This document shows, piece by piece, positions 1 to 64,000 of a stretch of 64,000 bases of DNA. How positions within the stretch are numbered: position 1 is the stretch's first letter; each line of letters opens with the position of its first letter. The stretch lies in the NCBI GenBank assembly GCA_004297465.1, contig SCUB01000010.1:124001-188000 (forward strand), written 5' to 3'. The notes beneath the pieces are model-generated. The model searched no databases. It had not been told where the DNA came from and was given only the letters and a program-made list of their open reading frames with translations. Made by a program: the position numbers and the translations under genes. The DNA is from Xanthobacteraceae bacterium. Its GTDB lineage: Bacteria > Pseudomonadota > Alphaproteobacteria > Rhizobiales > Xanthobacteraceae.

Positions 1-36
1 TGCTGGTCAGGGCCGGCTAACAGCCATCTCCGCCCG

Positions 37-231
37 TCACGACTTGAAGAACCTGTCAGCGGCTGCGCGCGTGGCGCGCTTCATGGTGAGCGCGCTCGCG
101 AGCCGTTCGATCTCCGCCGTGAGCAGCGCGATACGCTGCTCCAGTTCCTCGACGGAAAGCAGCGACAGGTCCTGTCCGATCTCGTGGGAAACCTTCTTGC
201 GCGGGCGCTCGTCGTCGGTGTCGATGGCCAT
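37..231 (-). CDS. DUF1192 family small protein
   Basis: The product is 64 residues. It has a charged N-terminus rich in Asp, Glu, Arg and Lys, then an amphipathic helix (roughly residues 25-50) of leucine-rich coiled-coil type, and ends in FFKS. The core LSVEELEQRI followed by a second E/I/L heptad is what I associate with DUF1192, a small alphaproteobacterial family of unknown function. I chose the ATG at 231 because GGGA lies about 9 bases upstream; an in-frame ATG at 243 would add four residues. It is divergent from the quinone oxidoreductase gene. No function is assigned; family membership is recognised from sequence character only. Confidence 0.75.
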   Translation of the reverse strand: MAIDTDDERPRKKVSHEIGQDLSLLSVEELEQRIALLTAEIERLASALTMKRATRAAADRFFKS

Positions 232-339
232 GTGCGATCCCATCACGTTGTGAAGCCGGCCCGCGTCACGCGACGGATTGCCAGCGCGCGCCGCGACCGC
301 TACATCGGGTCGGGCCGCAATGTGCCGCAAGGATGCGCC

Positions 340-1341
340 ATGAACAAGCTGCCGACGGAGATGACCGTCATCGCCATCCGCGCATCCGGCGGACCGGAGG
401 TGCTGGTGCCGGAACGGCGCGGCATGCCGGCGCCGGGACCGGGCGAGATCCTCGTCAGGGTCAGGGCAAGCGGCGTCAACCGGCCCGACGTGATGCAGCG
501 CAAGGGACTGTATCCGCCGCCTCCGGGCGCCAGCGACATTCCCGGGCTCGAGATCGCCGGCGAGGTCGCCGCGCTCGGCGCCGAGGCGACGCGCTGGCAA
601 CCCGGCGACCGCGTCGCCGCGCTGGTGTCGGGCGGCGGCTATGCCGAATACAGCCTCGCCCACGCTTCCCACGCGCTGCCGGTGCCGGAAGGCCTGTCGT
701 GGGTCGAGGCGGCGGCGATGCCGGAGACCTTCTTCACGGTGTGGCACAACGTGTTCGAGCGCGGCGCGCTCCGCCCCGGCGAAACGCTGCTGGTGCATGG
801 CGGCTCGTCCGGCATCGGCACCACCGCGATCCAGTTCGCCAAGGCAATGGGCGCGCGCGTGATCGTCACCGCGGGCTCCGAGGCCAAATGCGCGGCCTGC
901 ATCAGGCTCGGCGCCGATCACGCCATCAACTACGCCACCACCGACTTCGTCGCCGCCACCAAGGCGGCGACCACCGGCGCCGGCGCCAATGTCATCCTCG
1001 ACATGATCGGCGGCGACTATATCGCGCGCAATTACGAGGCCGCCGCCCCCGACGGGCGCATCGTCCAGATCGCGTTCCAGCAGGGCGCGAAGGCGACCGT
1101 CGATTTCATGCGCCTGATGCTCAAGCGCCTGACCCATACCGGCTCGACCCTGCGTTCACGGTCCGTTGCCGACAAGGCCGCGATCGCCCGGGCCATCGAG
1201 GACACCATCCTGCCGCTGGTGCGCGCCGGGGCCATCCGGCCGGTCATCGACAGCACATTTACCCTCGCCGAGGCCGCCGCCGCCCACGCCCGGATGGAAA
1301 CCAGCCATCATATCGGCAAGATTGTGCTGTCCGTACCGTAG
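340..1341 (+). CDS. NAD(P)H quinone oxidoreductase, PIG3-like MDR family
   Basis: The 333-residue product is a zinc-independent medium-chain dehydrogenase/reductase. It starts with a GroES-like fold (EILVRVRASGVNRPDVMQR), followed by the GLEIAGEV segment and a Rossmann fold with the glycine-rich LVHGGSSGIGTTAIQFAK nucleotide-binding motif. The C-terminus ends HIGKIVL, as in the PIG3/quinone oxidoreductase group. It should reduce quinones with NADPH in the cytoplasm. The catalytic zinc ligands of alcohol dehydrogenases are absent, as expected for the group. The ATG at 340 has AAGGA six bases upstream; an internal ATG at 361 (MTVIAI) is a possible alternative. It is transcribed as a single gene away from the DUF1192 gene. 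Confidence 0.88.
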   Translation: MNKLPTEMTVIAIRASGGPEVLVPERRGMPAPGPGEILVRVRASGVNRPDVMQRKGLYPPPPGASDIPGLEIAGEVAALGAEATRWQPGDRVAALVSGGGYAEYSLAHASHALPVPEGLSWVEAAAMPETFFTVWHNVFERGALRPGETLLVHGGSSGIGTTAIQFAKAMGARVIVTAGSEAKCAACIRLGADHAINYATTDFVAATKAATTGAGANVILDMIGGDYIARNYEAAAPDGRIVQIAFQQGAKATVDFMRLMLKRLTHTGSTLRSRSVADKAAIARAIEDTILPLVRAGAIRPVIDSTFTLAEAAAAHARMETSHHIGKIVLSVP

Positions 1342-1392
1342 CCGGAAATCCTTGGTTTTGCTTTCCTTTCATGGCATCTATCGCGCTTCCCC

Positions 1393-4314
1393 GTGAGGCG
1401 CGCCCCATGGGGGAACGCCATCAATGCTGGGAGAGCAGGTTTGGGTCTTGTCAGGTGCCTCGCGCCCGCGCTGATGGGGCTTGCGCTGCTGATCGGCGCT
1501 TCGTCCGCGCGCGCGGTCGAAGCCGTCAACGTGCGCACCGACGCGCCCGCCATCGACCTGACCGGCGTGCTGGAGCTGCAGAAAAGCGAGACCGACCGCA
1601 TCCAGGTCTCCACCGCGCCCGGCCCCGACGGCATCATCCGCCGCATCGAGGTGCGCGCCCGCGAGGGCAGCACCAACTGGGGCGTGATCGCGCTCGCCAA
1701 CAATTCCGACGACCAGATCGACCGCCTGATCGTGGCCCCGCATTACCGCATGGTGTCGTCGGGACTGCTGTGGCCGGACCTCGGCCTGTCGCGCATCGTC
1801 GCCATCACGCCCTCCGTCGGCGACCGCCCGGAGCGGCAGGATAACCCCTCGGCCGACATCTTCCGCGTCACGCTCGATCCCGGCTCGGTGATCACCTTCG
1901 TCCTCGAGCTGCGCACCGACCGCATGCCGCAGCTCTATTTGTGGGAACCCGACGCCTACAAGGACAAGGTCAACAGCTTCACCATGTACCAGGGCATCGT
2001 GATCGGCATCGCCGGCCTGCTGGCGCTGGTGCTGACCATCCTGTTCGTGGTCAAGGGCAGCATCATGTTTCCCGCCGCCGCGGCGCTGGCGTGGTCGGTG
2101 CTGATCTATATCGGCGTCGACTTCGGCTTCTGGGGCAAGGTGTTCGACATGTCGTCGGGCGCCGAGCGCATCTGGCGCGCCGCGGGCGAGGCCATCCTGT
2201 CGGCGACGCTCTTGGTGTTCCTGTTCGCCTATCTCAACCTCAACCGCTGGCACGTACGCTATTCGCACATCACTTTCGGCTGGCTGGCATTCCTCGGCTC
2301 GCTGGTGGGCCTGGCGCTGTTCGACCCCGCCGTCGCCGCCGGCATCGCGCGCGCTTCGCTCACCGCCATCGCCGTGTTCGGCTTCGGCCTCATCGTCTAT
2401 CTCTCGACCCACGGCTTCGACCGCGCCGTGCTTCTGATCCCGACCTGGTTCCTGCTGCTGGTCTGGGTGATCGCGGCGGGCCTGACCATCGGCGGCTTCG
2501 TGACCAACGACATCGTCGGCCCCGCGCTGCTCGGCGGCCTGGTGCTGATCGTGATGCTGATCGGCTTCACCGTCATGCAGCATGCCTTCGCCGGCGGCAT
2601 CACGCAGGGCATCGTCTCCGACGTCGAGCGCCGCGCGCTGGCGCTCACCGGCGCCGGTGACCTGATCTGGGACTGGGATGTCTCCGCCGACAAGGTGTTC
2701 ACCAGCCCGGAAACCGAAAGCCTGCTCGGCCTCAAGCGCGGCACGCTCGAAGGCCCGGCGGCGAAGTGGCTCGAAATCCTGCATCCGCTCGACCAGGACC
2801 GCTTCCGCGCCGCGCTCGACAGCGTGCTTGACCAGCGCCGCGGGCGCCTGGTGCAGGACTTCCGCCTGCGCACGCCCGACGGCCATTTCATGTGGTTCTC
2901 GCTGCGCGCCCGTCCCGTGGTCGGCTCCGACGGCGAGGTGGCTCGCGTGGTCGGCACGCTGACCGACGTCACCGAGTTCAAGAACGCCGAGGAGCGTCTG
3001 CTGCATGACTCGGTGCATGACAACCTGACCGGCCTGCCCAACCGCCAGCTCTTCATCGACCGCCTGATCGCCACCGCGGCCATCGCCAAGGCGACGCCCA
3101 ACCTGCGCCCGACGGTAATGGTGATCGACCTCGATCGCTTCAAGCAGGTCAACGATTCCGTCGGCATCGCGGTCGGCGATTCCATCCTGCTGACGCTGGC
3201 GCGCCGCCTGACCCGCATCCTCAAGCCCCAGGACACGCTGGCGCGGCTGACCGGCGACCAGTTCGGCCTGATCCTGCTGTCGGAACGCGAGCCGGCGCGC
3301 ATCACCGCGCTGGCCGAAACGATCCGCAAGACCATCCGCGCGCCGATCGCCTTCAACGACCGCGAGATCTTCCTCACCGCATCCATCGGGCTGGCGCTCA
3401 GCGACCCCGAAGGCGTGCTGACCGAGGACATCATCAAGGACGCGGAACTCGCGATGTACCACTCCAAGCGCATCGGCGGCGACCGCATCGATGTCTACAA
3501 GCCGGCGATGCGCGCGCGCAAGTCCGACCGGCTGACCATCGAATCGGATCTGCGCCGCGCGCTCGAGCGCGAGGAAATCACCATCCTGTACCAGCCGATC
3601 GTGCGGCTCGAGGACCGCAGCATCGCCGGCTTCGAGGCGCTGGCGCGTTGGGATCATCCGCGGCTCGGCCGCCTGTCGCCGGTCGAATTCATCTCGATCG
3701 CCGAGGAGACCGGCCTCATCGTCGATCTCGGCATGTTCATGCTCGACCGCACCGCGCGCCAGCTCGGCGCCTGGCAGCGGGCGCGGCGCTCGCGCGTGCC
3801 GGTGTTCGCCAGCGTCAACGTGTCGTCGCGCCAGCTTTTGCGCCACGACCTGATCCACGACCTGCGCACCGTGCTGTCGCGCTCGGCGCTGGCGCGCGGC
3901 ACGCTCAAGCTGGAGCTCACCGAATCGCTGGTGATGGAGAACCCCGAGCACGCCGCCCAGATGCTCAAGCGCATCCGCGAGCTTGGCGCCGGCCTCGCGC
4001 TCGACGATTTCGGCACCGGCCACTCGTCGCTGTCCTACCTGCAGCGCTTCCCGTTCGACACCATCAAGATCGACCAGTCGTTCGTGCGCACCACCAGCCG
4101 CGGCACCCGTCCGGTCATCCTCAAATCCATCATCAACCTGGCGCACGATCTCGGCATGGACGTCGTCGCCGAGGGCACCGAGACGGATTCCGACGCGGTC
4201 GAATTGTTCCAGATGGGCTGCGAATACGCGCAAGGCTTCGCCTTCGGCGAGCCGATGTCGGCGGAGGCCGCGCAGCGCCTCCTGCTCGAAGAGCGGATGG
4301 AAACGACGCGGTGA
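1393..4314 (+). CDS. Membrane PAS-GGDEF-EAL cyclic-di-GMP protein with degenerate GGDEF
   Basis: This large protein (up to 973 residues) starts with a signal-peptide-like segment ending ASSARA. A periplasmic domain of about 150 residues and a block of about seven hydrophobic helices (roughly 200-400) follow, then a PAS domain (about 415-540), GGDEF (about 550-700) and EAL (about 715-970). The GGDEF signature reads TGDQF, so cyclase activity is doubtful. The EAL domain keeps GFEALARW, the LTESLV glutamate, DDFGTGHSSLSYL and KID, so c-di-GMP phosphodiesterase activity is likely. The annotated start is GTG at 1393. An in-frame TTG at 1441 has the better ribosome site (GGGAGA, spacing 7) and would give a cleaner signal peptide. 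Confidence 0.9.
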   Translation: MRRAPWGNAINAGRAGLGLVRCLAPALMGLALLIGASSARAVEAVNVRTDAPAIDLTGVLELQKSETDRIQVSTAPGPDGIIRRIEVRAREGSTNWGVIALANNSDDQIDRLIVAPHYRMVSSGLLWPDLGLSRIVAITPSVGDRPERQDNPSADIFRVTLDPGSVITFVLELRTDRMPQLYLWEPDAYKDKVNSFTMYQGIVIGIAGLLALVLTILFVVKGSIMFPAAAALAWSVLIYIGVDFGFWGKVFDMSSGAERIWRAAGEAILSATLLVFLFAYLNLNRWHVRYSHITFGWLAFLGSLVGLALFDPAVAAGIARASLTAIAVFGFGLIVYLSTHGFDRAVLLIPTWFLLLVWVIAAGLTIGGFVTNDIVGPALLGGLVLIVMLIGFTVMQHAFAGGITQGIVSDVERRALALTGAGDLIWDWDVSADKVFTSPETESLLGLKRGTLEGPAAKWLEILHPLDQDRFRAALDSVLDQRRGRLVQDFRLRTPDGHFMWFSLRARPVVGSDGEVARVVGTLTDVTEFKNAEERLLHDSVHDNLTGLPNRQLFIDRLIATAAIAKATPNLRPTVMVIDLDRFKQVNDSVGIAVGDSILLTLARRLTRILKPQDTLARLTGDQFGLILLSEREPARITALAETIRKTIRAPIAFNDREIFLTASIGLALSDPEGVLTEDIIKDAELAMYHSKRIGGDRIDVYKPAMRARKSDRLTIESDLRRALEREEITILYQPIVRLEDRSIAGFEALARWDHPRLGRLSPVEFISIAEETGLIVDLGMFMLDRTARQLGAWQRARRSRVPVFASVNVSSRQLLRHDLIHDLRTVLSRSALARGTLKLELTESLVMENPEHAAQMLKRIRELGAGLALDDFGTGHSSLSYLQRFPFDTIKIDQSFVRTTSRGTRPVILKSIINLAHDLGMDVVAEGTETDSDAVELFQMGCEYAQGFAFGEPMSAEAAQRLLLEERMETTR

Positions 4315-4321
4315 ACCACCT

Positions 4322-4406
4322 CGTCATGCCCCGGCTTGACCCCGGGACATCCCCTGCGCTTCCCCGATGCGGAAGATGGATTGCCGGATCAAGTCCGGCA
4401 ATGACG
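4322..4406. repeat. Inverted pair of a dispersed extragenic palindromic element
   Basis: Two arms (about 4322-4351 and 4378-4406) are inverted, imperfect copies of one sequence of the form CGTCATkCC-CGGCTTGAyCC. Such CGTCATTGCCGG...TTGATCC elements are commonly scattered between genes in Bradyrhizobium-like genomes (general knowledge). It lies just after the GGDEF/EAL stop codon and could form a long cruciform or a transcript-end hairpin. Confidence 0.6.
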
Positions 4407-4472
4407 AAGGAAGGTCCGCGGACGAAGGAAGGTCCGCGGACGCAAAGATCCGCGGACGCAAGAAGGTCCGCG
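4403..4472. repeat. Tandem repeat, four units of about 18 bp
   Basis: Units at 4403-4420, 4421-4438, 4439-4454 (16 bp, degenerate) and 4455-4472 share the pattern GACGAAGGAAGGTCCGCG. The first two units are identical. The array sits between the convergent GGDEF/EAL and YqgE genes and has no evident coding role. Confidence 0.85.
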
Positions 4473-4495
4473 ATGGATGGACCCGCGAGGGCGCC

Positions 4496-5152
4496 CTAGG
4501 CGTGGCCGGCCTCGTTCGATAGCATCGCGAGGTCGATGCCGATTTTCTTCAGCGCCTGCTCGTATTTCTTGCCGATGTCGGCGCCGAAGATCAGCTCCGG
4601 ATCGGCCGGGCAGTGCAGCCAGCCATTGTCCTGAATCTCGGATTCGAGCTGCCCCGGCGCCCAGCCGGCATAACCGAGCGCCAGGATGGCGCGACGCGGC
4701 CCGGTGCCCTGCGCGATCGCCTTGAGGATGTCGAGGGTGGCGGTAAGCGAAATGCCGTCATCGATCGGCAGCGTCGAATCCTCGATGAAGAAATCGCTCG
4801 AATGCAGCACGAAGCCGCGCCCCGGCTCCACCGGCCCGCCCTTGAGCACCTTGAGGATCGCCGCCTGCTGCGACAGCTTGATCTTGCGGGCATCGTCGAC
4901 GATGTCGAGCTGGGCCAGGAGCTGGGGAAAATCGAGGTTGCCGGCCGGCTGGTTGACGATGATCCCCATCGCCCCTTCCGAGGAATGCGCGCAGATGTAG
5001 ATCACCGAGCGCGCGAAACGTTCGTCCTGCATCACCGGCATGGCGATGAGGATCTGGCCGTCCAGATAACCGCGCCGCAACCCTCCGGCCGCGTCGTCCG
5101 CAGGAGCGTCCGGACGCTTCCGTTCCGAGGATTTCTTGGCCGCGCGTTTCAT
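4496..5152 (-). CDS. YqgE/AlgH (UPF0301/DUF179) family protein
   Basis: The 218-residue product carries the family's hallmarks: an N-terminal [20 protein letters not shown] segment, then [30 protein letters not shown], and a C-terminal [15 protein letters not shown] block. The family is cytoplasmic and widespread but its biochemical function is unsettled. A Lys/Arg/Asp-rich N-terminal extension of about 30 residues precedes the conserved domain. I chose the ATG at 5152 because AAGGAAAGGG lies just upstream; an in-frame ATG at 5170 is possible. It is convergent with the GGDEF/EAL gene and divergent from the DsbD-like gene. Confidence 0.88.
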
Positions 5153-5285
5153 TTCCCTTTCCTTCGCCATGATTGTCGTCATCCTGAGCGCCGGTTCCGG
5201 CGCTGTCAATCGAGCGTGGCGGCGTGGCGGATCACAAGCATTTCAGTCGTCCGGACGGTGCCGGATGAGATACAAGGATGAAATG

Positions 5286-6173
5286 ATGACAATCATGTCG
5301 GCGCCAAGGCAGTGGGGACTTGCCGCGCTTGTGTTTGGATTATTTATCCATGGCGTGGCCGCCTTCGCGGACGCCTCGGCCTGGAACCGCGACCGCCACG
5401 CCGCGATCCGCCTGCTCGCCGGATCGCGGGCGGCCGGCGGCGCCCTGTTGATCGGCGGCATCGAGATCGAGCTGCAGCCGGGCTGGAAGACCTACTGGCG
5501 CACGCCCGGCGATTCCGGCGTGCCACCGCGCTTCGATTTTTCCGGCTCGGACAACATCGAGACCGTAACCGTGCTGTGGCCGGCGCCGGAGAAATTTCCC
5601 GACGGCAATGGCGGCTTCTCGTTCGGCTATCACGAGCGCGTGGTGCTGCCGCTGCGAATCGTGGCCAAGGACGCCGGCAAGCCGGTGACGCTGCGCGCCG
5701 CCATCCAGTATGCGGTGTGCGAGAAGCTGTGCATTCCGCTGGAGACCTCGGCCAAAATCCAGTTCAGCGAAGCCGTCAGCACCCAGGACGGCATGCTGAA
5801 ATCGGCGCTGGAACGCCTGCCGCAGCCGGCCCGCATCGGCGAGGCCGGCCCGCTTGCCGTGCGCGACATCCGCCTCGGGCAAGCCGCGCCCGGCGGCAAG
5901 CCGCGGCTTCTGATCGATATTGCCGCGCCGCCGCGGACGGCGGTCGAACTGTTCGCCGAGGGACCGACCGATAAATGGACGCTGCCTGCTCCCGTCCTGG
6001 TCGCGCGCGCCGCCGACGGAACGCAGCACTTCACTCTCGATCTTGGCGGCGCGCCGGCCGGTGCCGCGCTACGGGAGACGACGCTCCGCCTCACATTGGT
6101 TGGCGCCGACAACGCCTATGAAATCGCCGTGCCGCTGGCTGCCGCGCTGCCGCTCGCCGACAAGGGCCAGTGA
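5286..6173 (+). CDS. DsbD N-terminal-like (protein-disulfide reductase) domain protein
   Basis: The 295-residue exported protein has a hydrophobic signal segment ending near AAFA. The rest is an immunoglobulin-like domain of the DsbD-alpha type (GIEIELQPGWKTYWRTPGDSG; QYAVCEKLCIPLE). Two cysteines, in VCEKLC, match the active pair of the DsbD N-terminal domain. No transmembrane DsbD core or thioredoxin domain is attached, so it would have to take electrons from a separate partner. Two adjacent ATGs at 5283 and 5286 follow AAGGA; 5286 gives a spacing of 7. It is followed after 90 bases by a peroxiredoxin gene on the same strand, consistent with a role in thiol redox balance. Confidence 0.82.
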   Translation: MTIMSAPRQWGLAALVFGLFIHGVAAFADASAWNRDRHAAIRLLAGSRAAGGALLIGGIEIELQPGWKTYWRTPGDSGVPPRFDFSGSDNIETVTVLWPAPEKFPDGNGGFSFGYHERVVLPLRIVAKDAGKPVTLRAAIQYAVCEKLCIPLETSAKIQFSEAVSTQDGMLKSALERLPQPARIGEAGPLAVRDIRLGQAAPGGKPRLLIDIAAPPRTAVELFAEGPTDKWTLPAPVLVARAADGTQHFTLDLGGAPAGAALRETTLRLTLVGADNAYEIAVPLAAALPLADKGQ

Positions 6174-6263
6174 CGGCGAATTCCGCTTGCCATCACACGA
6201 ACCGGGAATGGATAATTCGACCATCCCCATTTCACTCATCCCATTTCACACATGGAGACGATG

Positions 6264-6749
6264 ATGACCATCAAAGTCGGCGACCGGCTGCCCGAGGCGA
6301 AATTCCGTGTCATGACCGCGGACGGCCCGGCCTGGAAAACCACCGACGATGTCTTCAAGGGCAAGCTGGTGGCGCTGTTCGCGGCGCCCGGCGCCTATAC
6401 CGGCGTGTGCCATCGCCAGCACCTGCCCAGCATCATCGGCAGCGCCGACGCGCTCAAGGCCAAGGGCGTGCAGTCGATCGCGGTGGTGACGGTCAACGAC
6501 GTGTTCGTGCAGGATGCCTGGAAGCGCGACATCGATCCGAAAAACCAGGTTGAGTTTCTCGCCGACGGCAACGCCGATTTCACCAAGGCCGTCGGCCTCG
6601 ACATCGACATGACCGCGGGCGGCCTCGGCGTGCGCTCGAAGCGCTATTCGATGCTGGTGTCCAACGGCGTGGTCAAGGAGCTCAACATCGAGGACAATCC
6701 CGGCACGGTGGAGAAATCCGCCGGCGGCGCGCTCCTCAAGCAGCTTTGA
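6264..6749 (+). CDS. Peroxiredoxin, Prx5-type
   Basis: This 161-residue protein belongs to the redoxin superfamily. The peroxidatic cysteine lies in APGAYTGVCHRQHLP, the Prx5 equivalent of PGAFTPTC, and is followed by VTVNDVFVQDAW and SKRYSMLV. It should reduce hydrogen peroxide or alkyl peroxides with glutathione or thioredoxin as donor. The ATG at 6264 was preferred over ATGs at 6252 and 6261 because GGAG lies six bases before it. It is convergent with rnhA, with only a seven-base gap between stop codons. Confidence 0.9.
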   Translation: MTIKVGDRLPEAKFRVMTADGPAWKTTDDVFKGKLVALFAAPGAYTGVCHRQHLPSIIGSADALKAKGVQSIAVVTVNDVFVQDAWKRDIDPKNQVEFLADGNADFTKAVGLDIDMTAGGLGVRSKRYSMLVSNGVVKELNIEDNPGTVEKSAGGALLKQL

Positions 6750-6756
6750 GTCGGCG

Positions 6757-7212
6757 TTAGCGGGCCGCCGCGAGGCCCTCGCGCGCCAGTTGGTCGGCGC
6801 GCTCGTTGAGATCGTGGCCGGCATGGCCGCGCACCCAGTGCCAGCGCACGGTGTGCTGCGCCAGCGCCATCTCCAGCCGCTGCCACAGGTCGACGTTCTT
6901 CACCGGCTTGCGGTCGGCGGTGCGCCAGCCGTTGCGCTTCCAGCCGTGGATCCAGCCGGTGATGCCGCCGCGCAGGTACTGGCTGTCGGTGTAGAGATCG
7001 ACCTCGCACGGCCGCCTGAGCATTTCCAGCGCGGCGATGGCGGCCATCAACTCCATGCGGTTGTTGGTGGTATGCGGCTCGCCGCCCTTGATCTCCTTTT
7101 CCACCGTGCCGAACTGCAGGATCGCGCCCCAGCCGCCGGGCCCGGGATTGCCCGAGCAGGCACCATCGGTGTGGATGATGACACGCGGTGCGAGCCGTGC
7201 CTCAGCGGCCAT
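6757..7212 (-). CDS. rnhA: Ribonuclease HI
   Basis: The 151-residue enzyme degrades RNA in RNA-DNA hybrids. The four catalytic acids are visible at D16 ([16 protein letters not shown]), E54 ([10 protein letters not shown]), D76 (LYTDSQYL) and D140 (NERAD), and the supporting His at 130 (WVRGHAGH). Length is normal for the family. Its first 11 bases overlap the end of the DUF4189 gene, so the two are translationally linked. In related rhizobial genomes rnhA commonly follows ispH and thrB; here a DUF4189 gene lies between. Confidence 0.96.
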
Positions 7213-7672
7213 CGCCGCAGGCCACGGTGCGGAGCTGGCAGCGGCCGCGGGTGCGCTTGTCCTCGTTGCAGCGGTTCAGGGCGGTCTGCTGAGCGTCGGG
7301 CGAGGTCAGCCCGCCGCCGCTGAACGACAGCTTGTAGCGCCGGCCGGAATGCGAGCCGATATAGGTCGCGAGCCCCACGCACAGTTCACCGCGAAAGCCG
7401 ATGACCTCGCACTCGCCGCGCCCCATCTTGGCGCAGCGCTTGGCGACGTCGGCCTCGGCCTCGGCCTTGGACGGCTGCTTCCAGGCGGTGGCGTAGGAGC
7501 CGTCGGAGGTGAAGCCAATCGCACCCCAGTATTGCGGCTTGTTGCCCTGCGCCGCCGGCGCGGATTGCGTCGCCGGGGTTTGCAAGGATTGCGTCGCCGT
7601 TTGCGCCATGACGGTCGCCGGCAGCGCCATTCCGGCAACAAGCGCCAGCATCGGCCCGATCTGTTTTAGCAT
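7202..7672 (-). CDS. Secreted DUF4189 domain protein
   Basis: The 156-residue product has a clear signal peptide (to about VMAQ), a Thr/Gln/Ala-rich linker, and a DUF4189-like domain. That domain begins [17 protein letters not shown] and continues with six cysteines spread along it ([44 protein letters not shown]). The cysteines suggest disulfides in the periplasm. No function is known for the family. A GGGGATGGGA ribosome site precedes the ATG at 7672. Its stop overlaps the rnhA start, indicating co-transcription. Confidence 0.8.
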
Positions 7673-7737
7673 GGTCCCATCCCCATTCTCATTCCTACGG
7701 CAGCGGTGTCGGAAAAAGCACGATTCCCGCCACTCAG

Positions 7738-8742
7738 TCAGCCGGCATCCGCCGCCACACCGGCACTGGCGCCTTCCCAGCCGTCAATGCCATAGTCGCT
7801 CATATTGCTCACACCTTGATGGAATCGCAACTTGCGGATGTACTCGTTGGGATCCTTTGGTTTCACCAGCGCGCCGGGCGGCACGTTGAGCCAGTCGACC
7901 AGCCGGGTCAGCAGGAAGCGCATCGCCGCGCCGCGCGCCAGGAGCGGCAGCGCGCGCTGCTCGGCGGCGGCCAGCGGGCGTTCGCGGTGGTAGGCGTTGA
8001 GCAGCGCCCGCGCCTTGGTGACGTTGAAGGAATGATCCGGCTCGAAGCACCAGGCGTTGAGGCAGATCGCAACGTCGTAGGCCAGGAGGTCGTGGCAGGC
8101 GAAATAGAAATCGATCAGGCCCGACAGCTTGTCGCCGATGAAGAACACGTTGTCGGGGAACAGGTCGGCGTGGATGATCCCGGTGGCCAGATCGCCCGGC
8201 CAGTGGCTTTCGAGATGGTCGAGTTCGGCGGCGAGGAACGCGGCAAGCTGCGGCTGCAGTTCGCCGGCGCGCGGACGGGCCATCTCGAACAGCGGACGCC
8301 AGCCCGTCACCGAGAGCGTGTTGGCGCGGCGCATCGGGAAGTCGCGACCCGCCACATGCATGCGCGCCAGCGCCTGGCCGACGCCGGCGCAATGGGCGAC
8401 GCCGGGGCGGCGCGGCCACATGCCTTCGAGGAAATTGATGACGGCCGCCGGGCGTCCCGCCAGCACGCCGAGCGCGCCGCCGTCGTGGCGCTTGACCGGC
8501 TGCGGACAGGTCACGCCGTGGTCGGCCAGATGCGCCATCAGCGACAGGAAGAACGGCAGGTCGGACACCGCGACGCGCTTCTCATACAGCGTCAGGATGA
8601 AATAGCCGCGGCTGGTGTGGACCAGGAAGTTGGAGTTCTCGACGCCTTCGGCGATACCCTTGTAGGACAGAAGTTCGCCGACATCGTAGGCGGCGAGAAA
8701 TTGCCCAAGCTCCTCGGCCGAGACATCGGTGTAGACAGCCAT
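7738..8742 (-). CDS. thrB: Homoserine kinase, ThrB of the aminoglycoside phosphotransferase fold
   Basis: The 334-residue product phosphorylates homoserine in threonine synthesis. It is the kinase-fold type common in alphaproteobacteria, not the GHMP type. Seen: N-terminal [13 protein letters not shown] with the ATP loop, and the catalytic and metal-binding core [13 protein letters not shown] with [15 protein letters not shown]. The ATG at 8742 has GGAG eight bases upstream. A GTG at 8751 overlapping the ispH stop is an alternative. The gene follows ispH with the two stop/start regions touching, so they form one operon. Confidence 0.94.
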
Positions 8743-8747
8743 CCGGC

Positions 8748-9731
8748 TCACTCCGCCGCGTTGTCGGAAGGAGCGTCCGGCTCGCGCCGCAACTGGCGCG
8801 GCAGCGGGAAGAACACACCCTCGTCCGCCGCCAGCACCGGCTCCACGGTGACGTCGTAGCGCGCGGCAAACGCGGCGATGATCTCATCGACCAGCACCTC
8901 GGGAGCCGAGGCGCCCGCGGTGATGCCGAGCCGGGTGATGTCCGACAGCCGGCTCCAGTCCAGGTCGTCGGCGCGCAACACCAGCATGGCGCGGGCGTTG
9001 CCGGCGCGTTCGGCCACCTCGCGCAGCCGCTGCGAGTTCGACGAATTGGGCGAGCCGACCACGATCAGCGCGTCAACATCGGCGGCGACCTGCTTGACGG
9101 CGTGCTGGCGGTTGGTGGTGGCGTAGCAGATGTCTTCCTTGTGCGGTCCGACGATGGCGGGAAAGCGCTGTTTCAGACAGGCCACGATGTCGGCGGTATC
9201 GTCGACCGAGAGCGTGGTCTGGGTGACGTAGGCAAGCTGGGCCGGATCGCGCGGCTCAAACCGCAAGGCATCCGCCAGCGTCTCGACCAGCGCCACGGCG
9301 CCTTGCGGCAATTGTCCCATGGTGCCGACCACCTCGGGATGTCCGGCATGGCCGATCAGGATGACGTCGCGGCCGCGGCGGTGATGCAGTTCGGCCTCGC
9401 GATGCACCTTGGTCACCAGCGGGCAGGTGGCGTCGAGCGCGAACAGGCGGCGCGCCTCGGCAATGGCCGGCACCAACTTCGGCACGCCATGGGCCGAGAA
9501 CACCACCGGGGCCGTGGTGTCGGGAATCTCATCCAGTTCGTCGACGAACACGGCGCCCATGGCGCGCAGCCGCTCGACCACGTAGCGGTTATGGACGATT
9601 TCGTGGCGCACATAGACCGGCGGCCCGTACTGCGCCAGCGCCTGCTCCACGGTGTCGATGGCGCGCACGACGCCGGCACAGAACCCGCGCGGCGAGCACA
9701 ACAGGATGGTCAGCTTCGGCTTGTCCGCCAT
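8748..9731 (-). CDS. ispH: 4-hydroxy-3-methylbut-2-enyl diphosphate reductase
   Basis: The 327-residue iron-sulfur enzyme performs the last step of the MEP isoprenoid pathway, producing IPP and DMAPP. The three cluster cysteines are present in PRGFCAGV (C18), DATCPLV and VGSPNSSNS-proximal regions, with [15 protein letters not shown] and FSAHGVPK also matching the family. The ATG at 9731 gives the canonical [17 protein letters not shown] start; a long in-frame upstream extension has no family support. It heads the ispH-thrB-DUF4189-rnhA run on the minus strand. Confidence 0.96.
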
Positions 9732-9970
9732 GGAGGTCCGGCCCTGAGGCGCCGAAATCCCCCGCACCGGGGGGCCTTGGCGCCAATTCCTTGCGATTTC
9801 AACGGAACTTGACTGGACTTGCCGCCGCCGCCCCGCCCTGTCAAGGCCATACCGAACCCATTGCGCCGGCAGGCCCCAAGCGACTATATTGGCGGCAGTA
9901 TTTCCCGTCATCACCGATGACCGAGGGCTTCGCCTCCGAGAGGCGGGCGAAGCATTAAAGGAGATTTGCC

Positions 9971-10669
9971 GTGAGCAATGCACCGCTGATGCCGAAGGCG
10001 ACCGCCGTGTGGCTCGTCGATAATACCGCGCTATCGTTCGATCAGGTCGCCGAATTCTGCAAGATGCACCCGCTGGAGATCAAGGCCATCGCCGACGGCG
10101 ACGCCGCCCAGGGCATCAAGGGGCTCGACCCGATCGCCACCGGACAACTCTCCCGCGAGGAGATTCAGAAGGCGGAAGCCGATTCGAGCTACCGCCTCAA
10201 GGTGTCCGACCCCAAGACGCGGCTGCCCGAGACCAAGCGCAAGAAAGGCCCGCGCTATACCCCGGTGTCGCGCCGCCACGACCGTCCCAATGCGATCATG
10301 TGGCTGGTGCGCAACCACCCCGAGCTCAAGGACAGCCAGATCATGCGGCTCGTCGGCACCACCAAGTCGACGATCCAGAGCATCCGCGACCGCACCCACT
10401 GGAACGCCTCGACCCTCAGCCCGCTTGACCCGGTCACGCTGGGGCTGTGCTCGCAGATCGACCTCGATTTCGAGGTGCAGCGCGCGGCCAAGGAAAAGCC
10501 GACCGACCAAGGCGTCTATGGCGGCGCCACCCTGCTGCCCGCCGCCGAGACCACGGCTCGGCGCGAGGCGGCCGAGGCCGAGAACGCAGCCAAGCAGGAC
10601 TCCGGCGACCTCAGCGTCGAGGCGGTGTTCGCCAAGCTGAAGAAAATCGGCGGCAAGTCCGAGGAGTAA
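9971..10669 (+). CDS. DUF1013 family protein (TrcR-type cell cycle regulator)
   Basis: The 232-residue product matches the alphaproteobacterial DUF1013 family, annotated in databases as cell cycle transcriptional regulator TrcR. It contains two helix-turn-helix-like stretches: [20 protein letters not shown] near the N-terminus and [28 protein letters not shown] in the middle, with the basic [15 protein letters not shown] between them. The start is GTG at 9971 with an excellent AAAGGAG site seven bases upstream. It is divergent from ispH. The regulator name rests on family memory, while DNA binding is supported by the visible HTH pattern. Confidence 0.88.
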
Positions 10670-10765
10670 AGGCTGCCGTTGCCTTGCTTGTGTTCGCCGG
10701 ACACAACTTGCCGGCGAACATACCGATCAGGGATTGCAAAGCCTAAATCCAGTCTCCGCCTGCGT

Positions 10766-10860
10766 TTTACCGTGAGCAATATTGCTCTCGGGCACATAAT
10801 TCTTTGAGCAGGTCGATTCAAAATTAACGACATCATTAATTTGTCATCTTTACCGTGAGC
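10766..10860. promoter_or_regulatory. Direct repeat and palindrome upstream of the chemoreceptor
   Basis: TTTACCGTGAGC occurs exactly at 10766-10777 and 10849-10860, 83 bp apart, and a perfect 14-bp palindrome GAGCAATATTGCTC lies at 10774-10787. The arrangement is in the leader of the chemoreceptor gene and may bind a regulator. No known operator is recognised. Confidence 0.45.
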
Positions 10861-10894
10861 CCCGGGGAAAACGCTTACGGGGGGTTACTGCAAT

Positions 10895-12601
10895 ATGACG
10901 TTCATGAGGATGACGATTGGCCGCAAGATCTATGCGCTGGTTACCATCGGCTTTGCTGGCTGCTTTTTTATCTCGGCGCTCGGCGTCTGGCAGTTGCGCA
11001 AGTCGCTCGAACAGCAAAAACAGATCGAACTCAAGCACCTCGTCGAAACCGGCCTCGCGCTGATCCAGCGCGAATACGACGCGGCAAATCGCGGCGAACA
11101 GTCGATGGACCAGGCACGCGCCCGCGCCGTGCAGCACGTCGGCGCCATGCGCTACGACAACAACAACTATTTCGTGATCCAGGGCCTCGACGGCAAGCTC
11201 GTGTTTCATCCGCGTCCCGACATGATCGGCCGCGACATGAACAAGATGAACGATTCCGACGGCCGCAACATGTCCACCATCATGCTGGACGCGGTCAGCA
11301 AGACCGGCGCCGGCACCGTCGAATACAACTTCCCGAAGCCCGGCATGGACACGCCGCAGACGAAAGTGGCCTATATCCACAAGTTCGAGCCATGGGGATG
11401 GATGATCAGCACCGGCGTCTACATGGACGATCTCAAGGCCCAGGTGTACGCCTTCATCCGCGACATGCTGCTGATCGTCGGCGCGCTCACCGTTGTCGGC
11501 GGCGCCGTCTCCATCGCGGTTGCTCGTAACATCAGCCGGCCGATCCGCAGCGTCGCCGACGCGATGCACCGCCTCGCGGGCGGCGACACCACGCCGGAGG
11601 TCGCCTTTACCGATCGCGTCGACGAGGTCGGCGAAGTCGCCCGCGCGGCGCTGTCGTTCAAGCAAAGCCTGCAGCACATCGAAACCATCGAGATGGAAAA
11701 GCAGCAGAGCGAGTCGTACGCCGCCCGCCAGCGGAAGGACGACATGACGAAGATCGCCGACCGCATCCGCTCGTCGGTCGGCGGCGTGGTCGGGGCGATG
11801 CAGAAGCTGTCCCGGTCGGCCAGCGCCGCGACATCCGGGATGTCATCGTCCACATCGCAGACCCGCGAACGCATCGACGCCTCGATGAAGGACCTCAAAG
11901 TCGCCTCGCACGATGTGCAATCGGTCGCCGGCGCCGTGACCGAACTCGCCTCCTCGATCAACGAGATCTCGACGCAGAGCGCGCGCTCCAATCAGGCCGC
12001 GGCGTCGGCGCTGGCCGCCTCGCAAGGCACCTCGGCAACCGTCGAGAAACTGGTCGGCGCCAGCCAGCGCATCGGCGACATTTCCGGCCTGATCAACGAG
12101 ATCGCCTCGCAGACCAACCTCCTGGCGCTCAACGCCACCATCGAGGCGGCGCGCGCCGGCGAGGCGGGGCGCGGCTTTGCCGTGGTCGCCGCCGAGGTCA
12201 AGAATCTCGCCGACCAGACCGCCAAGGCGATCGGCGACATCGACCGCCAGGTCGGTGCGCTGCGCGAGGCTTCGACCAATGTCGCTTCCGCCGTGACGCA
12301 GATCACCACCACGATCGAGGGCATGAGCGAAATCTCTTCCTCGGTCGCCAGCGCCGTCGAGGAGCAGAACGTCACCACCGCCGGCATCAGCGCCAGCGTG
12401 ACGCGCGCCGCGACGGGAACCGAAGGCGCGATCGGAAAGATCTCCGATCTCCCCGGCATGGCGCAGGCCATGGAAGCCTCGTCCGAGTCGCTCGCGGGCC
12501 TGATGCAGGACATCGAGCATCAGGCCTCGCATCTGGAGTCCGAGATCGACCGCCTGCTCGCTGAACTCACCTGTTCGCCGGAACGGACGCGCGCCGCCTG
12601 A
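10895..12601 (+). CDS. Methyl-accepting chemotaxis protein with single Cache sensor
   Basis: The 568-residue receptor begins with one membrane helix (about 10-30). A periplasmic single-Cache domain (about 35-185, with [22 protein letters not shown]) follows, then a second helix (about 187-210), HAMP (about 210-262) and a cytoplasmic signalling domain with the hairpin tip [20 protein letters not shown]. It should sense a small carboxylate-like ligand and drive CheA. C-terminal CheR-docking pentapeptides are absent. The ATG at 10895 lies behind a G-rich run; an ATG at 10907 is possible. No che genes are nearby, so it is an orphan receptor gene. Confidence 0.93.
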
Positions 12602-12629
12602 CCCTTGGCGCGAGATCAACCAACGCGAA

Positions 12630-12657
12630 AAAGGCCGCGGCGGAAGCCGCGGCCTTT
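12630..12657. terminator. Bidirectional intrinsic terminator
   Basis: A perfect 12-bp stem (AAAGGCCGCGGC) with a GGAA loop lies between the convergent chemoreceptor and propionyl-CoA synthetase genes. The outer A/T pairs supply U-rich ends in both directions. Confidence 0.85.
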
Positions 12658-12684
12658 GTTCTTCTGCGACGGCAAGTTGCGCAG

Positions 12685-14595
12685 CTAGAGCCCGTGGCTC
12701 CTGAGCGCGCCGCCGATCTCGTCGAGGATCGCCGGATCGTCGATGGTCGCGGGCATGGTCCAGGCATCGCCGTCGGCGATCTTCTTCATGGTGCCGCGCA
12801 GGATCTTGCCCGAGCGCGTCTTGGGCAGACGAGCCACCGTGATGGCGATCTTGAACGCCGCGACCGGCCCGATCTTGTCGCGCACCAGCGTGATCAGTTC
12901 CTTCTCGATCTCGGCGGGAGAACGGTCGGCGCCGGACTTGAGCACCGCGAAGCCGCACGGCACCTCGCCCTTCATCGCGTCCTTGATGCCGATCACCGCG
13001 CATTCGGCGACGTCGGGATGCGAGGCCAGCACCTCCTCCATGCCCCCGGTGGACAGCCGGTGGCCGGCGACATTGATGATGTCGTCGGTGCGGCCCATGA
13101 TGAACAGGTAGCCGTCGTCGTCCTTGAAGCCGGCGTCGGCGGTCTTGTAGTAGCCGGGGAATTCGCCGAGGTAGCTTTCGACGAAGCGCTCGTCCTGCCG
13201 CCACAGCGTTGGCAGGCAGCCCGGCGGCAGTGGCATCCTGACGACGATCGAGCCCATCTTGTTGGCGGCCACCGGATGGCAGGCCTCATCGACGATCTGC
13301 ACGTCATAGCCGGGCATCGGCACCGTCGGCGAGCCGTGCTTGACCGGCAGGGCGCCGAGACCGAGCGGATTGCCGGCGATGGCCCAGCCGGTCTCGGTCT
13401 GCCACCAGTGATCGATCACCGGCACCTTGAGCGTGTCCTCGGCCCATTTCACCGTGTCGGGATCGGCGCGCTCGCCGGCCAGGAACAGCGCGCGGAACTT
13501 CGACAGGTCGTACTGGCCGAGCAGTTTGGCCTGCGGATCTTCCTTGCGGATGGCGCGGAACGCGGTCGGCGCCGTGAACAGCGTGACGCAGTTGTATTCG
13601 GCGATGACGCGCCAGAACGCGCCGGCGTCGGGCGTGCCGACAGGCTTGCCTTCGTAGAGAATGGTGGTGGCGCCATGCAGCAGCGGGCCGTAGACGATGT
13701 AGCTGTGGCCGACCACCCAGCCGACGTCGGAGGCGGCCCAGAACACCTCGCCCGGCTCGACACCGTAGAGGTTCTTCATCGACCATTTCAGCGCCACCAT
13801 ATGGCCGCCGTTGTCGCGCACCACGCCCTTGGGCCTGCCGGTCGAGCCGGAGGTGTAGAGGATGTAGAGCGGATCGGTCGCGGCGACCGGCACGCAGTCG
13901 GCGCTCTTGCCGGCCGCGCGCGCGGCGGCGACGGCTTGCGCCCAGTCGTGGTCGCGGCCGGCGGTGAGCGCGGCCTCGGCCTGCGGCCGCTGCAGGATCA
14001 GGCATGCCGACGGCTTCGACGACGACAGCCGGATCGCCTCGTCGAGCAGCGGCTTGTAGGCAACGACCCGGCCTGGCTCGATGCCGCAGCTCGCCGACAG
14101 GATGACCTTGGGCTCGGCGTCGTCGATGCGCGTCGCCAGCTCCTTGGCGGCGAAGCCGCCGAACACCACCGAGTGCACGGCGCCGAGCCGCGCGCAGGCC
14201 AGCATGGCGAACACCGCCTCGGGCACCAGCGGCATGTAGATGACGACACGGTCGCCCTTGCCGACGCCGAAATCCCTCAGCACCGCGGCGAGCGTCTTCA
14301 CCTCCTCCAGCATCTGGGCATAGCTGAAAGTGGCCTTGGCCTTGGTGACCGGCGAGTCATAGATCAGCGCAGCCTGCGCGCCGCGCCCCGACGCCACGTG
14401 GCGGTCGAGCGTGTTGTGGCAGGTGTTGCAGCTCGCGCCCACGAACCAGTGGCCATAGACCCCGGCCTTGGGATCGAACACGGTTTTGGCCGGCTCGTAC
14501 CAGTCGATCTCCCTGGCGGCTTCGGCCCAGAATGCCTGCGGATCGCGCTGCCAGGCCGCATAGGCGTTGTGATAGCGGCTGTTCTGCCCGGTCAT
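12685..14595 (-). CDS. prpE: Propionyl-CoA synthetase (AMP-forming), acs/prpE family
   Basis: The 636-residue acyl-CoA synthetase activates propionate (or acetate) through an acyl-adenylate. Visible landmarks are the DIDWYEPAKTVFD-type N-terminus, TCHNTLDRHV, the P-loop YTSGSTGRPKGVVRD, the VIDHWWQTETGW adenylation motif, and the C-terminal GKILRG lysine that is the usual acetylation target. The start MTGQNSRYH at 14595 has GGAGG about nine bases upstream. The substrate call (propionate over acetate) comes from the N-terminal region and length and is moderately sure. It is convergent with the chemoreceptor gene. Confidence 0.88.
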   Translation of the reverse strand: MTGQNSRYHNAYAAWQRDPQAFWAEAAREIDWYEPAKTVFDPKAGVYGHWFVGASCNTCHNTLDRHVASGRGAQAALIYDSPVTKAKATFSYAQMLEEVKTLAAVLRDFGVGKGDRVVIYMPLVPEAVFAMLACARLGAVHSVVFGGFAAKELATRIDDAEPKVILSASCGIEPGRVVAYKPLLDEAIRLSSSKPSACLILQRPQAEAALTAGRDHDWAQAVAAARAAGKSADCVPVAATDPLYILYTSGSTGRPKGVVRDNGGHMVALKWSMKNLYGVEPGEVFWAASDVGWVVGHSYIVYGPLLHGATTILYEGKPVGTPDAGAFWRVIAEYNCVTLFTAPTAFRAIRKEDPQAKLLGQYDLSKFRALFLAGERADPDTVKWAEDTLKVPVIDHWWQTETGWAIAGNPLGLGALPVKHGSPTVPMPGYDVQIVDEACHPVAANKMGSIVVRMPLPPGCLPTLWRQDERFVESYLGEFPGYYKTADAGFKDDDGYLFIMGRTDDIINVAGHRLSTGGMEEVLASHPDVAECAVIGIKDAMKGEVPCGFAVLKSGADRSPAEIEKELITLVRDKIGPVAAFKIAITVARLPKTRSGKILRGTMKKIADGDAWTMPATIDDPAILDEIGGALRSHGL

Positions 14596-14704
14596 GTCGC
14601 ATGTCCTCCCCGAATGGCGCGCCATTGTGGTCGGAAAGCCGGGTATTTCAAGCCACAAGGCCTCGGCCTTTCGGCTAAGCGGAAACCGCGGGATCGAAGA
14701 GCTT

Positions 14705-15937
14705 TCAGCGTTCCGGCCGCAGCCGGCGCAGCAACACCAGCGGCAGGTCCGCCAGCGCCGGCAGCGGATCATCGGCGGCGAACGTCGCAAAGCCCAGCGG
14801 CCGCCGGAACGCGCTCAGGTAATCGCGCACGGACAAGTCGCCGGCCAGCATGGCGCGCAGCACAACCGGCAGATCGCGCGACACGTACATCCAGGCCACC
14901 CCGGCCGGCGCGCGGCGGCGCGGCACCGCCCGGCCGCCGGCGACGTTCCACATCGTCAGCGGGAAATCCACCCCGGCGACCTGGCCGAGCGCGTTCCAGG
15001 TCCAGACCCGCGGATTGACGTCGAGCAGCTTGTAGGCGCCGTCGCGGTCGTCGCGCTTGAACTCCATCTCCACCATGCCGCTGTAGCCGATCGCCCTGAT
15101 GAACCGCTCCGCCAGCGCCTCAAGCGTCGCGTCCTCCACCGTCTCGACATAGCAGCCGGTGCCGAAATCGGACGGATACTGGCGGGCGCGCCGCGCCACC
15201 ATCGAGAGCACCGGCTCGCCGTCCTTGCACACCGCGGCATAGGAAAACTGCGACGCGCCGCCGCCGGGGATCAGTTCCTGCACGATCAGCCCGCCGCTGC
15301 CCGCGAGCGTCAGAGCCTCGTCGAAGCGGCGGCGCAAGCCTGCCTCGTCGTCCACCTGCCACGCCTTCGAGCTGGTCAGCGCGTTGCGCCCCTGCTTGAC
15401 CGCCGGCTTGAGGATGATCGGGAACCGGCATCCCAGCGCGGCCAGTTGATCGGCGTGCGTCACTTCGTAGGTACGCGGAAAATCGATGCCGATCTCGGCG
15501 GCCTTCTGGTAGGTCAGGTTCTTGTCGGCGGCCCAGCGCGTGATGTCCCATGACGGCGTGCACAACCGGAACACCGCGGCGAGTTCCGCGTGATGCTGCG
15601 CCACCAGCCGGACCTCGGCGTCGCCGCAGGGAATGAGCAGCCAGCCGTCGAGGCCGCGGCGTCTGGCAAGATCGATGAGCCAGCCGGTCGCCCCGGCATG
15701 ATCGGCGCCGGGCCAGCGCAGATGACGGGCATAGCGCGACCAGGCGGCCAGCGGATTGCCGCTGCTGAGAAACAGCACCGCGATACCCTGCCGGCCGAGG
15801 CTGCGCGCAACGCCAAGCGCCCCGCAGTCGCCGCCGAGCACAATGGCGCCGGTGGCAGTCGCGGACGGATTGGAATGAGCGGACGTTCCCGGATTCGATC
15901 TGACGTGCACGGCAGGTATCGACCAATTTTCAAACAC
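14705..15937 (-). CDS. ATP-grasp superfamily protein
   Basis: This 410-residue protein starts with a nucleotide-fold segment (AIVLGGDCGALGVARSLGRQG), then has an ATP-grasp core. Key segments are FPIILKPAVKQGRNALTSS (the ATP lysine), VQELIPGGGASQFSY, and MEFKRDDRDGAYKLLDVNPRVW with the metal-binding Glu/Asn. It resembles predicted carboxylate-amine ligases encoded near polysaccharide deacetylases. A real substrate cannot be assigned. The start is GTG at 15937 with AAGGG about eight bases upstream. It is divergent from a polysaccharide deacetylase gene, suggesting a shared role in envelope carbohydrate or peptide modification. Confidence 0.82.
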   Translation of the reverse strand: MFENWSIPAVHVRSNPGTSAHSNPSATATGAIVLGGDCGALGVARSLGRQGIAVLFLSSGNPLAAWSRYARHLRWPGADHAGATGWLIDLARRRGLDGWLLIPCGDAEVRLVAQHHAELAAVFRLCTPSWDITRWAADKNLTYQKAAEIGIDFPRTYEVTHADQLAALGCRFPIILKPAVKQGRNALTSSKAWQVDDEAGLRRRFDEALTLAGSGGLIVQELIPGGGASQFSYAAVCKDGEPVLSMVARRARQYPSDFGTGCYVETVEDATLEALAERFIRAIGYSGMVEMEFKRDDRDGAYKLLDVNPRVWTWNALGQVAGVDFPLTMWNVAGGRAVPRRRAPAGVAWMYVSRDLPVVLRAMLAGDLSVRDYLSAFRRPLGFATFAADDPLPALADLPLVLLRRLRPER

Positions 15938-16126
15938 GCCCGGCCCTTAAGGCGCGGGACATCCTTAAACCAAGCATCTTTTGCTTTAAGAAACCATCAA
16001 GGAGCCCCCGACCGGCGGCGCGCGACTCTTAACCTTCTGTTACCGGCGCAAGGCCACTATGCCGACAGCAAAGTCCCGCGCCCGGCCGATGGCGGGATGG
16101 GCGCGTCCGGAGCATCATCCATCCTC

Positions 16127-17152
16127 ATGAATCCTGCAATCAGGCATGCCATCGTGCGCGGCGGACTGGAGGCGACAGCGCTGTTTCACAGCCTGGGCGC
16201 CAGCGTCGGCGGACGCGGCATCATCTTCACCCTGCATCAGGTGGGGCCGGCGGCGGATCAGGCCTTTCACCCCAATGCGCTGCTGTCGGTGACGCCGCAG
16301 TTCCTCGACCAGGCCATCCGCGAGGTCACGCGCGCCGGTTATGAACCGGTTCGCCTTGAGGACATTCCGCAGCGCCTTGCCGGCGGCAACGACTGCCGCC
16401 GCTTCGCCGCCTTCACGCTCGACGACGGCTACCGCAACAACGCCGAGCACGCCGCGCCGGTGTTCCGGCGCCATGGCGTGCCCTACACCATCTTCATCGC
16501 CAAGGGCCTAACCGCGCGCACCCGGACCATCTGGTGGGAAACGGCGGAAGCGCTGACCCGCGCGGCGGATTCGTTTGCATTCGATTTTGGCAACGGCCGC
16601 GAGACGGTCGCCTGCGCAACAGTGGGGAGCAAGCTTGCCGCCTACCGCCGCCTCGCCGCCTTCGCCGGCACGTTCGACGAGGACGAGGCCGTGGCGCGCA
16701 TCGATGAGGCGGCACGCGCGCATGGGCTCGATCCCCGCGCGCTCGTCGCGGAGCGGATCATGGCGGCGGACGAACTTGCCGCTCTGGCGTGCGATCCCCT
16801 GTGCAGCCTCGGCGCCCACACCGTCACCCATTGCAACCTGGCGCGGGTTTCGCCCGAGCGCTTGCGGCGTGAAATCGCGGACTCGGTGGAAGCGGTCGCG
16901 GGCTGGAGCGGCACCCGGCCGCGGAGCTTCGCCTATCCTTACGGCTGGAAAGGCGCGGCCGGTCCGCGCGAGGCGCAGGCCGCGGCGGACGCGGGCATCT
17001 CGGTCGCGGTGACCACCCAGCCGGGGGTAATCGATGCGGACCACCTCGACCGCCTCACCGCGCTGCCGCGCGTCTCGCTCAACGGACTCTATCAAAAACC
17101 GCGCTATGTGCGCGCGTTGATGTCCGGCCTGCCGTTCCGCTTCGTGGCCTGA
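16127..17152 (+). CDS. Polysaccharide deacetylase (NodB/CE4 fold)
   Basis: The product is about 341 residues. Motif 1 reads AFTLDDGYRNN (metal-binding Asp pair) and motif 2 reads SLGAHTVTHCNLAR (His-x3-His). FAYPYG corresponds to the Arg/Pro substrate motif. It should remove N- or O-acetyl groups from a surface or cell-wall glycan. No convincing signal peptide is seen, as for cytosolic NodB-like enzymes working on lipid-linked sugars. The ATG at 16127 begins a typical N-terminus; an in-frame ATG at 16097 would add ten residues, and neither has a strong ribosome site. Confidence 0.87.
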   Translation: MNPAIRHAIVRGGLEATALFHSLGASVGGRGIIFTLHQVGPAADQAFHPNALLSVTPQFLDQAIREVTRAGYEPVRLEDIPQRLAGGNDCRRFAAFTLDDGYRNNAEHAAPVFRRHGVPYTIFIAKGLTARTRTIWWETAEALTRAADSFAFDFGNGRETVACATVGSKLAAYRRLAAFAGTFDEDEAVARIDEAARAHGLDPRALVAERIMAADELAALACDPLCSLGAHTVTHCNLARVSPERLRREIADSVEAVAGWSGTRPRSFAYPYGWKGAAGPREAQAAADAGISVAVTTQPGVIDADHLDRLTALPRVSLNGLYQKPRYVRALMSGLPFRFVA

Positions 17153-17160
17153 AAAAAATC

Positions 17161-17199
17161 AGGCAGGCCCCGCGTGCGACACGGGACCTGCCTTTGACG
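17161..17199 (+). terminator. Intrinsic terminator after the deacetylase gene
   Basis: AGGCAGG at 17161-17167 pairs with CCTGCCT at 17187-17193. An inner imperfect stem (CCCGCGT/ACACGGG) extends it, and T-rich sequence follows. Confidence 0.7.
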
Positions 17200-17250
17200 T
17201 CTTGCTCTTCACATACGGATTGAGTTGCACACCCTCGCGATGCGAGGCGA

Positions 17251-17562
17251 TCAACCTGATTTGGTCGGCGCCTGACCGAGCTTTGGCTCCTTCTCATCAT
17301 CCTTCTTTTCATCAGACTTGGGCTCATCGGAGCTGGGCACGATGGACTGAGCCTCCTTCACCTCGTCGAGCCGCGACGGCTCGCCGCCGGCCATGCCTTC
17401 CTCGGCCGCCACCGACAGCTGGCGGGCATCATACTCCCATCGCCGCAACGCTTCGCGCTTTTCCTCTTCGCTAAGATTGGCATCGCGCGCCACGTCGATC
17501 GGAGCATCGAAGTTCTCGACCGGATTCTTCACCGCTTCGCTGCGTTTTGCCTTGCGCTTCAT
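17251..17562 (-). CDS. Small highly charged hypothetical protein
   Basis: The 103-residue product has a basic first ten residues (MKRKAKRSEA), a central helix (LSEEEKREALRRWEYDARQLSVAAEEG), and a Lys/Glu/Asp-rich tail likely to be disordered. I do not recognise a named family, though similar charged proteins are frequent in Bradyrhizobium relatives. AAAGGGGAAA precedes the ATG at 17562. It lies directly upstream and divergent from the stress-controlled trehalose operon, but no EcfG-type promoter was seen on its strand. Confidence 0.72.
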   Translation of the reverse strand: MKRKAKRSEAVKNPVENFDAPIDVARDANLSEEEKREALRRWEYDARQLSVAAEEGMAGGEPSRLDEVKEAQSIVPSSDEPKSDEKKDDEKEPKLGQAPTKSG

Positions 17563-17863
17563 GGGTTTCCCCTTTTGTCACTGCATCTTAGGTAACGCGA
17601 TGACAGGAGCGGAAGTTCCAGAAGTTCCCACAAGCTCGCACGCGACCGCGCCATGGTTCCCCGATTTTGCAACCTTGCCATCCGGCATTGCAAAGAGACC
17701 CGCTGAAAAGTCGCGTTTTTTCGATTGTGTGCAAGACGCGCCGCGTCCAGATGCGGCATCGCGGCAGGAACAAGCTGCGTCTTCGCACGTTATAAATTGC
17801 TTCTTTGCTCGTTATAGTTTGCATTATAATATGCGCTGTATCGGGGCTAGGAATTCATGCTCA
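17563..17863. promoter_or_regulatory. Intergenic region carrying an EcfG-type promoter for otsB
   Basis: GGAAC at 17767-17771 and CGTT at 17788-17791 are separated by 16 bases, an exact match to the alphaproteobacterial general-stress (EcfG) promoter consensus, 72 bases before the otsB start. An AT-rich stretch follows (17791-17830). No gene is seen in the rest of the region. Confidence 0.85.
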
Positions 17864-18607
17864 ATGAATATCCCTGCGATCAACATTAGAAAGCATGCAA
17901 TCCTTCTCGATGTTGATGGAACGCTGCTCGATCTCAGCGCCACGCCTTCGTCGGTGCATGTTCCCGCCGAACTTCTGGAAACGTTGGGATGGCTGGTCAG
18001 CCGGCCGGACTCGGCGATCGCCTTTGTCAGTGGCCGGCCGGTGGCCGAGCTCGACCGGTTGTTCTTCCCGCTGATCCTCGCCGCGGTCGGCGGCCATGGC
18101 GCCGAGATTCGCATTCCCGGCGTCGTCACCATGAACTACTCGACCGACCCGCTGCATCCCGCGATGCGCCGCGCGCTGTGCGATCTCGCGCAGGTGGCGT
18201 TCGGCGTCCTGGTCGAGGACAAGGGCTACTCGGTCGCGGTCCACTACCGCCTGGCGCCGGAGCGGCGCCCCGAACTGCTCGAACGCATTGCGATGATCTG
18301 CGCCGACTTCAAGGAAACCGCCATCGAGCTCTTGCCTGGCAAGGCCGTGTTCGAGATCAAGCGACCGGCCTACAACAAGGGCACCGGGGTGCGCGAACTG
18401 ATGGTGTACGCGCCGTTCCATGGCCGCAGGCCGATCTTTGTCGGCGACGACGTGACGGATGAAGCAGCCTTTGCCGTCATGCCGGAATTCGACGGTATCT
18501 CGCTGTCCGTCGGCCGCACCCTGCCTGGCCAGGCGGGGGCCTTCCCCTCCCCCGCCGCCATGCGCCAATGGCTGCGCAGCCTGATGTCCACGGCGGAGCC
18601 GACCTGA
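17864..18607 (+). CDS. otsB: Trehalose-6-phosphate phosphatase
   Basis: The 247-residue HAD-superfamily enzyme converts trehalose-6-phosphate to trehalose. The motifs are LLDVDGTLLDLSATP (nucleophile Asp), AFVSGRPVAEL, the KGTGVRELM lysine and FVGDDVTDEAAF. The ATG at 17864 starts the conserved protein; AGGAA is about 11 bases away and no better site is visible. Its TGA overlaps the ATG of the following GH15 gene (TGATG), so the genes are translationally coupled. Transcription is probably from the EcfG promoter at 17767-17791, making trehalose synthesis stress-induced. Confidence 0.94.
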   Translation: MNIPAINIRKHAILLDVDGTLLDLSATPSSVHVPAELLETLGWLVSRPDSAIAFVSGRPVAELDRLFFPLILAAVGGHGAEIRIPGVVTMNYSTDPLHPAMRRALCDLAQVAFGVLVEDKGYSVAVHYRLAPERRPELLERIAMICADFKETAIELLPGKAVFEIKRPAYNKGTGVRELMVYAPFHGRRPIFVGDDVTDEAAFAVMPEFDGISLSVGRTLPGQAGAFPSPAAMRQWLRSLMSTAEPT

Positions 18608-20406
18608 TGAACCAGCAGATACACGATCATGGCCTCGACCTCGCCGTCATCGGCAACGGCGCCACCGCCGCGCTGGTCAATCCGCGCGGCCGCATCCTGT
18701 GGTGGTGCTTCCCGCGCTTCGATTCCGAGCCGGTGTTCTGCCGTCTGGTGTCGGGCGACGTCGAGCACGGATTCGCCGATGTCGTGCTCGAACAGCAGGT
18801 CAGCTTCCAGTCCGAGTACCTGCGCAACAGCGCGGTCGTCACCACCACGCTGACGGACAGCAACGGCGCCGCCATCCGCATTACCGATTTCGCGCCGCGG
18901 TTCTACCAGTTCGGCCGCACCTTCCGCCCGCCGCATCTGGTCCGCATCATCGAACCGGTCAGCGGCCTGCCGCGCATCACGGTGCGCGTCCGTCCCGTTT
19001 ACGGTTACGGCGAAGGCATCATGGAGCGCGCCGCCGGCAGCAACCACCTGCGCTTCTCCGGCGGTTCGGTCACGGTGCGGCTGACCACCGACATGCCGCT
19101 GTCCTTCATCGACCGCGAAGCCTCCTTCGTCCTCACCCAGCCGATCCACATCGTCATCGGATCGGACATGCCGGTCGAACGCGGTCTTGAGGAAACCTGC
19201 CGCGAGTTCCGGGACCGCACGCTGATGTACTGGCGCGAGTGGGTGCGGCGCCTCGCGGTGCCGCCGGAATGGCAGGACGAAACCATCCGCGCCGCCATCA
19301 CCCTCAAGCTGTGCAGCTATGAGGAAACCGGCGCGGTCGTCGCCGCGCTCACCACCTCGATTCCGGAATCGCCGGGCTCGGGACGCAACTGGGACTACCG
19401 CTATTGCTGGCTGCGCGACGCCTATTTCGTCGTGCAGGCCCTCAACATGACCGCGACGACGCGGACCATGGAGAATTTCATCTCCTACATCCTCACCGCC
19501 GTCCTTGGCGTCGGAAAAATGAAGCCGGTTTACGGCGTGGTGCCGTCCGAGCTGCTGGTCGAGCGGCTGGCGCCCCATCTGGCCGGCTATCGCGGCAGCG
19601 GCCCGGTGCGGATCGGCAACGACGCCGCCATCCAGGACCAGCATGACGCCTATGGCAGCATCATCCTCGCCGCCGCGCCGATGTTCTTCGACCATCGGCT
19701 GCCGCGCATGGGAACGGCCGAGCTGTTCCACATCCTGGAACCATTGGGCGAGCAGGCCGCCGCGCTGGCGACCGTGCCCGACGCCGGCATCTGGGAATAT
19801 CGCGGCCGCAAGCGCGTCCACACCCATTCGGCCGCCATGTGCTGGGCCGGGTGCCGCAAGCTCGCCGCCATCGCCCAGCATCTCAACCTGACCGAGCGGG
19901 AGGCCTACTGGCACGGCCATGCCAAGACCATCCGCGAAGCCATTCTGCAGGAAGCCTGGAGCGCCAAGCGCAACGCCTTCACCGGCGCGTTCGGCGAGGA
20001 CGACCTCGACGCCAGCGTGCTGCTGCTGGCCGGGATGGGACTGGTGTCGCCGGAGGATCCGCGCTTCATCAGCACCGTCATGCTGATCTCGCGCGAGCTG
20101 TCGCGCGAACGCCACGTCATGCGCTACGTCACGCCCGACGATTTCGGCCCGCCGGAAAGCGCCTTCCTGATCTGCCGCTTCTGGCTGATCGACGCGCTGG
20201 CCCTGATCGGGCGCCAGGAGGAGGCGCGCGCGTGGTTCGTTGATTCGATGGGTCTGCGCAACAGCTATGGACTGCTCGCCGAAGACGTCAATCCATCGAC
20301 CGGCGCGCTGTGGGGCAATTTTCCGCAGACCTATTCGATGGCTGGACTGATCCTGACCGCCTTCCACCTGGCAAGGAACACGGAGGAACGGCCATGGCAA
20401 AACTGA
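18607..20406 (+). CDS. Glycoside hydrolase family 15 protein (glucoamylase/trehalase-like)
   Basis: The 599-residue product has an N-terminal trehalase-like beta domain (LAVIGNGATAALVNPRGRILWWCFPRFDS) and an alpha/alpha-barrel GH15 domain containing GRNWDYRYCWLRDAYF, with a catalytic glutamate probably in the later SPSTGALWGNF or EDV region. GH15 members hydrolyse alpha-glucans or trehalose. Its position between otsB and otsA, with overlaps of 1 and 13 bases, shows it is expressed with trehalose synthesis. Whether it breaks down trehalose or mobilises glucan cannot be told from sequence. No signal peptide is seen, so it is cytoplasmic. Confidence 0.9.
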   Translation: MNQQIHDHGLDLAVIGNGATAALVNPRGRILWWCFPRFDSEPVFCRLVSGDVEHGFADVVLEQQVSFQSEYLRNSAVVTTTLTDSNGAAIRITDFAPRFYQFGRTFRPPHLVRIIEPVSGLPRITVRVRPVYGYGEGIMERAAGSNHLRFSGGSVTVRLTTDMPLSFIDREASFVLTQPIHIVIGSDMPVERGLEETCREFRDRTLMYWREWVRRLAVPPEWQDETIRAAITLKLCSYEETGAVVAALTTSIPESPGSGRNWDYRYCWLRDAYFVVQALNMTATTRTMENFISYILTAVLGVGKMKPVYGVVPSELLVERLAPHLAGYRGSGPVRIGNDAAIQDQHDAYGSIILAAAPMFFDHRLPRMGTAELFHILEPLGEQAAALATVPDAGIWEYRGRKRVHTHSAAMCWAGCRKLAAIAQHLNLTEREAYWHGHAKTIREAILQEAWSAKRNAFTGAFGEDDLDASVLLLAGMGLVSPEDPRFISTVMLISRELSRERHVMRYVTPDDFGPPESAFLICRFWLIDALALIGRQEEARAWFVDSMGLRNSYGLLAEDVNPSTGALWGNFPQTYSMAGLILTAFHLARNTEERPWQN

Positions 20407-21803
20407 TCGTCGTCTCCAACAGGGTCACGCTGCCCGAGGGCCGCGTGTTGCGCGCCGGCGGCCTCGAGATCGCGATCAAGAGCGCGCTCAGCCGGGCTCC
20501 GGCCGGAATGTGGTTCGGCTGGAGCGGTAAGGTCGCCGTCCAGCCGCAGGCCCTGCAGGCGCGCACGCTCGCGCATGACGGCATTCTCTACCGCGTCACC
20601 GATCTGTCCGAGGAGGACTTCAACGAATACTACAACGGCTTCGCCAACCGCGTGCTGTGGCCGATCCTGCATTACCGGCTCGATCTCGCCGAATTCTCGC
20701 GCCACGATCTTTCCGGCTACATGCGCGTCAACACCCATTTCGCCCGGCAGCTGCGTCAGGTGCTCGAACCCGACGATTACATCTGGGTTCATGATTATCA
20801 CTTGATCCCGCTGGCGTGGGCGCTGCGCAACCTTGGCTGCACGCAGCGCATCGGGTTTTTCCTGCACACGCCGTTCCCTCCGCAGGAAATCCTGATCGGC
20901 CTGCCCAACCATGAACGCCTCATGCGCGACATGCTCGGTTATGATCTGATCGGATTCCAGACCGCCGACGACGCCTACAATTTCTCGCGCTATCTGGCGC
21001 GCCAGCTCGGCCTGCCGATCCATGACTTCACGTTCCGGACCGATGAACGCACGGTGATGGTGGCGGCGTTCCCGGTCGGCGTGGAAACCGAGAAATTCGC
21101 CCGGATGGCGCAGCGCACCCAACACGCCCATTTCGTCAAGAACATGCTGAAGAGCCTGGGCAACCGCAAGCTGATCATCGGCGTCGATCGCCTGGACTAT
21201 TCCAAGGGCATCACCTACCGCCTGCAAGCCTTCGAGCGATTCCTGCTCAACAATCCGCAATGGCGCTCCGCCGTGACCTATCTTCAGATCACGCCGAAAA
21301 GCCGCACCGACATCCCCGAATACGCCGTGATGGATCGCGATGTCGGGGCCACCGTCGGTCACATCAACGGCACCTATGGCGAGGTCGACTGGACCCCGGT
21401 GCGCTACGTCAACCGGCCCTACAGCCGCGCGGCGTTGTCCGGCCTGTTCCGCACCGCGCGCGTGGCGCTGGTGACGCCGCTGCGCGACGGCATGAACCTT
21501 GTCGCCAAGGAATACATCGCCGCGCAGGATCCCGAGGATCCCGGCGTCCTCATCCTGTCGCAGTTCGCCGGCGCGGCACAGGAGTGCAAGGCGGCGCTGA
21601 TCGTCAATCCCTACGATCAGGACAATGTCGGCAACGCCATCGCGCAGGCGCTCGCCATGCCGCTCGACGAGCGCAAGAGCCGGCATAAGCTGCTGTACGA
21701 CGCCATCGCCAAGAACGACATCTCGCTGTGGGCCGAGCGGTTCCTCAGCCTGCTCATGCGCGACCCGGTTTCCGGCGGCGGATTCGTTCCGCTGCGCGCG
21801 TGA
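20394..21803 (+). CDS. otsA: Trehalose-6-phosphate synthase (GT20)
   Basis: The 469-residue GT20 enzyme makes trehalose-6-phosphate from UDP-glucose and glucose-6-phosphate. It has an [12 protein letters not shown] start, the substrate motifs [12 protein letters not shown]-like ([11 protein letters not shown]) and [18 protein letters not shown], and [12 protein letters not shown] near the C-terminus. The ATG at 20394 has CGGAGG seven bases before it and overlaps the end of the GH15 gene by 13 bases. Third gene of the stress-induced trehalose operon. Confidence 0.96.
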
Positions 21804-21847
21804 AGCGGCCCCCTGAAACGCCCGGCCGGATTTAACCGTTCGGCTCC

Positions 21848-21872
21848 GGAACCGGAATCGTCACCGGCCGTT
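21848..21872 (+). promoter_or_regulatory. EcfG-type promoter before the DUF892 gene
   Basis: GGAAC at 21848-21852, a 16-base spacer, and CGTT at 21869-21872 exactly match the general stress sigma consensus, 42 bases before the start codon. Confidence 0.85.
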
Positions 21873-21914
21873 TCCAGACATACGCTGGGGGGCGCCCAAT
21901 CAAGGACAACCAAG

Positions 21915-22418
21915 ATGGGATATTTCGCCAGTGAGATCAAAACGATGGACGACCTCTTCGTGCATACGCTGCGCGATATCTACTATGCGGAGAACAGCAT
22001 CCTTAAATCGCTGCCCGTCATGATCGAAAAGACGACGAACAGCTTGCTCAAGCAGGCGCTCATGACCCACCTCGAGGAAACGAAGGGTCAGGTCGAGCGC
22101 CTGAAGCGTGTTTTCCAGCTTCACGGCGTGGAAATCGAGGGCGTCAACTGCGCGGCCATCGACGGCATCATGTCCGAAACCGATGACGTGACCGGCGAGG
22201 TCGGCGACAAGGCGGTGCTCGATGCCGCCATCATCGCGTCCGGCCAGGCCGTGGAGCACTACGAGATTTCCCGCTACGGCACGCTGGTCGCATGGGCCAA
22301 GCGGCTCGGCCGCGACGATTGCGCCGGATTGCTGCAGCAGAATCTCGACGAGGAAAAGGCCGCCGACAGGAAGCTGACCAGCATCGCCGAAACGGCGGTC
22401 AACCGGAACGCGGCATAA
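21915..22418 (+). CDS. Ferritin-like DUF892 (YciE/YciF) stress protein
   Basis: The 167-residue all-helical protein starts with IKTMDDLFVHTLRDIYYAENSILKSLP, typical of DUF892 (YciE/YciF), and continues with a second helix pair containing AVEHYEISRYGTL and a C-terminal NLDEEKAADRKLT. Family members have a ferritin-like four-helix bundle with a di-metal site; the Glu/His residues ETKGQVERL and VEHYE fit that. They are commonly induced by general stress, though the function is unclear. AAGGA precedes the ATG by nine bases, and the EcfG-type promoter is just upstream. Confidence 0.92.
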   Translation: MGYFASEIKTMDDLFVHTLRDIYYAENSILKSLPVMIEKTTNSLLKQALMTHLEETKGQVERLKRVFQLHGVEIEGVNCAAIDGIMSETDDVTGEVGDKAVLDAAIIASGQAVEHYEISRYGTLVAWAKRLGRDDCAGLLQQNLDEEKAADRKLTSIAETAVNRNAA

Positions 22419-22530
22419 ATCGCGCGAACGGCATAAATCCCGCAAGAGACGTGGATCGTGCCGGTTGCAGAAGGCGCGTCGGCGAACACCCGGCGCGCCC
22501 TTCACCGTTTGTCATCCGACGCTTGCCGGA

Positions 22531-23334
22531 TCAGGCCGCCGAGCGCGAGGCCCGGCGGTCGAAGAACAGCGCTTGGCTGATCGTCGCCCGCACCATGTTG
22601 CTGTCGAACGGCTTGGTGATCAGGAAAGCCGGCTCCGGCCGCTCGCCGGTCAAAAGCCGCTCCGGATAGGCGGTGATGAAGATCACCGGCATCGAGAACC
22701 GCTTGAGGATCTCGGCCACCGCCTCCATGCCCGAGCTGCCATCGGCAAGCTGGATATCGGCCAGCACCAGGCCGGGCGGATTCTCGAAGGCGAGCCTGAC
22801 CGCCTCCTTGTGGGTGCGCGCGATGCCGGCAATGCGATGCCCGAGTTCGGTCACCAATGCTTCGATATCGAGGGCGATCAACGGCTCGTCTTCCACGATG
22901 AGCACGGTGGTCGCGACCTGCGTGGCGATTTCCCGTCCCGCCTTCTTGATCAGCGTCTCGACCTCGCCGCGGCCGACGCCAAGGATGGCCGCGACATCCT
23001 CGGTCGAAAAGCCCTCGACGGTGCTGAGCAGGAACGCCTGGCGCGACATCGGCGTGAGGCGGTTGAGGTTGCGCTGACCGGCGCTGATGTTTTCCTCTTC
23101 ATCGTCCGGCAGGTCTTCCGCCATGTTGATCGAAACCGACGACCACATGTCGGTGAACAGCTTGTAGACGCCGACGCGCGGCGACAGGTTCACGGGAAAG
23201 ATCGAGGGATCGACGACCAGAGCCTCCAGGGTCGAGGCCACGTAGCTGTCGCCGCTGTGCTGCGACCCGCTGATCGCCCGCGCAAAACGCCTCAGGTATG
23301 GCAAAATTGGGGTGATACTCTTGGCCAGTGACAT
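22531..23334 (-). CDS. phyR: General stress response regulator PhyR
   Basis: The 267-residue response regulator has an N-terminal sigma-factor-like domain (about 1-140, including LPYLRRFARAISGSQHSGDSYV) and a C-terminal receiver domain. The receiver has acidic residues E148-D149, phospho-acceptor D193 (LADIQLADGSS), T221 region and K241 in the FLITKPF motif of the FATGUY receiver subclass. When phosphorylated, PhyR binds the anti-sigma NepR and frees EcfG. The ATG at 23334 has GGAG six bases upstream; an ATG at 23346 is less supported. It is divergent from nepR-ecfG, the classic alphaproteobacterial arrangement. Confidence 0.96.
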   Translation of the reverse strand: MSLAKSITPILPYLRRFARAISGSQHSGDSYVASTLEALVVDPSIFPVNLSPRVGVYKLFTDMWSSVSINMAEDLPDDEEENISAGQRNLNRLTPMSRQAFLLSTVEGFSTEDVAAILGVGRGEVETLIKKAGREIATQVATTVLIVEDEPLIALDIEALVTELGHRIAGIARTHKEAVRLAFENPPGLVLADIQLADGSSGMEAVAEILKRFSMPVIFITAYPERLLTGERPEPAFLITKPFDSNMVRATISQALFFDRRASRSAA

Positions 23335-23421
23335 CACGAACTCCATCTACAGGTCGTGAGGGAGGATACAGATTGTCAGCCTCGCCTGCGGGGTCAATAT
23401 TACAATATTATGAATGGCATT

Positions 23422-23446
23422 GGAACCATCGGCCGGCCGTGACGTT
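23422..23446 (+). promoter_or_regulatory. EcfG-type promoter before nepR-ecfG
   Basis: GGAAC at 23422-23426 and CGTT at 23443-23446 with a 16-base spacer: an exact consensus, implying positive autoregulation of the nepR-ecfG operon. The start codon of nepR is 114 bases downstream. No matching site was seen facing phyR. Confidence 0.87.
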
Positions 23447-23559
23447 TAAGCAGGATTCACGGGAGATATTTTTGAGATATTTGCAACAGGCTGGGCCCGA
23501 TCATGAAACGCGCCGCCCCACTTCAATTCATGCTATATGCTGACACCGGTGAAACTGAA

Positions 23560-23763
23560 ATGAAAGACCGATCCAAGTCGAAAGCCGAACATCAGGCTCC
23601 GCGTCCCGACAACGCCGACCAGCCCATGCTCGACGCGAAAATCCAGGACGTGCTCGGGCGCGCCTTCAGAGCCTATTCCGCCGACATCATCCACGAACCG
23701 ATCCCGGAAAAATTTCTCCAGCTGCTTGCTCAGCTGGATGCCAAGGAGCGGCGGGATGGCTGA
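23560..23763 (+). CDS. nepR: Anti-sigma factor NepR
   Basis: The 67-residue product sequesters EcfG and is itself captured by phosphorylated PhyR. The hallmark core IQDVLGRAFRAYSADIIHEP followed by IPEKFLQLLAQLD is present. Flanking tails are charged and probably disordered, as known for NepR. The ATG at 23560 is preferred by family length; an in-frame ATG at 23530 is possible and neither has a strong ribosome site. It overlaps the ecfG start by 8 bases. Confidence 0.93.
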   Translation: MKDRSKSKAEHQAPRPDNADQPMLDAKIQDVLGRAFRAYSADIIHEPIPEKFLQLLAQLDAKERRDG

Positions 23764-24316
23764 AAAGACCCCGTCCGAGCAGCTCGTGGCGGAAATTCCC
23801 CATTTGCGGGCTTTCGCGCGGGCCCTGGCTGGGTCAACGGCAACCGCCGACGACCTTGTCCAGGAGACCCTTGTGAAGGCCTGGACCAATTTTACCAGCT
23901 TCCAGCAGGGCACCAATTTGCGCGCCTGGCTCATCACCATCATGCGCAACAGTTTTTATGACATGCACCGCAAATACGGCCGCGAGTTGCAGGACAGCGA
24001 GGGCCAGTACGCGGCCCAGGTTGCCACGCGCGGCAATCAGGAAGGCAATCTGGCGTTGGTGGAATTCCGCGCCGTGCTCGATCAGCTCGCGCCCGATCAT
24101 CGCGAGGTGCTCATCATGATCGGCATCAACGAACTGTCCTACGAGCAGGCCGCCGATATTTGCGGCGTCGCCGTGGGGACGATCAAGAGCCGCGTCAATC
24201 GCGCCCGGGCAAAGCTGGCGGAGATCCTCCACCTCACGGAAGTCAACGACATCGGCCCCGATCCGCTGAGTTCGAGCGTGCTTGCGGCGCCGCCGACCAA
24301 AACCGCCTCGCGCTGA
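23756..24316 (+). CDS. ecfG: General stress ECF sigma factor EcfG
   Basis: This 186-residue ECF sigma factor has region 2 (FARALAGSTATADDLVQETLVKAW; NLRAWLITIMRNSFYD) and region 4 (LAPDHREVLIMIGINELSYEQAADICGVAVGTIKSRVNRARAKL). It directs RNA polymerase to GGAAC-N16/17-CGTT promoters, six of which are visible in this window. AAGGAG lies eight bases before the ATG at 23756. Co-transcribed with nepR. Confidence 0.95.
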   Translation: MAEKTPSEQLVAEIPHLRAFARALAGSTATADDLVQETLVKAWTNFTSFQQGTNLRAWLITIMRNSFYDMHRKYGRELQDSEGQYAAQVATRGNQEGNLALVEFRAVLDQLAPDHREVLIMIGINELSYEQAADICGVAVGTIKSRVNRARAKLAEILHLTEVNDIGPDPLSSSVLAAPPTKTASR

Positions 24317-24367
24317 ATTTCATCGGCGCCCGAAAACCTCCTGCACCCGTCACAAACCTGATACCGC

Positions 24368-24393
24368 GGAACCTCGCTGGTTCCCGCATCGTT
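24368..24393 (+). promoter_or_regulatory. EcfG-type promoter before the DUF1328 gene
   Basis: GGAAC at 24368-24372 and CGTT at 24390-24393 with a 17-base spacer; the start codon of the small membrane gene is 34 bases downstream. Confidence 0.8.
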
Positions 24394-24427
24394 TATTTTC
24401 AGGTGCAGCCTGTAATGGGAGGCAAAA

Positions 24428-24601
24428 TTGGGAAACCTGTTCTATTACGCCATTGTATTTCTCGTGATCGCGCTGGTGGCCGCCTTTCTTGGCTTCGGTG
24501 GCGTCGCCGGCTTCGCCGTTGAAGGCGCGCGCATCCTGTTCTGGGTCGCGATCGCCCTTCTCGTGATCTCGCTGGTGGCGGGCCTGATCCGCCGCGCCTG
24601 A
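24428..24601 (+). CDS. DUF1328 small membrane protein with TTG start
   Basis: The 57-residue product has two hydrophobic helices ([20 protein letters not shown] and [19 protein letters not shown]) joined by AGFAVEGAR and ends in RRA. This is the DUF1328 (YtjA-like) pattern of small inner-membrane stress proteins of unknown function. The start is TTG with a strong GGGAGG ribosome site five bases upstream, and the gene is easy to miss for that reason. Its own EcfG-type promoter lies upstream, putting it in the general stress regulon. Confidence 0.88.
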
Positions 24602-24651
24602 GTCTTTCGCGCCCGAGTCTCTCGCGCCTGAGTCCGGGACGCCTTGCCTGT

Positions 24652-25737
24652 TCAAACCGGCGGTTGCGAACGAAGCAACAACGGCGCATCGCCGCCGGCA
24701 TCGGTCAGGAGATTGACCTCGGTGGTCGTCAGTTCCCAGACCAGACCGGCGCGGTGATAGGTCATGGTCGATTTGCCCTGTACCGAATGCGCGATCATGT
24801 TCTCGATGATCGTATGGCCGAAGCCTTTCCGGCGCGGCCGCGACACCTTGGGCCCCCCGGACTCCCGCCAGGTCAGCTTGAAATCCCGCGCGCCGGGATT
24901 GGCAAGGTTTTCCGCGATGGTCCAGGAAATCGCCAGCTTGCCTTCGGAAACCGACAAAGCGCCATATTTAAGGGCATTGGTGCCAAGCTCGAACAACGTC
25001 AGCGCCATCGCCTGGGCGACGGCGGGCTTGAGGAGGATCGAAGGCCCTTCAATGGCAACGCGCGCTCCGAAATCCTCGACGATCGGCGCCAGTTGCGCAT
25101 GGACGATCTGCATCAGTTCCGCGCCCCGCCATCCGCGCTCGATCAGCAGATCCTGATTCACGGCAAGGGCCACGAACCGGCTGGTGATGCGGCTGGACAG
25201 GTACTTGGCCGGCGTGGTCTTGGCGATCTGGCGAACGATGGCATCGGCGACAGCCAGCAGATTCTTCGAGCGATGGTTGATCTCCCGCAGCAGCATCATC
25301 TGCGTTTCCTGGAGGATCTTCCATTCCGTGATGTCGCGCGCGATCCGGGAGACGCCGATAATCTGCCGCTGGTCATCGAAGATCGGCGAGAGTGTGAGCG
25401 ACACATTGAGCAGGCGCCCATCCTTGCAGCGGCGCACGGTGCTGTAATGCCTGATGCGCTCGCCCTTGCGGATGAGACCGAGGATATGGGTTTCATCGCC
25501 CAGCCGTTCGGGCGGGATCAGCTTGAGGATGGACTGATTGAGCATTTCGTCGGCCTGATAGCCGAACATCCGCGTCGTGGACGCATTCCACGAGGTGATG
25601 ATCCCGTCCAGGTCCGTGCTGAAAATGGCGTCGTCGGACGAATCGACGATGGCGGCGAGCCATCCCGGTGTGTCGATGTCCGGCATCTTCATATAATTCA
25701 TATTGGCGTCTGTGTGGGGGTGGTCACCAAGATTCAT
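24652..25737 (-). CDS. PAS-HWE sensor histidine kinase, cytoplasmic
   Basis: The 361-residue kinase has one PAS domain (about 25-140, WLAAIVDSSDDAIFSTDLDG) and an HWE-family kinase core. Its H-box is LREINHRSKNLLAV, its N-box FELGTNALKYGALS, and the WRESGGP motif is diagnostic for HWE kinases. No membrane segment is present. HWE kinases are frequent PhyR-activating kinases in alphaproteobacteria. Its position three genes from phyR makes it a good candidate input to the general stress response, which is inference. The ATG at 25737 has AGAGG six bases before it. It is convergent with the DUF1328 gene. Confidence 0.92.
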   Translation of the reverse strand: MNLGDHPHTDANMNYMKMPDIDTPGWLAAIVDSSDDAIFSTDLDGIITSWNASTTRMFGYQADEMLNQSILKLIPPERLGDETHILGLIRKGERIRHYSTVRRCKDGRLLNVSLTLSPIFDDQRQIIGVSRIARDITEWKILQETQMMLLREINHRSKNLLAVADAIVRQIAKTTPAKYLSSRITSRFVALAVNQDLLIERGWRGAELMQIVHAQLAPIVEDFGARVAIEGPSILLKPAVAQAMALTLFELGTNALKYGALSVSEGKLAISWTIAENLANPGARDFKLTWRESGGPKVSRPRRKGFGHTIIENMIAHSVQGKSTMTYHRAGLVWELTTTEVNLLTDAGGDAPLLLRSQPPV

Positions 25738-25902
25738 GGCGGCCTCTTTGCAAATGCATGGAAACCGCCTGAAATTTATATCCGACCATGCGCCCCCGCG
25801 ATATTTCATTCCAGCACTTCATCAACCCAGCCCCCATTGACCGGCAGGTCACGCATGGCGCTTTTCACCCCGCGCATGCCATCAGAAACGCAGGCCAACA
25901 GG

Positions 25903-26439
25903 CTAGCGGTTCTTTGGCGGCGGCATCATCGGCGATGCCGGTGGCGCCGCCGGCGTCGGGGCCGCCTTGGCCCATTCGAAAGTCGGCGCGTTCTTCAGCT
26001 CATCCTTGGTGTAGCGGACGGCGATCTTGTCGATCTTGTCGCCCGCGGGCGACGACGTGATGTTCAACTCGGAGTACGGAACCGCGACCTCCTTCTCGCC
26101 CGCGCCGAGGAAGCCGCCGACGCCGAGCACGACCGACTGCACCTTGCCCTCCTTGTCGAGCAGCACGTCGTTGACATCGCCGATCTTGGCGTCATCCGGC
26201 CCGGTGACAGCGGTTCCGATCAGCCTGGCGGCGCGCCATTCGCTGCTCTTCTGGGCGCGGACGAACGTACCCGCGTCGCCGGTCTGGCCCGAGGGGCTGG
26301 CCGGAGACGTCGTCGAGGGCGTACTCTGCGTCGTCGACGGCGGATTCATCTGGCCTTGCGAAGCCGGCGGATAGGTCTGGGCGAGAACCGCGCTCGCCGC
26401 GAGCGTAGCGGCTCCCGCGAGAAAAATTTGTTTGAACAT
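25903..26439 (-). CDS. Secreted PRC-barrel domain protein
   Basis: The 178-residue exported protein has a signal peptide (to about VLAQ), a Pro/Thr/Ser-rich linker, and a PRC-barrel domain. The domain reads WRAARLIGTAVTGPDDAKIGDVNDVLLDKEGKVQSVVLGVGGFLG and is followed by a Pro-rich tail. PRC-barrels of this type occur in many alphaproteobacterial stress-related periplasmic proteins; the function is unknown. A near-consensus EcfG promoter reads toward it from about 26588. Confidence 0.88.
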   Translation of the reverse strand: MFKQIFLAGAATLAASAVLAQTYPPASQGQMNPPSTTQSTPSTTSPASPSGQTGDAGTFVRAQKSSEWRAARLIGTAVTGPDDAKIGDVNDVLLDKEGKVQSVVLGVGGFLGAGEKEVAVPYSELNITSSPAGDKIDKIAVRYTKDELKNAPTFEWAKAAPTPAAPPASPMMPPPKNR

Positions 26440-26533
26440 CGGCGCTCTCCACGTCTATATTTAACTTTCGTCTTACTCTGAGCTTTCGTCGACCTAACGG
26501 CGCCATTTGCGGCCAACTCGCATCAGATCAACT

Positions 26534-26680
26534 GCGGAAGCCAGTCCCTGGTTCCGTTTTGCAAACCGCGGAAGCCAAGCCTGGTTCCGTTTTGCGCGGG
26601 GGATGGTCTTCCTCAGGGATGGTCTTCCCAACACTCTGTCTGAAACGCCTGCCGGAAGCCCTCGGTTCCGTCCAGTCGGA
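26534..26680. repeat. Short direct repeats with a near-consensus EcfG promoter on the minus strand
   Basis: GCGGAAGCCA...CCTGGTTCCGTTTTGC occurs at about 26534-26562 and 26568-26595, with a decayed third copy around 26650-26672. GGATGGTCTTCC also repeats. Read on the minus strand, the second copy gives GGAAC (26588-26584), 16 bases, then GGTT (26567-26564), one mismatch from EcfG consensus and directed at the PRC-barrel gene. The 350-bp region otherwise holds no supported gene. Confidence 0.5.
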
Positions 26681-26792
26681 CCGGCAATGCGCCTTGCCGG
26701 ACTTCACGGATGAAGGCTGGGGTAGCCCGCCGATCGGAACGCAACGTTGTTTTCCCAGCAATAACGTCGCGGCAAGAGGGATTTCCATCGAC

Positions 26793-28538
26793 GTGCGGCT
26801 CAACACAGTGCCCCGGCGCCTGATTGCTCTCGTACTTCTCGTTTTCGTGCCGATCAGCGCGCTGCTCGCCTTCATGATCTGGCGTTTTGCGCACGACATG
26901 CTCGAAGCGCGGAAGGATACGCTGACCGTCAACGCGCACGCGCTCGCCGTCGCCGTCGACGCCGAAATCCAGAAACACGTCATCACGGCGGTCAATCTTT
27001 CCCACGCGACCATACTGAAGGAAGGCAGGCTGGAGAGTTTCCACGATCTGGCGCGTCAGGATTTGACCCAGCTCGCCGGCTCCCGCCTCCTTCTCGTCGA
27101 TGGCGCCGGGCGGCAGATCCTCAATACCAGCCAGACATTTGGCGCGCCGCTGCCCGATATCGACATGGCGACGATCCTGGACCAGCGCCCCGCGTCGAAG
27201 GAGTTCTGGATTTCCAATATCGCGACGGGCCTCCTCGATGAGGCTCCGGCGGCCGGCGTCATCGTTCCGATGCCGCAAGAGGTCGCTGGCGGCGGCTACC
27301 TTGTCGTGGTCATCAATCCCGACAATCTGATGCGCAGCCTGTACGCCGCGACACTGCCGGAGGGCTGGTTCAGCGGCATCATCGACCGCAACGGCAATCA
27401 CCTTGCCCGCAACATCGATCACCATCGCCTGCTCGGCAAGCCGGCCAACGCGGCCTGGCGCAACGCCGCAAGGGCGTCTCCGGAAGGCCTGATCGACACC
27501 GTCACGTTCGAGGGCGAGCCGGTGCGCATGTATTTCATAAGCTCGAAGCTGTCGGGCTGGAGCACCGGCATCGGCGTCGCGAAACGCCAGCTGTGGGTTG
27601 CGATCCGGAGCGCCATTCTCGGAATCAGCATGGTGACGGTCGGCATTCTGGCCATCACGCTGATGCTGGTGGTGCTCGCGGGTTCCGGCATCATCCGCCC
27701 CATGCGCTCGCTCGAACATGCCGCGCTGGCGCTTGGCGAAGGCAAATCCCCCGCGGTCGGCCCCACCGGCCTGCGCGAGGTCGACCGCGCGCTCGATGCC
27801 TTCAACGTGGCCGTCAAAAGCCTCGCGGATCACGACCGGAGGCAGAAGCTGCTGGTCGGCGAGCTCAGCCATCGGGTCAAGAACATCCTCGCCCTCATCC
27901 ATGCACTCGCCAAGCTCAGCTCGCGCACGGCGCCCTCCCTGCCGGAATTCCTTGAAAGTTTCGAGCAGCGCATCCTGGGCCTCTCCCGCACCCACGACCT
28001 GCTCACCAACGGCGGCTGGACCGGCGCGCCGATCGGGGAGGTGCTGGAGCTGGAACTCGCCGCCTTCACCGGCACGCTTTCCAGCCAGGTCCACCTGGCG
28101 GGCCCGCCGATCGAGCTGTCCCCTCGGCAAACCTGGTCCTTCAGCATGATCGTCCATGAACTGGCCACCAACGCCGCAAAATACGGCGCCCTGGCCAGCC
28201 CGGTCGGCATGCTCGAAATCGTCTGGAAGAAGGATGGCGCCGGGAGCAATCGTCGCCTGACGCTCGACTGGCGGGAACGGGGCTGCGGCGAGTCCGCCCC
28301 CCAGGAGCCGGCCCAGCCGCCCTATGAAGGCTTCGGCACCGTCATGATCCGGCGCATCGTCCAGTACGAGCTTAAAGGCACCATCAAGATGGATTTTTCG
28401 GCCAATGAATTCCACTGCCTGATCGAATTTTTGGTCAAGGACGGGGCCAGTGACGACGAAGCGAAGGAAAAGGGCAAGTCCCCCAACGCAGAGTCCCCAA
28501 ACGCAGAACCCCCAAACGCAGAGACGCCACCGGTTTGA
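26793..28538 (+). CDS. Membrane HWE/HisKA_2-type sensor kinase with Cache-like domain
   Basis: The product is about 581 residues with the GTG start at 26793. There is a first membrane helix (LIALVLLVFVPISALLAFMI), a periplasmic double-Cache-like domain of about 230 residues, and a second helix (MVTVGILAITLMLVVLAGSG). HAMP-like sequence (IIRPMRSLEHAALALGEGK) and a kinase core with H-box LVGELSHRVKNILALIHALA and N-box HELATNAAKYGAL follow. GAGGGA is about 11 bases before the GTG; longer in-frame forms lack a ribosome site. The C-terminus is a repeated PNAE-type Pro/Asn/Glu tail. Its proximity to phyR suggests a general stress input, which is inference. Confidence 0.87.
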   Translation: MRLNTVPRRLIALVLLVFVPISALLAFMIWRFAHDMLEARKDTLTVNAHALAVAVDAEIQKHVITAVNLSHATILKEGRLESFHDLARQDLTQLAGSRLLLVDGAGRQILNTSQTFGAPLPDIDMATILDQRPASKEFWISNIATGLLDEAPAAGVIVPMPQEVAGGGYLVVVINPDNLMRSLYAATLPEGWFSGIIDRNGNHLARNIDHHRLLGKPANAAWRNAARASPEGLIDTVTFEGEPVRMYFISSKLSGWSTGIGVAKRQLWVAIRSAILGISMVTVGILAITLMLVVLAGSGIIRPMRSLEHAALALGEGKSPAVGPTGLREVDRALDAFNVAVKSLADHDRRQKLLVGELSHRVKNILALIHALAKLSSRTAPSLPEFLESFEQRILGLSRTHDLLTNGGWTGAPIGEVLELELAAFTGTLSSQVHLAGPPIELSPRQTWSFSMIVHELATNAAKYGALASPVGMLEIVWKKDGAGSNRRLTLDWRERGCGESAPQEPAQPPYEGFGTVMIRRIVQYELKGTIKMDFSANEFHCLIEFLVKDGASDDEAKEKGKSPNAESPNAEPPNAETPPV

Positions 28539-28560
28539 AACCGATAGCGTCTCTGTTTCT
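28520..28560 (+). terminator. Intrinsic terminator overlapping the kinase stop codon
   Basis: AGAGACGC (28520-28527) pairs with GCGTCTCT (28547-28554), and an inner CGGTTT/AAACCG stem lies between them, followed by GTTTCT. The kinase TGA lies inside the hairpin. A second 10-bp inverted repeat, CCGGCTACGG at 28561-28570 and CCGTAGCCGG at 28593-28602, follows. Confidence 0.78.
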
Positions 28561-28646
28561 CCGGCTACGGAGGGAAAGATGCCGGGGGGTGGCCGTAGCC
28601 GGATATCTGGTAAACGTGGACCGGACGCGAAGGTTCCTGCTCTGGA

Positions 28647-28730
28647 TCAATTAAGTCCGCCGAACAGCCAGATCAGAATCAGTAGCGGGATCGGGATACC
28701 GAGCAGCCAGAGCAGCGGATACCGTCCCAT
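28647..28730 (-). CDS. 27-residue hydrophobic small protein
   Basis: A tiny open frame encodes MGRYPLLWLLGIPIPLL followed by ILIWLFGGLN: a single membrane helix with a GIPIP kink. AAGGTGGG lies about four bases before the ATG. Similar 25-30 residue IPIP-containing membrane peptides occur beside stress genes in rhizobial genomes (from memory, not verified). It is 59 bases downstream of the DUF6496 gene on the same strand and so may be co-transcribed from the EcfG-type promoter at 29128-29103. Function unknown. Confidence 0.72.
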   Translation of the reverse strand: MGRYPLLWLLGIPIPLLILIWLFGGLN

Positions 28731-28789
28731 TGTCCCACCTTTTTCGCGTGGTTAAGTCCCGTCCGCGATGACGGCCTTTTTCGCCAGCG

Positions 28790-28975
28790 TCAGCCGGATT
28801 TCCGTTTCGGAACTTTCTTGCCCTTGCTGCGGGCTTCGGAAAGACCAATGGCGATGGCCTGCTTGCGGCTTGTCACCTTCTTGCCGCTGCGGCCGCTGCG
28901 CAGTGTTCCGGCCTTGCGCTTGTGCATGGCGCGTTTCACGTCCTTGCTCGCGCTGGGCGAATATTTTCGGACCAT
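28790..28975 (-). CDS. DUF6496-type small basic protein
   Basis: The 61-residue, very Lys/Arg/Ser-rich product (MVRKYSPSASKDVKRAMHKR, then GTLRSGRSGKKVTSRKQAIAIGLSEARSKG) is the family often annotated DUF6496. It is probably nucleic-acid-binding by composition, and its function is unknown. GGGAGAG precedes the ATG at 28975. An exact EcfG-type promoter faces it at 29128-29103 on the minus strand, so it is a likely general stress gene. Confidence 0.85.
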   Translation of the reverse strand: MVRKYSPSASKDVKRAMHKRKAGTLRSGRSGKKVTSRKQAIAIGLSEARSKGKKVPKRKSG

Positions 28976-29102
28976 GACATTCTCTCCCTGTGAATTGCTC
29001 CCTCTCCCTCCGTGAATTGCTCCGCGATTTTCCCGTGATTTGAACTCGCGTGAACCGGAACATGATCGCGCAAGGGGCAGCTCGCGGAAATTTCGTTGAG
29101 GT

Positions 29103-29128
29103 AACGGGAACAAACACGGAGAAGTTCC
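29103..29128 (-). promoter_or_regulatory. EcfG-type promoter facing the DUF6496 gene
   Basis: On the minus strand GGAAC (29128-29124), a 17-base spacer, and CGTT (29106-29103) form an exact consensus. It is back-to-back with the csbD promoter on the plus strand. Confidence 0.83.
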
Positions 29129-29170
29129 AGCATCTCCAGCGCTGCATGGCGTCATGCGATCCGGTTCGGC

Positions 29171-29196
29171 GGAACAAAGCGCGCGGCACATGCGTT
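29171..29196 (+). promoter_or_regulatory. EcfG-type promoter before the csbD-like gene
   Basis: GGAAC at 29171-29175 and CGTT at 29193-29196 with a 17-base spacer, 53 bases before the CsbD-like start codon. Confidence 0.83.
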
Positions 29197-29249
29197 GGGT
29201 TGGACGAAAATTCAATAAGGAGAAGAAAAGTTCATAAGGAGAAAAATTA

Positions 29250-29450
29250 ATGAACTGGGACCGCGTTGAAGGAAACTGGAAGCAGGTCAAGGGATCGGTT
29301 CAGCAGAAATGGGGCAAGCTCACCGGCGATGATCTCGATGTTATCGAAGGCAAGCGTGTCCAGCTCGTGGGCCGCATCCAGGAGCGCTACGGCATCAACA
29401 AGAATGAGGCCGAACGCCAGATCGACTCGTGGCTCAAGACGATGACGTAA
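29250..29450 (+). CDS. CsbD-like stress protein
   Basis: The 66-residue product is a canonical CsbD family member: MNWDRVEGNWKQVKGSVQQK, KWGKLTGDDLDVIEGKR and LVGRIQERYGINKNEAERQI, with the conserved WL near the end. CsbD proteins are small, hydrophilic, helical and strongly induced by general stress; their activity is unknown. AAGGAG lies upstream of the ATG. The EcfG promoter is exact, so regulation by EcfG is well supported. Confidence 0.94.
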   Translation: MNWDRVEGNWKQVKGSVQQKWGKLTGDDLDVIEGKRVQLVGRIQERYGINKNEAERQIDSWLKTMT

Positions 29451-29561
29451 GGGCCCGCATATTTAAAAACATATTGCCCGCGTTTGAACATGACGCGCAT
29501 TTTTCGAAACGTCGCCAGGGAATAAAACGATCCTGGGTGCGAGGAAAGGCAAGGGACCGCG

Positions 29562-29642
29562 ATGAACGAAGGCGTGGTGCAAGCCTGCAGGCGCCTCACG
29601 TTTGATAGCTCACCTGCCCCTTCGCAACTCCAGGACATCTGA
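29562..29642 (+). CDS. Possible 26-residue small ORF before a terminator
   Basis: ATG at 29562 follows AAGGGA by five bases and opens a frame of 26 codons (MNEGVVQACRRLTFDSS...) whose stop is two bases before a strong terminator hairpin. That placement suggests a short transcript, coding or not. There is no family match that I know. It could equally be the 3' leader of csbD mRNA or a small RNA. Confidence 0.3.
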   Translation: MNEGVVQACRRLTFDSSPAPSQLQDI

Positions 29643-29643
29643 G

Positions 29644-29679
29644 AAGGCGTTCCTCACACCGAGGAGCGCCTTCCCTTTT
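29644..29679 (+). terminator. Intrinsic terminator
   Basis: AAGGCG-T-TCCTC pairs with GAGGA-G-CGCCTT (one T-G wobble) around loop ACACC, followed by CCCTTTT. It ends the csbD transcript. Confidence 0.82.
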
Positions 29680-29719
29680 ATGTCTCGCCTTTTACGTCTC
29701 GCGGATTACTTTCTCGCGG

Positions 29720-31411
29720 TCACTTCGTTTTCCCGGGCGCGATGACCGGAACAAGAAGGTGGGAATCGTATTTGCCGCCGGTGTGGATGACATGCTCGCC
29801 GGCGTTGATCGTCCTGGGATGGCCGGCAAGCACGATCCAGCGGGCGTATTTGTAGATGTCGCTGCCTTGCACGACGACGCGCAGCGTCTCGCCCGCGGCG
29901 AAGCGGGTGCTCGACGGCCAGATCTCGATCTCGACCGGCACCGCGACGCCCGGCTTGAGCTTGAGCTGGCGCTTGTGCAGCAGCCATGGCTGATGCGGCG
30001 TCGAGCGCTCCTCGTCGAGTTCCCGGTGCGAGGCGCGCAGCCAGCCGAGCGCGACGGGTCCGTCTTCCAGCGCGCTGAAGGCGGCGAACGGCACATATTT
30101 GCCGTTGCGGTCGAACTTCTGGACCGCGACGAAGATGTCCATGTCGTCGGCGCCATCGGCCTCGACCCAGAGTCGAAGTTTCATGTGCCCGGTGAGTTCC
30201 GTTGTTTCGCGAAACACATGATCGAACTGCACGCGCTCCTGGCGGTACGCCGCCGGGCTGCGGGATTGGTCGCCGGGCGCATCATAGCGCGCCTGCGACC
30301 TGACCTTGACCGGCGCCGCTTTCAGCGCGCCGCCGCGCGCGTCCAGGAACAGCTTCTTGTATTTCGTCCGCGCCAGCGGCCATTCCGTTTCGTTGCGCGA
30401 CTTGCCGACATAATAGCGGTCGCGCACCTCGAGCCGGACCCTGGGCCATTTCGGCACGTCGTTGTCGATGCCCTTGAGAAACCGGTCGAAGAAGGCCCGC
30501 TGCCTCTCCACGCTGTCGGGCTGGTGAAAGTTCTCCCATTTCTTGCGGCCATGCACGAGCAGCCACTTGTCCTTCGAGGCAATGCGGTTGAAGCCCTGCA
30601 GCGTGCCGCGCAGATGCAGCCCCTGGTCGGCCCAACTCGCCACGACGAAGGCGGGCACGTCGATCCTGGTGAAGTCGGCGACCTTGGTGGCCCAGTACTC
30701 GTCGAACAGCGGATGCTCCTTCATCATCCCCAGAATATCTTCGACCCTGTTCGCCGAGTAGGAGATGGACTTCTGCCAGACCGGCGAGAAGAACGTCTCG
30801 GGAATGCCGCCGTGGAAGGCGAACTCCCGGTACATGTCGCTCAAACCCTCCCACGGATTGATGGCGGCGAGATGCGGCGGCTGCGTCGCCGCGATCAGCC
30901 ACTGGATGATCGCGAGATAGGAGACGCCCGCCAGCCCGACCTTGCCGTTGCACCAGTCCTGCACGCCGGCCCACTCGATCAGGTCGTGGCCGTCCCGCGC
31001 TTCCTCATGGCCCCAGAACGTGGCGTCTCCCTCCGATTGCCATGAGCCGCGCGGATCGACGTTGATGATCGCATAGCCGCGCGGCACCCAGTACAGCGGA
31101 TCGGGCGCCTCGAAATTGGTGTATTTCGAATACCACTCGCGCCTGACGCCGCCCTCCTTGAAGAAATAGCCGTACTGGAACGGCCGGTGCTTGCCATAGG
31201 CGCTCCAGGCGACCAGCGCCGGAACCTTCTCCTTGCCTTCGGGGCGCGTCACGTTGATGTAGATTTTCACGCCGTCGCGCATCGGCACGGCGACATCCTG
31301 CTCGATGATCATGCCGTGCTCTTTCGTCACCCGATATCCGAGGCCCGGATACTGATGCTCGGTCGGTGGCGTTCCCTTGCGGAACAGCCGTTCGAAGGCC
31401 TTTTTGCTCAT
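29720..31411 (-). CDS. CocE/NonD family alpha/beta hydrolase (first copy)
   Basis: The 563-residue product has the X-Pro dipeptidyl-peptidase/CocE layout: an N-terminal hydrolase domain (VAVPMRDGVKIYINVTRP; nucleophile in VGLAGVSYLAI; Asp in ASWADQGLHLRG; candidate His in WENFHQP) and a C-terminal jelly-roll domain (from about 380, with FDHVFRETTELTGHMKLRLW). Such enzymes cleave esters or amides of small acyl groups. No signal peptide is present. The ATG at 31411 has GGAAG six bases upstream; an ATG at 31423 is possible. It follows an acyl-CoA ligase gene by 23 bases, so the hydrolysis product may be the acid that the ligase activates. Confidence 0.88.
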   Translation of the reverse strand: MSKKAFERLFRKGTPPTEHQYPGLGYRVTKEHGMIIEQDVAVPMRDGVKIYINVTRPEGKEKVPALVAWSAYGKHRPFQYGYFFKEGGVRREWYSKYTNFEAPDPLYWVPRGYAIINVDPRGSWQSEGDATFWGHEEARDGHDLIEWAGVQDWCNGKVGLAGVSYLAIIQWLIAATQPPHLAAINPWEGLSDMYREFAFHGGIPETFFSPVWQKSISYSANRVEDILGMMKEHPLFDEYWATKVADFTRIDVPAFVVASWADQGLHLRGTLQGFNRIASKDKWLLVHGRKKWENFHQPDSVERQRAFFDRFLKGIDNDVPKWPRVRLEVRDRYYVGKSRNETEWPLARTKYKKLFLDARGGALKAAPVKVRSQARYDAPGDQSRSPAAYRQERVQFDHVFRETTELTGHMKLRLWVEADGADDMDIFVAVQKFDRNGKYVPFAAFSALEDGPVALGWLRASHRELDEERSTPHQPWLLHKRQLKLKPGVAVPVEIEIWPSSTRFAAGETLRVVVQGSDIYKYARWIVLAGHPRTINAGEHVIHTGGKYDSHLLVPVIAPGKTK

Positions 31412-31434
31412 GTGGTCTTCCATCCCCCAGTCGA

Positions 31435-32964
31435 TCAACGCAGAGCGGTGCGGTCGATCTTGCCCAGAACATTGCGCGGCAGCGCATCGACGAACTCGAT
31501 GATCTTCGGCCTGCGGTAGCGCGGCAGCTCGGCGCTCTCCAGGCAGTATCGGTCCACATCCTCGGCGGTAAGCCCGGCATCGCGCCGCACGATCAGCGCC
31601 TTGACCACCTGCCCCCACTTCTCGTCCGGCACGCCGACAACGGCGACGTCGGCGATCGACGGGTGCTTGGACAGGAAGAACTCCACCTCCTGCGGATAGA
31701 TGTTCTCCCCGCCGCTGATGATCAGGTTGTCGATGCGGTCGATGGGGAAGATGTATCCGTCGCTGTCGACCCGGACGATGTCGCGGGCGTATTGCCAGCC
31801 GTCGCGGGCCCGCAGCTTGTCATGCGGCGTGCAGTAATAGTCCGAAACGCTCTGCGCGCCGCGGTTGATGATCTGCCCCTCGCCGGGAATCTGGATCTGC
31901 TGGTCGGGCGACGTCTCCATGCCTTCAGACGCGGCGATGACGCGCACCTCCTGGAAGTAGCTCGGCTTGCCGATGCTTTCCCATTTCTCTTCCGGCTCAA
32001 GGCCGGTGTGGCAGGTGGTGATCGCGGTGCAGCTTTCCGTGGTGCCATAGGTGTTGATCACCTCGCAACCTAGCTCCCGGCGGACGCGGCGCAGCAGCGT
32101 CGTCGGCAGCGGCGAGCCGCCGCTGCGCAACAGCCGCAGCGAGGATATGTCGAGGTCGCCCAGTTGCTGCCTGGCCTCGGCCAGCTGGTACATCTGCGTC
32201 GGCACCGCGAACGACTCGGTGACCTTGTGCCGCGCGATCAGGCGCAGGGCCCTGGCCGCATCGTACTCGCCGATCATGACCTGCGCGGCGCCGACGAACA
32301 GATAGGCGACAAAGAAATTGGTCGCCGCGCCGATCACCACCGGCGCCAGGCTCATGCCGACATGGCCACGGTCCAGACCCATTTCCAGGCAGTACTGGAT
32401 GGCGGTGATGACCTGCGTTTCATTGGTGAAGGCGGCGCCCTTCGGCCGGCCGGTGGTGCCCGAGGTGTGGATGACGTTGCACAGGTCGGTCTCCCGGATG
32501 TCGACCCATGGCGGCTCCGTCGCCGCATAGCCGGCATGGTCGTCGAAGCGCACCGCGCCGGGCGGGATCGGATCGCCGACGCCAATGAACCGGCAGAAAT
32601 CGGCGCCCGCCATGATCTCGGCGACCTTGCCGGAGAATTCGGAATTGAAGAGCAGTATCTTCAGCTTCTCCTGCTGGACCGTGTAGCCGAGCGGGCCCGC
32701 GGACAGCCGATAATTCAGGCCGGAGGACACCGCTCCAAGTTTCTGGCAGGCAAGGAACCCGATCGCGAACTCCGCGCAGTTATGCAGCAGCAGCCCCACG
32801 CCATCGCCCTTCCTCACTCCCAGATCGAGCAGGAAATTGGCGAACCGGTTCACGCAGGCATTGAGGTCGGCATAGGTGTAGGTCCGCTCGCCGCCAATGA
32901 CGGCATTTCGGTCGGGCCATCGGGCAACATTGCCGACAAAACCATCGCGTAGCGTCCCAAGCAT
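31435..32964 (-). CDS. AMP-forming acyl-CoA ligase/synthetase
   Basis: The 509-residue product belongs to the acyl-CoA synthetase class I superfamily. It has P-loop VIHTSGTTGRPKGAAFTN, INTYGTTESCTAI, the IDRIDNLIISGGENIYPQEVE hinge, and terminal PRNVLGKIDRTALR with the catalytic lysine. It activates a carboxylic acid to its CoA thioester; chain type cannot be read from sequence. GGAGG precedes the ATG at 32964 by nine bases. It lies between a CocE-type hydrolase gene and a LIV-type transporter on the same strand, forming a probable uptake-hydrolysis-activation pathway. Confidence 0.9.
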   Translation of the reverse strand: MLGTLRDGFVGNVARWPDRNAVIGGERTYTYADLNACVNRFANFLLDLGVRKGDGVGLLLHNCAEFAIGFLACQKLGAVSSGLNYRLSAGPLGYTVQQEKLKILLFNSEFSGKVAEIMAGADFCRFIGVGDPIPPGAVRFDDHAGYAATEPPWVDIRETDLCNVIHTSGTTGRPKGAAFTNETQVITAIQYCLEMGLDRGHVGMSLAPVVIGAATNFFVAYLFVGAAQVMIGEYDAARALRLIARHKVTESFAVPTQMYQLAEARQQLGDLDISSLRLLRSGGSPLPTTLLRRVRRELGCEVINTYGTTESCTAITTCHTGLEPEEKWESIGKPSYFQEVRVIAASEGMETSPDQQIQIPGEGQIINRGAQSVSDYYCTPHDKLRARDGWQYARDIVRVDSDGYIFPIDRIDNLIISGGENIYPQEVEFFLSKHPSIADVAVVGVPDEKWGQVVKALIVRRDAGLTAEDVDRYCLESAELPRYRRPKIIEFVDALPRNVLGKIDRTALR

Positions 32965-33176
32965 GTGCGTCTTCCTCCGGGCAGCTATTCCGTCTGGCTG
33001 CCGCAAGTTTCGCGGATTTGAAGTCCCGATCCCGAATTTCGCGAAATGCGCTTATCCGAAAAAAGCGCGGGGGGTGTGATGCGCGACGCGCGATGAAACC
33101 GTCGCCCGTCGCGCAAGACCCACCCATCAGCCGCAACCCATGGACCGCGATTTGTCCATAGTATGGGCAATACGGC

Positions 33177-34367
33177 CTAGCGTCCCGCCTGCGGCAGGCT
33201 GTATTTCCAGCCCTTCTTGGCGGCATCGATCTCGAGAAGGTGAGAGCGGATGTAGCCGTCGCCGGTATCCTTCATGGTGATGTCGTTCAAACCGCGCCAT
33301 GTTTTGAGGGCGCTCAACCCGTTCATGATTTCGGCGCGGGCTTTTTCCACGTCGGTCGCGCCGTCGATCTTCCTGTCCCTGATGACGCCGATCAGCATCA
33401 TCGCCGCATCGTAAGCCAGCGTCGCGTTGGCGACATTGGCGGGCTTGGCAAGGCTGGTCGTTTCATCCGACAGCTTGGCGTAGCGCGCGACAAATTCGTC
33501 GTGGCCCTTGATCCCGGAGGCCGCTTCATTGGTGTTGAAGCCGATCGTATGCACGTAGCCGGCGCCCGCGTTCACCACTTGCGGGAAATTGCCGGGCCAG
33601 ATCAGCGCGTTCACCAGCACCGGCGCCTTGAACCCCTGGGTATCGAGTTCCTTGAGGACAGCCAGCACGTTCGGCGGGAACGCGCTCAGGAACACGGCAT
33701 CCGGCGCCAGCCCGCGGATCTTGATCGCGGTCGGCGAGAAGTCCGTCATGCGCGTGTCGAACCCGACGGTGTCGACGATCTCCAGACCATTGGCTTTCGC
33801 GGCCTTCTGGAACTCGTTGATGCCGGACGCGCCGGAGGCCTCCTTGAGATCGCCGGCGACGACGATCTTCTTGACCTTGGGAAACTTCTTGATGAATTCC
33901 GCGACCCCCTCGGGGACCATCAGGTCATCCGGCGGATGCAGACGCAGCGCGTAGGGCTTTTGCGAAATGCCCGGCTTGAGCGCCGTCCAGTTGAGCACCG
34001 GAGCCTTCATCGAATTGGCGAGCGGCGCCACGCTCTCCCAGGTCGTGCCGGAAATCGGCCCGAGCGAGGCTACCACCCCGTCCGCCACATGGCGGCGGAA
34101 CAGCAACACCGCCTGGTCCGCGCGCCCCTGGTCGTCGTCGAGCAAGAGTTCGATCTTGCTGCCGTTGACGCCGCCCGCCTTGTTGACGTCATCGACGGCC
34201 ATGGTGATTCCGATGCGGTACATCGTGCCGTTCGGGGTTTGAAATCCCGAAAGCGGCAGGCTGACGCCGAGCTTGATCGGCGGCTTGTCGGCGGCAAGCA
34301 ATGCCGAACTGGCGATCACGCCCGTCAGCAGCGCACACCCGGCCGTGAACTTGCGTCTATTCATCAT
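33177..34367 (-). CDS. LIV-type ABC transporter substrate-binding protein
   Basis: The 396-residue periplasmic protein has a signal peptide ending near SALLAA and the type I fold of Leu/Ile/Val-binding proteins: IKLGVSLPLSGFQTPNGTMYRIGITMAVDDVNKAGGVNGSKIELLL (opening), GPISGTTW, and [31 protein letters not shown] precedes tandem ATGs; the first was used. It precedes livF, livG, livM and livH on the same strand, giving a complete transporter. The ligand is probably an aromatic, branched or amide compound matching the neighbouring hydrolases, but this is inference. Confidence 0.93.
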   Translation of the reverse strand: MMNRRKFTAGCALLTGVIASSALLAADKPPIKLGVSLPLSGFQTPNGTMYRIGITMAVDDVNKAGGVNGSKIELLLDDDQGRADQAVLLFRRHVADGVVASLGPISGTTWESVAPLANSMKAPVLNWTALKPGISQKPYALRLHPPDDLMVPEGVAEFIKKFPKVKKIVVAGDLKEASGASGINEFQKAAKANGLEIVDTVGFDTRMTDFSPTAIKIRGLAPDAVFLSAFPPNVLAVLKELDTQGFKAPVLVNALIWPGNFPQVVNAGAGYVHTIGFNTNEAASGIKGHDEFVARYAKLSDETTSLAKPANVANATLAYDAAMMLIGVIRDRKIDGATDVEKARAEIMNGLSALKTWRGLNDITMKDTGDGYIRSHLLEIDAAKKGWKYSLPQAGR

Positions 34368-34386
34368 GGCACTCCTCCCTCTGGTT

Positions 34387-35106
34387 TTATGTGAATCCGA
34401 GATATTGATTGAACAGCTCGGTATCGCGGGCGAGCATGTCGGCCTCGCCCTGCCGGACGATCACTCCCTGCCGCAGCACGTAGCCACGGTCGGCGAAACG
34501 CAGGGCGGCATGGACATTCTGCTCGACAAGCAGAATGGCCATTCCTCGCGCCTTGAAGCCGCCCAGCACGCGATAGGCCTCGCGCACCATGCGCGGCGAC
34601 AGCCCGAGCGACGGCTCGTCAAGCAGCAGGATCTTCGGCGGGCTGATGATGGCGCGGGCCAGGGCCAGCATCTGCTGCTCACCTCCGGACAGGTTGCCGG
34701 CTGGCTGCTGCTGGCGTTCCTTGAGCCGGGGGAAATGGGTGAAAGCCTCCTCGACCGCGTCGGCGAACGAGCGCGCCGGCGGATACATGTCGAAGGCGAG
34801 CTGGAGATTTTCCAGCACCGACTGCGTGGTGAGAACGCCACGGTTCTCCGGCAGATGCAGAACACCCTGGCGCGCAAGCCTGTGCGTGGGAACACGGCCG
34901 GTCGGCGCCCCGTCAAGGCGAATGGCCCCGGTCCACGGCAGCATGTTGCAGACGGCGCGCAACAGCGTGGTCTTGCCCGCGCCGTTGGCGCCGACCACCA
35001 CCACGGTCTCGCCGGCGCGCACTTCGAGCGTGCAGCCGCGCAGCGCGCCGATCGGACCATAGGACACATGCAGGTCGTCCACCGCGAGCACGGGCGTTTC
35101 AGTCAT
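34387..35106 (-). CDS. livF: ABC transporter ATP-binding protein LivF
   Basis: The 239-residue ATPase has Walker A GANGAGKTTLLRA, signature NLSGGEQQMLALARAI, Walker B KILLLDEPSLGLSP, and the LivF-specific GVLHLPENRGVLTTQSVLENL region. Its 5' end overlaps the livG stop. The start ATG at 35106 (MTETPVLAVDDLHVSYG) is preferred; 35115 is an alternative. Confidence 0.95.
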   Translation of the reverse strand: MTETPVLAVDDLHVSYGPIGALRGCTLEVRAGETVVVVGANGAGKTTLLRAVCNMLPWTGAIRLDGAPTGRVPTHRLARQGVLHLPENRGVLTTQSVLENLQLAFDMYPPARSFADAVEEAFTHFPRLKERQQQPAGNLSGGEQQMLALARAIISPPKILLLDEPSLGLSPRMVREAYRVLGGFKARGMAILLVEQNVHAALRFADRGYVLRQGVIVRQGEADMLARDTELFNQYLGFT

Positions 35107-35866
35107 CGGCGCCATCCGTCCCAAGATAGGCCTCGACGACATTCGGCTGCGTCAGCACGTCGGCGGGATTGCCCTCGGCGATCTTGCGTCCCGAATCCAT
35201 CACCACCAGGCGATCCGACAGGCCGCGCATCATCGCGACATCATGCTCGACGATGACGATGGCCTCGACCAGCCGGTGCGACGTCCGGATCGTGGCGGCA
35301 AGCTCCTCGGTTTCGCGCTCGTTCATGCCCGCCGCCGGCTCATCGAGGAACAACAGCGACGGCTTGCCCGCCAGCGCCCGCGCAATCTCCAGACGACGTG
35401 CCTCGCCGTAGGCGAGCGTGCCGGCCAGCCGGTCCGCCTTGTCGGCGAGATGGAACTGCTCCAGCAGCGCCATCGCCGCGGCAACGCCGCCGGACCGGTT
35501 GCGCACGAACAGCGAGCGGAACGGCTGGCTGGCGTGATCCTTGATCGCCACCAGTACATTCTCAAGCACGGTCATTCGCCGCAGCAGCCGGATGTTCTGG
35601 TAGGTGCGCGCGATGCCGAGCCGGGCCAGGACGTAGCTCGGCAGCGCCGTGACATCTCGACCGCAATAGCGGATCGCGCCGCCGTCGGACGGATAGAGCC
35701 CGGTAATGACATTGATGAAGACGGACTTGCCGGCCCCGTTCGGCCCCATCAGGCCGAGGATCTCGCCGCGGCGCACCTCAAGCGACACCGACTCCAGCGC
35801 CGTCAGTCCGCGAAACGACTTGCGCAGACCATCGACGGCGAGGATCGGTTGAGCGGCCATGTCCAT
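35099..35866 (-). CDS. livG: ABC transporter ATP-binding protein LivG
   Basis: The 255-residue ATPase has Walker A GLMGPNGAGKSVFINVITG, a signature in the LivG form LAYGEARRLEIARALA, Walker B LLFLDEPAAGMNERE, and the H-loop IVEHDVAMM. The start at 35866 lies two bases from the livM stop codon, and the 3' end overlaps livF. Confidence 0.95.
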   Translation of the reverse strand: MDMAAQPILAVDGLRKSFRGLTALESVSLEVRRGEILGLMGPNGAGKSVFINVITGLYPSDGGAIRYCGRDVTALPSYVLARLGIARTYQNIRLLRRMTVLENVLVAIKDHASQPFRSLFVRNRSGGVAAAMALLEQFHLADKADRLAGTLAYGEARRLEIARALAGKPSLLFLDEPAAGMNERETEELAATIRTSHRLVEAIVIVEHDVAMMRGLSDRLVVMDSGRKIAEGNPADVLTQPNVVEAYLGTDGADD

Positions 35867-35868
35867 GG

Positions 35869-36705
35869 TCACGCGCGTTTCGTCACGAAGATGCCCCTGG
35901 CCCGCGCGGTAATGCTGCGGAACGCCAGTAATCCGTCGGGACGGATCAGCAACAGGCCGAGAATGATGATGCCGAACGCGGTTGGCCGCCAGCTTTCGAG
36001 GCCGCGCACAAATTCCGGGATCAGGGTCATGATCGCGGCGCCGATCGGCGGACCCCACAGGTTGTTGGTGCCGCCGAGCACGGCATAGAGCACGATGAAC
36101 ACTGAAAGGACGATTCCGAACTGGTCGGGCGCGACGTGGATGAGATAATGCGCGTAGAAGCTGCCGGCGACGGCGGCGAGAAATGCGCCGGCGCCGAAGC
36201 AGACCAGCTTGACATGGACCGGATTGATGCCGAGCGAGGCCGCGCTCAGTTCATCCTCGCGCACCGCGTCGAGAATGCGCTGCAACGGCGATTTCGACAG
36301 CGCCCATAGCCCGCAGCCGACCATGGCGACGAGCGCGACGACATGCCACTGCGTCGTTCCCACCATGCCGCCGAAGCCCTGGATGCCGCCGACGTAATCG
36401 ATCGACTCGATGACCGCCTTGACCGACACGGTGACGCCGACGGTCACCAGCATGAGGTAGATGCCGCGCGTGCGCAGCGCCGGAAATCCGACCAGTACGC
36501 CGATCGCGCCCGCGGCCACTCCCGCGGCCAGCGCGGCCAGCACCAGCGGCACGCCGAACTTGACCGTCAGAACCCCCGAGACATAGGCGCCGATCGCCAT
36601 GAACCCGCCATTGGCGAACGACAGGCTGCCGGCAAGGAGGATGACGTAGACGCTCCACGCCAGCACGATGTTGATGCCGACGAACACGACATAGTCCTGC
36701 ATCAT
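35869..36705 (-). CDS. livM: ABC transporter permease LivM
   Basis: The 278-residue permease has about eight membrane helices and the LivM core (AGSLSFANGGFMAIGAYVSG; RTRGIYLMLVTVGV; EDELSAASLGINPVHVKL). It starts with tandem ATGs overlapping the livH stop codon. A shorter-than-average LivM lacking the extended N-terminal helices of the E. coli protein. Confidence 0.94.
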   Translation of the reverse strand: MMQDYVVFVGINIVLAWSVYVILLAGSLSFANGGFMAIGAYVSGVLTVKFGVPLVLAALAAGVAAGAIGVLVGFPALRTRGIYLMLVTVGVTVSVKAVIESIDYVGGIQGFGGMVGTTQWHVVALVAMVGCGLWALSKSPLQRILDAVREDELSAASLGINPVHVKLVCFGAGAFLAAVAGSFYAHYLIHVAPDQFGIVLSVFIVLYAVLGGTNNLWGPPIGAAIMTLIPEFVRGLESWRPTAFGIIILGLLLIRPDGLLAFRSITARARGIFVTKRA

Positions 36706-37586
36706 GCCCGCACATCCTTCGATATCAGCGTACCGAACAGGCCGGCGGGCCGCACCAGCAGGATCACGATCATGAACAGCCAGACGAACACATCGGCGAG
36801 CTGGCCCAGCCCCCACTGAAAGGCCAGCGCCTCGAGCACGCCGACCAGCAGGCCGCCAATCAGCGCGCCGCGGAGATCGCCCATGCCGCCGATCGCCATG
36901 ATGGCGAGGGCCTTGAGGCCGAATGTGAAGCCGACATCGGTGTTGGCGTAGCCGGTGCGCACCGCCAGCGCGAGCCCGGCCAGCCCGGACATCGCCGAGG
37001 CGATGAAGAATACCTGCTGGTTGACGCGCGTGACGTTGATGCCGAACAGCGCGGCCTTGGCTGGCGATTCCGCGACCGCGCGGATCCGGCGCCCCAGGCT
37101 CGTCTTCACGACCACCCCATAGAGCACGAACATCAGCAGCAGGGAGATGACCAGGATGGCCAGCCTGAGCACGACGATGTTCAGCCCGGCGATGCTCACG
37201 GTCGCCGTCTGCAGCGTGCCCGGCAGGGTCAGTGCCACCGGTTCGGCGCCCCACACCTTCTGCGACAGGTCGATGATGACGAGGCCGATCGCGAACGAAC
37301 TCAAGGCGGCGGTGATATGCGCGTCTGGCGACCGGAACTTGCGGAAGCCGACGAACTCGATCATCAGCCCGAGCAGCCCCGAGATGATGGCCGCGACCAG
37401 GATGGCGACGGGGAGCGAGGCGCCCAACGCGATGCTGGCGAGGCAGACGAAGCCGCCGAGCATGAACACTTCGCCATGGGCGAAGTTCAGCTTGTCGAGC
37501 ACGCCGAAGATGAGCGTATAGCCCTGCGCGATGAGCGCATACATACTCCCGAGCACCACGCCGTTAATGAGCTGTTCAACGAGCAT
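36702..37586 (-). CDS. livH: ABC transporter permease LivH
   Basis: The 294-residue permease has about eight membrane helices with LivH landmarks: NGVVLGSMYALIAQGYTLIFGVLDKLNFAHGE, AVAESPAKAALFGINVTRVNQ and GMGDLRGALIGGLLVGV. AGGATTTGCCGG precedes the ATG at 37586 (AGGA, spacing 8). It is 77 bases downstream of the second CocE-type hydrolase gene. Confidence 0.95.
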   Translation of the reverse strand: MLVEQLINGVVLGSMYALIAQGYTLIFGVLDKLNFAHGEVFMLGGFVCLASIALGASLPVAILVAAIISGLLGLMIEFVGFRKFRSPDAHITAALSSFAIGLVIIDLSQKVWGAEPVALTLPGTLQTATVSIAGLNIVVLRLAILVISLLLMFVLYGVVVKTSLGRRIRAVAESPAKAALFGINVTRVNQQVFFIASAMSGLAGLALAVRTGYANTDVGFTFGLKALAIMAIGGMGDLRGALIGGLLVGVLEALAFQWGLGQLADVFVWLFMIVILLVRPAGLFGTLISKDVRA

Positions 37587-37663
37587 CCGGCAAATCCTGA
37601 AGAGTATCGACACTTGGGCAATCGAGCCAGCCATCCGTCTTTTCCGCGACGGCCGCCGGCCGT

Positions 37664-39427
37664 TCATTCGGGGTAGATGCCTCCCGACAGGAATGTATTG
37701 AGGACGTTGCCCTTGGTGATCGGCAGCAGCAGATACGAGGGATAATCCTCGTTGTGAAACACCGTGACGCGGCTGACCGCGGTCCGCGCCAGGCTTCCCG
37801 AGGCGGCCAGCTCGAACGGATTCGTCGGCGCATCATCGACGCAGCGGATTCTGACGGCGATCCGCGAGCCGGCCTTGAACAGCCGGCCGGCCGGAACCAG
37901 CTTGATGTCGAATTCGTAGATCTCGCCGGATTTAAGCGGCCGGGGATCGGCGTGGGTGTGAATCGGCTCCCACGGCTTCGACTTCGCGAGGTCGAGCTCG
38001 CGGTGCGAGCCCTTCAGCCAGCCCTTGGTGACAAGGTGCTCGTTGCCCGCGGCGTCGATCTCGATCAGCGAAACGATCCAGTTGATGTCGCTGTCGGTTG
38101 TCGCGGCGTAGAGCTTGAGCGCGATCGGTCCGCAGATTTCCGTGTTCTCGACCAGCCGCGGGGTGACGTATTGCAGGCGGCCGCGCATCCACGGCGAATC
38201 CTCGAACGAATCGCTGCCCTCATAGCTCCAGTGCTCGTGCTCGTTCAGAAGCCCTTCTTCATGAAGATAGAACGGCACCCATTTGGTTTCCGGCAGCGGC
38301 CAATCCTGCGCCTGCTTCCATTCACCCGTGCCGGAAATGAAGATCTGGATCGGCGGCTCGTCCATGATGCCGTTGTCGATGCCCTTGACCCAGTAGTCGA
38401 ACCAGCGCACCGCCTCGTGCTGCAACTGGCCGACCGGACGGTCAAGATAGATGTCGGGGCCGAGAATCATCTTCTTGGGAACGTCGAGATATTCCCAGCT
38501 GCGGAACGCCGCCGGGGTGTGGATTCCGATCATGCCCCAGCAGCCGCCGATGAACGCCGGGATCTTGATCTTGCTGTAATCGACCGTGCGCTCTTTCCAG
38601 AACTCGTCGTAAAGCGGATGCAAGGCGAGATCGACGATGAATGGATTGACTCCCGCCTCGGGGTCCTTCAACGCGGCGACAAGATCGGGAACCGCCTTGA
38701 TGTCCTCGTCATCCAGCAGCCGCGCGATGGCCTCGCGATAGCTCTTCTCGCCCATGCGCTGCTTCGAGACATTGGCGGGCCGGCAGTTGCCGTAGGCAAG
38801 CGAGGTGGCGCTCCAGCCGACCGGCCATTTGTGCGAGAACATCCCGCCGCGATAGACGAAATCCCGGTAGAAGTCGGTCGATCCCCAGGGGCAGAAAATG
38901 GTCTTCAGATGCGGCGGGTTGAGCGTCGCGGCGAGCAGCTGAACCCAGGCGAAATAGGAAACCCCGAACATGACGACGTTGCCGTCGCACCAGGGCTGCG
39001 CCGCCAGCCACTCGACGGTCTCATAGATGTCCCTGATTTCCTGCGGGCCGGAGAAGTCCCACGTGCCTTGCGATTTTCCGGTTCCGCGCGCATTGCACAC
39101 CACATGCGCATAGCCGCGCCGCGCAAAGAAGACGGGATCGCCGGACTCGAGCGATGCATTCGTTCTTTCCTGGCCGGGATTGCGCCATTGGGCGGTCGAC
39201 AGCGCGGCGGGCTTGATCGGACCGGTCTGACCGGTCGAATGATAGCAGTGAAAGCCAAGGATGACGGGAACTTTTGCCGCGCCGTCGGGCTTCCAGACAT
39301 CGGCGCTGAGCTCGACGCCGTCGCTCATCGGGATTTTGATGTCCTGCTCGGCCACGACCCCGTATCTGCGCGCGGATGTTTTCCACCGGCGGCCGAACAT
39401 CGCCCCTTTGTAATCCTCGAAGGCCAC
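37664..39427 (-). CDS. CocE/NonD family hydrolase (second copy) with atypical triad
   Basis: The 587-residue CocE-fold protein has a hydrolase domain (IKIPMSDGVELSADVWKPDG; nucleophile in VVMFGVSYFAW) and a C-terminal jelly-roll domain. Where the first copy has ASWADQGLHL, this one has GCWGMIGIHT, so the expected catalytic Asp is missing; the usual GPWxH histidine region reads GPDIYLD. It may use other residues, a different reaction, or be catalytically weak. It starts with GTG at 39427 behind GGAGG (spacing 7). A MarR gene is divergent, with an elaborate operator between, so it heads a MarR-regulated cluster. Confidence 0.87.
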   Translation of the reverse strand: MAFEDYKGAMFGRRWKTSARRYGVVAEQDIKIPMSDGVELSADVWKPDGAAKVPVILGFHCYHSTGQTGPIKPAALSTAQWRNPGQERTNASLESGDPVFFARRGYAHVVCNARGTGKSQGTWDFSGPQEIRDIYETVEWLAAQPWCDGNVVMFGVSYFAWVQLLAATLNPPHLKTIFCPWGSTDFYRDFVYRGGMFSHKWPVGWSATSLAYGNCRPANVSKQRMGEKSYREAIARLLDDEDIKAVPDLVAALKDPEAGVNPFIVDLALHPLYDEFWKERTVDYSKIKIPAFIGGCWGMIGIHTPAAFRSWEYLDVPKKMILGPDIYLDRPVGQLQHEAVRWFDYWVKGIDNGIMDEPPIQIFISGTGEWKQAQDWPLPETKWVPFYLHEEGLLNEHEHWSYEGSDSFEDSPWMRGRLQYVTPRLVENTEICGPIALKLYAATTDSDINWIVSLIEIDAAGNEHLVTKGWLKGSHRELDLAKSKPWEPIHTHADPRPLKSGEIYEFDIKLVPAGRLFKAGSRIAVRIRCVDDAPTNPFELAASGSLARTAVSRVTVFHNEDYPSYLLLPITKGNVLNTFLSGGIYPE

Positions 39428-39491
39428 GCGCCTTCCTCCCCCCGAATGAACGTTTCCCAGATATTATTTATTTTTCATATTCTGGCCTTGC

Positions 39492-39537
39492 CTCCAGATC
39501 ATTGTCAAGACAACATTGTCATGACAATGATCTGGAG
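39492..39537. promoter_or_regulatory. MarR-type operator with four alternating half-sites
   Basis: CTCCAGATCATTGTC (39492-39506) is a perfect inverted match to GACAATGATCTGGAG (39523-39537). The 16-base spacer contains a further palindrome GACAA-CA-TTGTC (39509-39520). Half-sites TTGTC, GACAA, TTGTC, GACAA thus alternate every seven bases, typical of cooperative MarR dimer sites. It lies between the second CocE-type gene and marR. Confidence 0.8.
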
Positions 39538-39662
39538 CCTCGATCCGCACGCAAGACGCAACGTCACGATCTGGCTTAACTCGGCACCTGGCCTTGCTTG
39601 ACCCGACACTGCCTTACGTGGTCCAACATCGTCAACGCGATCCAACATCTGGCGAGATTCTC

Positions 39663-40133
39663 ATGGCGCGGCCGCGCTCGGATGACCAAAGCCTTCACCT
39701 TCTCGAGAGCCTGATCACCTACCGGCTGACGCGCATCGCCGACACGCTCATACGCGCGGCAAGCCAGGTCTATCGCGCGCGGCATGGCGTGACGCTGACC
39801 GAGCTGCGCCTGCTGGCGACCATCGGCAAGCACCAGCCCCTGGCCGTCAACGAAGCCAGCAGCCTGACCGGCATCGACAAGGCCTGGGTCAGCCGCTCGC
39901 TGGCCACGCTGGTCAAACGCAAGCTGGTGGTCCGGCAGCCGCATCCCTCCGACAGCCGGGTCGTCCTGCTGGCACTGACCCCTCAGGGCAAGGCCAAGGT
40001 GCAGCACATCATTCCGCTGGCGGTGGAACGGAACGAGCGTCTTCTTTCCGGTCTGAGCGAGCGGCAGCGCGCGGCTTTCGACGAGACCCTCGATGAACTG
40101 CAGGTCCAGATCGGCAAACTCAACGAACCCTGA
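39663..40133 (+). CDS. MarR family transcriptional regulator
   Basis: The 156-residue product is a MarR-type winged helix: LTELRLLATIGKHQPLAVNEASSLTGIDKAWVSRSLATLVKRKLVVRQPHPSDSRV spans recognition helix and wing, with dimerisation helices at both ends. It is expected to repress the divergent hydrolase/transporter cluster and itself through the operator at 39492-39537, and be released by a small aromatic or acyl ligand. The ATG at 39663 has GGCGAG eight bases upstream; a TTG start at 39594 would add 23 residues. A decayed copy of this gene lies at 48.77 kb. Confidence 0.92.
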   Translation: MARPRSDDQSLHLLESLITYRLTRIADTLIRAASQVYRARHGVTLTELRLLATIGKHQPLAVNEASSLTGIDKAWVSRSLATLVKRKLVVRQPHPSDSRVVLLALTPQGKAKVQHIIPLAVERNERLLSGLSERQRAAFDETLDELQVQIGKLNEP

Positions 40134-40164
40134 CAGGCGGAGAGTGATTGGGGCAGGTCGCCAT

Positions 40165-41514
40165 CTAAAGCATGTACCCTATATCGGAGCACGCGGAAGG
40201 ATAACCGGAGATCATGCCCTTGACGGTCTCGGCCGTGAGACCTGAGCGGATCGCCAGGCCAAAGAGAGTGATGACCTCCTCAGCATGCGGGCCGAGCAGA
40301 TGGGCGCCGAGAATGCGGTCGGTATCTTCTTCAACCAACACCTTGAACCCCGAGGCCTCTTCTCCCACCCGCCTGGCGGTATTCCAGCTGGACGTCTTCT
40401 GGTGCTGCATGCGGAAGCGCAGGCCTTGCCGGCGCGCCTCCGCCTCCAGCATGCCGACCCGGGCGAGCGGTGGGATCGTGAAGACGACGCTCGGAACGCC
40501 CAGATAGTTCGGCTTCTGATGATTGCCGTGCAGCATGTTGGCCGCGACGATCTTCGCGTCGTGACTTGCCACCGGCGTCAGGGGAGGACCGCTTGCCGCT
40601 GCGTCACCTGCGGCGTACACGGCCGGATTTGATATGCTCTGCAGGAATTCGTTGAGTTGCAACCGGCCGCCGCTCACCTCGACACTCGCCGCAGGGAGAT
40701 CGAGCGGTTCGAGATCGGGCACGCGGCCGGCGGCATGGACCACGAGATCCGCCTCGACAGTCCGCGATGTCCCACCCGAGCGGGCATGAACCTTGAAGGC
40801 CGCGCCGGTCTTCTCGATTGCCTCGACGCGCACGCCGAGCTGGATGTCGATGCCGAGTTGGCGTGTCTTCTCCATGAGCCAGCCGACAAGGTCGGGATCG
40901 AATTGCGTCAGCATGCGATCCACTTGCTCCAGGACCGTGACTTGCGCGCCGGCGCGCGAAGCAAGATGCGCGAACTCGGCCGAGATAAAGCCGCCGCCGA
41001 GAAGCGCGATCCGTTTCGGCAGTTCGTCGAGTTCCAGGAAGTCGGTGCTCGTCGCGAGATGCTCCTCGCCGGCGATGCCGAGGCGCATCGGCACCGCGCC
41101 AGTCGCGATCAGGACGAACCGGCCATCGAGCTCGGCGCCTTCAACCGCGACCGTACGCGGACCGGTGAATCGGGCACGGCCATGGAAGGCATCGATGCCG
41201 CTTTTGGCGAAGCTCTCTTCCTTCGTGGACGGGACGGGTTCGGTAAAGCTGCGCTTGAAGTGGATCAGCGCGCGCCAGTCGATGGCCGGTTCACCGCCCG
41301 CGACACCCTTACCGCGCATTCGATGGACGTGGTCGATCGCCTCCGCCGCGCCCACCAGCACCTTCTTCGGATCACATCCGCGCAAGGCGCAAGTGCCGCC
41401 GAACGGCAGATGATCGATGACCGCAACTCGCCAGCCGGCCGCGCGGCAGCGGGAAGCGGCGACCGAGGCCGCCGTTCCGGTGCCGATGACCACGAGATCA
41501 TAGGTCTTTGCCAT
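40165..41514 (-). CDS. FAD-dependent disulfide oxidoreductase, glutathione-reductase-like
   Basis: The 449-residue flavoprotein has FAD site VVIGTGTAASVAASRC, redox-active cysteines C42 and C47 in GGTCALRGC, NAD(P) site IALLGGGFISAEFAHLASRAG, and VYAAGDAAASGPPLTP. The C-terminal interface motif that is HPT.SE in classical members reads GYPSACSDIGYML, so the usual catalytic His is Tyr. The substrate is unknown; related proteins are annotated dihydrolipoyl dehydrogenase or mercuric reductase-like. It is on the same strand as the patatin gene, 70 bases downstream of it, and at the end of the SigF-region gene run. Confidence 0.86.
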   Translation of the reverse strand: MAKTYDLVVIGTGTAASVAASRCRAAGWRVAVIDHLPFGGTCALRGCDPKKVLVGAAEAIDHVHRMRGKGVAGGEPAIDWRALIHFKRSFTEPVPSTKEESFAKSGIDAFHGRARFTGPRTVAVEGAELDGRFVLIATGAVPMRLGIAGEEHLATSTDFLELDELPKRIALLGGGFISAEFAHLASRAGAQVTVLEQVDRMLTQFDPDLVGWLMEKTRQLGIDIQLGVRVEAIEKTGAAFKVHARSGGTSRTVEADLVVHAAGRVPDLEPLDLPAASVEVSGGRLQLNEFLQSISNPAVYAAGDAAASGPPLTPVASHDAKIVAANMLHGNHQKPNYLGVPSVVFTIPPLARVGMLEAEARRQGLRFRMQHQKTSSWNTARRVGEEASGFKVLVEEDTDRILGAHLLGPHAEEVITLFGLAIRSGLTAETVKGMISGYPSACSDIGYML

Positions 41515-41584
41515 ATCCCGCTCCGTCGCTCGAAGACGAACAAATCCAGGGACACGAGCGTTCCTTTATCGGACGCGTGTCCGT

Positions 41585-42763
41585 TCATTCGCAATCCATA
41601 GGTTTTGCCGTGGTCGTCGCCTGCGCCCTTCCGACGAGAATGTCGTGGATCACATCGAACACGCGCACGCCAACCTCTCTCGGCTTCGGCGCGAGCCATG
41701 GCGCGGCACTCAGAGTGGAGAAGGCATCGGACATGCCCTGTTCCCATCGCGCGTTCATTGCGCGCCGGCTGAACTCAAAGTCCTTTGACGCGCCTTGGGG
41801 TTCGAGCGGACGGTAGATGAGCTGGACGATGTCCATCTCGGTGACGCAGCCGAACGCATAGAGCCGCTTGGCCTGTTCGGTCCTCTTGATTTCATCCGGC
41901 AGCAATTCGTGCAGCTCGTTGATCGCATGGCGCACCTCATGCTTTTGCTGGAAGACATCGGTGTTGACCCGTGTCCGGCTCGAGTAGCGGATGTCCTTTT
42001 CCCGCTCGCAAGCTTCCTCGAGATTTGTCGGGAGTTGACCGTAGCCCTCGAACACGTCGACCTGAAAGGTCAGCCGGCTACGGCGCGGATAGTAGTCCAG
42101 CACGTATTGCAGCGGCGTATTTGAGACCAGCCCGCCATCCCAATAATGCTCGTCATCGATCTCAATCGGAGGAAAGCCCGGCGGCAGCGCGCCACTCGCC
42201 ATCACATGCTCGGGACGGATGGCGATCTCCTCGCTGTCGAAATAGGCAAAGCGGCCGGTGCGTACATTCACCGCCCCGACGCTGAAGCGCATTTCCTTGG
42301 CGTGGTTGATGCGGTCGAAATCGACCAGCCGTTCCAGCGTGCATTTGAGTGCATTGGTGTCGAAATAGCTGATCGGCTTTTGCGCCAGAAGCCAGTCTTG
42401 TGGAGCGTGCGGAGCGAAAAAGCCGGGTTGACCGAATGTCAGGCTCGAAAGCGCGCTCGCTTTTTGTTGCCACATCGCCAACCATCCGGTCAGACCGGCG
42501 TACCACCACGCCGTGGGTGCGGTGATCCCCTCCCAAAAGCTGCGCAGGCGCGCGACGCGATTCTCCGGTGCGTTGCCGGCGATGATCGCGGCGTTGATGG
42601 CGCCAATCGAGATGCCTGCTACCCAATCGGGGAGATACTCGGAGGAGGCCAGCGCCTCGTAGACACCGGCCTGGTAGCTGCCAAGCGCGCCACCTCCTTG
42701 CAGAACGAGGGCAACCTTCTTGTCATACGATGCTGGTCGAGCCGGCGGCTTACGATCGCTCAT
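41585..42763 (-). CDS. Patatin-like phospholipase with DUF3734 domain
   Basis: The 392-residue product has the patatin oxyanion hole VLQGGGALGSYQAG, the nucleophile serine in VAGISIGAINAAIIAG, and the catalytic Asp in YWDGGLVSNTP. The C-terminal third matches DUF3734-type extensions. It should hydrolyse acyl esters of lipids. No signal peptide is seen. The ATG at 42763 gives MSDRKPP; another ATG at 42769 is two codons upstream, with GGAAC adjacent. It is 101 bases from the peroxiredoxin-like gene and might be the tail of the SigF operon or separate. Confidence 0.9.
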   Translation of the reverse strand: MSDRKPPARPASYDKKVALVLQGGGALGSYQAGVYEALASSEYLPDWVAGISIGAINAAIIAGNAPENRVARLRSFWEGITAPTAWWYAGLTGWLAMWQQKASALSSLTFGQPGFFAPHAPQDWLLAQKPISYFDTNALKCTLERLVDFDRINHAKEMRFSVGAVNVRTGRFAYFDSEEIAIRPEHVMASGALPPGFPPIEIDDEHYWDGGLVSNTPLQYVLDYYPRRSRLTFQVDVFEGYGQLPTNLEEACEREKDIRYSSRTRVNTDVFQQKHEVRHAINELHELLPDEIKRTEQAKRLYAFGCVTEMDIVQLIYRPLEPQGASKDFEFSRRAMNARWEQGMSDAFSTLSAAPWLAPKPREVGVRVFDVIHDILVGRAQATTTAKPMDCE

Positions 42764-42864
42764 TTGCATGTTCCAGAGGGCAAAAGAGAGGACGGCTCCA
42801 TACCTTCGTTGTGCCTTCGTTGTACCTTGCCGTCCGTGACACGGCATTCTCCTGACCGGACAGG

Positions 42865-43413
42865 TCACACCTCTCGCACCTCGCCGCGCGCAGGATAGTT
42901 GTTCTTCAGGACATAGTCGATGGCCAGGAGAATTTCGGAGAAGTGCGGGCGCGCAAATGGCATGGTCTGGACGCTACCAAAATACAGCGTTCCATCCGGC
43001 TTGATCAGGTAAAGCGCGGGCTCCGAGAACCGCGCGGGCTCTTCAACGCCTGTCGACGTCATGCCACGGCCCGTCGAGACGAACAGACCCCAACGGCGCG
43101 CGGCGGCGAGGTCGAGACCATAGCCGAGGCGCAGTTTCGTCAATCCCCAAGCTCGTTTGGTCTCCTCGGCGCGCTCGCGCGTATCGCTGGATACGGCCGC
43201 CACGGCGACGCCGCGCTTGTCAAATTCCCCGAGCTTGGGCTCGAGATCCCTCAGCTGGGTCTTGCAGATCGGACAGTGAAGGCCGCGATAAAACACGAGA
43301 AGCGTGAAGTTCGCGGGCCTTTCCTGGTCGAGTTGAAACTTATCGCCACCGACGAGATCAAGCCTGAGCGGCGGTACGGGCTGCCGGGGGATCAATGGAA
43401 CGATATCTGTCAT
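42865..43413 (-). CDS. AhpC/TSA-like peroxiredoxin family protein
   Basis: The 182-residue thioredoxin-fold protein has LLVFYRGLHCPICKTQLRDLEP with a C47-P-I-C50 pair at the peroxidatic position, SSDTRERAEETKRAWGL, and EPALYLIKPDGTLYFGSVQ. It is likely to reduce peroxides or disulfides in the cytoplasm. The ATG at 43413 has GAGG eight bases upstream. It lies 29 bases after ccdA, completing a Trx-CcdA-Prx set. Confidence 0.87.
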   Translation of the reverse strand: MTDIVPLIPRQPVPPLRLDLVGGDKFQLDQERPANFTLLVFYRGLHCPICKTQLRDLEPKLGEFDKRGVAVAAVSSDTRERAEETKRAWGLTKLRLGYGLDLAAARRWGLFVSTGRGMTSTGVEEPARFSEPALYLIKPDGTLYFGSVQTMPFARPHFSEILLAIDYVLKNNYPARGEVREV

Positions 43414-43442
43414 GATCTTCGCCTCGCAAGTGGCGCCATCGA

Positions 43443-44165
43443 TCAGAAGCGCGTTGTGAGCTGAGTAAGCCATGTCGGTGAGAGGTCCACCAGAAGTGCC
43501 TCGAGCTTTCTGTCGAGCCCGGTCAGGCTCAGCAACGCGATGGCGACGAGCAGCGCGCCAAGGATCGCCTTCCCGCCCTGCCCTGCTCGCGCGAGCTTGT
43601 CTCTCCATCGCAACATCACGTCGCTGGAGACGAGCCCGAGCAGAAGCAGCGGCAGCGCGGCGCCCACGCCGAACGCGGCCATGACGGTCGCCACTTGTCC
43701 GAGGTCCTTGCCTTGCGCGGCAAGAACCGAGGCGGCCCCAAGGGTCGGACCGACGCAGGGGCTCCACACGGCACCGAGCAGCAGACCAACCGCAAATTGT
43801 CCTTTCAATCCGCTTCTGGCAAAGCCGCCAAAGCGATCGTCGGTCCAATTGCTGACAAAACCTCCCGCGACGGCCACTCGGGTCTGCAACTGCGGGACCA
43901 TGAGAACCAGCCCGATAACAAGCAACAACAAGGCGGCGGCGGCGCGGAGGACGTCGGCATCCAGTCCGATCGAAAACCCGACCGTGGCCACAAACAATCC
44001 GATCGCCACGAACGAAACCGCAAGGCCTGCAGCCAGCACCACCGGCCCGAACCGATGCTCGGACACGGCAGCGCCAAGGACCAGCGGCAACAGAGGCAAA
44101 ACGCAAGGTGACAGCGTCGAGAGAATGCCGGCCAGAAGCGCGAACAGGCTGGCGCCGATTGCCAT
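43443..44165 (-). CDS. ccdA: CcdA/DsbD-like membrane thiol electron transporter
   Basis: The 240-residue protein has six membrane helices and the two redox cysteines in STLSPCVLPLLP and VWSPCVGPTLG, diagnostic for the CcdA family. It moves electrons from cytoplasmic thioredoxin across the inner membrane to periplasmic thiol proteins. It is nine bases downstream of the thioredoxin-like gene and upstream of a peroxiredoxin-like gene. Confidence 0.93.
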   Translation of the reverse strand: MAIGASLFALLAGILSTLSPCVLPLLPLVLGAAVSEHRFGPVVLAAGLAVSFVAIGLFVATVGFSIGLDADVLRAAAALLLLVIGLVLMVPQLQTRVAVAGGFVSNWTDDRFGGFARSGLKGQFAVGLLLGAVWSPCVGPTLGAASVLAAQGKDLGQVATVMAAFGVGAALPLLLLGLVSSDVMLRWRDKLARAGQGGKAILGALLVAIALLSLTGLDRKLEALLVDLSPTWLTQLTTRF

Positions 44166-44174
44166 GATGCACCC

Positions 44175-44576
44175 TCACTTGGTCAAGGTTGATCGGACCA
44201 GGGCTGCGATCGAAGCTGGGTCGGTATCGCCAACCGAACGTGCCGTCTCGGTCTTGCCCCGGAATGCAATCAGGGTGCTTTGACTTCGCGCGCCGAATTC
44301 GCGAACGGTTGGTTTCTGGCTGTCGAAATCGACCGAGAGGATAACAAGGTCGCTGTTGCTTGGCTGCTCTGCTAGCGAGTCGATGATCGGCTCTTGCGCC
44401 TTGCAGGTCGGACACCACGTCGCCGAGATGTCGACAAGGATGCGCGCGCCACGTTGCTGCGCCGCCTGAAAACTCGCTTGGTCGAAAGCCTTGCGCTCCA
44501 CGGCCCCAGCGCCCGTCGCCATCCCCGGAGCCAGCGAAAGGGCGAGTGCGAACATGAGGAACCGACGTCTTTGCAT
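44175..44576 (-). CDS. Periplasmic thioredoxin-like protein
   Basis: The 133-residue product has a twin-Arg-containing signal segment (MQRRRFLMFALALSLAPG), then a thioredoxin fold with active site DISATWCPTCKAQEP, and LSVDFDSQKPTVREFGARSQSTLIAF including the cis-Pro region in modified form. It is exported, so it is the likely periplasmic partner of CcdA. GGGAG precedes tandem ATGs; the second (44576) gives a spacing of 6. It follows nrsF by 87 bases on the same strand. Confidence 0.88.
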   Translation of the reverse strand: MQRRRFLMFALALSLAPGMATGAGAVERKAFDQASFQAAQQRGARILVDISATWCPTCKAQEPIIDSLAEQPSNSDLVILSVDFDSQKPTVREFGARSQSTLIAFRGKTETARSVGDTDPASIAALVRSTLTK

Positions 44577-44663
44577 CATGATCTCCCGAGTTAGAGCGAG
44601 TGATGGATTTGGCGCAGGCGGGGCCCTTGTGGGATTTGCGCCCCGCATTTTCGTGGGCCTCAT

Positions 44664-45335
44664 CTAATCCTGGGCGCAGAACTCCCGCGGCGCGACCCAA
44701 CGGAACATGCCTCGGCCGAAGATGGCCGCCAGGCCGACGAACAGCACGGTCGTTCCAACATTCCACATCAGGATCATCACCGTGGCGTCGGTGGCGTGAA
44801 ACAGCGAGAGTGCCGTCGCCGTGACCGCGGCAATGGAAAGGCTGCCCGTCAAGGCTACCGCGGTTGGGCGGAGCGGAGCCGCATAGCGAAGCATCACCAG
44901 CATGGCGAGCGACAATGGCAGGCTCGTGAGCACCAGCGTCGCGAAGCAACGCGCCGTTTCTCCAGGGCTTACCCCGCTGGGACCGATGGCGATCCAATCG
45001 ACCAGACACTGGTAGCCGACGTTGGACAGCCATACGATCAGCGCCGGCACAGGCAGAAGCAGCCACAGCCGCGAGCGGTCCGGCAGACTGAGGAGAAAGG
45101 CCGCGATGGCCGCCAGCACGCCGGTCAGCAGCGCCCCGGCCAGGCTGACGTCGAATCCGGGATCCCGCAAGCGCTGAACGAGATCTGGACGAATACCCTG
45201 GTTGACGGCCTGCAGCGTCAGGATGACCGCCGCCAGCAGCAGCCAGCAAGCTGCCCGAATAACCGGGGGGCGCAGCCGCCGAACCGGGGTCGCGTTCGCG
45301 GCAAGTGAAGCAATGAGATCTGGTGTCTTGATCAC
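44664..45335 (-). CDS. nrsF: NrsF (DUF1109) membrane anti-sigma factor
   Basis: The 223-residue protein has about six membrane helices and matches DUF1109/NrsF: MIKTPDLIASLAANATPVRRLRPP, then helices including YQCLVDWIAIGPSGVSPGETARCF with two cysteines (in YQC and ARC) that could sense metal or redox stress. In Caulobacter NrsF holds SigF inactive at the membrane until stress. Its start overlaps the sigma-factor stop by four bases (ATGA). Confidence 0.9.
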   Translation of the reverse strand: MIKTPDLIASLAANATPVRRLRPPVIRAACWLLLAAVILTLQAVNQGIRPDLVQRLRDPGFDVSLAGALLTGVLAAIAAFLLSLPDRSRLWLLLPVPALIVWLSNVGYQCLVDWIAIGPSGVSPGETARCFATLVLTSLPLSLAMLVMLRYAAPLRPTAVALTGSLSIAAVTATALSLFHATDATVMILMWNVGTTVLFVGLAAIFGRGMFRWVAPREFCAQD

Positions 45336-45961
45336 GGCTCGCTCCGATCGAGCAATATCTTCCGAAGCCTCTTCACGGCCCGGTGGGTGTTGACCTTGAG
45401 GGACGTGATCGACATTCCGCTTGCTATCGCGGCCTGCTTCAACGACATCCCCTCGAGCTTGAGCAGCCGGATGGCCTGTCGCTGCCTTGGAGGAAGATCG
45501 TTGATCGCTCCCTCCAGTTCACGATGTTCAGGACTCTCTTGTTGGTTCGTTTCAGGCTCCGAAAAGGTTTCATGGTCGGCGGTCAGAGGTGTCTCCCGGT
45601 CCCTGGCGCGCCCTTGACGGCGCAGCCGATCGATGAAGCGCCGGCTGGCGATCGCGACCAGCCAGGGCGCGAACGGCCGCGCCGGATCGTAAGTCCTGCG
45701 GATGGAATGGATGGTCAGAAGAACATCCTGGACGGCGTCCTCGACATCGCTTGGATCGCGATGCCGCCGCGCCGCCAGGGAGCGCAGATAGGGCGTGATC
45801 TCCTCCAGGAGTCGACGATAGGCCAGCCCGTCACCGTCCTGGGCGCGCGCCATGAGGATCGACCAGTCCACATCGCGAACCACCGGCTTCCCATGGTCGG
45901 CGGATGCGTCCTTTCCGACAAGCTTCAGCGTCGGGATACGGCCGCGCGGCTCCTCAGCCAT
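45332..45961 (-). CDS. sigF: ECF sigma factor, SigF type
   Basis: The 209-residue ECF sigma has region 2 (LEEITPYLRSLAARRHRDPSDVEDAVQDVLLTIHSIRRTY) and region 4 (LPPRQRQAIRLLKLEGMSLKQAAIASGMSITSLKVNTHRAVKRL). Its coupling to a DUF1109 anti-sigma marks it as the SigF/NrsF type known in Caulobacter to respond to oxidative and metal stress. It lies 26 bases after bufD, so the buf genes and sigF probably share one transcript and sigF amplifies itself. Confidence 0.92.
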   Translation of the reverse strand: MAEEPRGRIPTLKLVGKDASADHGKPVVRDVDWSILMARAQDGDGLAYRRLLEEITPYLRSLAARRHRDPSDVEDAVQDVLLTIHSIRRTYDPARPFAPWLVAIASRRFIDRLRRQGRARDRETPLTADHETFSEPETNQQESPEHRELEGAINDLPPRQRQAIRLLKLEGMSLKQAAIASGMSITSLKVNTHRAVKRLRKILLDRSEP

Positions 45962-45987
45962 TTAACGACACCCTCCAAAGCCAGGCA

Positions 45988-46497
45988 TCATGCTTCTCGT
46001 ATACGAGATTGACGGAATCGATAGATCAAATGATCGAGCGACAGCGCGCCGGGTCCGAGTGCGATGATGGCGATCGCCAAGGCCGCCCACGGCAGGTGAA
46101 AGTTGGCCCAGCCTTCCGGCACCACGAGTTGAATGACCCCGGTCATGACCAGGAGCCCGAGTGCGCTGAAGCGGGTTGCCAGCCCGACGATGAGCAGGAT
46201 GGGGAGCACGATCTCGGCGACGCCATCAAGGAAGGCTAACGCGGTCGGCATCGGGAAATCGAAGGCCCGGCCGAAAATGTGCAACTTGAATTCGTCCTCG
46301 AAAAGGAACTCGGCGGCCGGCGACAGCGACAGGAAACCATCCCACTTGGTCAGCCCGGACTTGAAGAAGGGCACGGCCAGCGCAACGCGGAGAACCGGCG
46401 GCGCCACGACAGAGGCGATCCGGCCAAGCCACGCGACAATATCTTCCACGGCGTGTTCGATGCCGGTGGCGTTCATCTGCATTTTCATCGCGGTCAT
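45988..46497 (-). CDS. bufD: DoxX family membrane protein of the bufferin operon
   Basis: The 169-residue protein has about four membrane helices and the DoxX pattern: LRVALAVPFFKSGLTKWDGF, LFEDEFKLHIFG, and FLDGVAEIVLPILLIVGLATR. DoxX proteins accompany bufferin operons, possibly as quinone- or thiol-linked membrane partners; the role is not settled. Its ATG overlaps the bufC stop (ATGA), with GAGG five bases upstream. Confidence 0.9.
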   Translation of the reverse strand: MTAMKMQMNATGIEHAVEDIVAWLGRIASVVAPPVLRVALAVPFFKSGLTKWDGFLSLSPAAEFLFEDEFKLHIFGRAFDFPMPTALAFLDGVAEIVLPILLIVGLATRFSALGLLVMTGVIQLVVPEGWANFHLPWAALAIAIIALGPGALSLDHLIYRFRQSRIREA

Positions 46498-47300
46498 GCT
46501 TGCCTCGCCGAGTTCTTGGGTTTCCTGCCATCAGTGAAGCTGTATCCGATCACAGCCCCGCTTTGCATGAGGTCGGAGAGATTGGCAGCGAGATCGAACC
46601 GGGGATTGGCCGTCAGGGCTGCTTGCAACGCGGCGAGGATCGAGCCTTCGTTGGCCAACTCCTGCACGAATTCGAGGCTGCCCGCGGGCAGCGAACGAAC
46701 TTCAACATCCGCCATCGGCCGGACGATGAGCACGTCCTCGCCGCCGGCGGCGAGGTCCACCGGCGCGGGGGCTCCATCGCCGACATTCATCTGCCAGATC
46801 GTGAGCGCGGGAAACCGCGACCGGACGAAACGCACCGAAGGGTGAAACTTGAGCCGGATCACGGGAAGCTGCTCGGGGTCGATCGCCGCGAAGGCGCCGA
46901 GTTCGAGTGGCGCGGCCTCGGGCGCGTGGTAGGCCTCGGTCCAGGCGCGCTCGATCCGCGCAACATCGGCCAGATAAGGCAGGGTCGCGGCGGGCTCGAA
47001 GTTCTCGATGAAATCGGGGAATCCGGTTCCATAGTCGAGCATGATCGGCGAGTGCGGCGGGTCGGTCGCGACGTACACGCGTGCCATGGCGCGGAAGAAA
47101 TCCGTTCCCACCAGGCGCTGCACCGCCGGAAAGGCGTCCTTCAGAGTTTCCGTGAGACCGGCCACGACATTGTTCCTGTACACGGAGAAGCGTTTCAGGC
47201 TCAGCTCGCCGTCGGGGCCGACAAGGCCAGGCGGCATCGGCAACTCGGGATCGAGCAGCGCAGCGGCAAAATCGCGCTGCCGTTCAGCCAGCCGTGGCAT
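46494..47300 (-). CDS. bufC: BufC-like DUF2063 RiPP-modification partner
   Basis: The 268-residue protein has the DUF2063 N-terminus (LAERQRDFAAALLDPELPMP; FSVYRNNVVAGLTETLKDAFPAVQRLVG; ARVYVATDPPHSPIMLDYG) and a C-terminal domain. DUF2063 proteins are obligate partners of DUF692 oxidases and help present the precursor peptide. The start at 47300 (MPRLAERQ) overlaps the bufB end by 17 bases. Confidence 0.93.
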   Translation of the reverse strand: MPRLAERQRDFAAALLDPELPMPPGLVGPDGELSLKRFSVYRNNVVAGLTETLKDAFPAVQRLVGTDFFRAMARVYVATDPPHSPIMLDYGTGFPDFIENFEPAATLPYLADVARIERAWTEAYHAPEAAPLELGAFAAIDPEQLPVIRLKFHPSVRFVRSRFPALTIWQMNVGDGAPAPVDLAAGGEDVLIVRPMADVEVRSLPAGSLEFVQELANEGSILAALQAALTANPRFDLAANLSDLMQSGAVIGYSFTDGRKPKNSARQA

Positions 47301-48165
47301 GACGCATGGTCTCCGATTGCGTGGCGAGCATGATGGCCTCGGCGCGCTCCGCTTCCGCTTTGAGCGTTGGCCAAGCGGGGACATCGGCGTCCCATTCGAT
47401 CAATGTGGGGACCGGACCGATCAGTTTCACGGTATGCGCGAACAGATCCCAGACGATCTCATCGACCGGGCGATTGTGCGTATCGATCAGAAGCGGCCGC
47501 TCCTTGTCGTCGGCCTCCCTGGTATGGCCCGCCAGGTGGATCTCCTGGACGTGGGAGAGCGGATAGGCCTCGACATAGGCGACGGGATCCCATTGCTGAT
47601 TGGTCGATGCGACATAGACATTGTTGACGTCGAGCAGCAGGCCGCAACCCGTGCGCCGCACCACCTCGGCGATGAAGTCGGTTTCCGAAAAGGTGCTTTC
47701 GGCGAACGCGATATAGGTCGATGGATTTTCCAGCAGCATTTGCCGGCGGAGGGATTCCTGGATCTGGTCGATATGGCTGGAGACACGCCCGAGCGTCTCG
47801 GCCGTATACGGCACCGGCAGCAGATCGTTGAAAAAGCCGGCATCATGCGATGACCAGGCGAGATGTTCTGAGAACAGGCCGGGCGCGTAACGAGCGATCA
47901 GGTCCTTGAGGCGCTCAAGATGCTCCCTGTCGAGCGGCCGGTCGGCGCCGATCGACAAACCGACGCCATGGAGCGACAGCGGATAATGCTCGCGAATGGC
48001 TGCGAGATAACGGTGCGGCGGGCCGCCCGCGCCCATGTAGTTTTCCGCATGGACCTCGAAGAAGCCGATGTCGGGCCGCGTCTGGATGACCGTGTGGTAA
48101 TGCATCGCCTTCAGGCCGACGCCACCGCGCGGCGGAACGGAACTCGCGGCTGAAGAAAACGGCAT
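47284..48165 (-). CDS. bufB: BufB-like DUF692 multinuclear non-haem iron oxidase (MNIO)
   Basis: The 293-residue TIM-barrel enzyme belongs to DUF692, now known as MNIOs, which oxidise cysteines of precursor peptides to oxazolone/thioamide or thiooxazole-type groups using two or three irons. Candidate ligands are visible: H39 and E41-N42 (FFEVHAEN), H66 (LHGVGLS), E100-H101 (SEHLAW), E146-N147, D179-N181 (LLLDVNN), H210/H214 (IHLAGH), D228/H230 (IDTHNRP) and E257 (LIEWD). GGAGG precedes the ATG. It is second in the bufA-bufB-bufC-bufD run. Confidence 0.95.
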   Translation of the reverse strand: MPFSSAASSVPPRGGVGLKAMHYHTVIQTRPDIGFFEVHAENYMGAGGPPHRYLAAIREHYPLSLHGVGLSIGADRPLDREHLERLKDLIARYAPGLFSEHLAWSSHDAGFFNDLLPVPYTAETLGRVSSHIDQIQESLRRQMLLENPSTYIAFAESTFSETDFIAEVVRRTGCGLLLDVNNVYVASTNQQWDPVAYVEAYPLSHVQEIHLAGHTREADDKERPLLIDTHNRPVDEIVWDLFAHTVKLIGPVPTLIEWDADVPAWPTLKAEAERAEAIMLATQSETMRHATAG

Positions 48166-48194
48166 AATAACCTCCGGCGGATGCGGGCGAAGCC

Positions 48195-48217
48195 GGCGGG
48201 CGGCACAGCCGCCCGCC
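48195..48217 (-). terminator. Attenuator-like hairpin between bufA and bufB
   Basis: A perfect 10-bp GC stem (GGCGGGCGGC/GCCGCCCGCC) with an ACA loop lies in the 66-base gap between bufA and bufB and lacks a T-run. It probably attenuates transcription or protects the 3' end of bufA mRNA, giving more precursor than enzyme. Directionality is inferred from the genes. Confidence 0.65.
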
Positions 48218-48231
48218 CGAACAAACCGCGA

Positions 48232-48579
48232 TCAAGCCTTCTTGGCGGTCAAGCTTCCGGGCCCCTTCGGCGTCTGCATCGTCGTGCAGGTTCCTTTGGG
48301 TTCAAGCTTGAACGCATTGCCCTGGTAGTCGATCGTGCTGGTGCCGGCGCAGGTCGTGCCCGCTCCAGCGTAGCAGTCGTTCTGGCCTTTGAGCGCCACG
48401 CCGAAGCACTTCTCCATCTTGCCCTCGCTCAGCACCTTCATCGTCTTGGCCTGATTTTCCTTCATCATCTTTTCCATGTCGCCCTTGTTCATCTGGGCGC
48501 CGGCCGAGGTGGCAGCGAACGACCCAACGGCTGCGGTGAAGGCGCCGACGATCAGTGCGGATAGTATGCGATTGGACAT
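48232..48579 (-). CDS. bufA: Bufferin-type RiPP precursor (DUF2282)
   Basis: The 115-residue precursor has an N-terminal Sec signal ([24 protein letters not shown]), a Met/Lys/Glu-rich leader portion, and a core with four cysteines at 58, 69, 77 and 98 ([36 protein letters not shown]). This is the DUF2282/bufferin pattern: MNIO-modified cysteines yield a secreted copper-binding peptide that protects against copper. CGGAGGAACGGAA precedes the ATG. A SigF-type promoter is about 88 bases upstream. Confidence 0.94.
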
Positions 48580-48666
48580 TTCCGTTCCTCCGATTGCGGG
48601 TTGGCTGTGCGACCGTACGCGCGTACGCATTCGTCCGTGCGGGCCGAGAGGCTCGCTGACTGACAG

Positions 48667-48691
48667 TTCGCCTGGCAAACCGAAAGGTTAC
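48667..48691 (-). promoter_or_regulatory. SigF-type promoter of the buf operon
   Basis: On the minus strand GTAACC (48691-48686) is followed after 15 bases by CGAA (48670-48667). The Caulobacter SigF motif recalled from the literature is GTAACC-N16-CGAA, so this matches both hexamer and tetramer with a spacer one base shorter. Confidence 0.7.
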
Positions 48692-48748
48692 CCACGAGCG
48701 GCGGCTCCCCCCGAATGCCGGTGAATGCAGACCTAATTAACAGGGCTG

Positions 48749-49087
48749 ATGACCGAGAAATTCCGTGCTGCTGGCGTGACGCTGACCGAGCTGCGCCTGC
48801 TGGCGACCATCGGCAAGCACCAGCCCCTGGCCGTCAACGAAGCGAGCAGCCTGACCGGCATCGACAAGGCCTGGGTCAGCCGCTCGCTGACCACGCTGGC
48901 CGCATCCCTCCGACAGCCGGGTCGTCCGCTGGCGCTGACCCCTCAGGGCAAGACCAAGGTGCAGCGCATCATTCCGCTGGCGGTGGAGCGGAACGAGCGT
49001 CTTCTCGCCGGCAAGAGGAACCGAGCAATCTTCGACAAGACCCTCGACGAACCGCAGGGCCAGATCGGCAAACTCAACGAACCCTGA
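48749..49087 (+). pseudogene. Decayed partial copy of the MarR gene
   Basis: From about 48773 the DNA is nearly identical to the 39.66-40.13 kb marR gene (GVTLTELRLLATIGKHQP through GKLNEP and beyond the stop, TGACAGGCGGAG). It lacks the first ~40 codons and a 26-base stretch encoding the wing (TLVKRKLVV...). A further single-base deletion about 25 bases later restores the frame, and six more bases are gone near AGERN. The out-of-frame part reads AASLRQPGRP. The open frame persists but the wing is destroyed, so DNA binding is unlikely. Confidence 0.85.
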
Positions 49088-49235
49088 CAGGCGGAGCGCC
49101 ATCGCGGCGCGTTGCTGACGGGTTGGCTCATAGGCCCTGCGGTGTAAGGCCTATGGCGATCCAGCCGATTTGTTTTGATGGCGCCAAAGCGCGTCTGCCC
49201 GGGGTCGCTAACCGCGCCCCCGGATGACAGAAGCC

Positions 49236-50303
49236 TCAACCCAGCCGCAGCCCAAGCATTCCCGCAACAGTGGCGGTTGCAAACAGAGCGCTGCCGATCA
49301 TGATCGATATCGCCAGCCTGTTGACGATCGCAACTCGCCAGCCATGAGCGAGAAGGACTACCCGCAACCCGCATGCAAGGTGTGAAAGCGTCACCACCAG
49401 CGCGAACCAATAATATGGGACCTGTCGGGAATTCGACAGGCTTCCCAAAATACCTACCTTGAAACTAGTCGCAAAGGTCCAATTTGTGTCCACGCCGAAT
49501 TCCCAGCGGGCGACAATAAAAATGACGATCATATGGGCAAGAAGGAACGCCATGAGGCCAACACCCGTGGCGACCTGAAGCGTGCGGAAGGAATCGCCGG
49601 GTGCAAATTGACGAATTGAGGCGAGCCGTGCGCCGCTGACCATTTGAAAAAGGAATAATCCAACGAGAGTCACCTCGACAACTCCGGCCCGATACCAAAT
49701 CCGCAACGATTCCATCAAATCAATATGAACCGGGGCGCCGAGAAGGCCGATAAAATTATTCCCAAGGTGAACGACAAGAAACACTATGAGGATGATGGCC
49801 GCTGAAGTCCCATGCGCAAATTGGAGCTTGCGGGTCCACGCCGGTTGACGCTTTGTCTGGGGTTGCCTCCCTATTGCAGCGGCGGCGACTAACAATGCCC
49901 AAATCAGAACCCAAAGATACCGATCATCGATCGAGGACCGGAATCCGGCAAAGACGACCCGTTCCAGGGTGAACAGCGCCGGCGCGGCAAAGGCCAAGTA
50001 GGTGATCCAGCGCATTCCCGCAAACTGATCATGCCGTTCGACAGGTCTAAGCAACATCAAATAGCTGATGAGGGACGGAACCGCGGTAAGGATAATGGAA
50101 ATTGTCGCAGCTATTAAAGGAACGATTTTCTCGCGCGAATCGACCTCTCGCATAATGGAAATAGAATTGTAAAAGCACCAGACGGACCACGGATAGCACA
50201 GCGCCATGAGCGGCGGGAGAACCGATGCAATTCTTGCAGAAATGAGGGTTCCCGTTTGATACGATTCAGTTTGGCCTTCAATGAGGTCTGCGATATCTGT
50301 CAT
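49236..50303 (-). CDS. Multi-pass membrane protein of unknown function, histidine-containing helices
   Basis: The 355-residue protein has about eight to nine hydrophobic helices. Two carry His in positions suggestive of haem ligation (FAHGTSAAIILIVFLVVHLGNN and FLLAHMIVIFIVA), with another in ALVVTLSHLACGLR. The pattern recalls succinate dehydrogenase or b-type cytochrome subunits, but I do not recognise a family and this is a guess. GAGGGGGAGGGACGA precedes the ATG. It is divergent from a MarR gene and probably regulated by it. The base composition is a little lower in GC than the neighbours, hinting at transfer. Confidence 0.72.
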   Translation of the reverse strand: MTDIADLIEGQTESYQTGTLISARIASVLPPLMALCYPWSVWCFYNSISIMREVDSREKIVPLIAATISIILTAVPSLISYLMLLRPVERHDQFAGMRWITYLAFAAPALFTLERVVFAGFRSSIDDRYLWVLIWALLVAAAAIGRQPQTKRQPAWTRKLQFAHGTSAAIILIVFLVVHLGNNFIGLLGAPVHIDLMESLRIWYRAGVVEVTLVGLFLFQMVSGARLASIRQFAPGDSFRTLQVATGVGLMAFLLAHMIVIFIVARWEFGVDTNWTFATSFKVGILGSLSNSRQVPYYWFALVVTLSHLACGLRVVLLAHGWRVAIVNRLAISIMIGSALFATATVAGMLGLRLG

Positions 50304-50339
50304 TCGTCCCTCCCCCTCTAATATAAGAACACGAACAAC

Positions 50340-50357
50340 ATATCATAGCTCTGATAT
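50340..50357. promoter_or_regulatory. Palindromic operator between the membrane protein and MarR genes
   Basis: ATATCA-N6-TGATAT directly abuts the MarR start codon at 50359. A site overlapping the start region fits autorepression by the MarR protein. Confidence 0.55.
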
Positions 50358-50358
50358 T

Positions 50359-50856
50359 ATGTGCAAGACCGTTCCACCATCCCAGTTACCCGAGCCCGGG
50401 GAGGGCAAGCGCGGAGAAGAGGGCCATATCGGCTATCTTCTCCGGCAAGCCGCGGGCGCTCACCGCCTGCGAATGGAGAGAGCGCTGGCTGACCTTGACG
50501 TCACGCCACCGCAGTTCTCGGTGCTGACCATGCTGGCCGCATATCCCGGCTATTCGAATGCCGATCTGGCGCGGTTAGCGCTACTAACGCCGCAAACCGT
50601 CAGCGTGATCGTCTTGAACCTGGAGCGCAGGGGCGCGGTGGTGCGGCGATCTCATGAAGTGCATGGTCGCATCCAGCACCTTGAGCTCAGTAAGAGTGGC
50701 CACGCGCTGCTTGTAAAATGCCGGTCTCGCGTCCATGCCATCGAACACGATCTTGCGGCTGATCTTGCTCCCTCCGAATTGAAGGCAATCAGACGCTGGT
50801 TGGTCCACGTTGCGACCGGCGCGGCGACCACGGACACACGGCGCAACCGGACTTGA
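50359..50856 (+). CDS. MarR family transcriptional regulator (second)
   Basis: The 165-residue MarR protein has helix-turn-helix LARLALLTPQTVSVIVLNLERRGAVVRRSHE, a winged region and flanking dimerisation helices (GYLLRQAAGAHRLRMERAL). No ribosome site is seen before the ATG at 50359; the message may be leaderless or start further in. The divergent membrane protein is its likely target. Unrelated in sequence to the 39.7 kb MarR. Confidence 0.88.
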   Translation: MCKTVPPSQLPEPGEGKRGEEGHIGYLLRQAAGAHRLRMERALADLDVTPPQFSVLTMLAAYPGYSNADLARLALLTPQTVSVIVLNLERRGAVVRRSHEVHGRIQHLELSKSGHALLVKCRSRVHAIEHDLAADLAPSELKAIRRWLVHVATGAATTDTRRNRT

Positions 50857-50880
50857 ATATCCCGCCATGGGCGCCATCGC

Positions 50881-51525
50881 TCATGCCGACGGATTGGCCC
50901 GCGGCGAAGATGCGATCCAGTTGGCCAGCGGGCCCTCCAGCCTCTCGATCGGCTGATAGCCATTGGTGAGCAGGGCAAAGCCGCGATCGTCGCGAACCAG
51001 AACCGTGGGAAATCCATTCACGCCCATCGAGCGCGACCAGTGAAAATCCGCGGCGGTTTCTGCGCGGGTTTCGGGGTCTTCATAGGCGGCGAGAAACGCA
51101 TCGTGGTCGATGCCGATCTCCGCCGCCGGAATGGCGAACGAATTGGGATCGTGCGGATCACGATTGTGCGTATAAAATCCGGCCTGAATGAGTGGCATGT
51201 AGACCCATTCGGCGCCGGGCTTCAGCCGCCGCACGGTGACCAGTGCGCGGCAGGCCTTTTCCGTGTCGTAAATCCAGGGGCCGCGATCGAGAATATCGAG
51301 AGAGAATTCTTGCCCCGTGCGCTGGCCAATCTCCATCCAGTGAGCGCGCAGAAAGCGGCGGTATTCGCCTTCGACGACATAATCGTTGCCCGGATGCAGA
51401 CCGCCCATTTTCAGGGTCATGGTCATTTCATGCTTGTGCCGTGCATAGAGCCCCTGAACGACCGGCGCGAAGCCGAAGCACCAGGAACACATGGGATCGC
51501 CGATATAAATCAATTCCGGTTTCAT
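50881..51525 (-). CDS. DsbA family protein, FrnE-like
   Basis: The 214-residue thioredoxin-fold protein has the redox pair C13-S-W-C16 in YIGDPMCSWCFGFAP and the DsbA helical insert, ending with FHWSRSMGVNGFPTVLV (cis-Pro). No signal peptide is seen, so it is cytoplasmic, as for FrnE-type oxidoreductases. GAGGAG lies six bases before the ATG at 51525. It is the last gene before tRNA-Phe on the minus strand. Confidence 0.9.
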   Translation of the reverse strand: MKPELIYIGDPMCSWCFGFAPVVQGLYARHKHEMTMTLKMGGLHPGNDYVVEGEYRRFLRAHWMEIGQRTGQEFSLDILDRGPWIYDTEKACRALVTVRRLKPGAEWVYMPLIQAGFYTHNRDPHDPNSFAIPAAEIGIDHDAFLAAYEDPETRAETAADFHWSRSMGVNGFPTVLVRDDRGFALLTNGYQPIERLEGPLANWIASSPRANPSA

Positions 51526-51658
51526 GCGGCGCTCCTCTCGCAACTCTGCTGAACGGACAAGCCCATACCCGACACCCCGGCGATACCCAAGCCGAAAAGT
51601 TGTTGTGGCTCGCGCAGGTGCGACGAGTGATAGCTATCTGATTTTTCTATTAAAAAAA

Positions 51659-51734
51659 TGGTGCCCAGGGGCGGGATCGAACCACCGACACTGCGATTTT
51701 CAGTCGCATGCTCTACCAACTGAGCTACCTGGGC
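51659..51734 (-). tRNA. tRNA-Phe (GAA)
   Basis: The minus strand folds as a 76-base cloverleaf including the encoded CCA: acceptor GCCCAGG/CCTGGGC, D arm GCTC...GAGC, anticodon stem GCGAC with loop containing GAA, and T arm with GTTCGATCC. A T-run follows the 3' end. Confidence 0.96.
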
Positions 51735-51976
51735 GCCGCGCTCCGGGCGGAGCCGGAACGAAGGAAGAGCGCCGGTTTATAGTGAGGGCGGGCGGCGATG
51801 TCCAGCCGGGCGCGCGCTGTCCCCCAACCGGGTTGGTTTGCCGTTTTTTCCGAACGGGAAGCCCCGCTCTGCCCCCGTTTCCCGGCTTTCGCATGGATGC
51901 CGGCGGCCTTCCTGCCCTGCCGGCTTCGGACACCCGGGCCCGTGGTCCGGCCCGTTTCCCACCCGGCCGCCCAGTC

Positions 51977-52177
51977 TCATCCGTCCTTGTCCGGCGGACC
52001 GGCGGGACCATCGGAATCGGAATCGGCATCGCCGTCATCGCCGGGAATGGTGTAGACGCCCGTCAGCCAGCGGTTGAGGTCGACCTTGCGGCAGCGGTCG
52101 GAGCAGAACGGCCGCCATTCGGCCACCGTCGGCTTGCCGCAGATCGGGCATTTTGCCTTATCCGCCTTATCCGCCAT
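51977..52177 (-). CDS. yacG: DNA gyrase inhibitor YacG
   Basis: The 66-residue zinc protein has CPICGKP and [15 protein letters not shown], giving four Cys zinc ligands, then a flexible acidic Gly/Asp tail. YacG binds GyrB and inhibits DNA gyrase in other bacteria. It overlaps the end of maf by 11 bases. Confidence 0.93.
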
Positions 52178-52790
52178 TGATCCAGCCGAACCGGATCGGA
52201 AAGCCTTCGCCCGACAACAGCGCCAGCGTCTCGTGCAGCGGCAGCCCCACCACGTTGGAATAGGTGCCGACCATCTTGACGATGAACGTTCCGGCGATGC
52301 CCTGCGCGGCGTAGCCGCCGGCCTTGCCGCGCCATTCGCCGGAACCGATATAGGCGGCGATGTCCTCCTCGGTGAGGCGGCGGAAGCGCACGCGGGTCTC
52401 GACCAGGCGCTGGCGGAACGCGCCCTTGGGCGTCACCAGGCAGATCGCGGTATAGACGCGATGGTTGCGCCCCGACAGCAGCCGCAGGCACTGCGAGGCT
52501 TCGTCGACCAGTTCGGCCTTGGGCAGGATGCGGCGGCCGACCGCCACCACGGTGTCGGCGGTCAGCACGAACGCGCCACGCATCTCGTCGTCGATCTGCA
52601 CCGCGGCATGGGCGGCTTCCGCCTTGGCGCGGGCGAGCCGCGTCGCGCAGGCGCGCGGCAGCTCGCTCTTCTTCGGCGTCTCGTCGACGTCGACGGGGCG
52701 CAGCGCATCGGGCTCGATGCCGGCCTGGTTGAGCAGCGCCAGGCGCCGCGGCGAGCCGGAGGCTAGGACAAGCTTGGGACGGCCGATCAT
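52167..52790 (-). CDS. maf: Maf-like nucleoside triphosphate pyrophosphatase
   Basis: The 207-residue enzyme hydrolyses non-canonical or excess nucleoside triphosphates. Motifs: [18 protein letters not shown]-like [20 protein letters not shown], and [10 protein letters not shown], followed by the [13 protein letters not shown] end. Sits in the conserved infA-maf-yacG run. The intergenic gap to infA is 107 bases. Confidence 0.95.
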
Positions 52791-52897
52791 GCTGTTTCTA
52801 CCCGTGCCGGCGAGCGCCGCCTTCTCAAAATCCGGATTCGACCGGGCTGGATTTCCGAACGCGTCGTCTGGCGTTCCCTTTTACGGGGAAGCGACGA

Positions 52898-53116
52898 TCA
52901 CTTGAACCGATAGGTGATGCGGCCCTTGGTCAGATCGTAAGGCGTCATTTCGACCAGAACCTTGTCGCCGGCCAGAACGCGGATGCGGTTCTTGCGCATG
53001 CGCCCGGCGGTATGGGCGATGACCTCATGCTCGTTTTCGAGCTTGATGCGAAAGGTGGCGTTGGGAAGCAACTCCGTCACGACACCGGGAAATTCGAGCA
53101 GTTCTTCTTTCGTCAT
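52898..53116 (-). CDS. infA: Translation initiation factor IF-1
   Basis: The 72-residue OB-fold protein ([51 protein letters not shown]) is complete and typical. It helps place initiator tRNA on the 30S subunit. Confidence 0.97.
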
Positions 53117-53246
53117 ACGTGACCATCAATAAGGACCGGTCTGTTCCTGGCGGAAAAACAAACCGGGATGGGCGCGGAACGTAGCGGAACAGGCCGCATT
53201 TCACAACCTTCGCAAGGCAGATCGCGCGGGGTTTGCGCGAAAGCCG

Positions 53247-53711
53247 CTACTCGTTGCCGGTGGCGGCGCCCTGGAAGCGCTGGCGGATCCGCTTCAGCAG
53301 CATGTCGCGCACCGCCCGGTAGGCGTCGAGGCGCTGCTCGCGGTTGCCCTCGGCGCTGGACGGATCGGGAACCGGCCAGTATTCGACCTCCGCGGCCATG
53401 GTGCGGACCATGTCGAGCGCCTTGTGATGGGCCTCCGGGGAGAGCGTGATGATGAGGTCGAAATTGAGCCCCTCCCACTCGTCCAGTTCGGCGACCGTCA
53501 TCGGGCGATGCCGGCTGATGTCCTGCCCCACCTCCTCCATGACCGCCACGGCGAACGGATCAAGCTCGCCTTTGCGCACTCCGGCCGAGCCGGCGTAGAT
53601 CGCCCGCGGAAACATGTGCCTGAGCAGGCTCGCCGCCATCGGCGAGCGGATGGCGTTCATGGCGCACAGGAACAGCACCGCCTGGGGCTTTCCGGCACGC
53701 CCGCCCGCCAT
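53247..53711 (-). CDS. Low-molecular-weight protein phosphatase-like protein
   Basis: The 154-residue product has the C-x5-R-S P-loop (FLCAMNAIRSPMAASL; C16, R22) and the DP acid motif (WPVPDPSS), and so belongs to the LMW tyrosine phosphatase/arsenate reductase fold. It lies in the conserved UPF0262-phosphatase-infA order, so it is likely a housekeeping gene, but the substrate is unknown. It is on the minus strand, 8 bases downstream of UPF0262. Confidence 0.9.
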   Translation of the reverse strand: MAGGRAGKPQAVLFLCAMNAIRSPMAASLLRHMFPRAIYAGSAGVRKGELDPFAVAVMEEVGQDISRHRPMTVAELDEWEGLNFDLIITLSPEAHHKALDMVRTMAAEVEYWPVPDPSSAEGNREQRLDAYRAVRDMLLKRIRQRFQGAATGNE

Positions 53712-53718
53712 TTCGCGA

Positions 53719-54213
53719 TCATCCTTTCCAGTGCAGGACGGAAATCAGCGTGAACAGCCGCCGCGCGGTCTCGAAATCGACCCGCACCTTGCCCTCGAGA
53801 CGCTCCATCAGCGTGCGCGAGCCCTCGTCGTGGATGCCGCGCCGGCCCATGTCGATGGCCTCGATGCGGTCGGGCGTCGCGGTGCGGATGGCATGGTAGT
53901 AGCTGTCGCAGATCATGAAGTAGTCCTTCACGATGCGGCGGAACGGGGTCAGCGACAACAGGTGCGCCACCACCGGGGTGCCGTCCTCGCGGCGGATGTC
54001 GAACATCAGGCGGTTGCCGGTGATGCCGAGATGCAGCGTATATGGGCCCGGCGCGGCGCCTTCCGGCGCGAACAGGTTCTGCTCGACCAGGTCGTAGATG
54101 GCGATGGCGCGCTCATGCTCGATGTCCGGCCCGGAACGGCCGATCGACTCCTCGTCGAGCGTCACCGCCACGATGCGGTGATGGACGTCGTCGCCGGGCG
54201 GGTGTGGGCTCAT
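53719..54213 (-). CDS. UPF0262 family protein
   Basis: The 164-residue product has the UPF0262 blocks: [53 protein letters not shown] and [16 protein letters not shown]. The family is alphaproteobacterial and of unknown function. It is on the minus strand, 36 bases after hisD, and upstream of the phosphatase gene. Confidence 0.92.
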
Positions 54214-54249
54214 GATGGATCAACGCTGGCGGATCGGGCGGCTGGCGGA

Positions 54250-55551
54250 TCAGGAGGCGGACTGGTTGAGGCGGATGGCGACCGAGCGCGCATGGGCATC
54301 CAGCCCCTCGGCGCGGCCGAGCGTCACCGCCGCCGGTCCCAGCGCGCGCAACTGGTCGGGACCGCATCTGAGGATCGACGTTCGCTTCATGAAGTCAAGC
54401 ACGCCGAGGCCGGAGGAGAACCGGGCCGAGCGCGCGGTCGGCAGCACATGGTTGGAGCCGCCGACATAATCGCCGATCGCCTCCGGGGTGTGGCCGCCGA
54501 GGAAGATGGCGCCGGCGTTGCGGATTGCCGCCGCCAGGCGCTCGGGATCGGCGGTCATGATCTCGAGGTGCTCGGCGGCGATGGCGTCGGCCAGCTTTGC
54601 CGCTTCATCAAGGTCGCGAACGCGGATGATGGCGCCGTAGTCGCGCCACGACGCGCGCGCGATGTCGCCGCGTGACAGCAGCCCGAGTTGGGCCTCGACC
54701 GCCCGCGTCACCGCGGCGGCAAGCTCGTCGCTGTCGGTGACGAGGATCGATTGCGCGCTGGCGTCGTGCTCGGCCTGCGCCAGCAGATCGGCGGCGATCC
54801 AGTCCGGGTTGGCGTCGGCGTCGGCGATGATCAGCACCTCGGAGGGCCCGGCGATCATGTCGATGCCGACCTTGCCGAACACCAGCCGCTTGGCGGCGGC
54901 GACATAGGCGTTGCCGGGTCCGACGATCTTGGCCACCGGGGCGATGGTCGCGGTGCCATGGGCCAGCGCGGCCACGGCCTGCGCGCCGCCGACGCGGTAG
55001 ATCTCGCTCACGCCGGCAAGCCGCGCGGCGGCCAGCACCAGCGGATTGAGCCTGCCGTCGGGCGACGGCACCACCATGACGAGTCGCGGCACGCCGGCGA
55101 CGCGCGCCGGCATCGCATTCATCAGCACCGACGACGGATAGGCCGCCGAACCGCCCGGCACGTAGAGCCCGACCGCCTCGATGGCGCTCCAGCGCGCGCC
55201 CAGCTCCACGCCGACCGGATCGGTGAAGCGGTCGTCCTTGGGCAGCTGGCGGCGGTGGAAGGTCTCGATGCGGTCGCGCGCCAGAATCAGCGCATCGATG
55301 GTCGCCGGATCGCAGGCGGCGGTGGCGGCCTCGATTTCAGCCGCGGACACCCGCAGGGTGGCGGCGGTCAGGTCGAGGCGGTCGAACTTCTTCGTCGCCT
55401 CGATCAGCGCCGCATCGCCGCGCGCCGCCACGTCGGCGATGATGGCGCGCACGACGGCTTCGACATCGGCGGCGGTCTCGCGCTTGAGCGCGAAGAAGGC
55501 GGCGAAGTCGTCGGCAAAGCCGGCGGAACGGCTATCAAGGCTGATCGGCAT
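54250..55551 (-). CDS. hisD: Histidinol dehydrogenase
   Basis: The 433-residue zinc enzyme carries out the last two steps of histidine synthesis (histidinol to histidine). Landmarks: [67 protein letters not shown] with the Zn His, and [16 protein letters not shown]. The ATG at 55551 matches the family start; upstream ATGs at 55557 and 55575 are less likely. It lies in the murA-DUF2948-hisD-UPF0262 order. Confidence 0.95.
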
Positions 55552-55646
55552 CGGCATGGGTCCGGGCGGAGCCAAATTCCGCCTGCATGGTCAATGGCCT
55601 GATGCATTGCCGCAAGTCAACCCTGTGTAGGCCGGGGTGACTGCTC

Positions 55647-56039
55647 TCAAGCCAGATCGGCCAGCTCGCATTCGAGGCATTCGACCTCGAGGCGGAGCGC
55701 CGCGCCGCCGGCGAAATACAGCGTCACCTGCCCGCCCGGCGGCGTGCCCGGCTCGAACCGGATCGCCAGCAGCTCCAGCGCCGAGGCGGTATCCGCAAGG
55801 TCGATCTGGCGCGACCGGCAGGACAGCACGCGATCGAAGCGCAGCGCGGCGGTGTGGGGCGCGGCATCGGCATGCCCGACGATGACCTCATCCCAGTCGG
55901 GGCGCCGCAACGCCACCACCAGCCGTTTCTCCTGCGGCCGCCAATGGATGTCGCCGGCCCTGACCGTCGCCTCCTGGACGTGGGCCGAAACCACGATGAG
56001 GTCGTCGGCGTCGAGGGCGATCAGCTTGCACGCGGTCAT
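55647..56039 (-). CDS. DUF2948 family protein
   Basis: The 130-residue product begins KLIALDADDLIVVSAHVQEA and is beta-rich (RLVVALRRPDWDEV; TALRFDRVLSC; LELLAIRFEPG). This is the alphaproteobacterial DUF2948 family, with no known function, and it lies between murA and hisD as usual. The ATG at 56039 has CGGAG nine bases upstream. Confidence 0.9.
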   Translation of the reverse strand: MTACKLIALDADDLIVVSAHVQEATVRAGDIHWRPQEKRLVVALRRPDWDEVIVGHADAAPHTAALRFDRVLSCRSRQIDLADTASALELLAIRFEPGTPPGGQVTLYFAGGAALRLEVECLECELADLA

Positions 56040-56059
56040 TGCGCGGAACTCCGGTCTGC

Positions 56060-57349
56060 CTATCCGCTGATACGCTCGATCACGGCGCCGCAACCCGACA
56101 GCTTGGCCTCAAGCCGCTCGAAGCCGCGGTCGAGGTGATAAACGCGGTTGACCATGGTCTCGCCCTCGGCGGCCAGCGCCGCGATCACCAGCGAAACCGA
56201 GGCGCGCAGGTCGGTGGCCATCACCGGCGCGCCGCGCAGCCGCTCGACGCCCTCGATGGTCGCGGTCTCGCCGTCGAGCGAGATGTGCGCGCCAAACCGC
56301 GCCAGCTCCTGCACGTGCATGAAGCGGTTCTCGAAAATGGTCTCGGTGATGTGCGAGGTGCCGTCCGCGCGGGTCATCAGCGCCATCAACTGGGCCTGCA
56401 GGTCGGTGGGAAAGCCGGGGAACGGCGCGGTGGTGACATCGACCGGATTGAGCGCCGCGCCGTTGCGCGTCACGCGGATGCCGCGGTTGTTGACCGCGAT
56501 CTCGGCGCCGGCCTGCGTCAGGATGTCGAGCGCCGCCTGCAACAGCTCGGGCCGCGCGCCCTCGAGCTGCACGTCGCCCCCTGTCATCGTCACCGCCATG
56601 GCGTAGGTGCCGGTCTCGATGCGGTCGGGCAGCACGGTGTGGCGGGCGCCGCCCAGTTTCGTCACGCCCTCGATGACGATACGCGGCGTGCCGGCTCCCG
56701 ACACCTTCGCGCCCATCTTGTTCAGGCAGTCGGCGACGTCGACGATCTCCGGCTCGCAGGCCGCGTTGGTGATGACGGTGGTGCCCCTGGCCAGGGTCGC
56801 CGCCATCAGCGCCACATGGGTGCCGCTGACCGTGACCTTGGGAAATTCGATCGCCGCGCCGCGCAAGCCCCCCGGCGCGCTGGCGACGACATAGCCGGCA
56901 TCGATCTCGACACTGGCGCCGAGCTTTTCCAGCGCCATCAGCAGAAGATCGACCGGACGCGTGCCGATGGCGCAGCCGCCGGGCAGCGAAACCCGGGCCT
57001 CGCCCATGCGCGCCAAAAGCGGCGCGATGACCCAGAAGCTCGCCCGCATGGTGGAGACGAGCGCATAGGGGGCCGTGGTGTCGATGATGTCGGCGGCCGA
57101 GATGTGCAGGGTCTGGCCCTGGTATTCGCCGTCGCCGGAACGCTTGCCGCCGACCATGATGTCGACGCCGTGATTGCCGAGAATGCGCTGCAGCTGGGCG
57201 ACGTCGGCCAGGCGCGGCACGTTGTCGAGGATCAGGGTCTGATCGGTGAGCAGGCTCGCGGTCATCAGCGGCAGCGCCGCGTTCTTGGCCCCGGAAATGG
57301 CAATGGTGCCGTTGAGCCGGTTTCCGCCGACAATCCGAATCCGATCCAT
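56060..57349 (-). CDS. murA: UDP-N-acetylglucosamine 1-carboxyvinyltransferase
   Basis: The 429-residue enzyme adds enolpyruvate to UDP-GlcNAc, the first committed step of peptidoglycan synthesis. Visible: [16 protein letters not shown], the catalytic Cys126 in [15 protein letters not shown] (fosfomycin target), and the repeated inverse alpha/beta units. The gene order with DUF2948 and hisD is the usual rhizobial one. Confidence 0.96.
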
Positions 57350-57447
57350 CCCGCCGCCACTCCTGTTCGCGGGCTGCTTTGCAGAACCATTGACGAATGT
57401 AAAGAAGCCCCGCCTTCCGATCCCAGTCCAATGCGGCGAAAGTCGGG

Positions 57448-57636
57448 TCAGTCCGGCCTGTCCCGCCGCGGCCGGGGCGGATCGGGCCGGTTTTCCCCGC
57501 CTTCCGGCTCCGCCGCGGTTTCCGCTCCCGTGGCCCGGCCACGGGCCTGCTGCTTGCGCCGCCTGAGGTTTTCCCGCAGCGCCTCGCCGAGGCGCCGGTG
57601 CCGCTCATCGGAGCTGGGGTTTTTCCTGTCGGTCAT
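57448..57636 (-). CDS. Small Arg/Glu-rich hypothetical protein
   Basis: The 62-residue form starting at [15 protein letters not shown] has a helix [19 protein letters not shown] and a Pro/Arg/Asp tail. This resembles short alphaproteobacterial proteins encoded beside murA; no domain name is known to me. The start is uncertain, as ATGs at 57651 and 57738 are in frame. Confidence 0.62.
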
Positions 57637-57693
57637 GGAACTGCCGGTCATGCCGGGGTTGCGGGGCGGCCGGGACCAGCCGGCCGGATTCGA

Positions 57694-57723
57694 CGGCTGT
57701 TGTTTGACGGCTGTTGTTTGACG
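57694..57723. repeat. Short tandem repeat (GACGGCTGTTGTTT twice)
   Basis: Two and a part copies of a 14-base unit lie in the gap upstream of the small Arg/Glu-rich gene. No function is apparent. Confidence 0.6.
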
Positions 57724-57832
57724 GCCATTGTAGGGCAACCGTGCTCCACATGCTTGCGCCGCCCGTCCCCTTGTGGCAAGGAACGCCGCACTTCGTGGGG
57801 CGATATTATTCCGATTCCGCCCCCGGTTACTT

Positions 57833-57907
<75 letters not shown>

Positions 57908-58509
57908 GCCCGTGCCCTGAGAAATCAAGCAGCCGCGCCGGATTTTGCCGCGCCGGTCCCTGATCCCACGGGGATGGTTACGGGCGCCGTCTTGAGCGTG
58001 ACGCCAAGGCGAATTGAAATCACTCAAAGGCGTGGGATTGCAAAGGCGGTCGGATTAACCGCGGCCGAGCTTGACCGCGGTCGATCAGGAGCGCGGCGAC
58101 CCGTTCAATCCGGAGAGGACTCCGTAACGGGCCAGGGATGGCCGCTGGTAAGTTCGACGCGTTGGGTAGGGGGAAAACCCCGCCCCCCCTTGGCCGCGCA
58201 GCCAGTGGCTTGGAAAAGAGCGCCTGGCGGGCAGCCATCGGTCCGGCCCGGCCGCCGTCGACCGAAGGCGCTTGCGGCCTTTCACAAGAGCCAGTCTTGC
58301 GGCGTTCTCGGCCATCAATCCGGGTTCAGATCGACCGACAGGGTCGCAACAGCAAGTCGCCGACCGGGCCGCCTGATAAAGCGGCGGTCTTTCAGGGTCT
58401 GAATTTTCCGGCGAAAACCCGCAGACCTGAACAGGTTCCGCAGGAGCAGCATGTTGCCGCAATTTTGAACTTCGTCTTCCGATCCCCGACGCCAGCCAGC
58501 CGCCAGCGA
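57908..58509. other. About 600-bp region without a supported gene
   Basis: The region between tRNA-Thr and the BcsS-like gene has overlapping open frames on both strands, but all lack recognisable domains and ribosome sites. An imperfect hairpin, TTCAGGGTCTG (58391-58401) with CAGACCTGAA (58422-58431), lies near the BcsS end and may be a terminator. Otherwise I see nothing. Confidence 0.6.
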
Positions 58510-59223
58510 TCAGAACTGGCCGAGCATGGTCAGCACGCCGTAGTAACCGGGGCCACTCGAATTGTCGTTGAGGTAACCGCCGGCAACGTTGAACCTCAAG
58601 ACGCTGACCGGAATTCCGGACAGATGGGCACCGACGCGCCACTGATCAAATCTTTCATTGCCCAGAGCACTCACGTGAGGCCCGATATAGAGCTCTTTCA
58701 CGCCAAAGGCCGCATACCCGACCTTACCCTCCGAATAATAGGTTCGGTAGGCTGTCGAATACGACCCAAGGGCAAAAAACATCGTGTTTTCAGTTGGGGT
58801 CGCATAGACGTCGACCTGGGCCTTGGCGCCCGTGGCCATGCCCTGGACGGGATTGGCGATGTCGACCGGCGTGACATCCTGCGTCTGGACGTTGACGCCA
58901 GCCATGACCTTTACAGCCAAGGCATTCCAATTGAAGCCGTAACCGATCAGCGCGTCACCCGCCGTAAACCGCCCGTTGAACGTGGTAATTCCGTTGTCAT
59001 AGCGGTACGAGCCCCCGGCCGCGAACAGCCCGAAGCGGAGGCCCGAGTTGTCGAGACCGTCCGGCGCGACGATCGCGCCAGCAAAACCCGCGTAGCTGTG
59101 CAGCGAGGACCCATCCAGACCCGCGAAGAACAGGACATGTGCCGGCCGCTCGTCCTCAGCGTGTGCCGCACTGTTGAATATCCACAATGCGCAGACCAAA
59201 ATACCGACAAAGGTTTTCTTCAC
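58510..59223 (-). CDS. BcsS-like cellulose biosynthesis-associated outer-membrane-type protein
   Basis: The 237-residue exported protein has a signal peptide (MKKTFVGILVCALWIFNSAAHA). A beta-rich barrel-like body follows, with alternating aromatic strands (LFFAGLDGSSLHSYAGFAGAI; FGLFAAGGSYRYDNG; YIGPHVSALGNERFDQWRVG) and a terminal Phe. This resembles the BcsS (cellulose biosynthesis protein) family of alphaproteobacteria. The start is GTG at 59223 behind AGGGGAA (spacing 7). It is divergent from a GH8 gene, as expected for a cellulose locus. Confidence 0.77.
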   Translation of the reverse strand: MKKTFVGILVCALWIFNSAAHAEDERPAHVLFFAGLDGSSLHSYAGFAGAIVAPDGLDNSGLRFGLFAAGGSYRYDNGITTFNGRFTAGDALIGYGFNWNALAVKVMAGVNVQTQDVTPVDIANPVQGMATGAKAQVDVYATPTENTMFFALGSYSTAYRTYYSEGKVGYAAFGVKELYIGPHVSALGNERFDQWRVGAHLSGIPVSVLRFNVAGGYLNDNSSGPGYYGVLTMLGQF

Positions 59224-59418
59224 GGAACATTTCCCCTGATTCCAGTCACCTTCGTACCTCAAAAAGACCACTGAAATCTGTACCTTTTCGGCAACAACCG
59301 TTTTTAATTCGCCCGGAAGCGTCAGGTTAAGAGTAATTTGCAGCCTTCCGGCGGTTTTTCCTGTTCATTTTGGAACAGTTGGTCGAGCCAGCTTGTTGTC
59401 ACGGATTGGCCGATTGAG

Positions 59419-60519
59419 ATGGGGGATGGCGCCTTGAACCGACGGTCCCGCCTCCTGTCGATCCTGCTGTCGGGTTTTCTGGGACTGGGAGGAGCCATGC
59501 TGGCAACCCGGACCGCCGCCGCGACCGGGCCGGTCGAGCCCTGGCTGAAAGAGGCATGGGCCACCTACGCTTCGAGATTCATCACGCCCGAAGGCCGGGT
59601 CGTCGACAATGCCAACAAGGACATCAGCCATAGCGAAGGACAGGGCTATGCGATGCTGATCGCCGTCCGGGCGAACGACGAGGAAACCTTCACCCGGATC
59701 TGGGACTGGACAAAATCGAACCTCTTCGTTCGGAACGACCAGCTTGCGGCCTGGGTCTGGGACCCCAATACGGATCCGCATGTCCGCGACACCGACGATG
59801 CAAGCGACGGGAACCTGCTGATCGCCTGGGCGCTGACCGAAGGCGGCCGGCAATGGGAAAAGAACGAGTATGTCGACGACGCGCGCAAGATTGCCACAAC
59901 CGTCGGCCAATCGAGCCTGGCCCAAAGCAAGTTTGGCCAGGTGCTCCTGCCTGGAAGCAAGGACTATGGATCGGGCGACCGGCCGGACGGGCCGGTCATC
60001 AATCTCTCGTACTGGGTATTCCCGGCGTTTCCGCGTCTGGCATCGATAACGCAGGGAACCAACTGGGCGCAGCTCGCCGCCAACGGCATTTCCATCATCC
60101 GGCGCGCGCGGTTCGGCCCGGAGCGACTGCCAAGCGACTGGATCAGCCTTGCCAGACAAGCACGGCCCGCGGACAATTTCCCAAACGTGTTTGGCTACGA
60201 CGTTATCCGCGTCCCCCTCTATCTGGCGTGGGGACATCCCCAAGAGAGAAAAACGCTCGCTATTTTCGAACCGGTGCTGCGCCTGGCGCGCACGGGGCCA
60301 CCATCAGCCATCGACATTCCATCGGGAAAGCCAAAAAAACCGTTCGGAGGACAGGGCTATGACGCCGTGATCGCGTTCCTCGATTGCGCGCTGAATGGGA
60401 CATCTTTCCCAAAAAAGTATCTCACGATCACGGCCGATCTTTATTATCCGACCACGCTTCATCTTTTATCGCTTCTTGCACTGCGGGAAAGCTATCCCGC
60501 CTGTCTGAAGGAGCGCTGA
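59419..60519 (+). CDS. GH8 endoglucanase (cellulase), BcsZ-like
   Basis: The product is about 366 residues and is a GH8 enzyme: an exported N-terminus (LLSILLSGFLGLGGAML), general acid Glu in ISHSEGQGYAMLIAV, and DTDDASDGNLLIAWAL. YWVFPAFPRLASI and GYDVIRVPLYLAWG also match. It should cleave beta-1,4-glucan, in bcs loci to trim cellulose during export. ATG at 59419 has only GAG nearby. A TTG at 59434 behind GGGGGAT fits the signal peptide as well. The gene is divergent from the BcsS-like gene. Confidence 0.9.
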   Translation: MGDGALNRRSRLLSILLSGFLGLGGAMLATRTAAATGPVEPWLKEAWATYASRFITPEGRVVDNANKDISHSEGQGYAMLIAVRANDEETFTRIWDWTKSNLFVRNDQLAAWVWDPNTDPHVRDTDDASDGNLLIAWALTEGGRQWEKNEYVDDARKIATTVGQSSLAQSKFGQVLLPGSKDYGSGDRPDGPVINLSYWVFPAFPRLASITQGTNWAQLAANGISIIRRARFGPERLPSDWISLARQARPADNFPNVFGYDVIRVPLYLAWGHPQERKTLAIFEPVLRLARTGPPSAIDIPSGKPKKPFGGQGYDAVIAFLDCALNGTSFPKKYLTITADLYYPTTLHLLSLLALRESYPACLKER

Positions 60520-60676
60520 CGAAAATTCCGTGTTTTCGCCGCAATGGTTTCCTGTGATATAAGAGAAACATTGGGCACGGCTTGGAATTCCTCGCAGGTA
60601 TGGCTTTTGCCCGCACGTGGCTTACGTGTGAGGCATGGATAATCTGCTCTATTGAAAGCAATAGCGGCGTAAAAAA

Positions 60677-60704
60677 GCGCGCGCCCGAATTTGGATGCGC
60701 GCGC
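60677..60704. promoter_or_regulatory. Perfect GC hairpin just before a start codon
   Basis: GCGCGCGC at 60677-60684 and 60697-60704 flank a 12-base loop, and the ribosome-site G-run (60709-60712) and the ATG at 60713 follow at once. It could be the terminator of the GH8 transcript or modulate translation of the next gene. Confidence 0.55.
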
Positions 60705-60712
60705 AATTGGGG

Positions 60713-61720
60713 ATGGATCCGCCAGTGCTGTGGTCACTCGGGAAATCATATCTTCGAATTCCGACATGGATGATGCTGGTTCTCGCGGCCGGCCTGTTCT
60801 CATTTGTCACCTGGCAATACTACCTGGAGATAAAGACCGAGTCCGAGCAGCACATTGATCGCCAACTGGAGACAGCCGCGGATTTTGCCCTGGCCAGGCT
60901 TCAGACGATCAAGTCCACCATGACGCGGATCGACGATGCGCTGCACGGTCTCACTGACGGCGACATTCGATCGGCAGGATCCCGCATCCACCAGAAACTC
61001 GAACAACTCGCCGGGGACTTGCCTCAGATAAAATCAATTCGCGTGATCGATGGCTCCGGTCACCTGGTGTTCAATGACGTCCTCGATACCCGCCCGGCCA
61101 CGGCCGATGCCGGTTCCGCGCAGTCGGCGGGCAACAAGTCCGGCCTCGACATCCGGCCGGTTTCCGACGCCGATGGCTCGTTCGTCGTCTCCCAGCGGCG
61201 GTCTTCGCCAAACCAGGATTCCGGAACCATCGACGTTTCCTTCGGGCCGGCCCATTTCCAGCGGTTTTACGAAATGGTCCGGGAGACCAGCGGTGACTTC
61301 GCCGCCCTGGTACGGGCGGACGGAGCCGTCATCGCCCGGTATGGGGCAAGCGAGGCTGAGGTGCGCTCGCTTTGGCTGAAGGCCGTGCCATCCCAAACGA
61401 ACATTCCGGACCGCGTCACGTTCAAGGCGAAGCTGGATCGCGACGACGTGTATGCCGGGTTTAGCCGGGTCGGCCCCTTTCCCGTCTACCTGCTGACTGG
61501 AATTGAACGCGCGTCGCTTCGTACCGCGTGGTTCTCGACCACCGAAACGCGTGCCTTGGCCGGGCTGCAGGTGATGATCGTCCTGTTCCTGCTCGCCTTT
61601 GCCTTCCAAAGAAGGCGCCATCACGCGCAACAGGCCTGGGCATCAGCCAATCCGGAACAGCGTCATCCTCCGGCCGTCGGACGGTTCGTCGCGACCGACC
61701 GCTATCCGCCGGCGGAATAA
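60713..61720 (+). CDS. Membrane Cache-type sensor without output domain
   Basis: The product is about 335 residues with one N-terminal helix (IPTWMMLVLAAGLFSFVTWQ). A Cache-like periplasmic domain of about 235 residues (LETAADFALARLQTIKSTMTRIDDALHGL; IKSIRVIDGSGHLVFNDV; FAALVRADGAVIARYG) and a second helix (LAGLQVMIVLFLLAFAF) follow. It then ends after about 30 cytoplasmic residues (QRRRHHAQQ...). Such domains normally head a histidine kinase or cyclase. Here none follows, and the 77 bases to the next gene carry none. It may be a truncated sensor or a partner subunit. Confidence 0.75.
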   Translation: MDPPVLWSLGKSYLRIPTWMMLVLAAGLFSFVTWQYYLEIKTESEQHIDRQLETAADFALARLQTIKSTMTRIDDALHGLTDGDIRSAGSRIHQKLEQLAGDLPQIKSIRVIDGSGHLVFNDVLDTRPATADAGSAQSAGNKSGLDIRPVSDADGSFVVSQRRSSPNQDSGTIDVSFGPAHFQRFYEMVRETSGDFAALVRADGAVIARYGASEAEVRSLWLKAVPSQTNIPDRVTFKAKLDRDDVYAGFSRVGPFPVYLLTGIERASLRTAWFSTTETRALAGLQVMIVLFLLAFAFQRRRHHAQQAWASANPEQRHPPAVGRFVATDRYPPAE

Positions 61721-61797
61721 TTCGGCGCCGGGTTCACGCCCGATCCCGCACGGCATCTGATTATCCGCGCACCGGTTCATGATGCGGCCCAGTGGAT

Positions 61798-63666
61798 TCA
61801 CATCTCCTTGGCCGTCACGTGGACGATGCGGTAGCCGCGGCGCTTGAGTTCCGCGAGCAATTTCGGAAGGGCAAGCACGGTTCTTTCCTGAATGTCGTGA
61901 AGTTCGAGTATGCCCCTGCGCTTGTCTTCGATCGACGCCAGCGCGCGCGTAACCACCTCGTCGGGTGAAATGTTTTCCCAGTCGTCCGCATCAAAATCGG
62001 AACTCCAGAAAATTATCCGCTGCGACATGAGATAGGCTTCGGCGGCACTCGTCGTTTTCAGATACGGGTCGCGGAAGAACGGAGCCAGCGCGCTGGCGGA
62101 TCCGAGAGCCTCCTTCGAGGAGGCAATGCCGTCGGCAATTTCCTTCTGTGCTTCATCCGCCGTGAGGCCTGCCAGTTCGTAGTGATTTTCTGTCATCGTG
62201 CCGATCGTGTGACCTTCCGTTTTGGCGCGGCGCAAGAGATCGGGAGAATCGGTCGCCTGGCTTCCGACGACGAAGAAGGTCGCCTTCACGCAATGCGCCG
62301 CCAGCACATCCAGCACCTTGTCCGTGTAGGGCGGCATCGGTCCGTCATCGAACGTCAGCACCAGTTCATGGTCCTTCAGCGGAAGGTCATTCGGGAACTG
62401 GACGCTTCCTATCTGCTTGAACTGCGTCCAGTCGATCGCCAGCGTTCGACTGGTGCCGATCGCATTTGGCTCACACGTCGCCGCGGGATTCTTCGGGGCG
62501 GGCGCATTCTTCGGCGTTGCGATGGACGGCTTTTCCGGTGCCGGGACGGATGACTCCTCCGGCGTCACTGTCCGGTTTGCAGGGGCGCCAGCAGTCGGCT
62601 CAGGCGTTGGTATGCTGGTCGAAGCCAGCACCGTCGGATGATCCAGCGCCAGGGATCCCGAAGCCGTCGTCGAGTCCCGCGCCGCCGTCGACTCCGATGC
62701 CGCCGGAGGTTTCGCCGCCTCTGGAAGTTCCGGCGCCGCCGAAGCGGCACTCTTACCGGATGGCCTGGAGAACAATGAATATCCCGCCCTGGTGAGTTCG
62801 ATCCCCTTCGCCCTCGCGACGCGCGACAATTCGGTGACGGCGACGATCGCGCGATAGTGGACATAACGTATCCGGGCGATGCTCTGGCGCGCCACGCGGG
62901 CGATGAAAGTCTCCGTCGGCGGAACAACATGAACGATCCTGTAGCCGCGGGCTTTCAGTTCCTTCAACAAACCAGGCAAGGCGACAGCGGTTCGCCCCTG
63001 GATGTCGTGCATCAGAACCACACCCCGCCCCTTTTTTTCCAGCCGGGCGGTGACGCGCGCAATGATCGCTTCAGGCGTCAGAAACATCCAGTCATCGGAA
63101 TCAACATCGATGCCCCAAAGCATCAGTCCGCGTGATTCCAGATAGCTATCGATCCGGCTCGTGGTCTCGAGATAGGGCGCGCGAAAAAACGGAGCGAGAG
63201 TGTCCCGATCCTTCAGCGCCGAGCGGACCGAGTCGATACCCTGATCGATTTCGTTTCTTGCTTCATCAAATGTCAGCCGCGCAAGATGCGGATGAGTCTG
63301 GGTATGCGTGCCGATGCTGTGCCCCTCATTGCGCACGTGGCGCAAAATCGCGGGCGACTGGCTTGCCATCCCGCCCAGGATGAAGAACGTGGCCTTCACG
63401 CATTGGGCGGCCAGTTCATCGAGGATTTTATTGGTGGACTCCGGCGATGGACCGTCATCGAAGCTCAGGACCACCTCGTGATCCCTGAGCGGCAGCGTGG
63501 CTTCGAACTGGACGGTGCCGATGCGCCGCTGCATGCCGGGGTCCACCGTCAGCACCCGGCTGGTTCCGATCGCCTCGGGGTTGCTCGCGCAATCCGCGGC
63601 CCACGAACCGGAGTCCAGGCATACCAAAACCACCAAGGACAAGAGGCCGCTGGCAATCGAGCGCAT
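61798..63666 (-). CDS. Exported protein with two tandem NodB (polysaccharide deacetylase) domains
   Basis: The 622-residue protein has a signal peptide (MRSIASGLLSLVVLVCL), NodB domain 1 (about 35-260), a Ser/Thr/Pro/Ala-rich linker, and NodB domain 2 (about 395-620). The two domains are clear duplicates. Domain 1 has SFDDGPSP, GTHTQTHPHL (His-x3-His) and FFRAPYLETTS. Domain 2 has TFDDGPMP, but GTMTENHYEL replaces the first His and Pro, and FFRDPYLKTTS replaces RAPY. The second domain probably lacks metal and acts as binding or structural. An extracellular glycan is the expected substrate. Confidence 0.9.
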   Translation of the reverse strand: MRSIASGLLSLVVLVCLDSGSWAADCASNPEAIGTSRVLTVDPGMQRRIGTVQFEATLPLRDHEVVLSFDDGPSPESTNKILDELAAQCVKATFFILGGMASQSPAILRHVRNEGHSIGTHTQTHPHLARLTFDEARNEIDQGIDSVRSALKDRDTLAPFFRAPYLETTSRIDSYLESRGLMLWGIDVDSDDWMFLTPEAIIARVTARLEKKGRGVVLMHDIQGRTAVALPGLLKELKARGYRIVHVVPPTETFIARVARQSIARIRYVHYRAIVAVTELSRVARAKGIELTRAGYSLFSRPSGKSAASAAPELPEAAKPPAASESTAARDSTTASGSLALDHPTVLASTSIPTPEPTAGAPANRTVTPEESSVPAPEKPSIATPKNAPAPKNPAATCEPNAIGTSRTLAIDWTQFKQIGSVQFPNDLPLKDHELVLTFDDGPMPPYTDKVLDVLAAHCVKATFFVVGSQATDSPDLLRRAKTEGHTIGTMTENHYELAGLTADEAQKEIADGIASSKEALGSASALAPFFRDPYLKTTSAAEAYLMSQRIIFWSSDFDADDWENISPDEVVTRALASIEDKRRGILELHDIQERTVLALPKLLAELKRRGYRIVHVTAKEM

Positions 63667-63695
63667 ATCAAGCTCCCTTGAATGACTTCAGAAAT

Positions 63696-63998
63696 TCACT
63701 GAGCGTGACTGCGATCTGCTCGGGACACGACCGTCTCGAACACTTTCTCGGACTCGCCAGACCGAGGCGCGGAAATCCTTTTCATGTGAGTTCCGGGCAG
63801 CAGATTGAATGATTTCACATCCGCGTAGAAATCGAGCACGCTGGCCTTCAGGCCAACATACCGGGTTATGCCGTAGAGATAGGCGGCCGTGTTGATGAGG
63901 GTAAAGCTCATGTGGAATGTGCGGCCCGACGTGAGATCGCCGATGAACACAAAGAGACACCACGCCAGCAGGCCGTAGAGAGCAAACAGATACAGCAA
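63696..63998 (-). CDS. Partial membrane protein at the window edge
   Basis: About 100 codons are in view and the gene probably begins beyond the window, because the only start here is TTG at 63998 with no ribosome site visible. One or two hydrophobic helices (YLFALYGLLAWCLFVFIGDL; FTLINTAAYLYGITRYVGL) and a charged tail (KRISAPRSGESEKVF) are seen. Nothing is recognised. It lies 29 bases before the tandem NodB gene on the same strand, so it could be in one operon with it. Confidence 0.55.
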   Translation of the reverse strand: MLYLFALYGLLAWCLFVFIGDLTSGRTFHMSFTLINTAAYLYGITRYVGLKASVLDFYADVKSFNLLPGTHMKRISAPRSGESEKVFETVVSRADRSHAQ

Positions 63999-64000
63999 TG

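Follow-up and report, generated by a model that had tools for sequence, protein, structure and literature searches.

What a bufferin operon does with its own sigma factor, anti-sigma factor and thiol-redox genes is the question raised by this locus, which lies in a window of 64,000 nucleotides (the whole stretch of DNA that was analysed) from a Xanthobacteraceae bacterium. Copper-binding peptides of the bufferin type form a very large family, and in the available sections of the bufferin literature we found no account of how their thiols survive in the periplasm. Our reading of the locus, to which we give a probability of about 0.5, is that of a self-contained, sporadically spread SigF operon directed against copper and thiol stress of the cell envelope.

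A predicted nine-gene operon on one strand

Nine genes occupy the minus strand from 48579 to 42865 in the order bufA, bufB, bufC, doxX (bufD), sigF, nrsF, trx, ccdA and an AhpC/TSA-like gene, as confirmed by open reading frames and by Pfam matches at curated cut-offs (Table 1). Neighbouring genes overlap or are separated by at most 30 bases, except for bufA-bufB (66 bases) and nrsF-trx (87 bases). An earlier note on this DNA had described nine genes on one strand with overlaps or short gaps, forming one operon; the layout is borne out, and by its sequence the run looks like a single transcription unit. A chance run of genes was rejected in view of the curated domain matches and of recurrence in other genera.

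Table 1. Coordinates of the promoter and genes of the operon, with the match that supports each assignment.
Feature	Position	Strand	Evidence
SigF/ECF16-type promoter, GTAACC-N15-CGAA	48691-48667	-	88 bases 5' of bufA ATG
bufA, Buf1 (DUF2282) bufferin precursor, 115 aa	48232..48579	-	PF10048 83.3 bits, cut-off 22.4
bufB, MNIO bufferin maturase	47284..48165	-	PF05114 356.5 bits, cut-off 25
bufC, DUF2063 partner of BufB	46494..47300	-	PF09836 94.4 bits, cut-off 27.2
bufD, DoxX membrane protein	45988..46497	-	PF07681 61.9 bits, cut-off 23.6
sigF, ECF sigma factor, ECF16/SigF kind	45332..45961	-	adjoins nrsF
nrsF, anti-sigma factor, Cys110-Cys130-His180 kind	44664..45335	-	PF06532 106.7 bits, cut-off 26.8
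trx, thioredoxin, active site WCPTC	44175..44576	-	PF00085 50.2 bits, cut-off 23.5; alignment
ccdA, DsbD-core/CcdA electron transporter	43443..44165	-	PF02683 (DsbD_TM) 49.5 bits, cut-off 27.1
AhpC/TSA-like thiol protein, YRGLHCPIC	42865..43413	-	PF00578 55.6 bits, cut-off 26

The features of a Buf1 operon are all present: a DUF2282 precursor with four cysteines, an MNIO maturase, a DUF2063 partner and a DoxX protein. Identification as a bufferin (MNIO RiPP) operon, also made in the earlier note, is upheld by the Pfam matches and by BufB, which scores 388.8 on the NCBIfam bufferin maturase model NF050167 (cut-off 310) and whose closest solved structure by sequence is the DUF692 protein 3bww. 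The four cysteines claimed for BufA are aligned in 9/9 sequences. The bufA start codon is preceded by GGAGGAA, and the N-terminus of BufA has a signal-like stretch (29 residues), judged by eye. The start of bufC was corrected to 47300, which gives a 17-base overlap with bufB; the PF09836 score in Table 1 was taken on the longer reading frame, 46494-47384. The DUF2063 and DoxX proteins of the operon do not pass the NCBIfam HvfC and HvfX models.

SigF matches Sigma70_r2 (PF04542, 52.4 against a cut-off of 24) and r4_2 (PF08281, 45.6 against 25.7), and its gene adjoins a six-helix DUF1109/NrsF gene, as in ECF16 systems. The thioredoxin has a signal-like N-terminus, with export judged by eye. CcdA has 240 residues and SPC motifs at Cys21 and Cys137 by alignment; its closest solved structure by sequence is CcdA 5vkv.

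The last gene had been called a peroxiredoxin. Its AhpC-TSA domain stands (Table 1), and the peroxiredoxin assignment does not. Peroxiredoxin active sites have the form P-x-x-x-T/S-x-x-C. This motif is absent from the protein, which reads VFYRGLHCPIC with glycine at the T/S position, and a true peroxiredoxin was rejected on this ground. The protein does not pass the SelL-related model NF040769 (40.5 against a cut-off of 120) and has no signal peptide by eye. Its start was corrected to 43413 (MTDIVPL...), in alignment with the start at locus L094, the only one of the six other full runs described below in which such a gene adjoins ccdA.

A SigF-type promoter and recurrence of the run

The promoter upstream of bufA has a spacing of N15, compared with N16 in the Caulobacter SigF promoter, GTAACC-N16-CGAA (PMC3511200), and N14-15 in that of Bradyrhizobium EcfF (PMC3420878). 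Across the 3.12 Mb genome the strict pattern GTAACC-N14-16-CGAA has only four matches, while its reversed form has 12. A looser form, sought in the window only, was seen once against 0.42 expected and occurred at least once in 35 of 100 shuffles. Since the looser motif is not rare in the window, the weight of the promoter lies in its position before bufA and in its recurrence there elsewhere: such a motif precedes 20 of the 21 bufA genes, our own included, at loci with the Cys-Cys-His kind of NrsF defined below. Control by SigF, as the earlier note proposed, is thus supported at the level of sequence. The other three strict matches precede two histidine-kinase-like genes and one EF-G-like gene (annotated by eye) and look like chance occurrences; a larger SigF regulon in this genome was rejected on that judgement, as far as strict motifs show it.

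Among 80 CcdA loci, the run bufABC-doxX-sig-nrsF-trx-ccdA is present, with its order kept, in six, each from a further genome (L070, L071, L072, L075, L094 and L111); L071 is from Phyllobacterium calauticae and L075 from Aminobacter ciceronei DSM 15910. The claim of an attached thiol-redox module therefore holds beyond this genome. All nine genes are present in Bradyrhizobium sp. CSA207 (L094), where DNA similarity is limited to the operon, and at two loci (L107 and L034) sig-nrsF is either separate from bufABC-doxX-trx-ccdA or divergent to it. In our operon no SigF motif of its own lies within 300 bases 5' of the Trx domain. The full runs likewise have a SigF motif before bufA and none belonging to trx, which argues for a shared promoter.

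An NrsF of the Cys-Cys-His kind

The earlier assignment of the anti-sigma factor to the NrsF (DUF1109) family is sound (Table 1), but the protein is not of the Caulobacter kind. Its predicted model has six long helices and found no counterpart in the PDB by structure search at an E-value of 0.001 or below; with a score of 31.8, the protein falls short of the NCBIfam equivalog AntiSigF_NrsF (cut-off 300). In the alignment, Cys130 corresponds to the first conserved cysteine (C131 in Caulobacter, C129 in OsrA), the position of the second (C181 in Caulobacter, C179 in OsrA) is held by His180, and Cys110 is gained. We typed 82 NrsF rows, a set in which one genome is entered twice (L032 and L118) and which the search enriched for the Cys-Cys-His kind (8/35 in the relatives sample): Cys110-Cys130-His180 was found in 47, our own included, and the Cys130/Cys180 pair in 31. 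Cys110 and Cys180 occur together in none of the 82; the column comparison is circular at columns 110 and 180, by which the types are defined, but the joint counts are not. Both Cys110 and Cys130 lie at the periplasmic face by predicted topology and are invariant in an 8-row alignment of Cys-Cys-His NrsF.

Judged by these residues, the NrsF encoded here differs in kind from that of Caulobacter. This is a new finding, and no description of a Cys-Cys-His NrsF was found in the literature among the matches listed. The change from cysteine to histidine divides one sensor model into two. C179 of OsrA is required for its response to H2O2 (PMC3420878); with histidine in place of this second cysteine, the OsrA-type mechanism cannot apply as such to Cys-Cys-His NrsF. 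The dichromate response of Caulobacter NrsF is reported to be kept after replacement of either cysteine, and sensing may therefore involve more than the chemistry of the cysteines.

Thioredoxin and CcdA as a predicted unit of the SigF regulon

A trx-ccdA pair is present in 73 of the 80 CcdA loci at the thresholds used. Setting aside seven of these (the six full runs and L107) leaves 66 stand-alone pairs, 30 of which have a SigF promoter; in the same 66, the reversed pattern gives 2, the antisense pattern 2, and 300 permuted patterns a mean of 1.7 (largest 13). NrsF is encoded in 30/30 genomes with a SigF-promoted pair and in 21/36 without the motif (Fisher p = 4e-5). On these counts trx-ccdA is a widespread predicted unit of the SigF regulon, which is a second new finding. 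An MNIO gene is absent from 15/30 genomes with a SigF-promoted stand-alone pair, which indicates that the Trx-CcdA relay is useful without a bufferin. The earlier note had set Trx-CcdA-Prx apart as an addition to the known set. Trx-CcdA does have a regulon precedent: Bradyrhizobium EcfF controls a membrane-anchored thioredoxin and a DsbD-core protein, bll1026-27 (PMC3420878), and our operon has the same adjoining pair of an exported thioredoxin (by eye) and DsbD-core/CcdA. The idea that the redox module is unprecedented was rejected for this reason.

A third new finding is that the pair is also associated with a second bufferin family. In Hyphomicrobium, trx-ccdA lies within a Buf2 bufferin operon. 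Loci L087, L103 and L104, counted as a single event because they are closely similar, share the order Cys-rich precursor-trx-ccdA-bufB-bufC, and a SigF motif is absent from the region that was scanned. The L103 precursor scores 83.5 on the BufA2 model NF050166 (cut-off 60), and NF050167 is passed by the MNIOs of both L103 and L104. Among 61 related genomes, 36 MNIO matches fall in 26 genomes, and at least two of the 36 (in G000 and G021) have a CcdA of this kind within 5 kb, by comparison of positions on split contigs. Most bufferin operons thus do without the relay, which speaks against our preferred reading. The landscape paper on these clusters reports further conserved genes at extremely low proportions. 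In the literature, among the matches listed, no paper was noticed that links MNIO or bufferins to CcdA, DsbD or thioredoxin, and the three proteins are absent from the main texts of PMC12452194 and PMC12668002.

Proposed function and alternatives

In the mechanism that we propose, SigF would be held by NrsF, the six-helix membrane protein, until excess copper or oxidant hits the periplasm-facing Cys110/Cys130/His180 site. Conservation and topology point to this site, and its role as the sensor is our suggestion. Released SigF would transcribe the operon from the one predicted promoter 5' of bufA and, because this single promoter precedes the run, would also raise sigF and nrsF. By analogy with other bufferins, for which thiooxazoles at the central cysteines and copper binding are reported as established, BufB and BufC would convert the two central cysteines of BufA to thiooxazoles before export, and the periplasmic bufferin would bind copper. 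Judging by the protein families, a cytoplasmic thioredoxin would reduce CcdA, CcdA the exported thioredoxin, and the latter periplasmic disulfides. These steps, from the holding of SigF by NrsF through to the CcdA-Trx relay, are likely.

The relay probably keeps periplasmic thiols reduced, those of the bufferin included. Its likeliest targets would be envelope proteins misoxidised by copper and the thiols of the bufferin itself, which the oxidising periplasm would otherwise turn into disulfides; this choice of target is the weak link of the mechanism. One thiooxazole peptide is described with free thiols and aggregation, for which its authors suggest possible disulfides (PMC12668002), and another thiooxazole product has a disulfide that is reducible with TCEP (PMC12538549). 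We consider it rather unlikely that CcdA-Trx is a dedicated bufferin reductase and the Cys-Cys-His NrsF a copper-tuned sensor, distinct from the Cys-Cys oxidant sensor. If so, the thiol form of thiooxazole peptides would be kept or restored in the oxidising periplasm, the bufferin would bind, release and rebind copper rather than being consumed, and MNIO-made peptides would have in the relay their first redox partner, acquired independently by Buf1 and Buf2 operons.

The relay could instead serve envelope repair in general, as a module of the SigF regulon with no special bufferin role, for example by feeding periplasmic methionine sulfoxide reductases or by reducing damaged thiols, and the operon would then simply join two regulon arms. 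We regard this as a real possibility, if a doubtful one. Bradyrhizobium EcfF controls Msr genes as well as trx-ccdA, with electrons proposed by the authors to reach periplasmic Blr7043 (PMC3420878), half of the genomes with a SigF-promoted pair lack an MNIO gene as noted above, and our genome has two MsrA genes and one Oxidored_molyb gene. These genes are on other contigs, however (MsrA on C7 and C21, Oxidored_molyb on C7), no strict SigF motif lies in front of any of them, and the Hyphomicrobium pair sits inside a Buf2 operon that has no SigF motif in the searched stretch. An improbable role is the resetting of the sensor, in which Trx would switch SigF off by reducing a disulfide between Cys110 and Cys130 of NrsF. 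Analogous negative feedback exists between SigR/RsrA and thioredoxin. The predicted position and invariance of the two cysteines agree with this role, as does the relatives search, in which trx-ccdA lies near a Cys-Cys-His NrsF in 3/8 loci (2/7 without the window) versus 0/27 of the other kind (p = 0.009). Against it, regulons with the other kind of NrsF also include trx-ccdA (Bradyrhizobium), and no NrsF lies near the Hyphomicrobium pair.

A class-wide sample bears on the same point. NrsF matches were found in 55/385 genomes, and among the best 33 outside our own genome (E up to 3e-27) trx-ccdA is near NrsF in six, two of which (L235 and L241) lack Cys110. The other 27 have no pair in the stretch covered; the compared regions range from 3.7 to 18.7 kb, so missing neighbours may reflect short stretches. 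Region L035, with a Trx match at a looser threshold and no CcdA, was scored as lacking the pair. It is very improbable that the last three genes are a module for cytochrome c maturation, or another CcdA module, placed here by chance. By their names, CcdA and thioredoxin-like families also serve cytochrome c assembly, but the gene order recurs across several genera, SigF motifs at stand-alone pairs are far above chance, and a further CcdA-like gene (51.8 bits), a distant one, is present in the genome. As for the preferred reading of a SigF operon against copper and thiol stress, a thiol-reducing pair that is tied both to the SigF regulon and to two families of bufferins offers a testable answer to how bufferin thiols survive.

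Comparison with known systems

Caulobacter, which makes bufferins and whose gene arrangement the earlier note had seen in the first six genes, has the same promoter motif and the same families of bufferin, sigma factor and anti-sigma factor. The likeness in arrangement does not hold: bufferin operons CC3254-57 and CC2907-05 and sigF are reported there under separate promoters, whereas the genes here are fused on a single strand. Caulobacter also differs in its NrsF cysteines (Cys131/Cys181) and in a reported SigF regulon that lists no trx-ccdA (PMC3511200). In the Bradyrhizobium EcfF-OsrA system, too, an ECF16 sigma factor controls an exported thioredoxin and a DsbD-core protein, but bll1026-27 are transcribed as a separate unit away from ecfF, the OsrA cysteines are Cys129/Cys179, and the regulon table names no bufferin gene (PMC3420878). 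RpoE7-EcfR7 of S. meliloti is likewise an ECF16 system over a DUF692/DUF2063 operon, SMb20527-30. There rpoE7-ecfR7 and the bufferin genes form divergent units, the two Caulobacter cysteines are conserved according to the authors, and neither a thioredoxin nor a gene for cytochrome c biogenesis is mentioned in the published description (PMC6180224).

With bufferins and captophorins, our operon has the precursor, MNIO and DUF2063 protein in common, and with bufferins also DoxX (PMC12452194, PMC12668002). The Scs proteins differ in several respects: the account of Scs mentions no bufferin, ScsC is a DsbA/DsbC-like thioredoxin-fold protein, and periplasmic domains flank the core of ScsB on both sides, whereas CcdA here is the membrane core alone. 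The likeness of ScsB/ScsC lies in the use of a membrane electron transporter with a thioredoxin-fold protein in copper defence, which provides a precedent for the combination of copper with a thiol relay (PMC8900818).

Organization of the operon in the window

The nine-gene bufferin, SigF and thiol-redox run proposed in the earlier note is real, with all genes on one strand and every product over its curated Pfam cut-off in profile searches. BufB also exceeds the cut-off of the NCBIfam bufferin maturase model. The promoter, GTAACC-N15-CGAA, lies 88 bases upstream of the bufA start; across the 3.12 Mb genome the strict SigF pattern has four exact matches, this one included. The host has a single MNIO gene, a single NrsF gene over cut-off and a single CcdA of the operon kind, all inside the operon. 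The last gene, which the note had called a peroxiredoxin, passes the AhpC/TSA-like cut-off, but the peroxiredoxin motif is absent from its sequence. No signal peptide is seen by eye in this protein, and we propose for it nothing more than a part in cytoplasmic thiol chemistry. The SigF-bufferin part of the operon is already known; as far as literature searches show, its thiol module and its type of NrsF are new variants.

Features of the window and of related loci
Feature	Sequence	Position	Strand	Content
SigF-type promoter and operon	Window	48691-42865	-	bufA, bufB, bufC, doxX, sigF, nrsF, trx, ccdA, AhpC/TSA-like
MarR-like ORF	Window	48749-49087	+	Divergent from bufA
Downstream genes	Window	40165-42763	-	Patatin-like phospholipase with DUF3734; pyridine nucleotide-disulphide oxidoreductase (MerA-like by eye)
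DsbA-like gene	Window	50881-51543	-	Thioredoxin-fold protein (PF01323, 36.3 bits)
Second ECF sigma-like ORF	Window	23726-24316	+	180 bits against a SigF profile built for this analysis
Bufferin locus	L087, L103, L104	about 8220-11450		Precursor, trx, ccdA, bufB, bufC
sig-nrsF locus	L032 (G037), also L118	8393-9445 and 10388-12116		sig-nrsF, methyltransferase, ArsR-like ORF, two thioredoxins, CcdA

The MarR-like ORF is short, looks truncated and scores 26.2 bits against a Pfam cut-off of 27. The DsbA-like gene lies 2.3 kb upstream of bufA, next to a MarR gene. The genes downstream of the operon, on its strand, have no DNA match in the eight loci compared.

Recurrence and spread

A CcdA alignment scan gave the best 80 named loci among the matches listed, with bufB present in 14 and NrsF in 14. 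Six of these 80 carry the same eight-gene run from bufA to ccdA (a Hyphomicrobiales MAG, Phyllobacterium calauticae, Mesorhizobium soli, Aminobacter ciceronei, Bradyrhizobium sp. CSA207 and a Bradyrhizobium MAG). The ninth gene directly follows ccdA in CSA207 and lies about 3 kb further along in Aminobacter and in locus L070. When window DNA 34000-58000 was compared with eight loci by blastn (E up to 1e-10), matches were confined to 42868-48613, at 76-79% to CSA207 within the operon. In a tree of six joined proteins, CSA207 is the partner of the window (0.999) and Mesorhizobium that of the Bradyrhizobium MAG (1.000), in conflict with genus names. From these pairings and the confinement of DNA similarity to the operon we infer horizontal spread as one block, a modest claim given MAG labels and only nine tips.

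A second kind of NrsF

Two cysteines are conserved in NrsF of Caulobacter and in OsrA of Bradyrhizobium (PMC3511200, PMC3420878). OsrA requires the second for its H2O2 response (PMC3420878); in Caulobacter, replacing either raised basal expression, and single mutants retained the response to dichromate (PMC3511200). The window NrsF keeps the first as Cys130, has His180 in place of the second, and has an additional Cys110. Among 82 NrsF sequences typed, 47 are Cys-Cys-His and 31 x-Cys-Cys, with two x-Cys-His, one x-Cys-Asp and one gapped, in a set enriched for the Cys-Cys-His kind by two source searches that sought its relatives; Cys110 and Cys180 occur together in none. In the relatives sample the ratio of Cys-Cys-His to the other kind is 8 to 27.

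The predicted NrsF model (mean pLDDT 76.4, 15 rows) shows six long helices, with Cys110 near the end of helix 3, Cys130 near the start of helix 4 and His180 in the last loop. Loops 83-95 and 150-156 are rich in positive charges (about 1.9 per sequence). Loops 116-123 and 180-184 are poor in them (0.36 and 0) and are therefore placed outside. The same topology puts loop 47-58 outside as well; its 1.7 positive charges are offset by 2.0 acidic residues. Because of these helix positions and charges, the Cys/His change would leave the residues on one membrane face.

The trx-ccdA pair as a SigF-regulon unit

We scored the 66 trx-ccdA pairs in the best 80 CcdA loci, leaving aside the full runs and L107 (a near variant with sig-nrsF apart or divergent), for GTAAC-N15-17-CG[AT] from 300 bases upstream of the thioredoxin domain to 30 bases inside it. 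The motif precedes 30 of the 66, against 2 for the reversed pattern, 2 for the antisense strand and a mean of 1.7 (largest 13) for 300 permuted patterns. NrsF is encoded in 30/30 genomes with the motif versus 21/36 without (p = 4e-5). By promoter sequence, trx-ccdA is a predicted SigF-regulon unit in many genera, beyond the single earlier case, bll1026-27 of Bradyrhizobium (PMC3420878).

At Cys-Cys-His loci the motif lies upstream of bufA in 20 of 21 cases and before only 6 of 47 sigma-like genes, a number that counts one Hyphomicrobium genome twice (L032 and L118) and includes an unrelated window sigma. Its rarity before sigF agrees with the weak autoregulation described for Caulobacter (PMC3511200). 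No SigF motif of its own was found for trx in the full runs, where read-through from bufA would raise sigF in a positive loop. Many target promoters at Cys-Cys-His loci read GTAACCTTT, whereas GTAACG or GTAACA is frequent in those of stand-alone trx genes; the two flavours may go with the two NrsF kinds.

The L032/L118 sig-nrsF is of the Cys-Cys-His kind. A methyltransferase (by Pfam; ArsM-like by eye) follows it, and the ArsR-like ORF (by eye) is divergent. This 16 kb stretch contains no bufferin gene, and the MNIO gene of this genome is about 12 kb away from sig-nrsF. The locus may represent an arsenic branch of the regulon.

Association with bufferins and proposed role

Bufferin genes also accompany trx-ccdA in a Proteobacteria MAG (L087) and two Hyphomicrobium MAGs (L103, L104). 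Here a weak DoxX-like ORF is divergent, and positions 7901-8620 show no SigF motif on the strand of the genes. The L103 precursor is BufA2, of a Buf2 bufferin (83.5, cut-off 60); in both L103 and L104 the MNIO passes the bufferin maturase model. With these closely similar loci counted as one event, trx-ccdA has joined bufferin operons at least twice. Half of the genomes with SigF-promoted trx-ccdA (15/30) lack an MNIO gene, which argues against a bufferin-only role. Among the best 33 NrsF regions class-wide, 13 have at least one of bufA, bufB and bufC near, 6 have trx-ccdA, and one (L218) has both. On both counts, the pair is therefore not specific to bufferin.

From the protein families, electrons would pass from cytoplasmic thioredoxin through CcdA to the exported WCPTC thioredoxin. 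We think that this relay maintains both the thiols of bufferin and envelope thiols damaged by copper in the reduced state, because of the families, the ScsB-ScsC precedent and the thiol chemistry of thiooxazole peptides, one of which bore free thiols and aggregated (PMC12668002) and a related one of which has a TCEP-reducible disulfide (PMC12538549). General repair, with the relay feeding Msr, is nearly as likely; resetting of a sensor is less likely than repair. The CcdA-thioredoxin pair of the window is comparable to ScsB-ScsC, which serves in the copper tolerance of other bacteria (PMC8900818).
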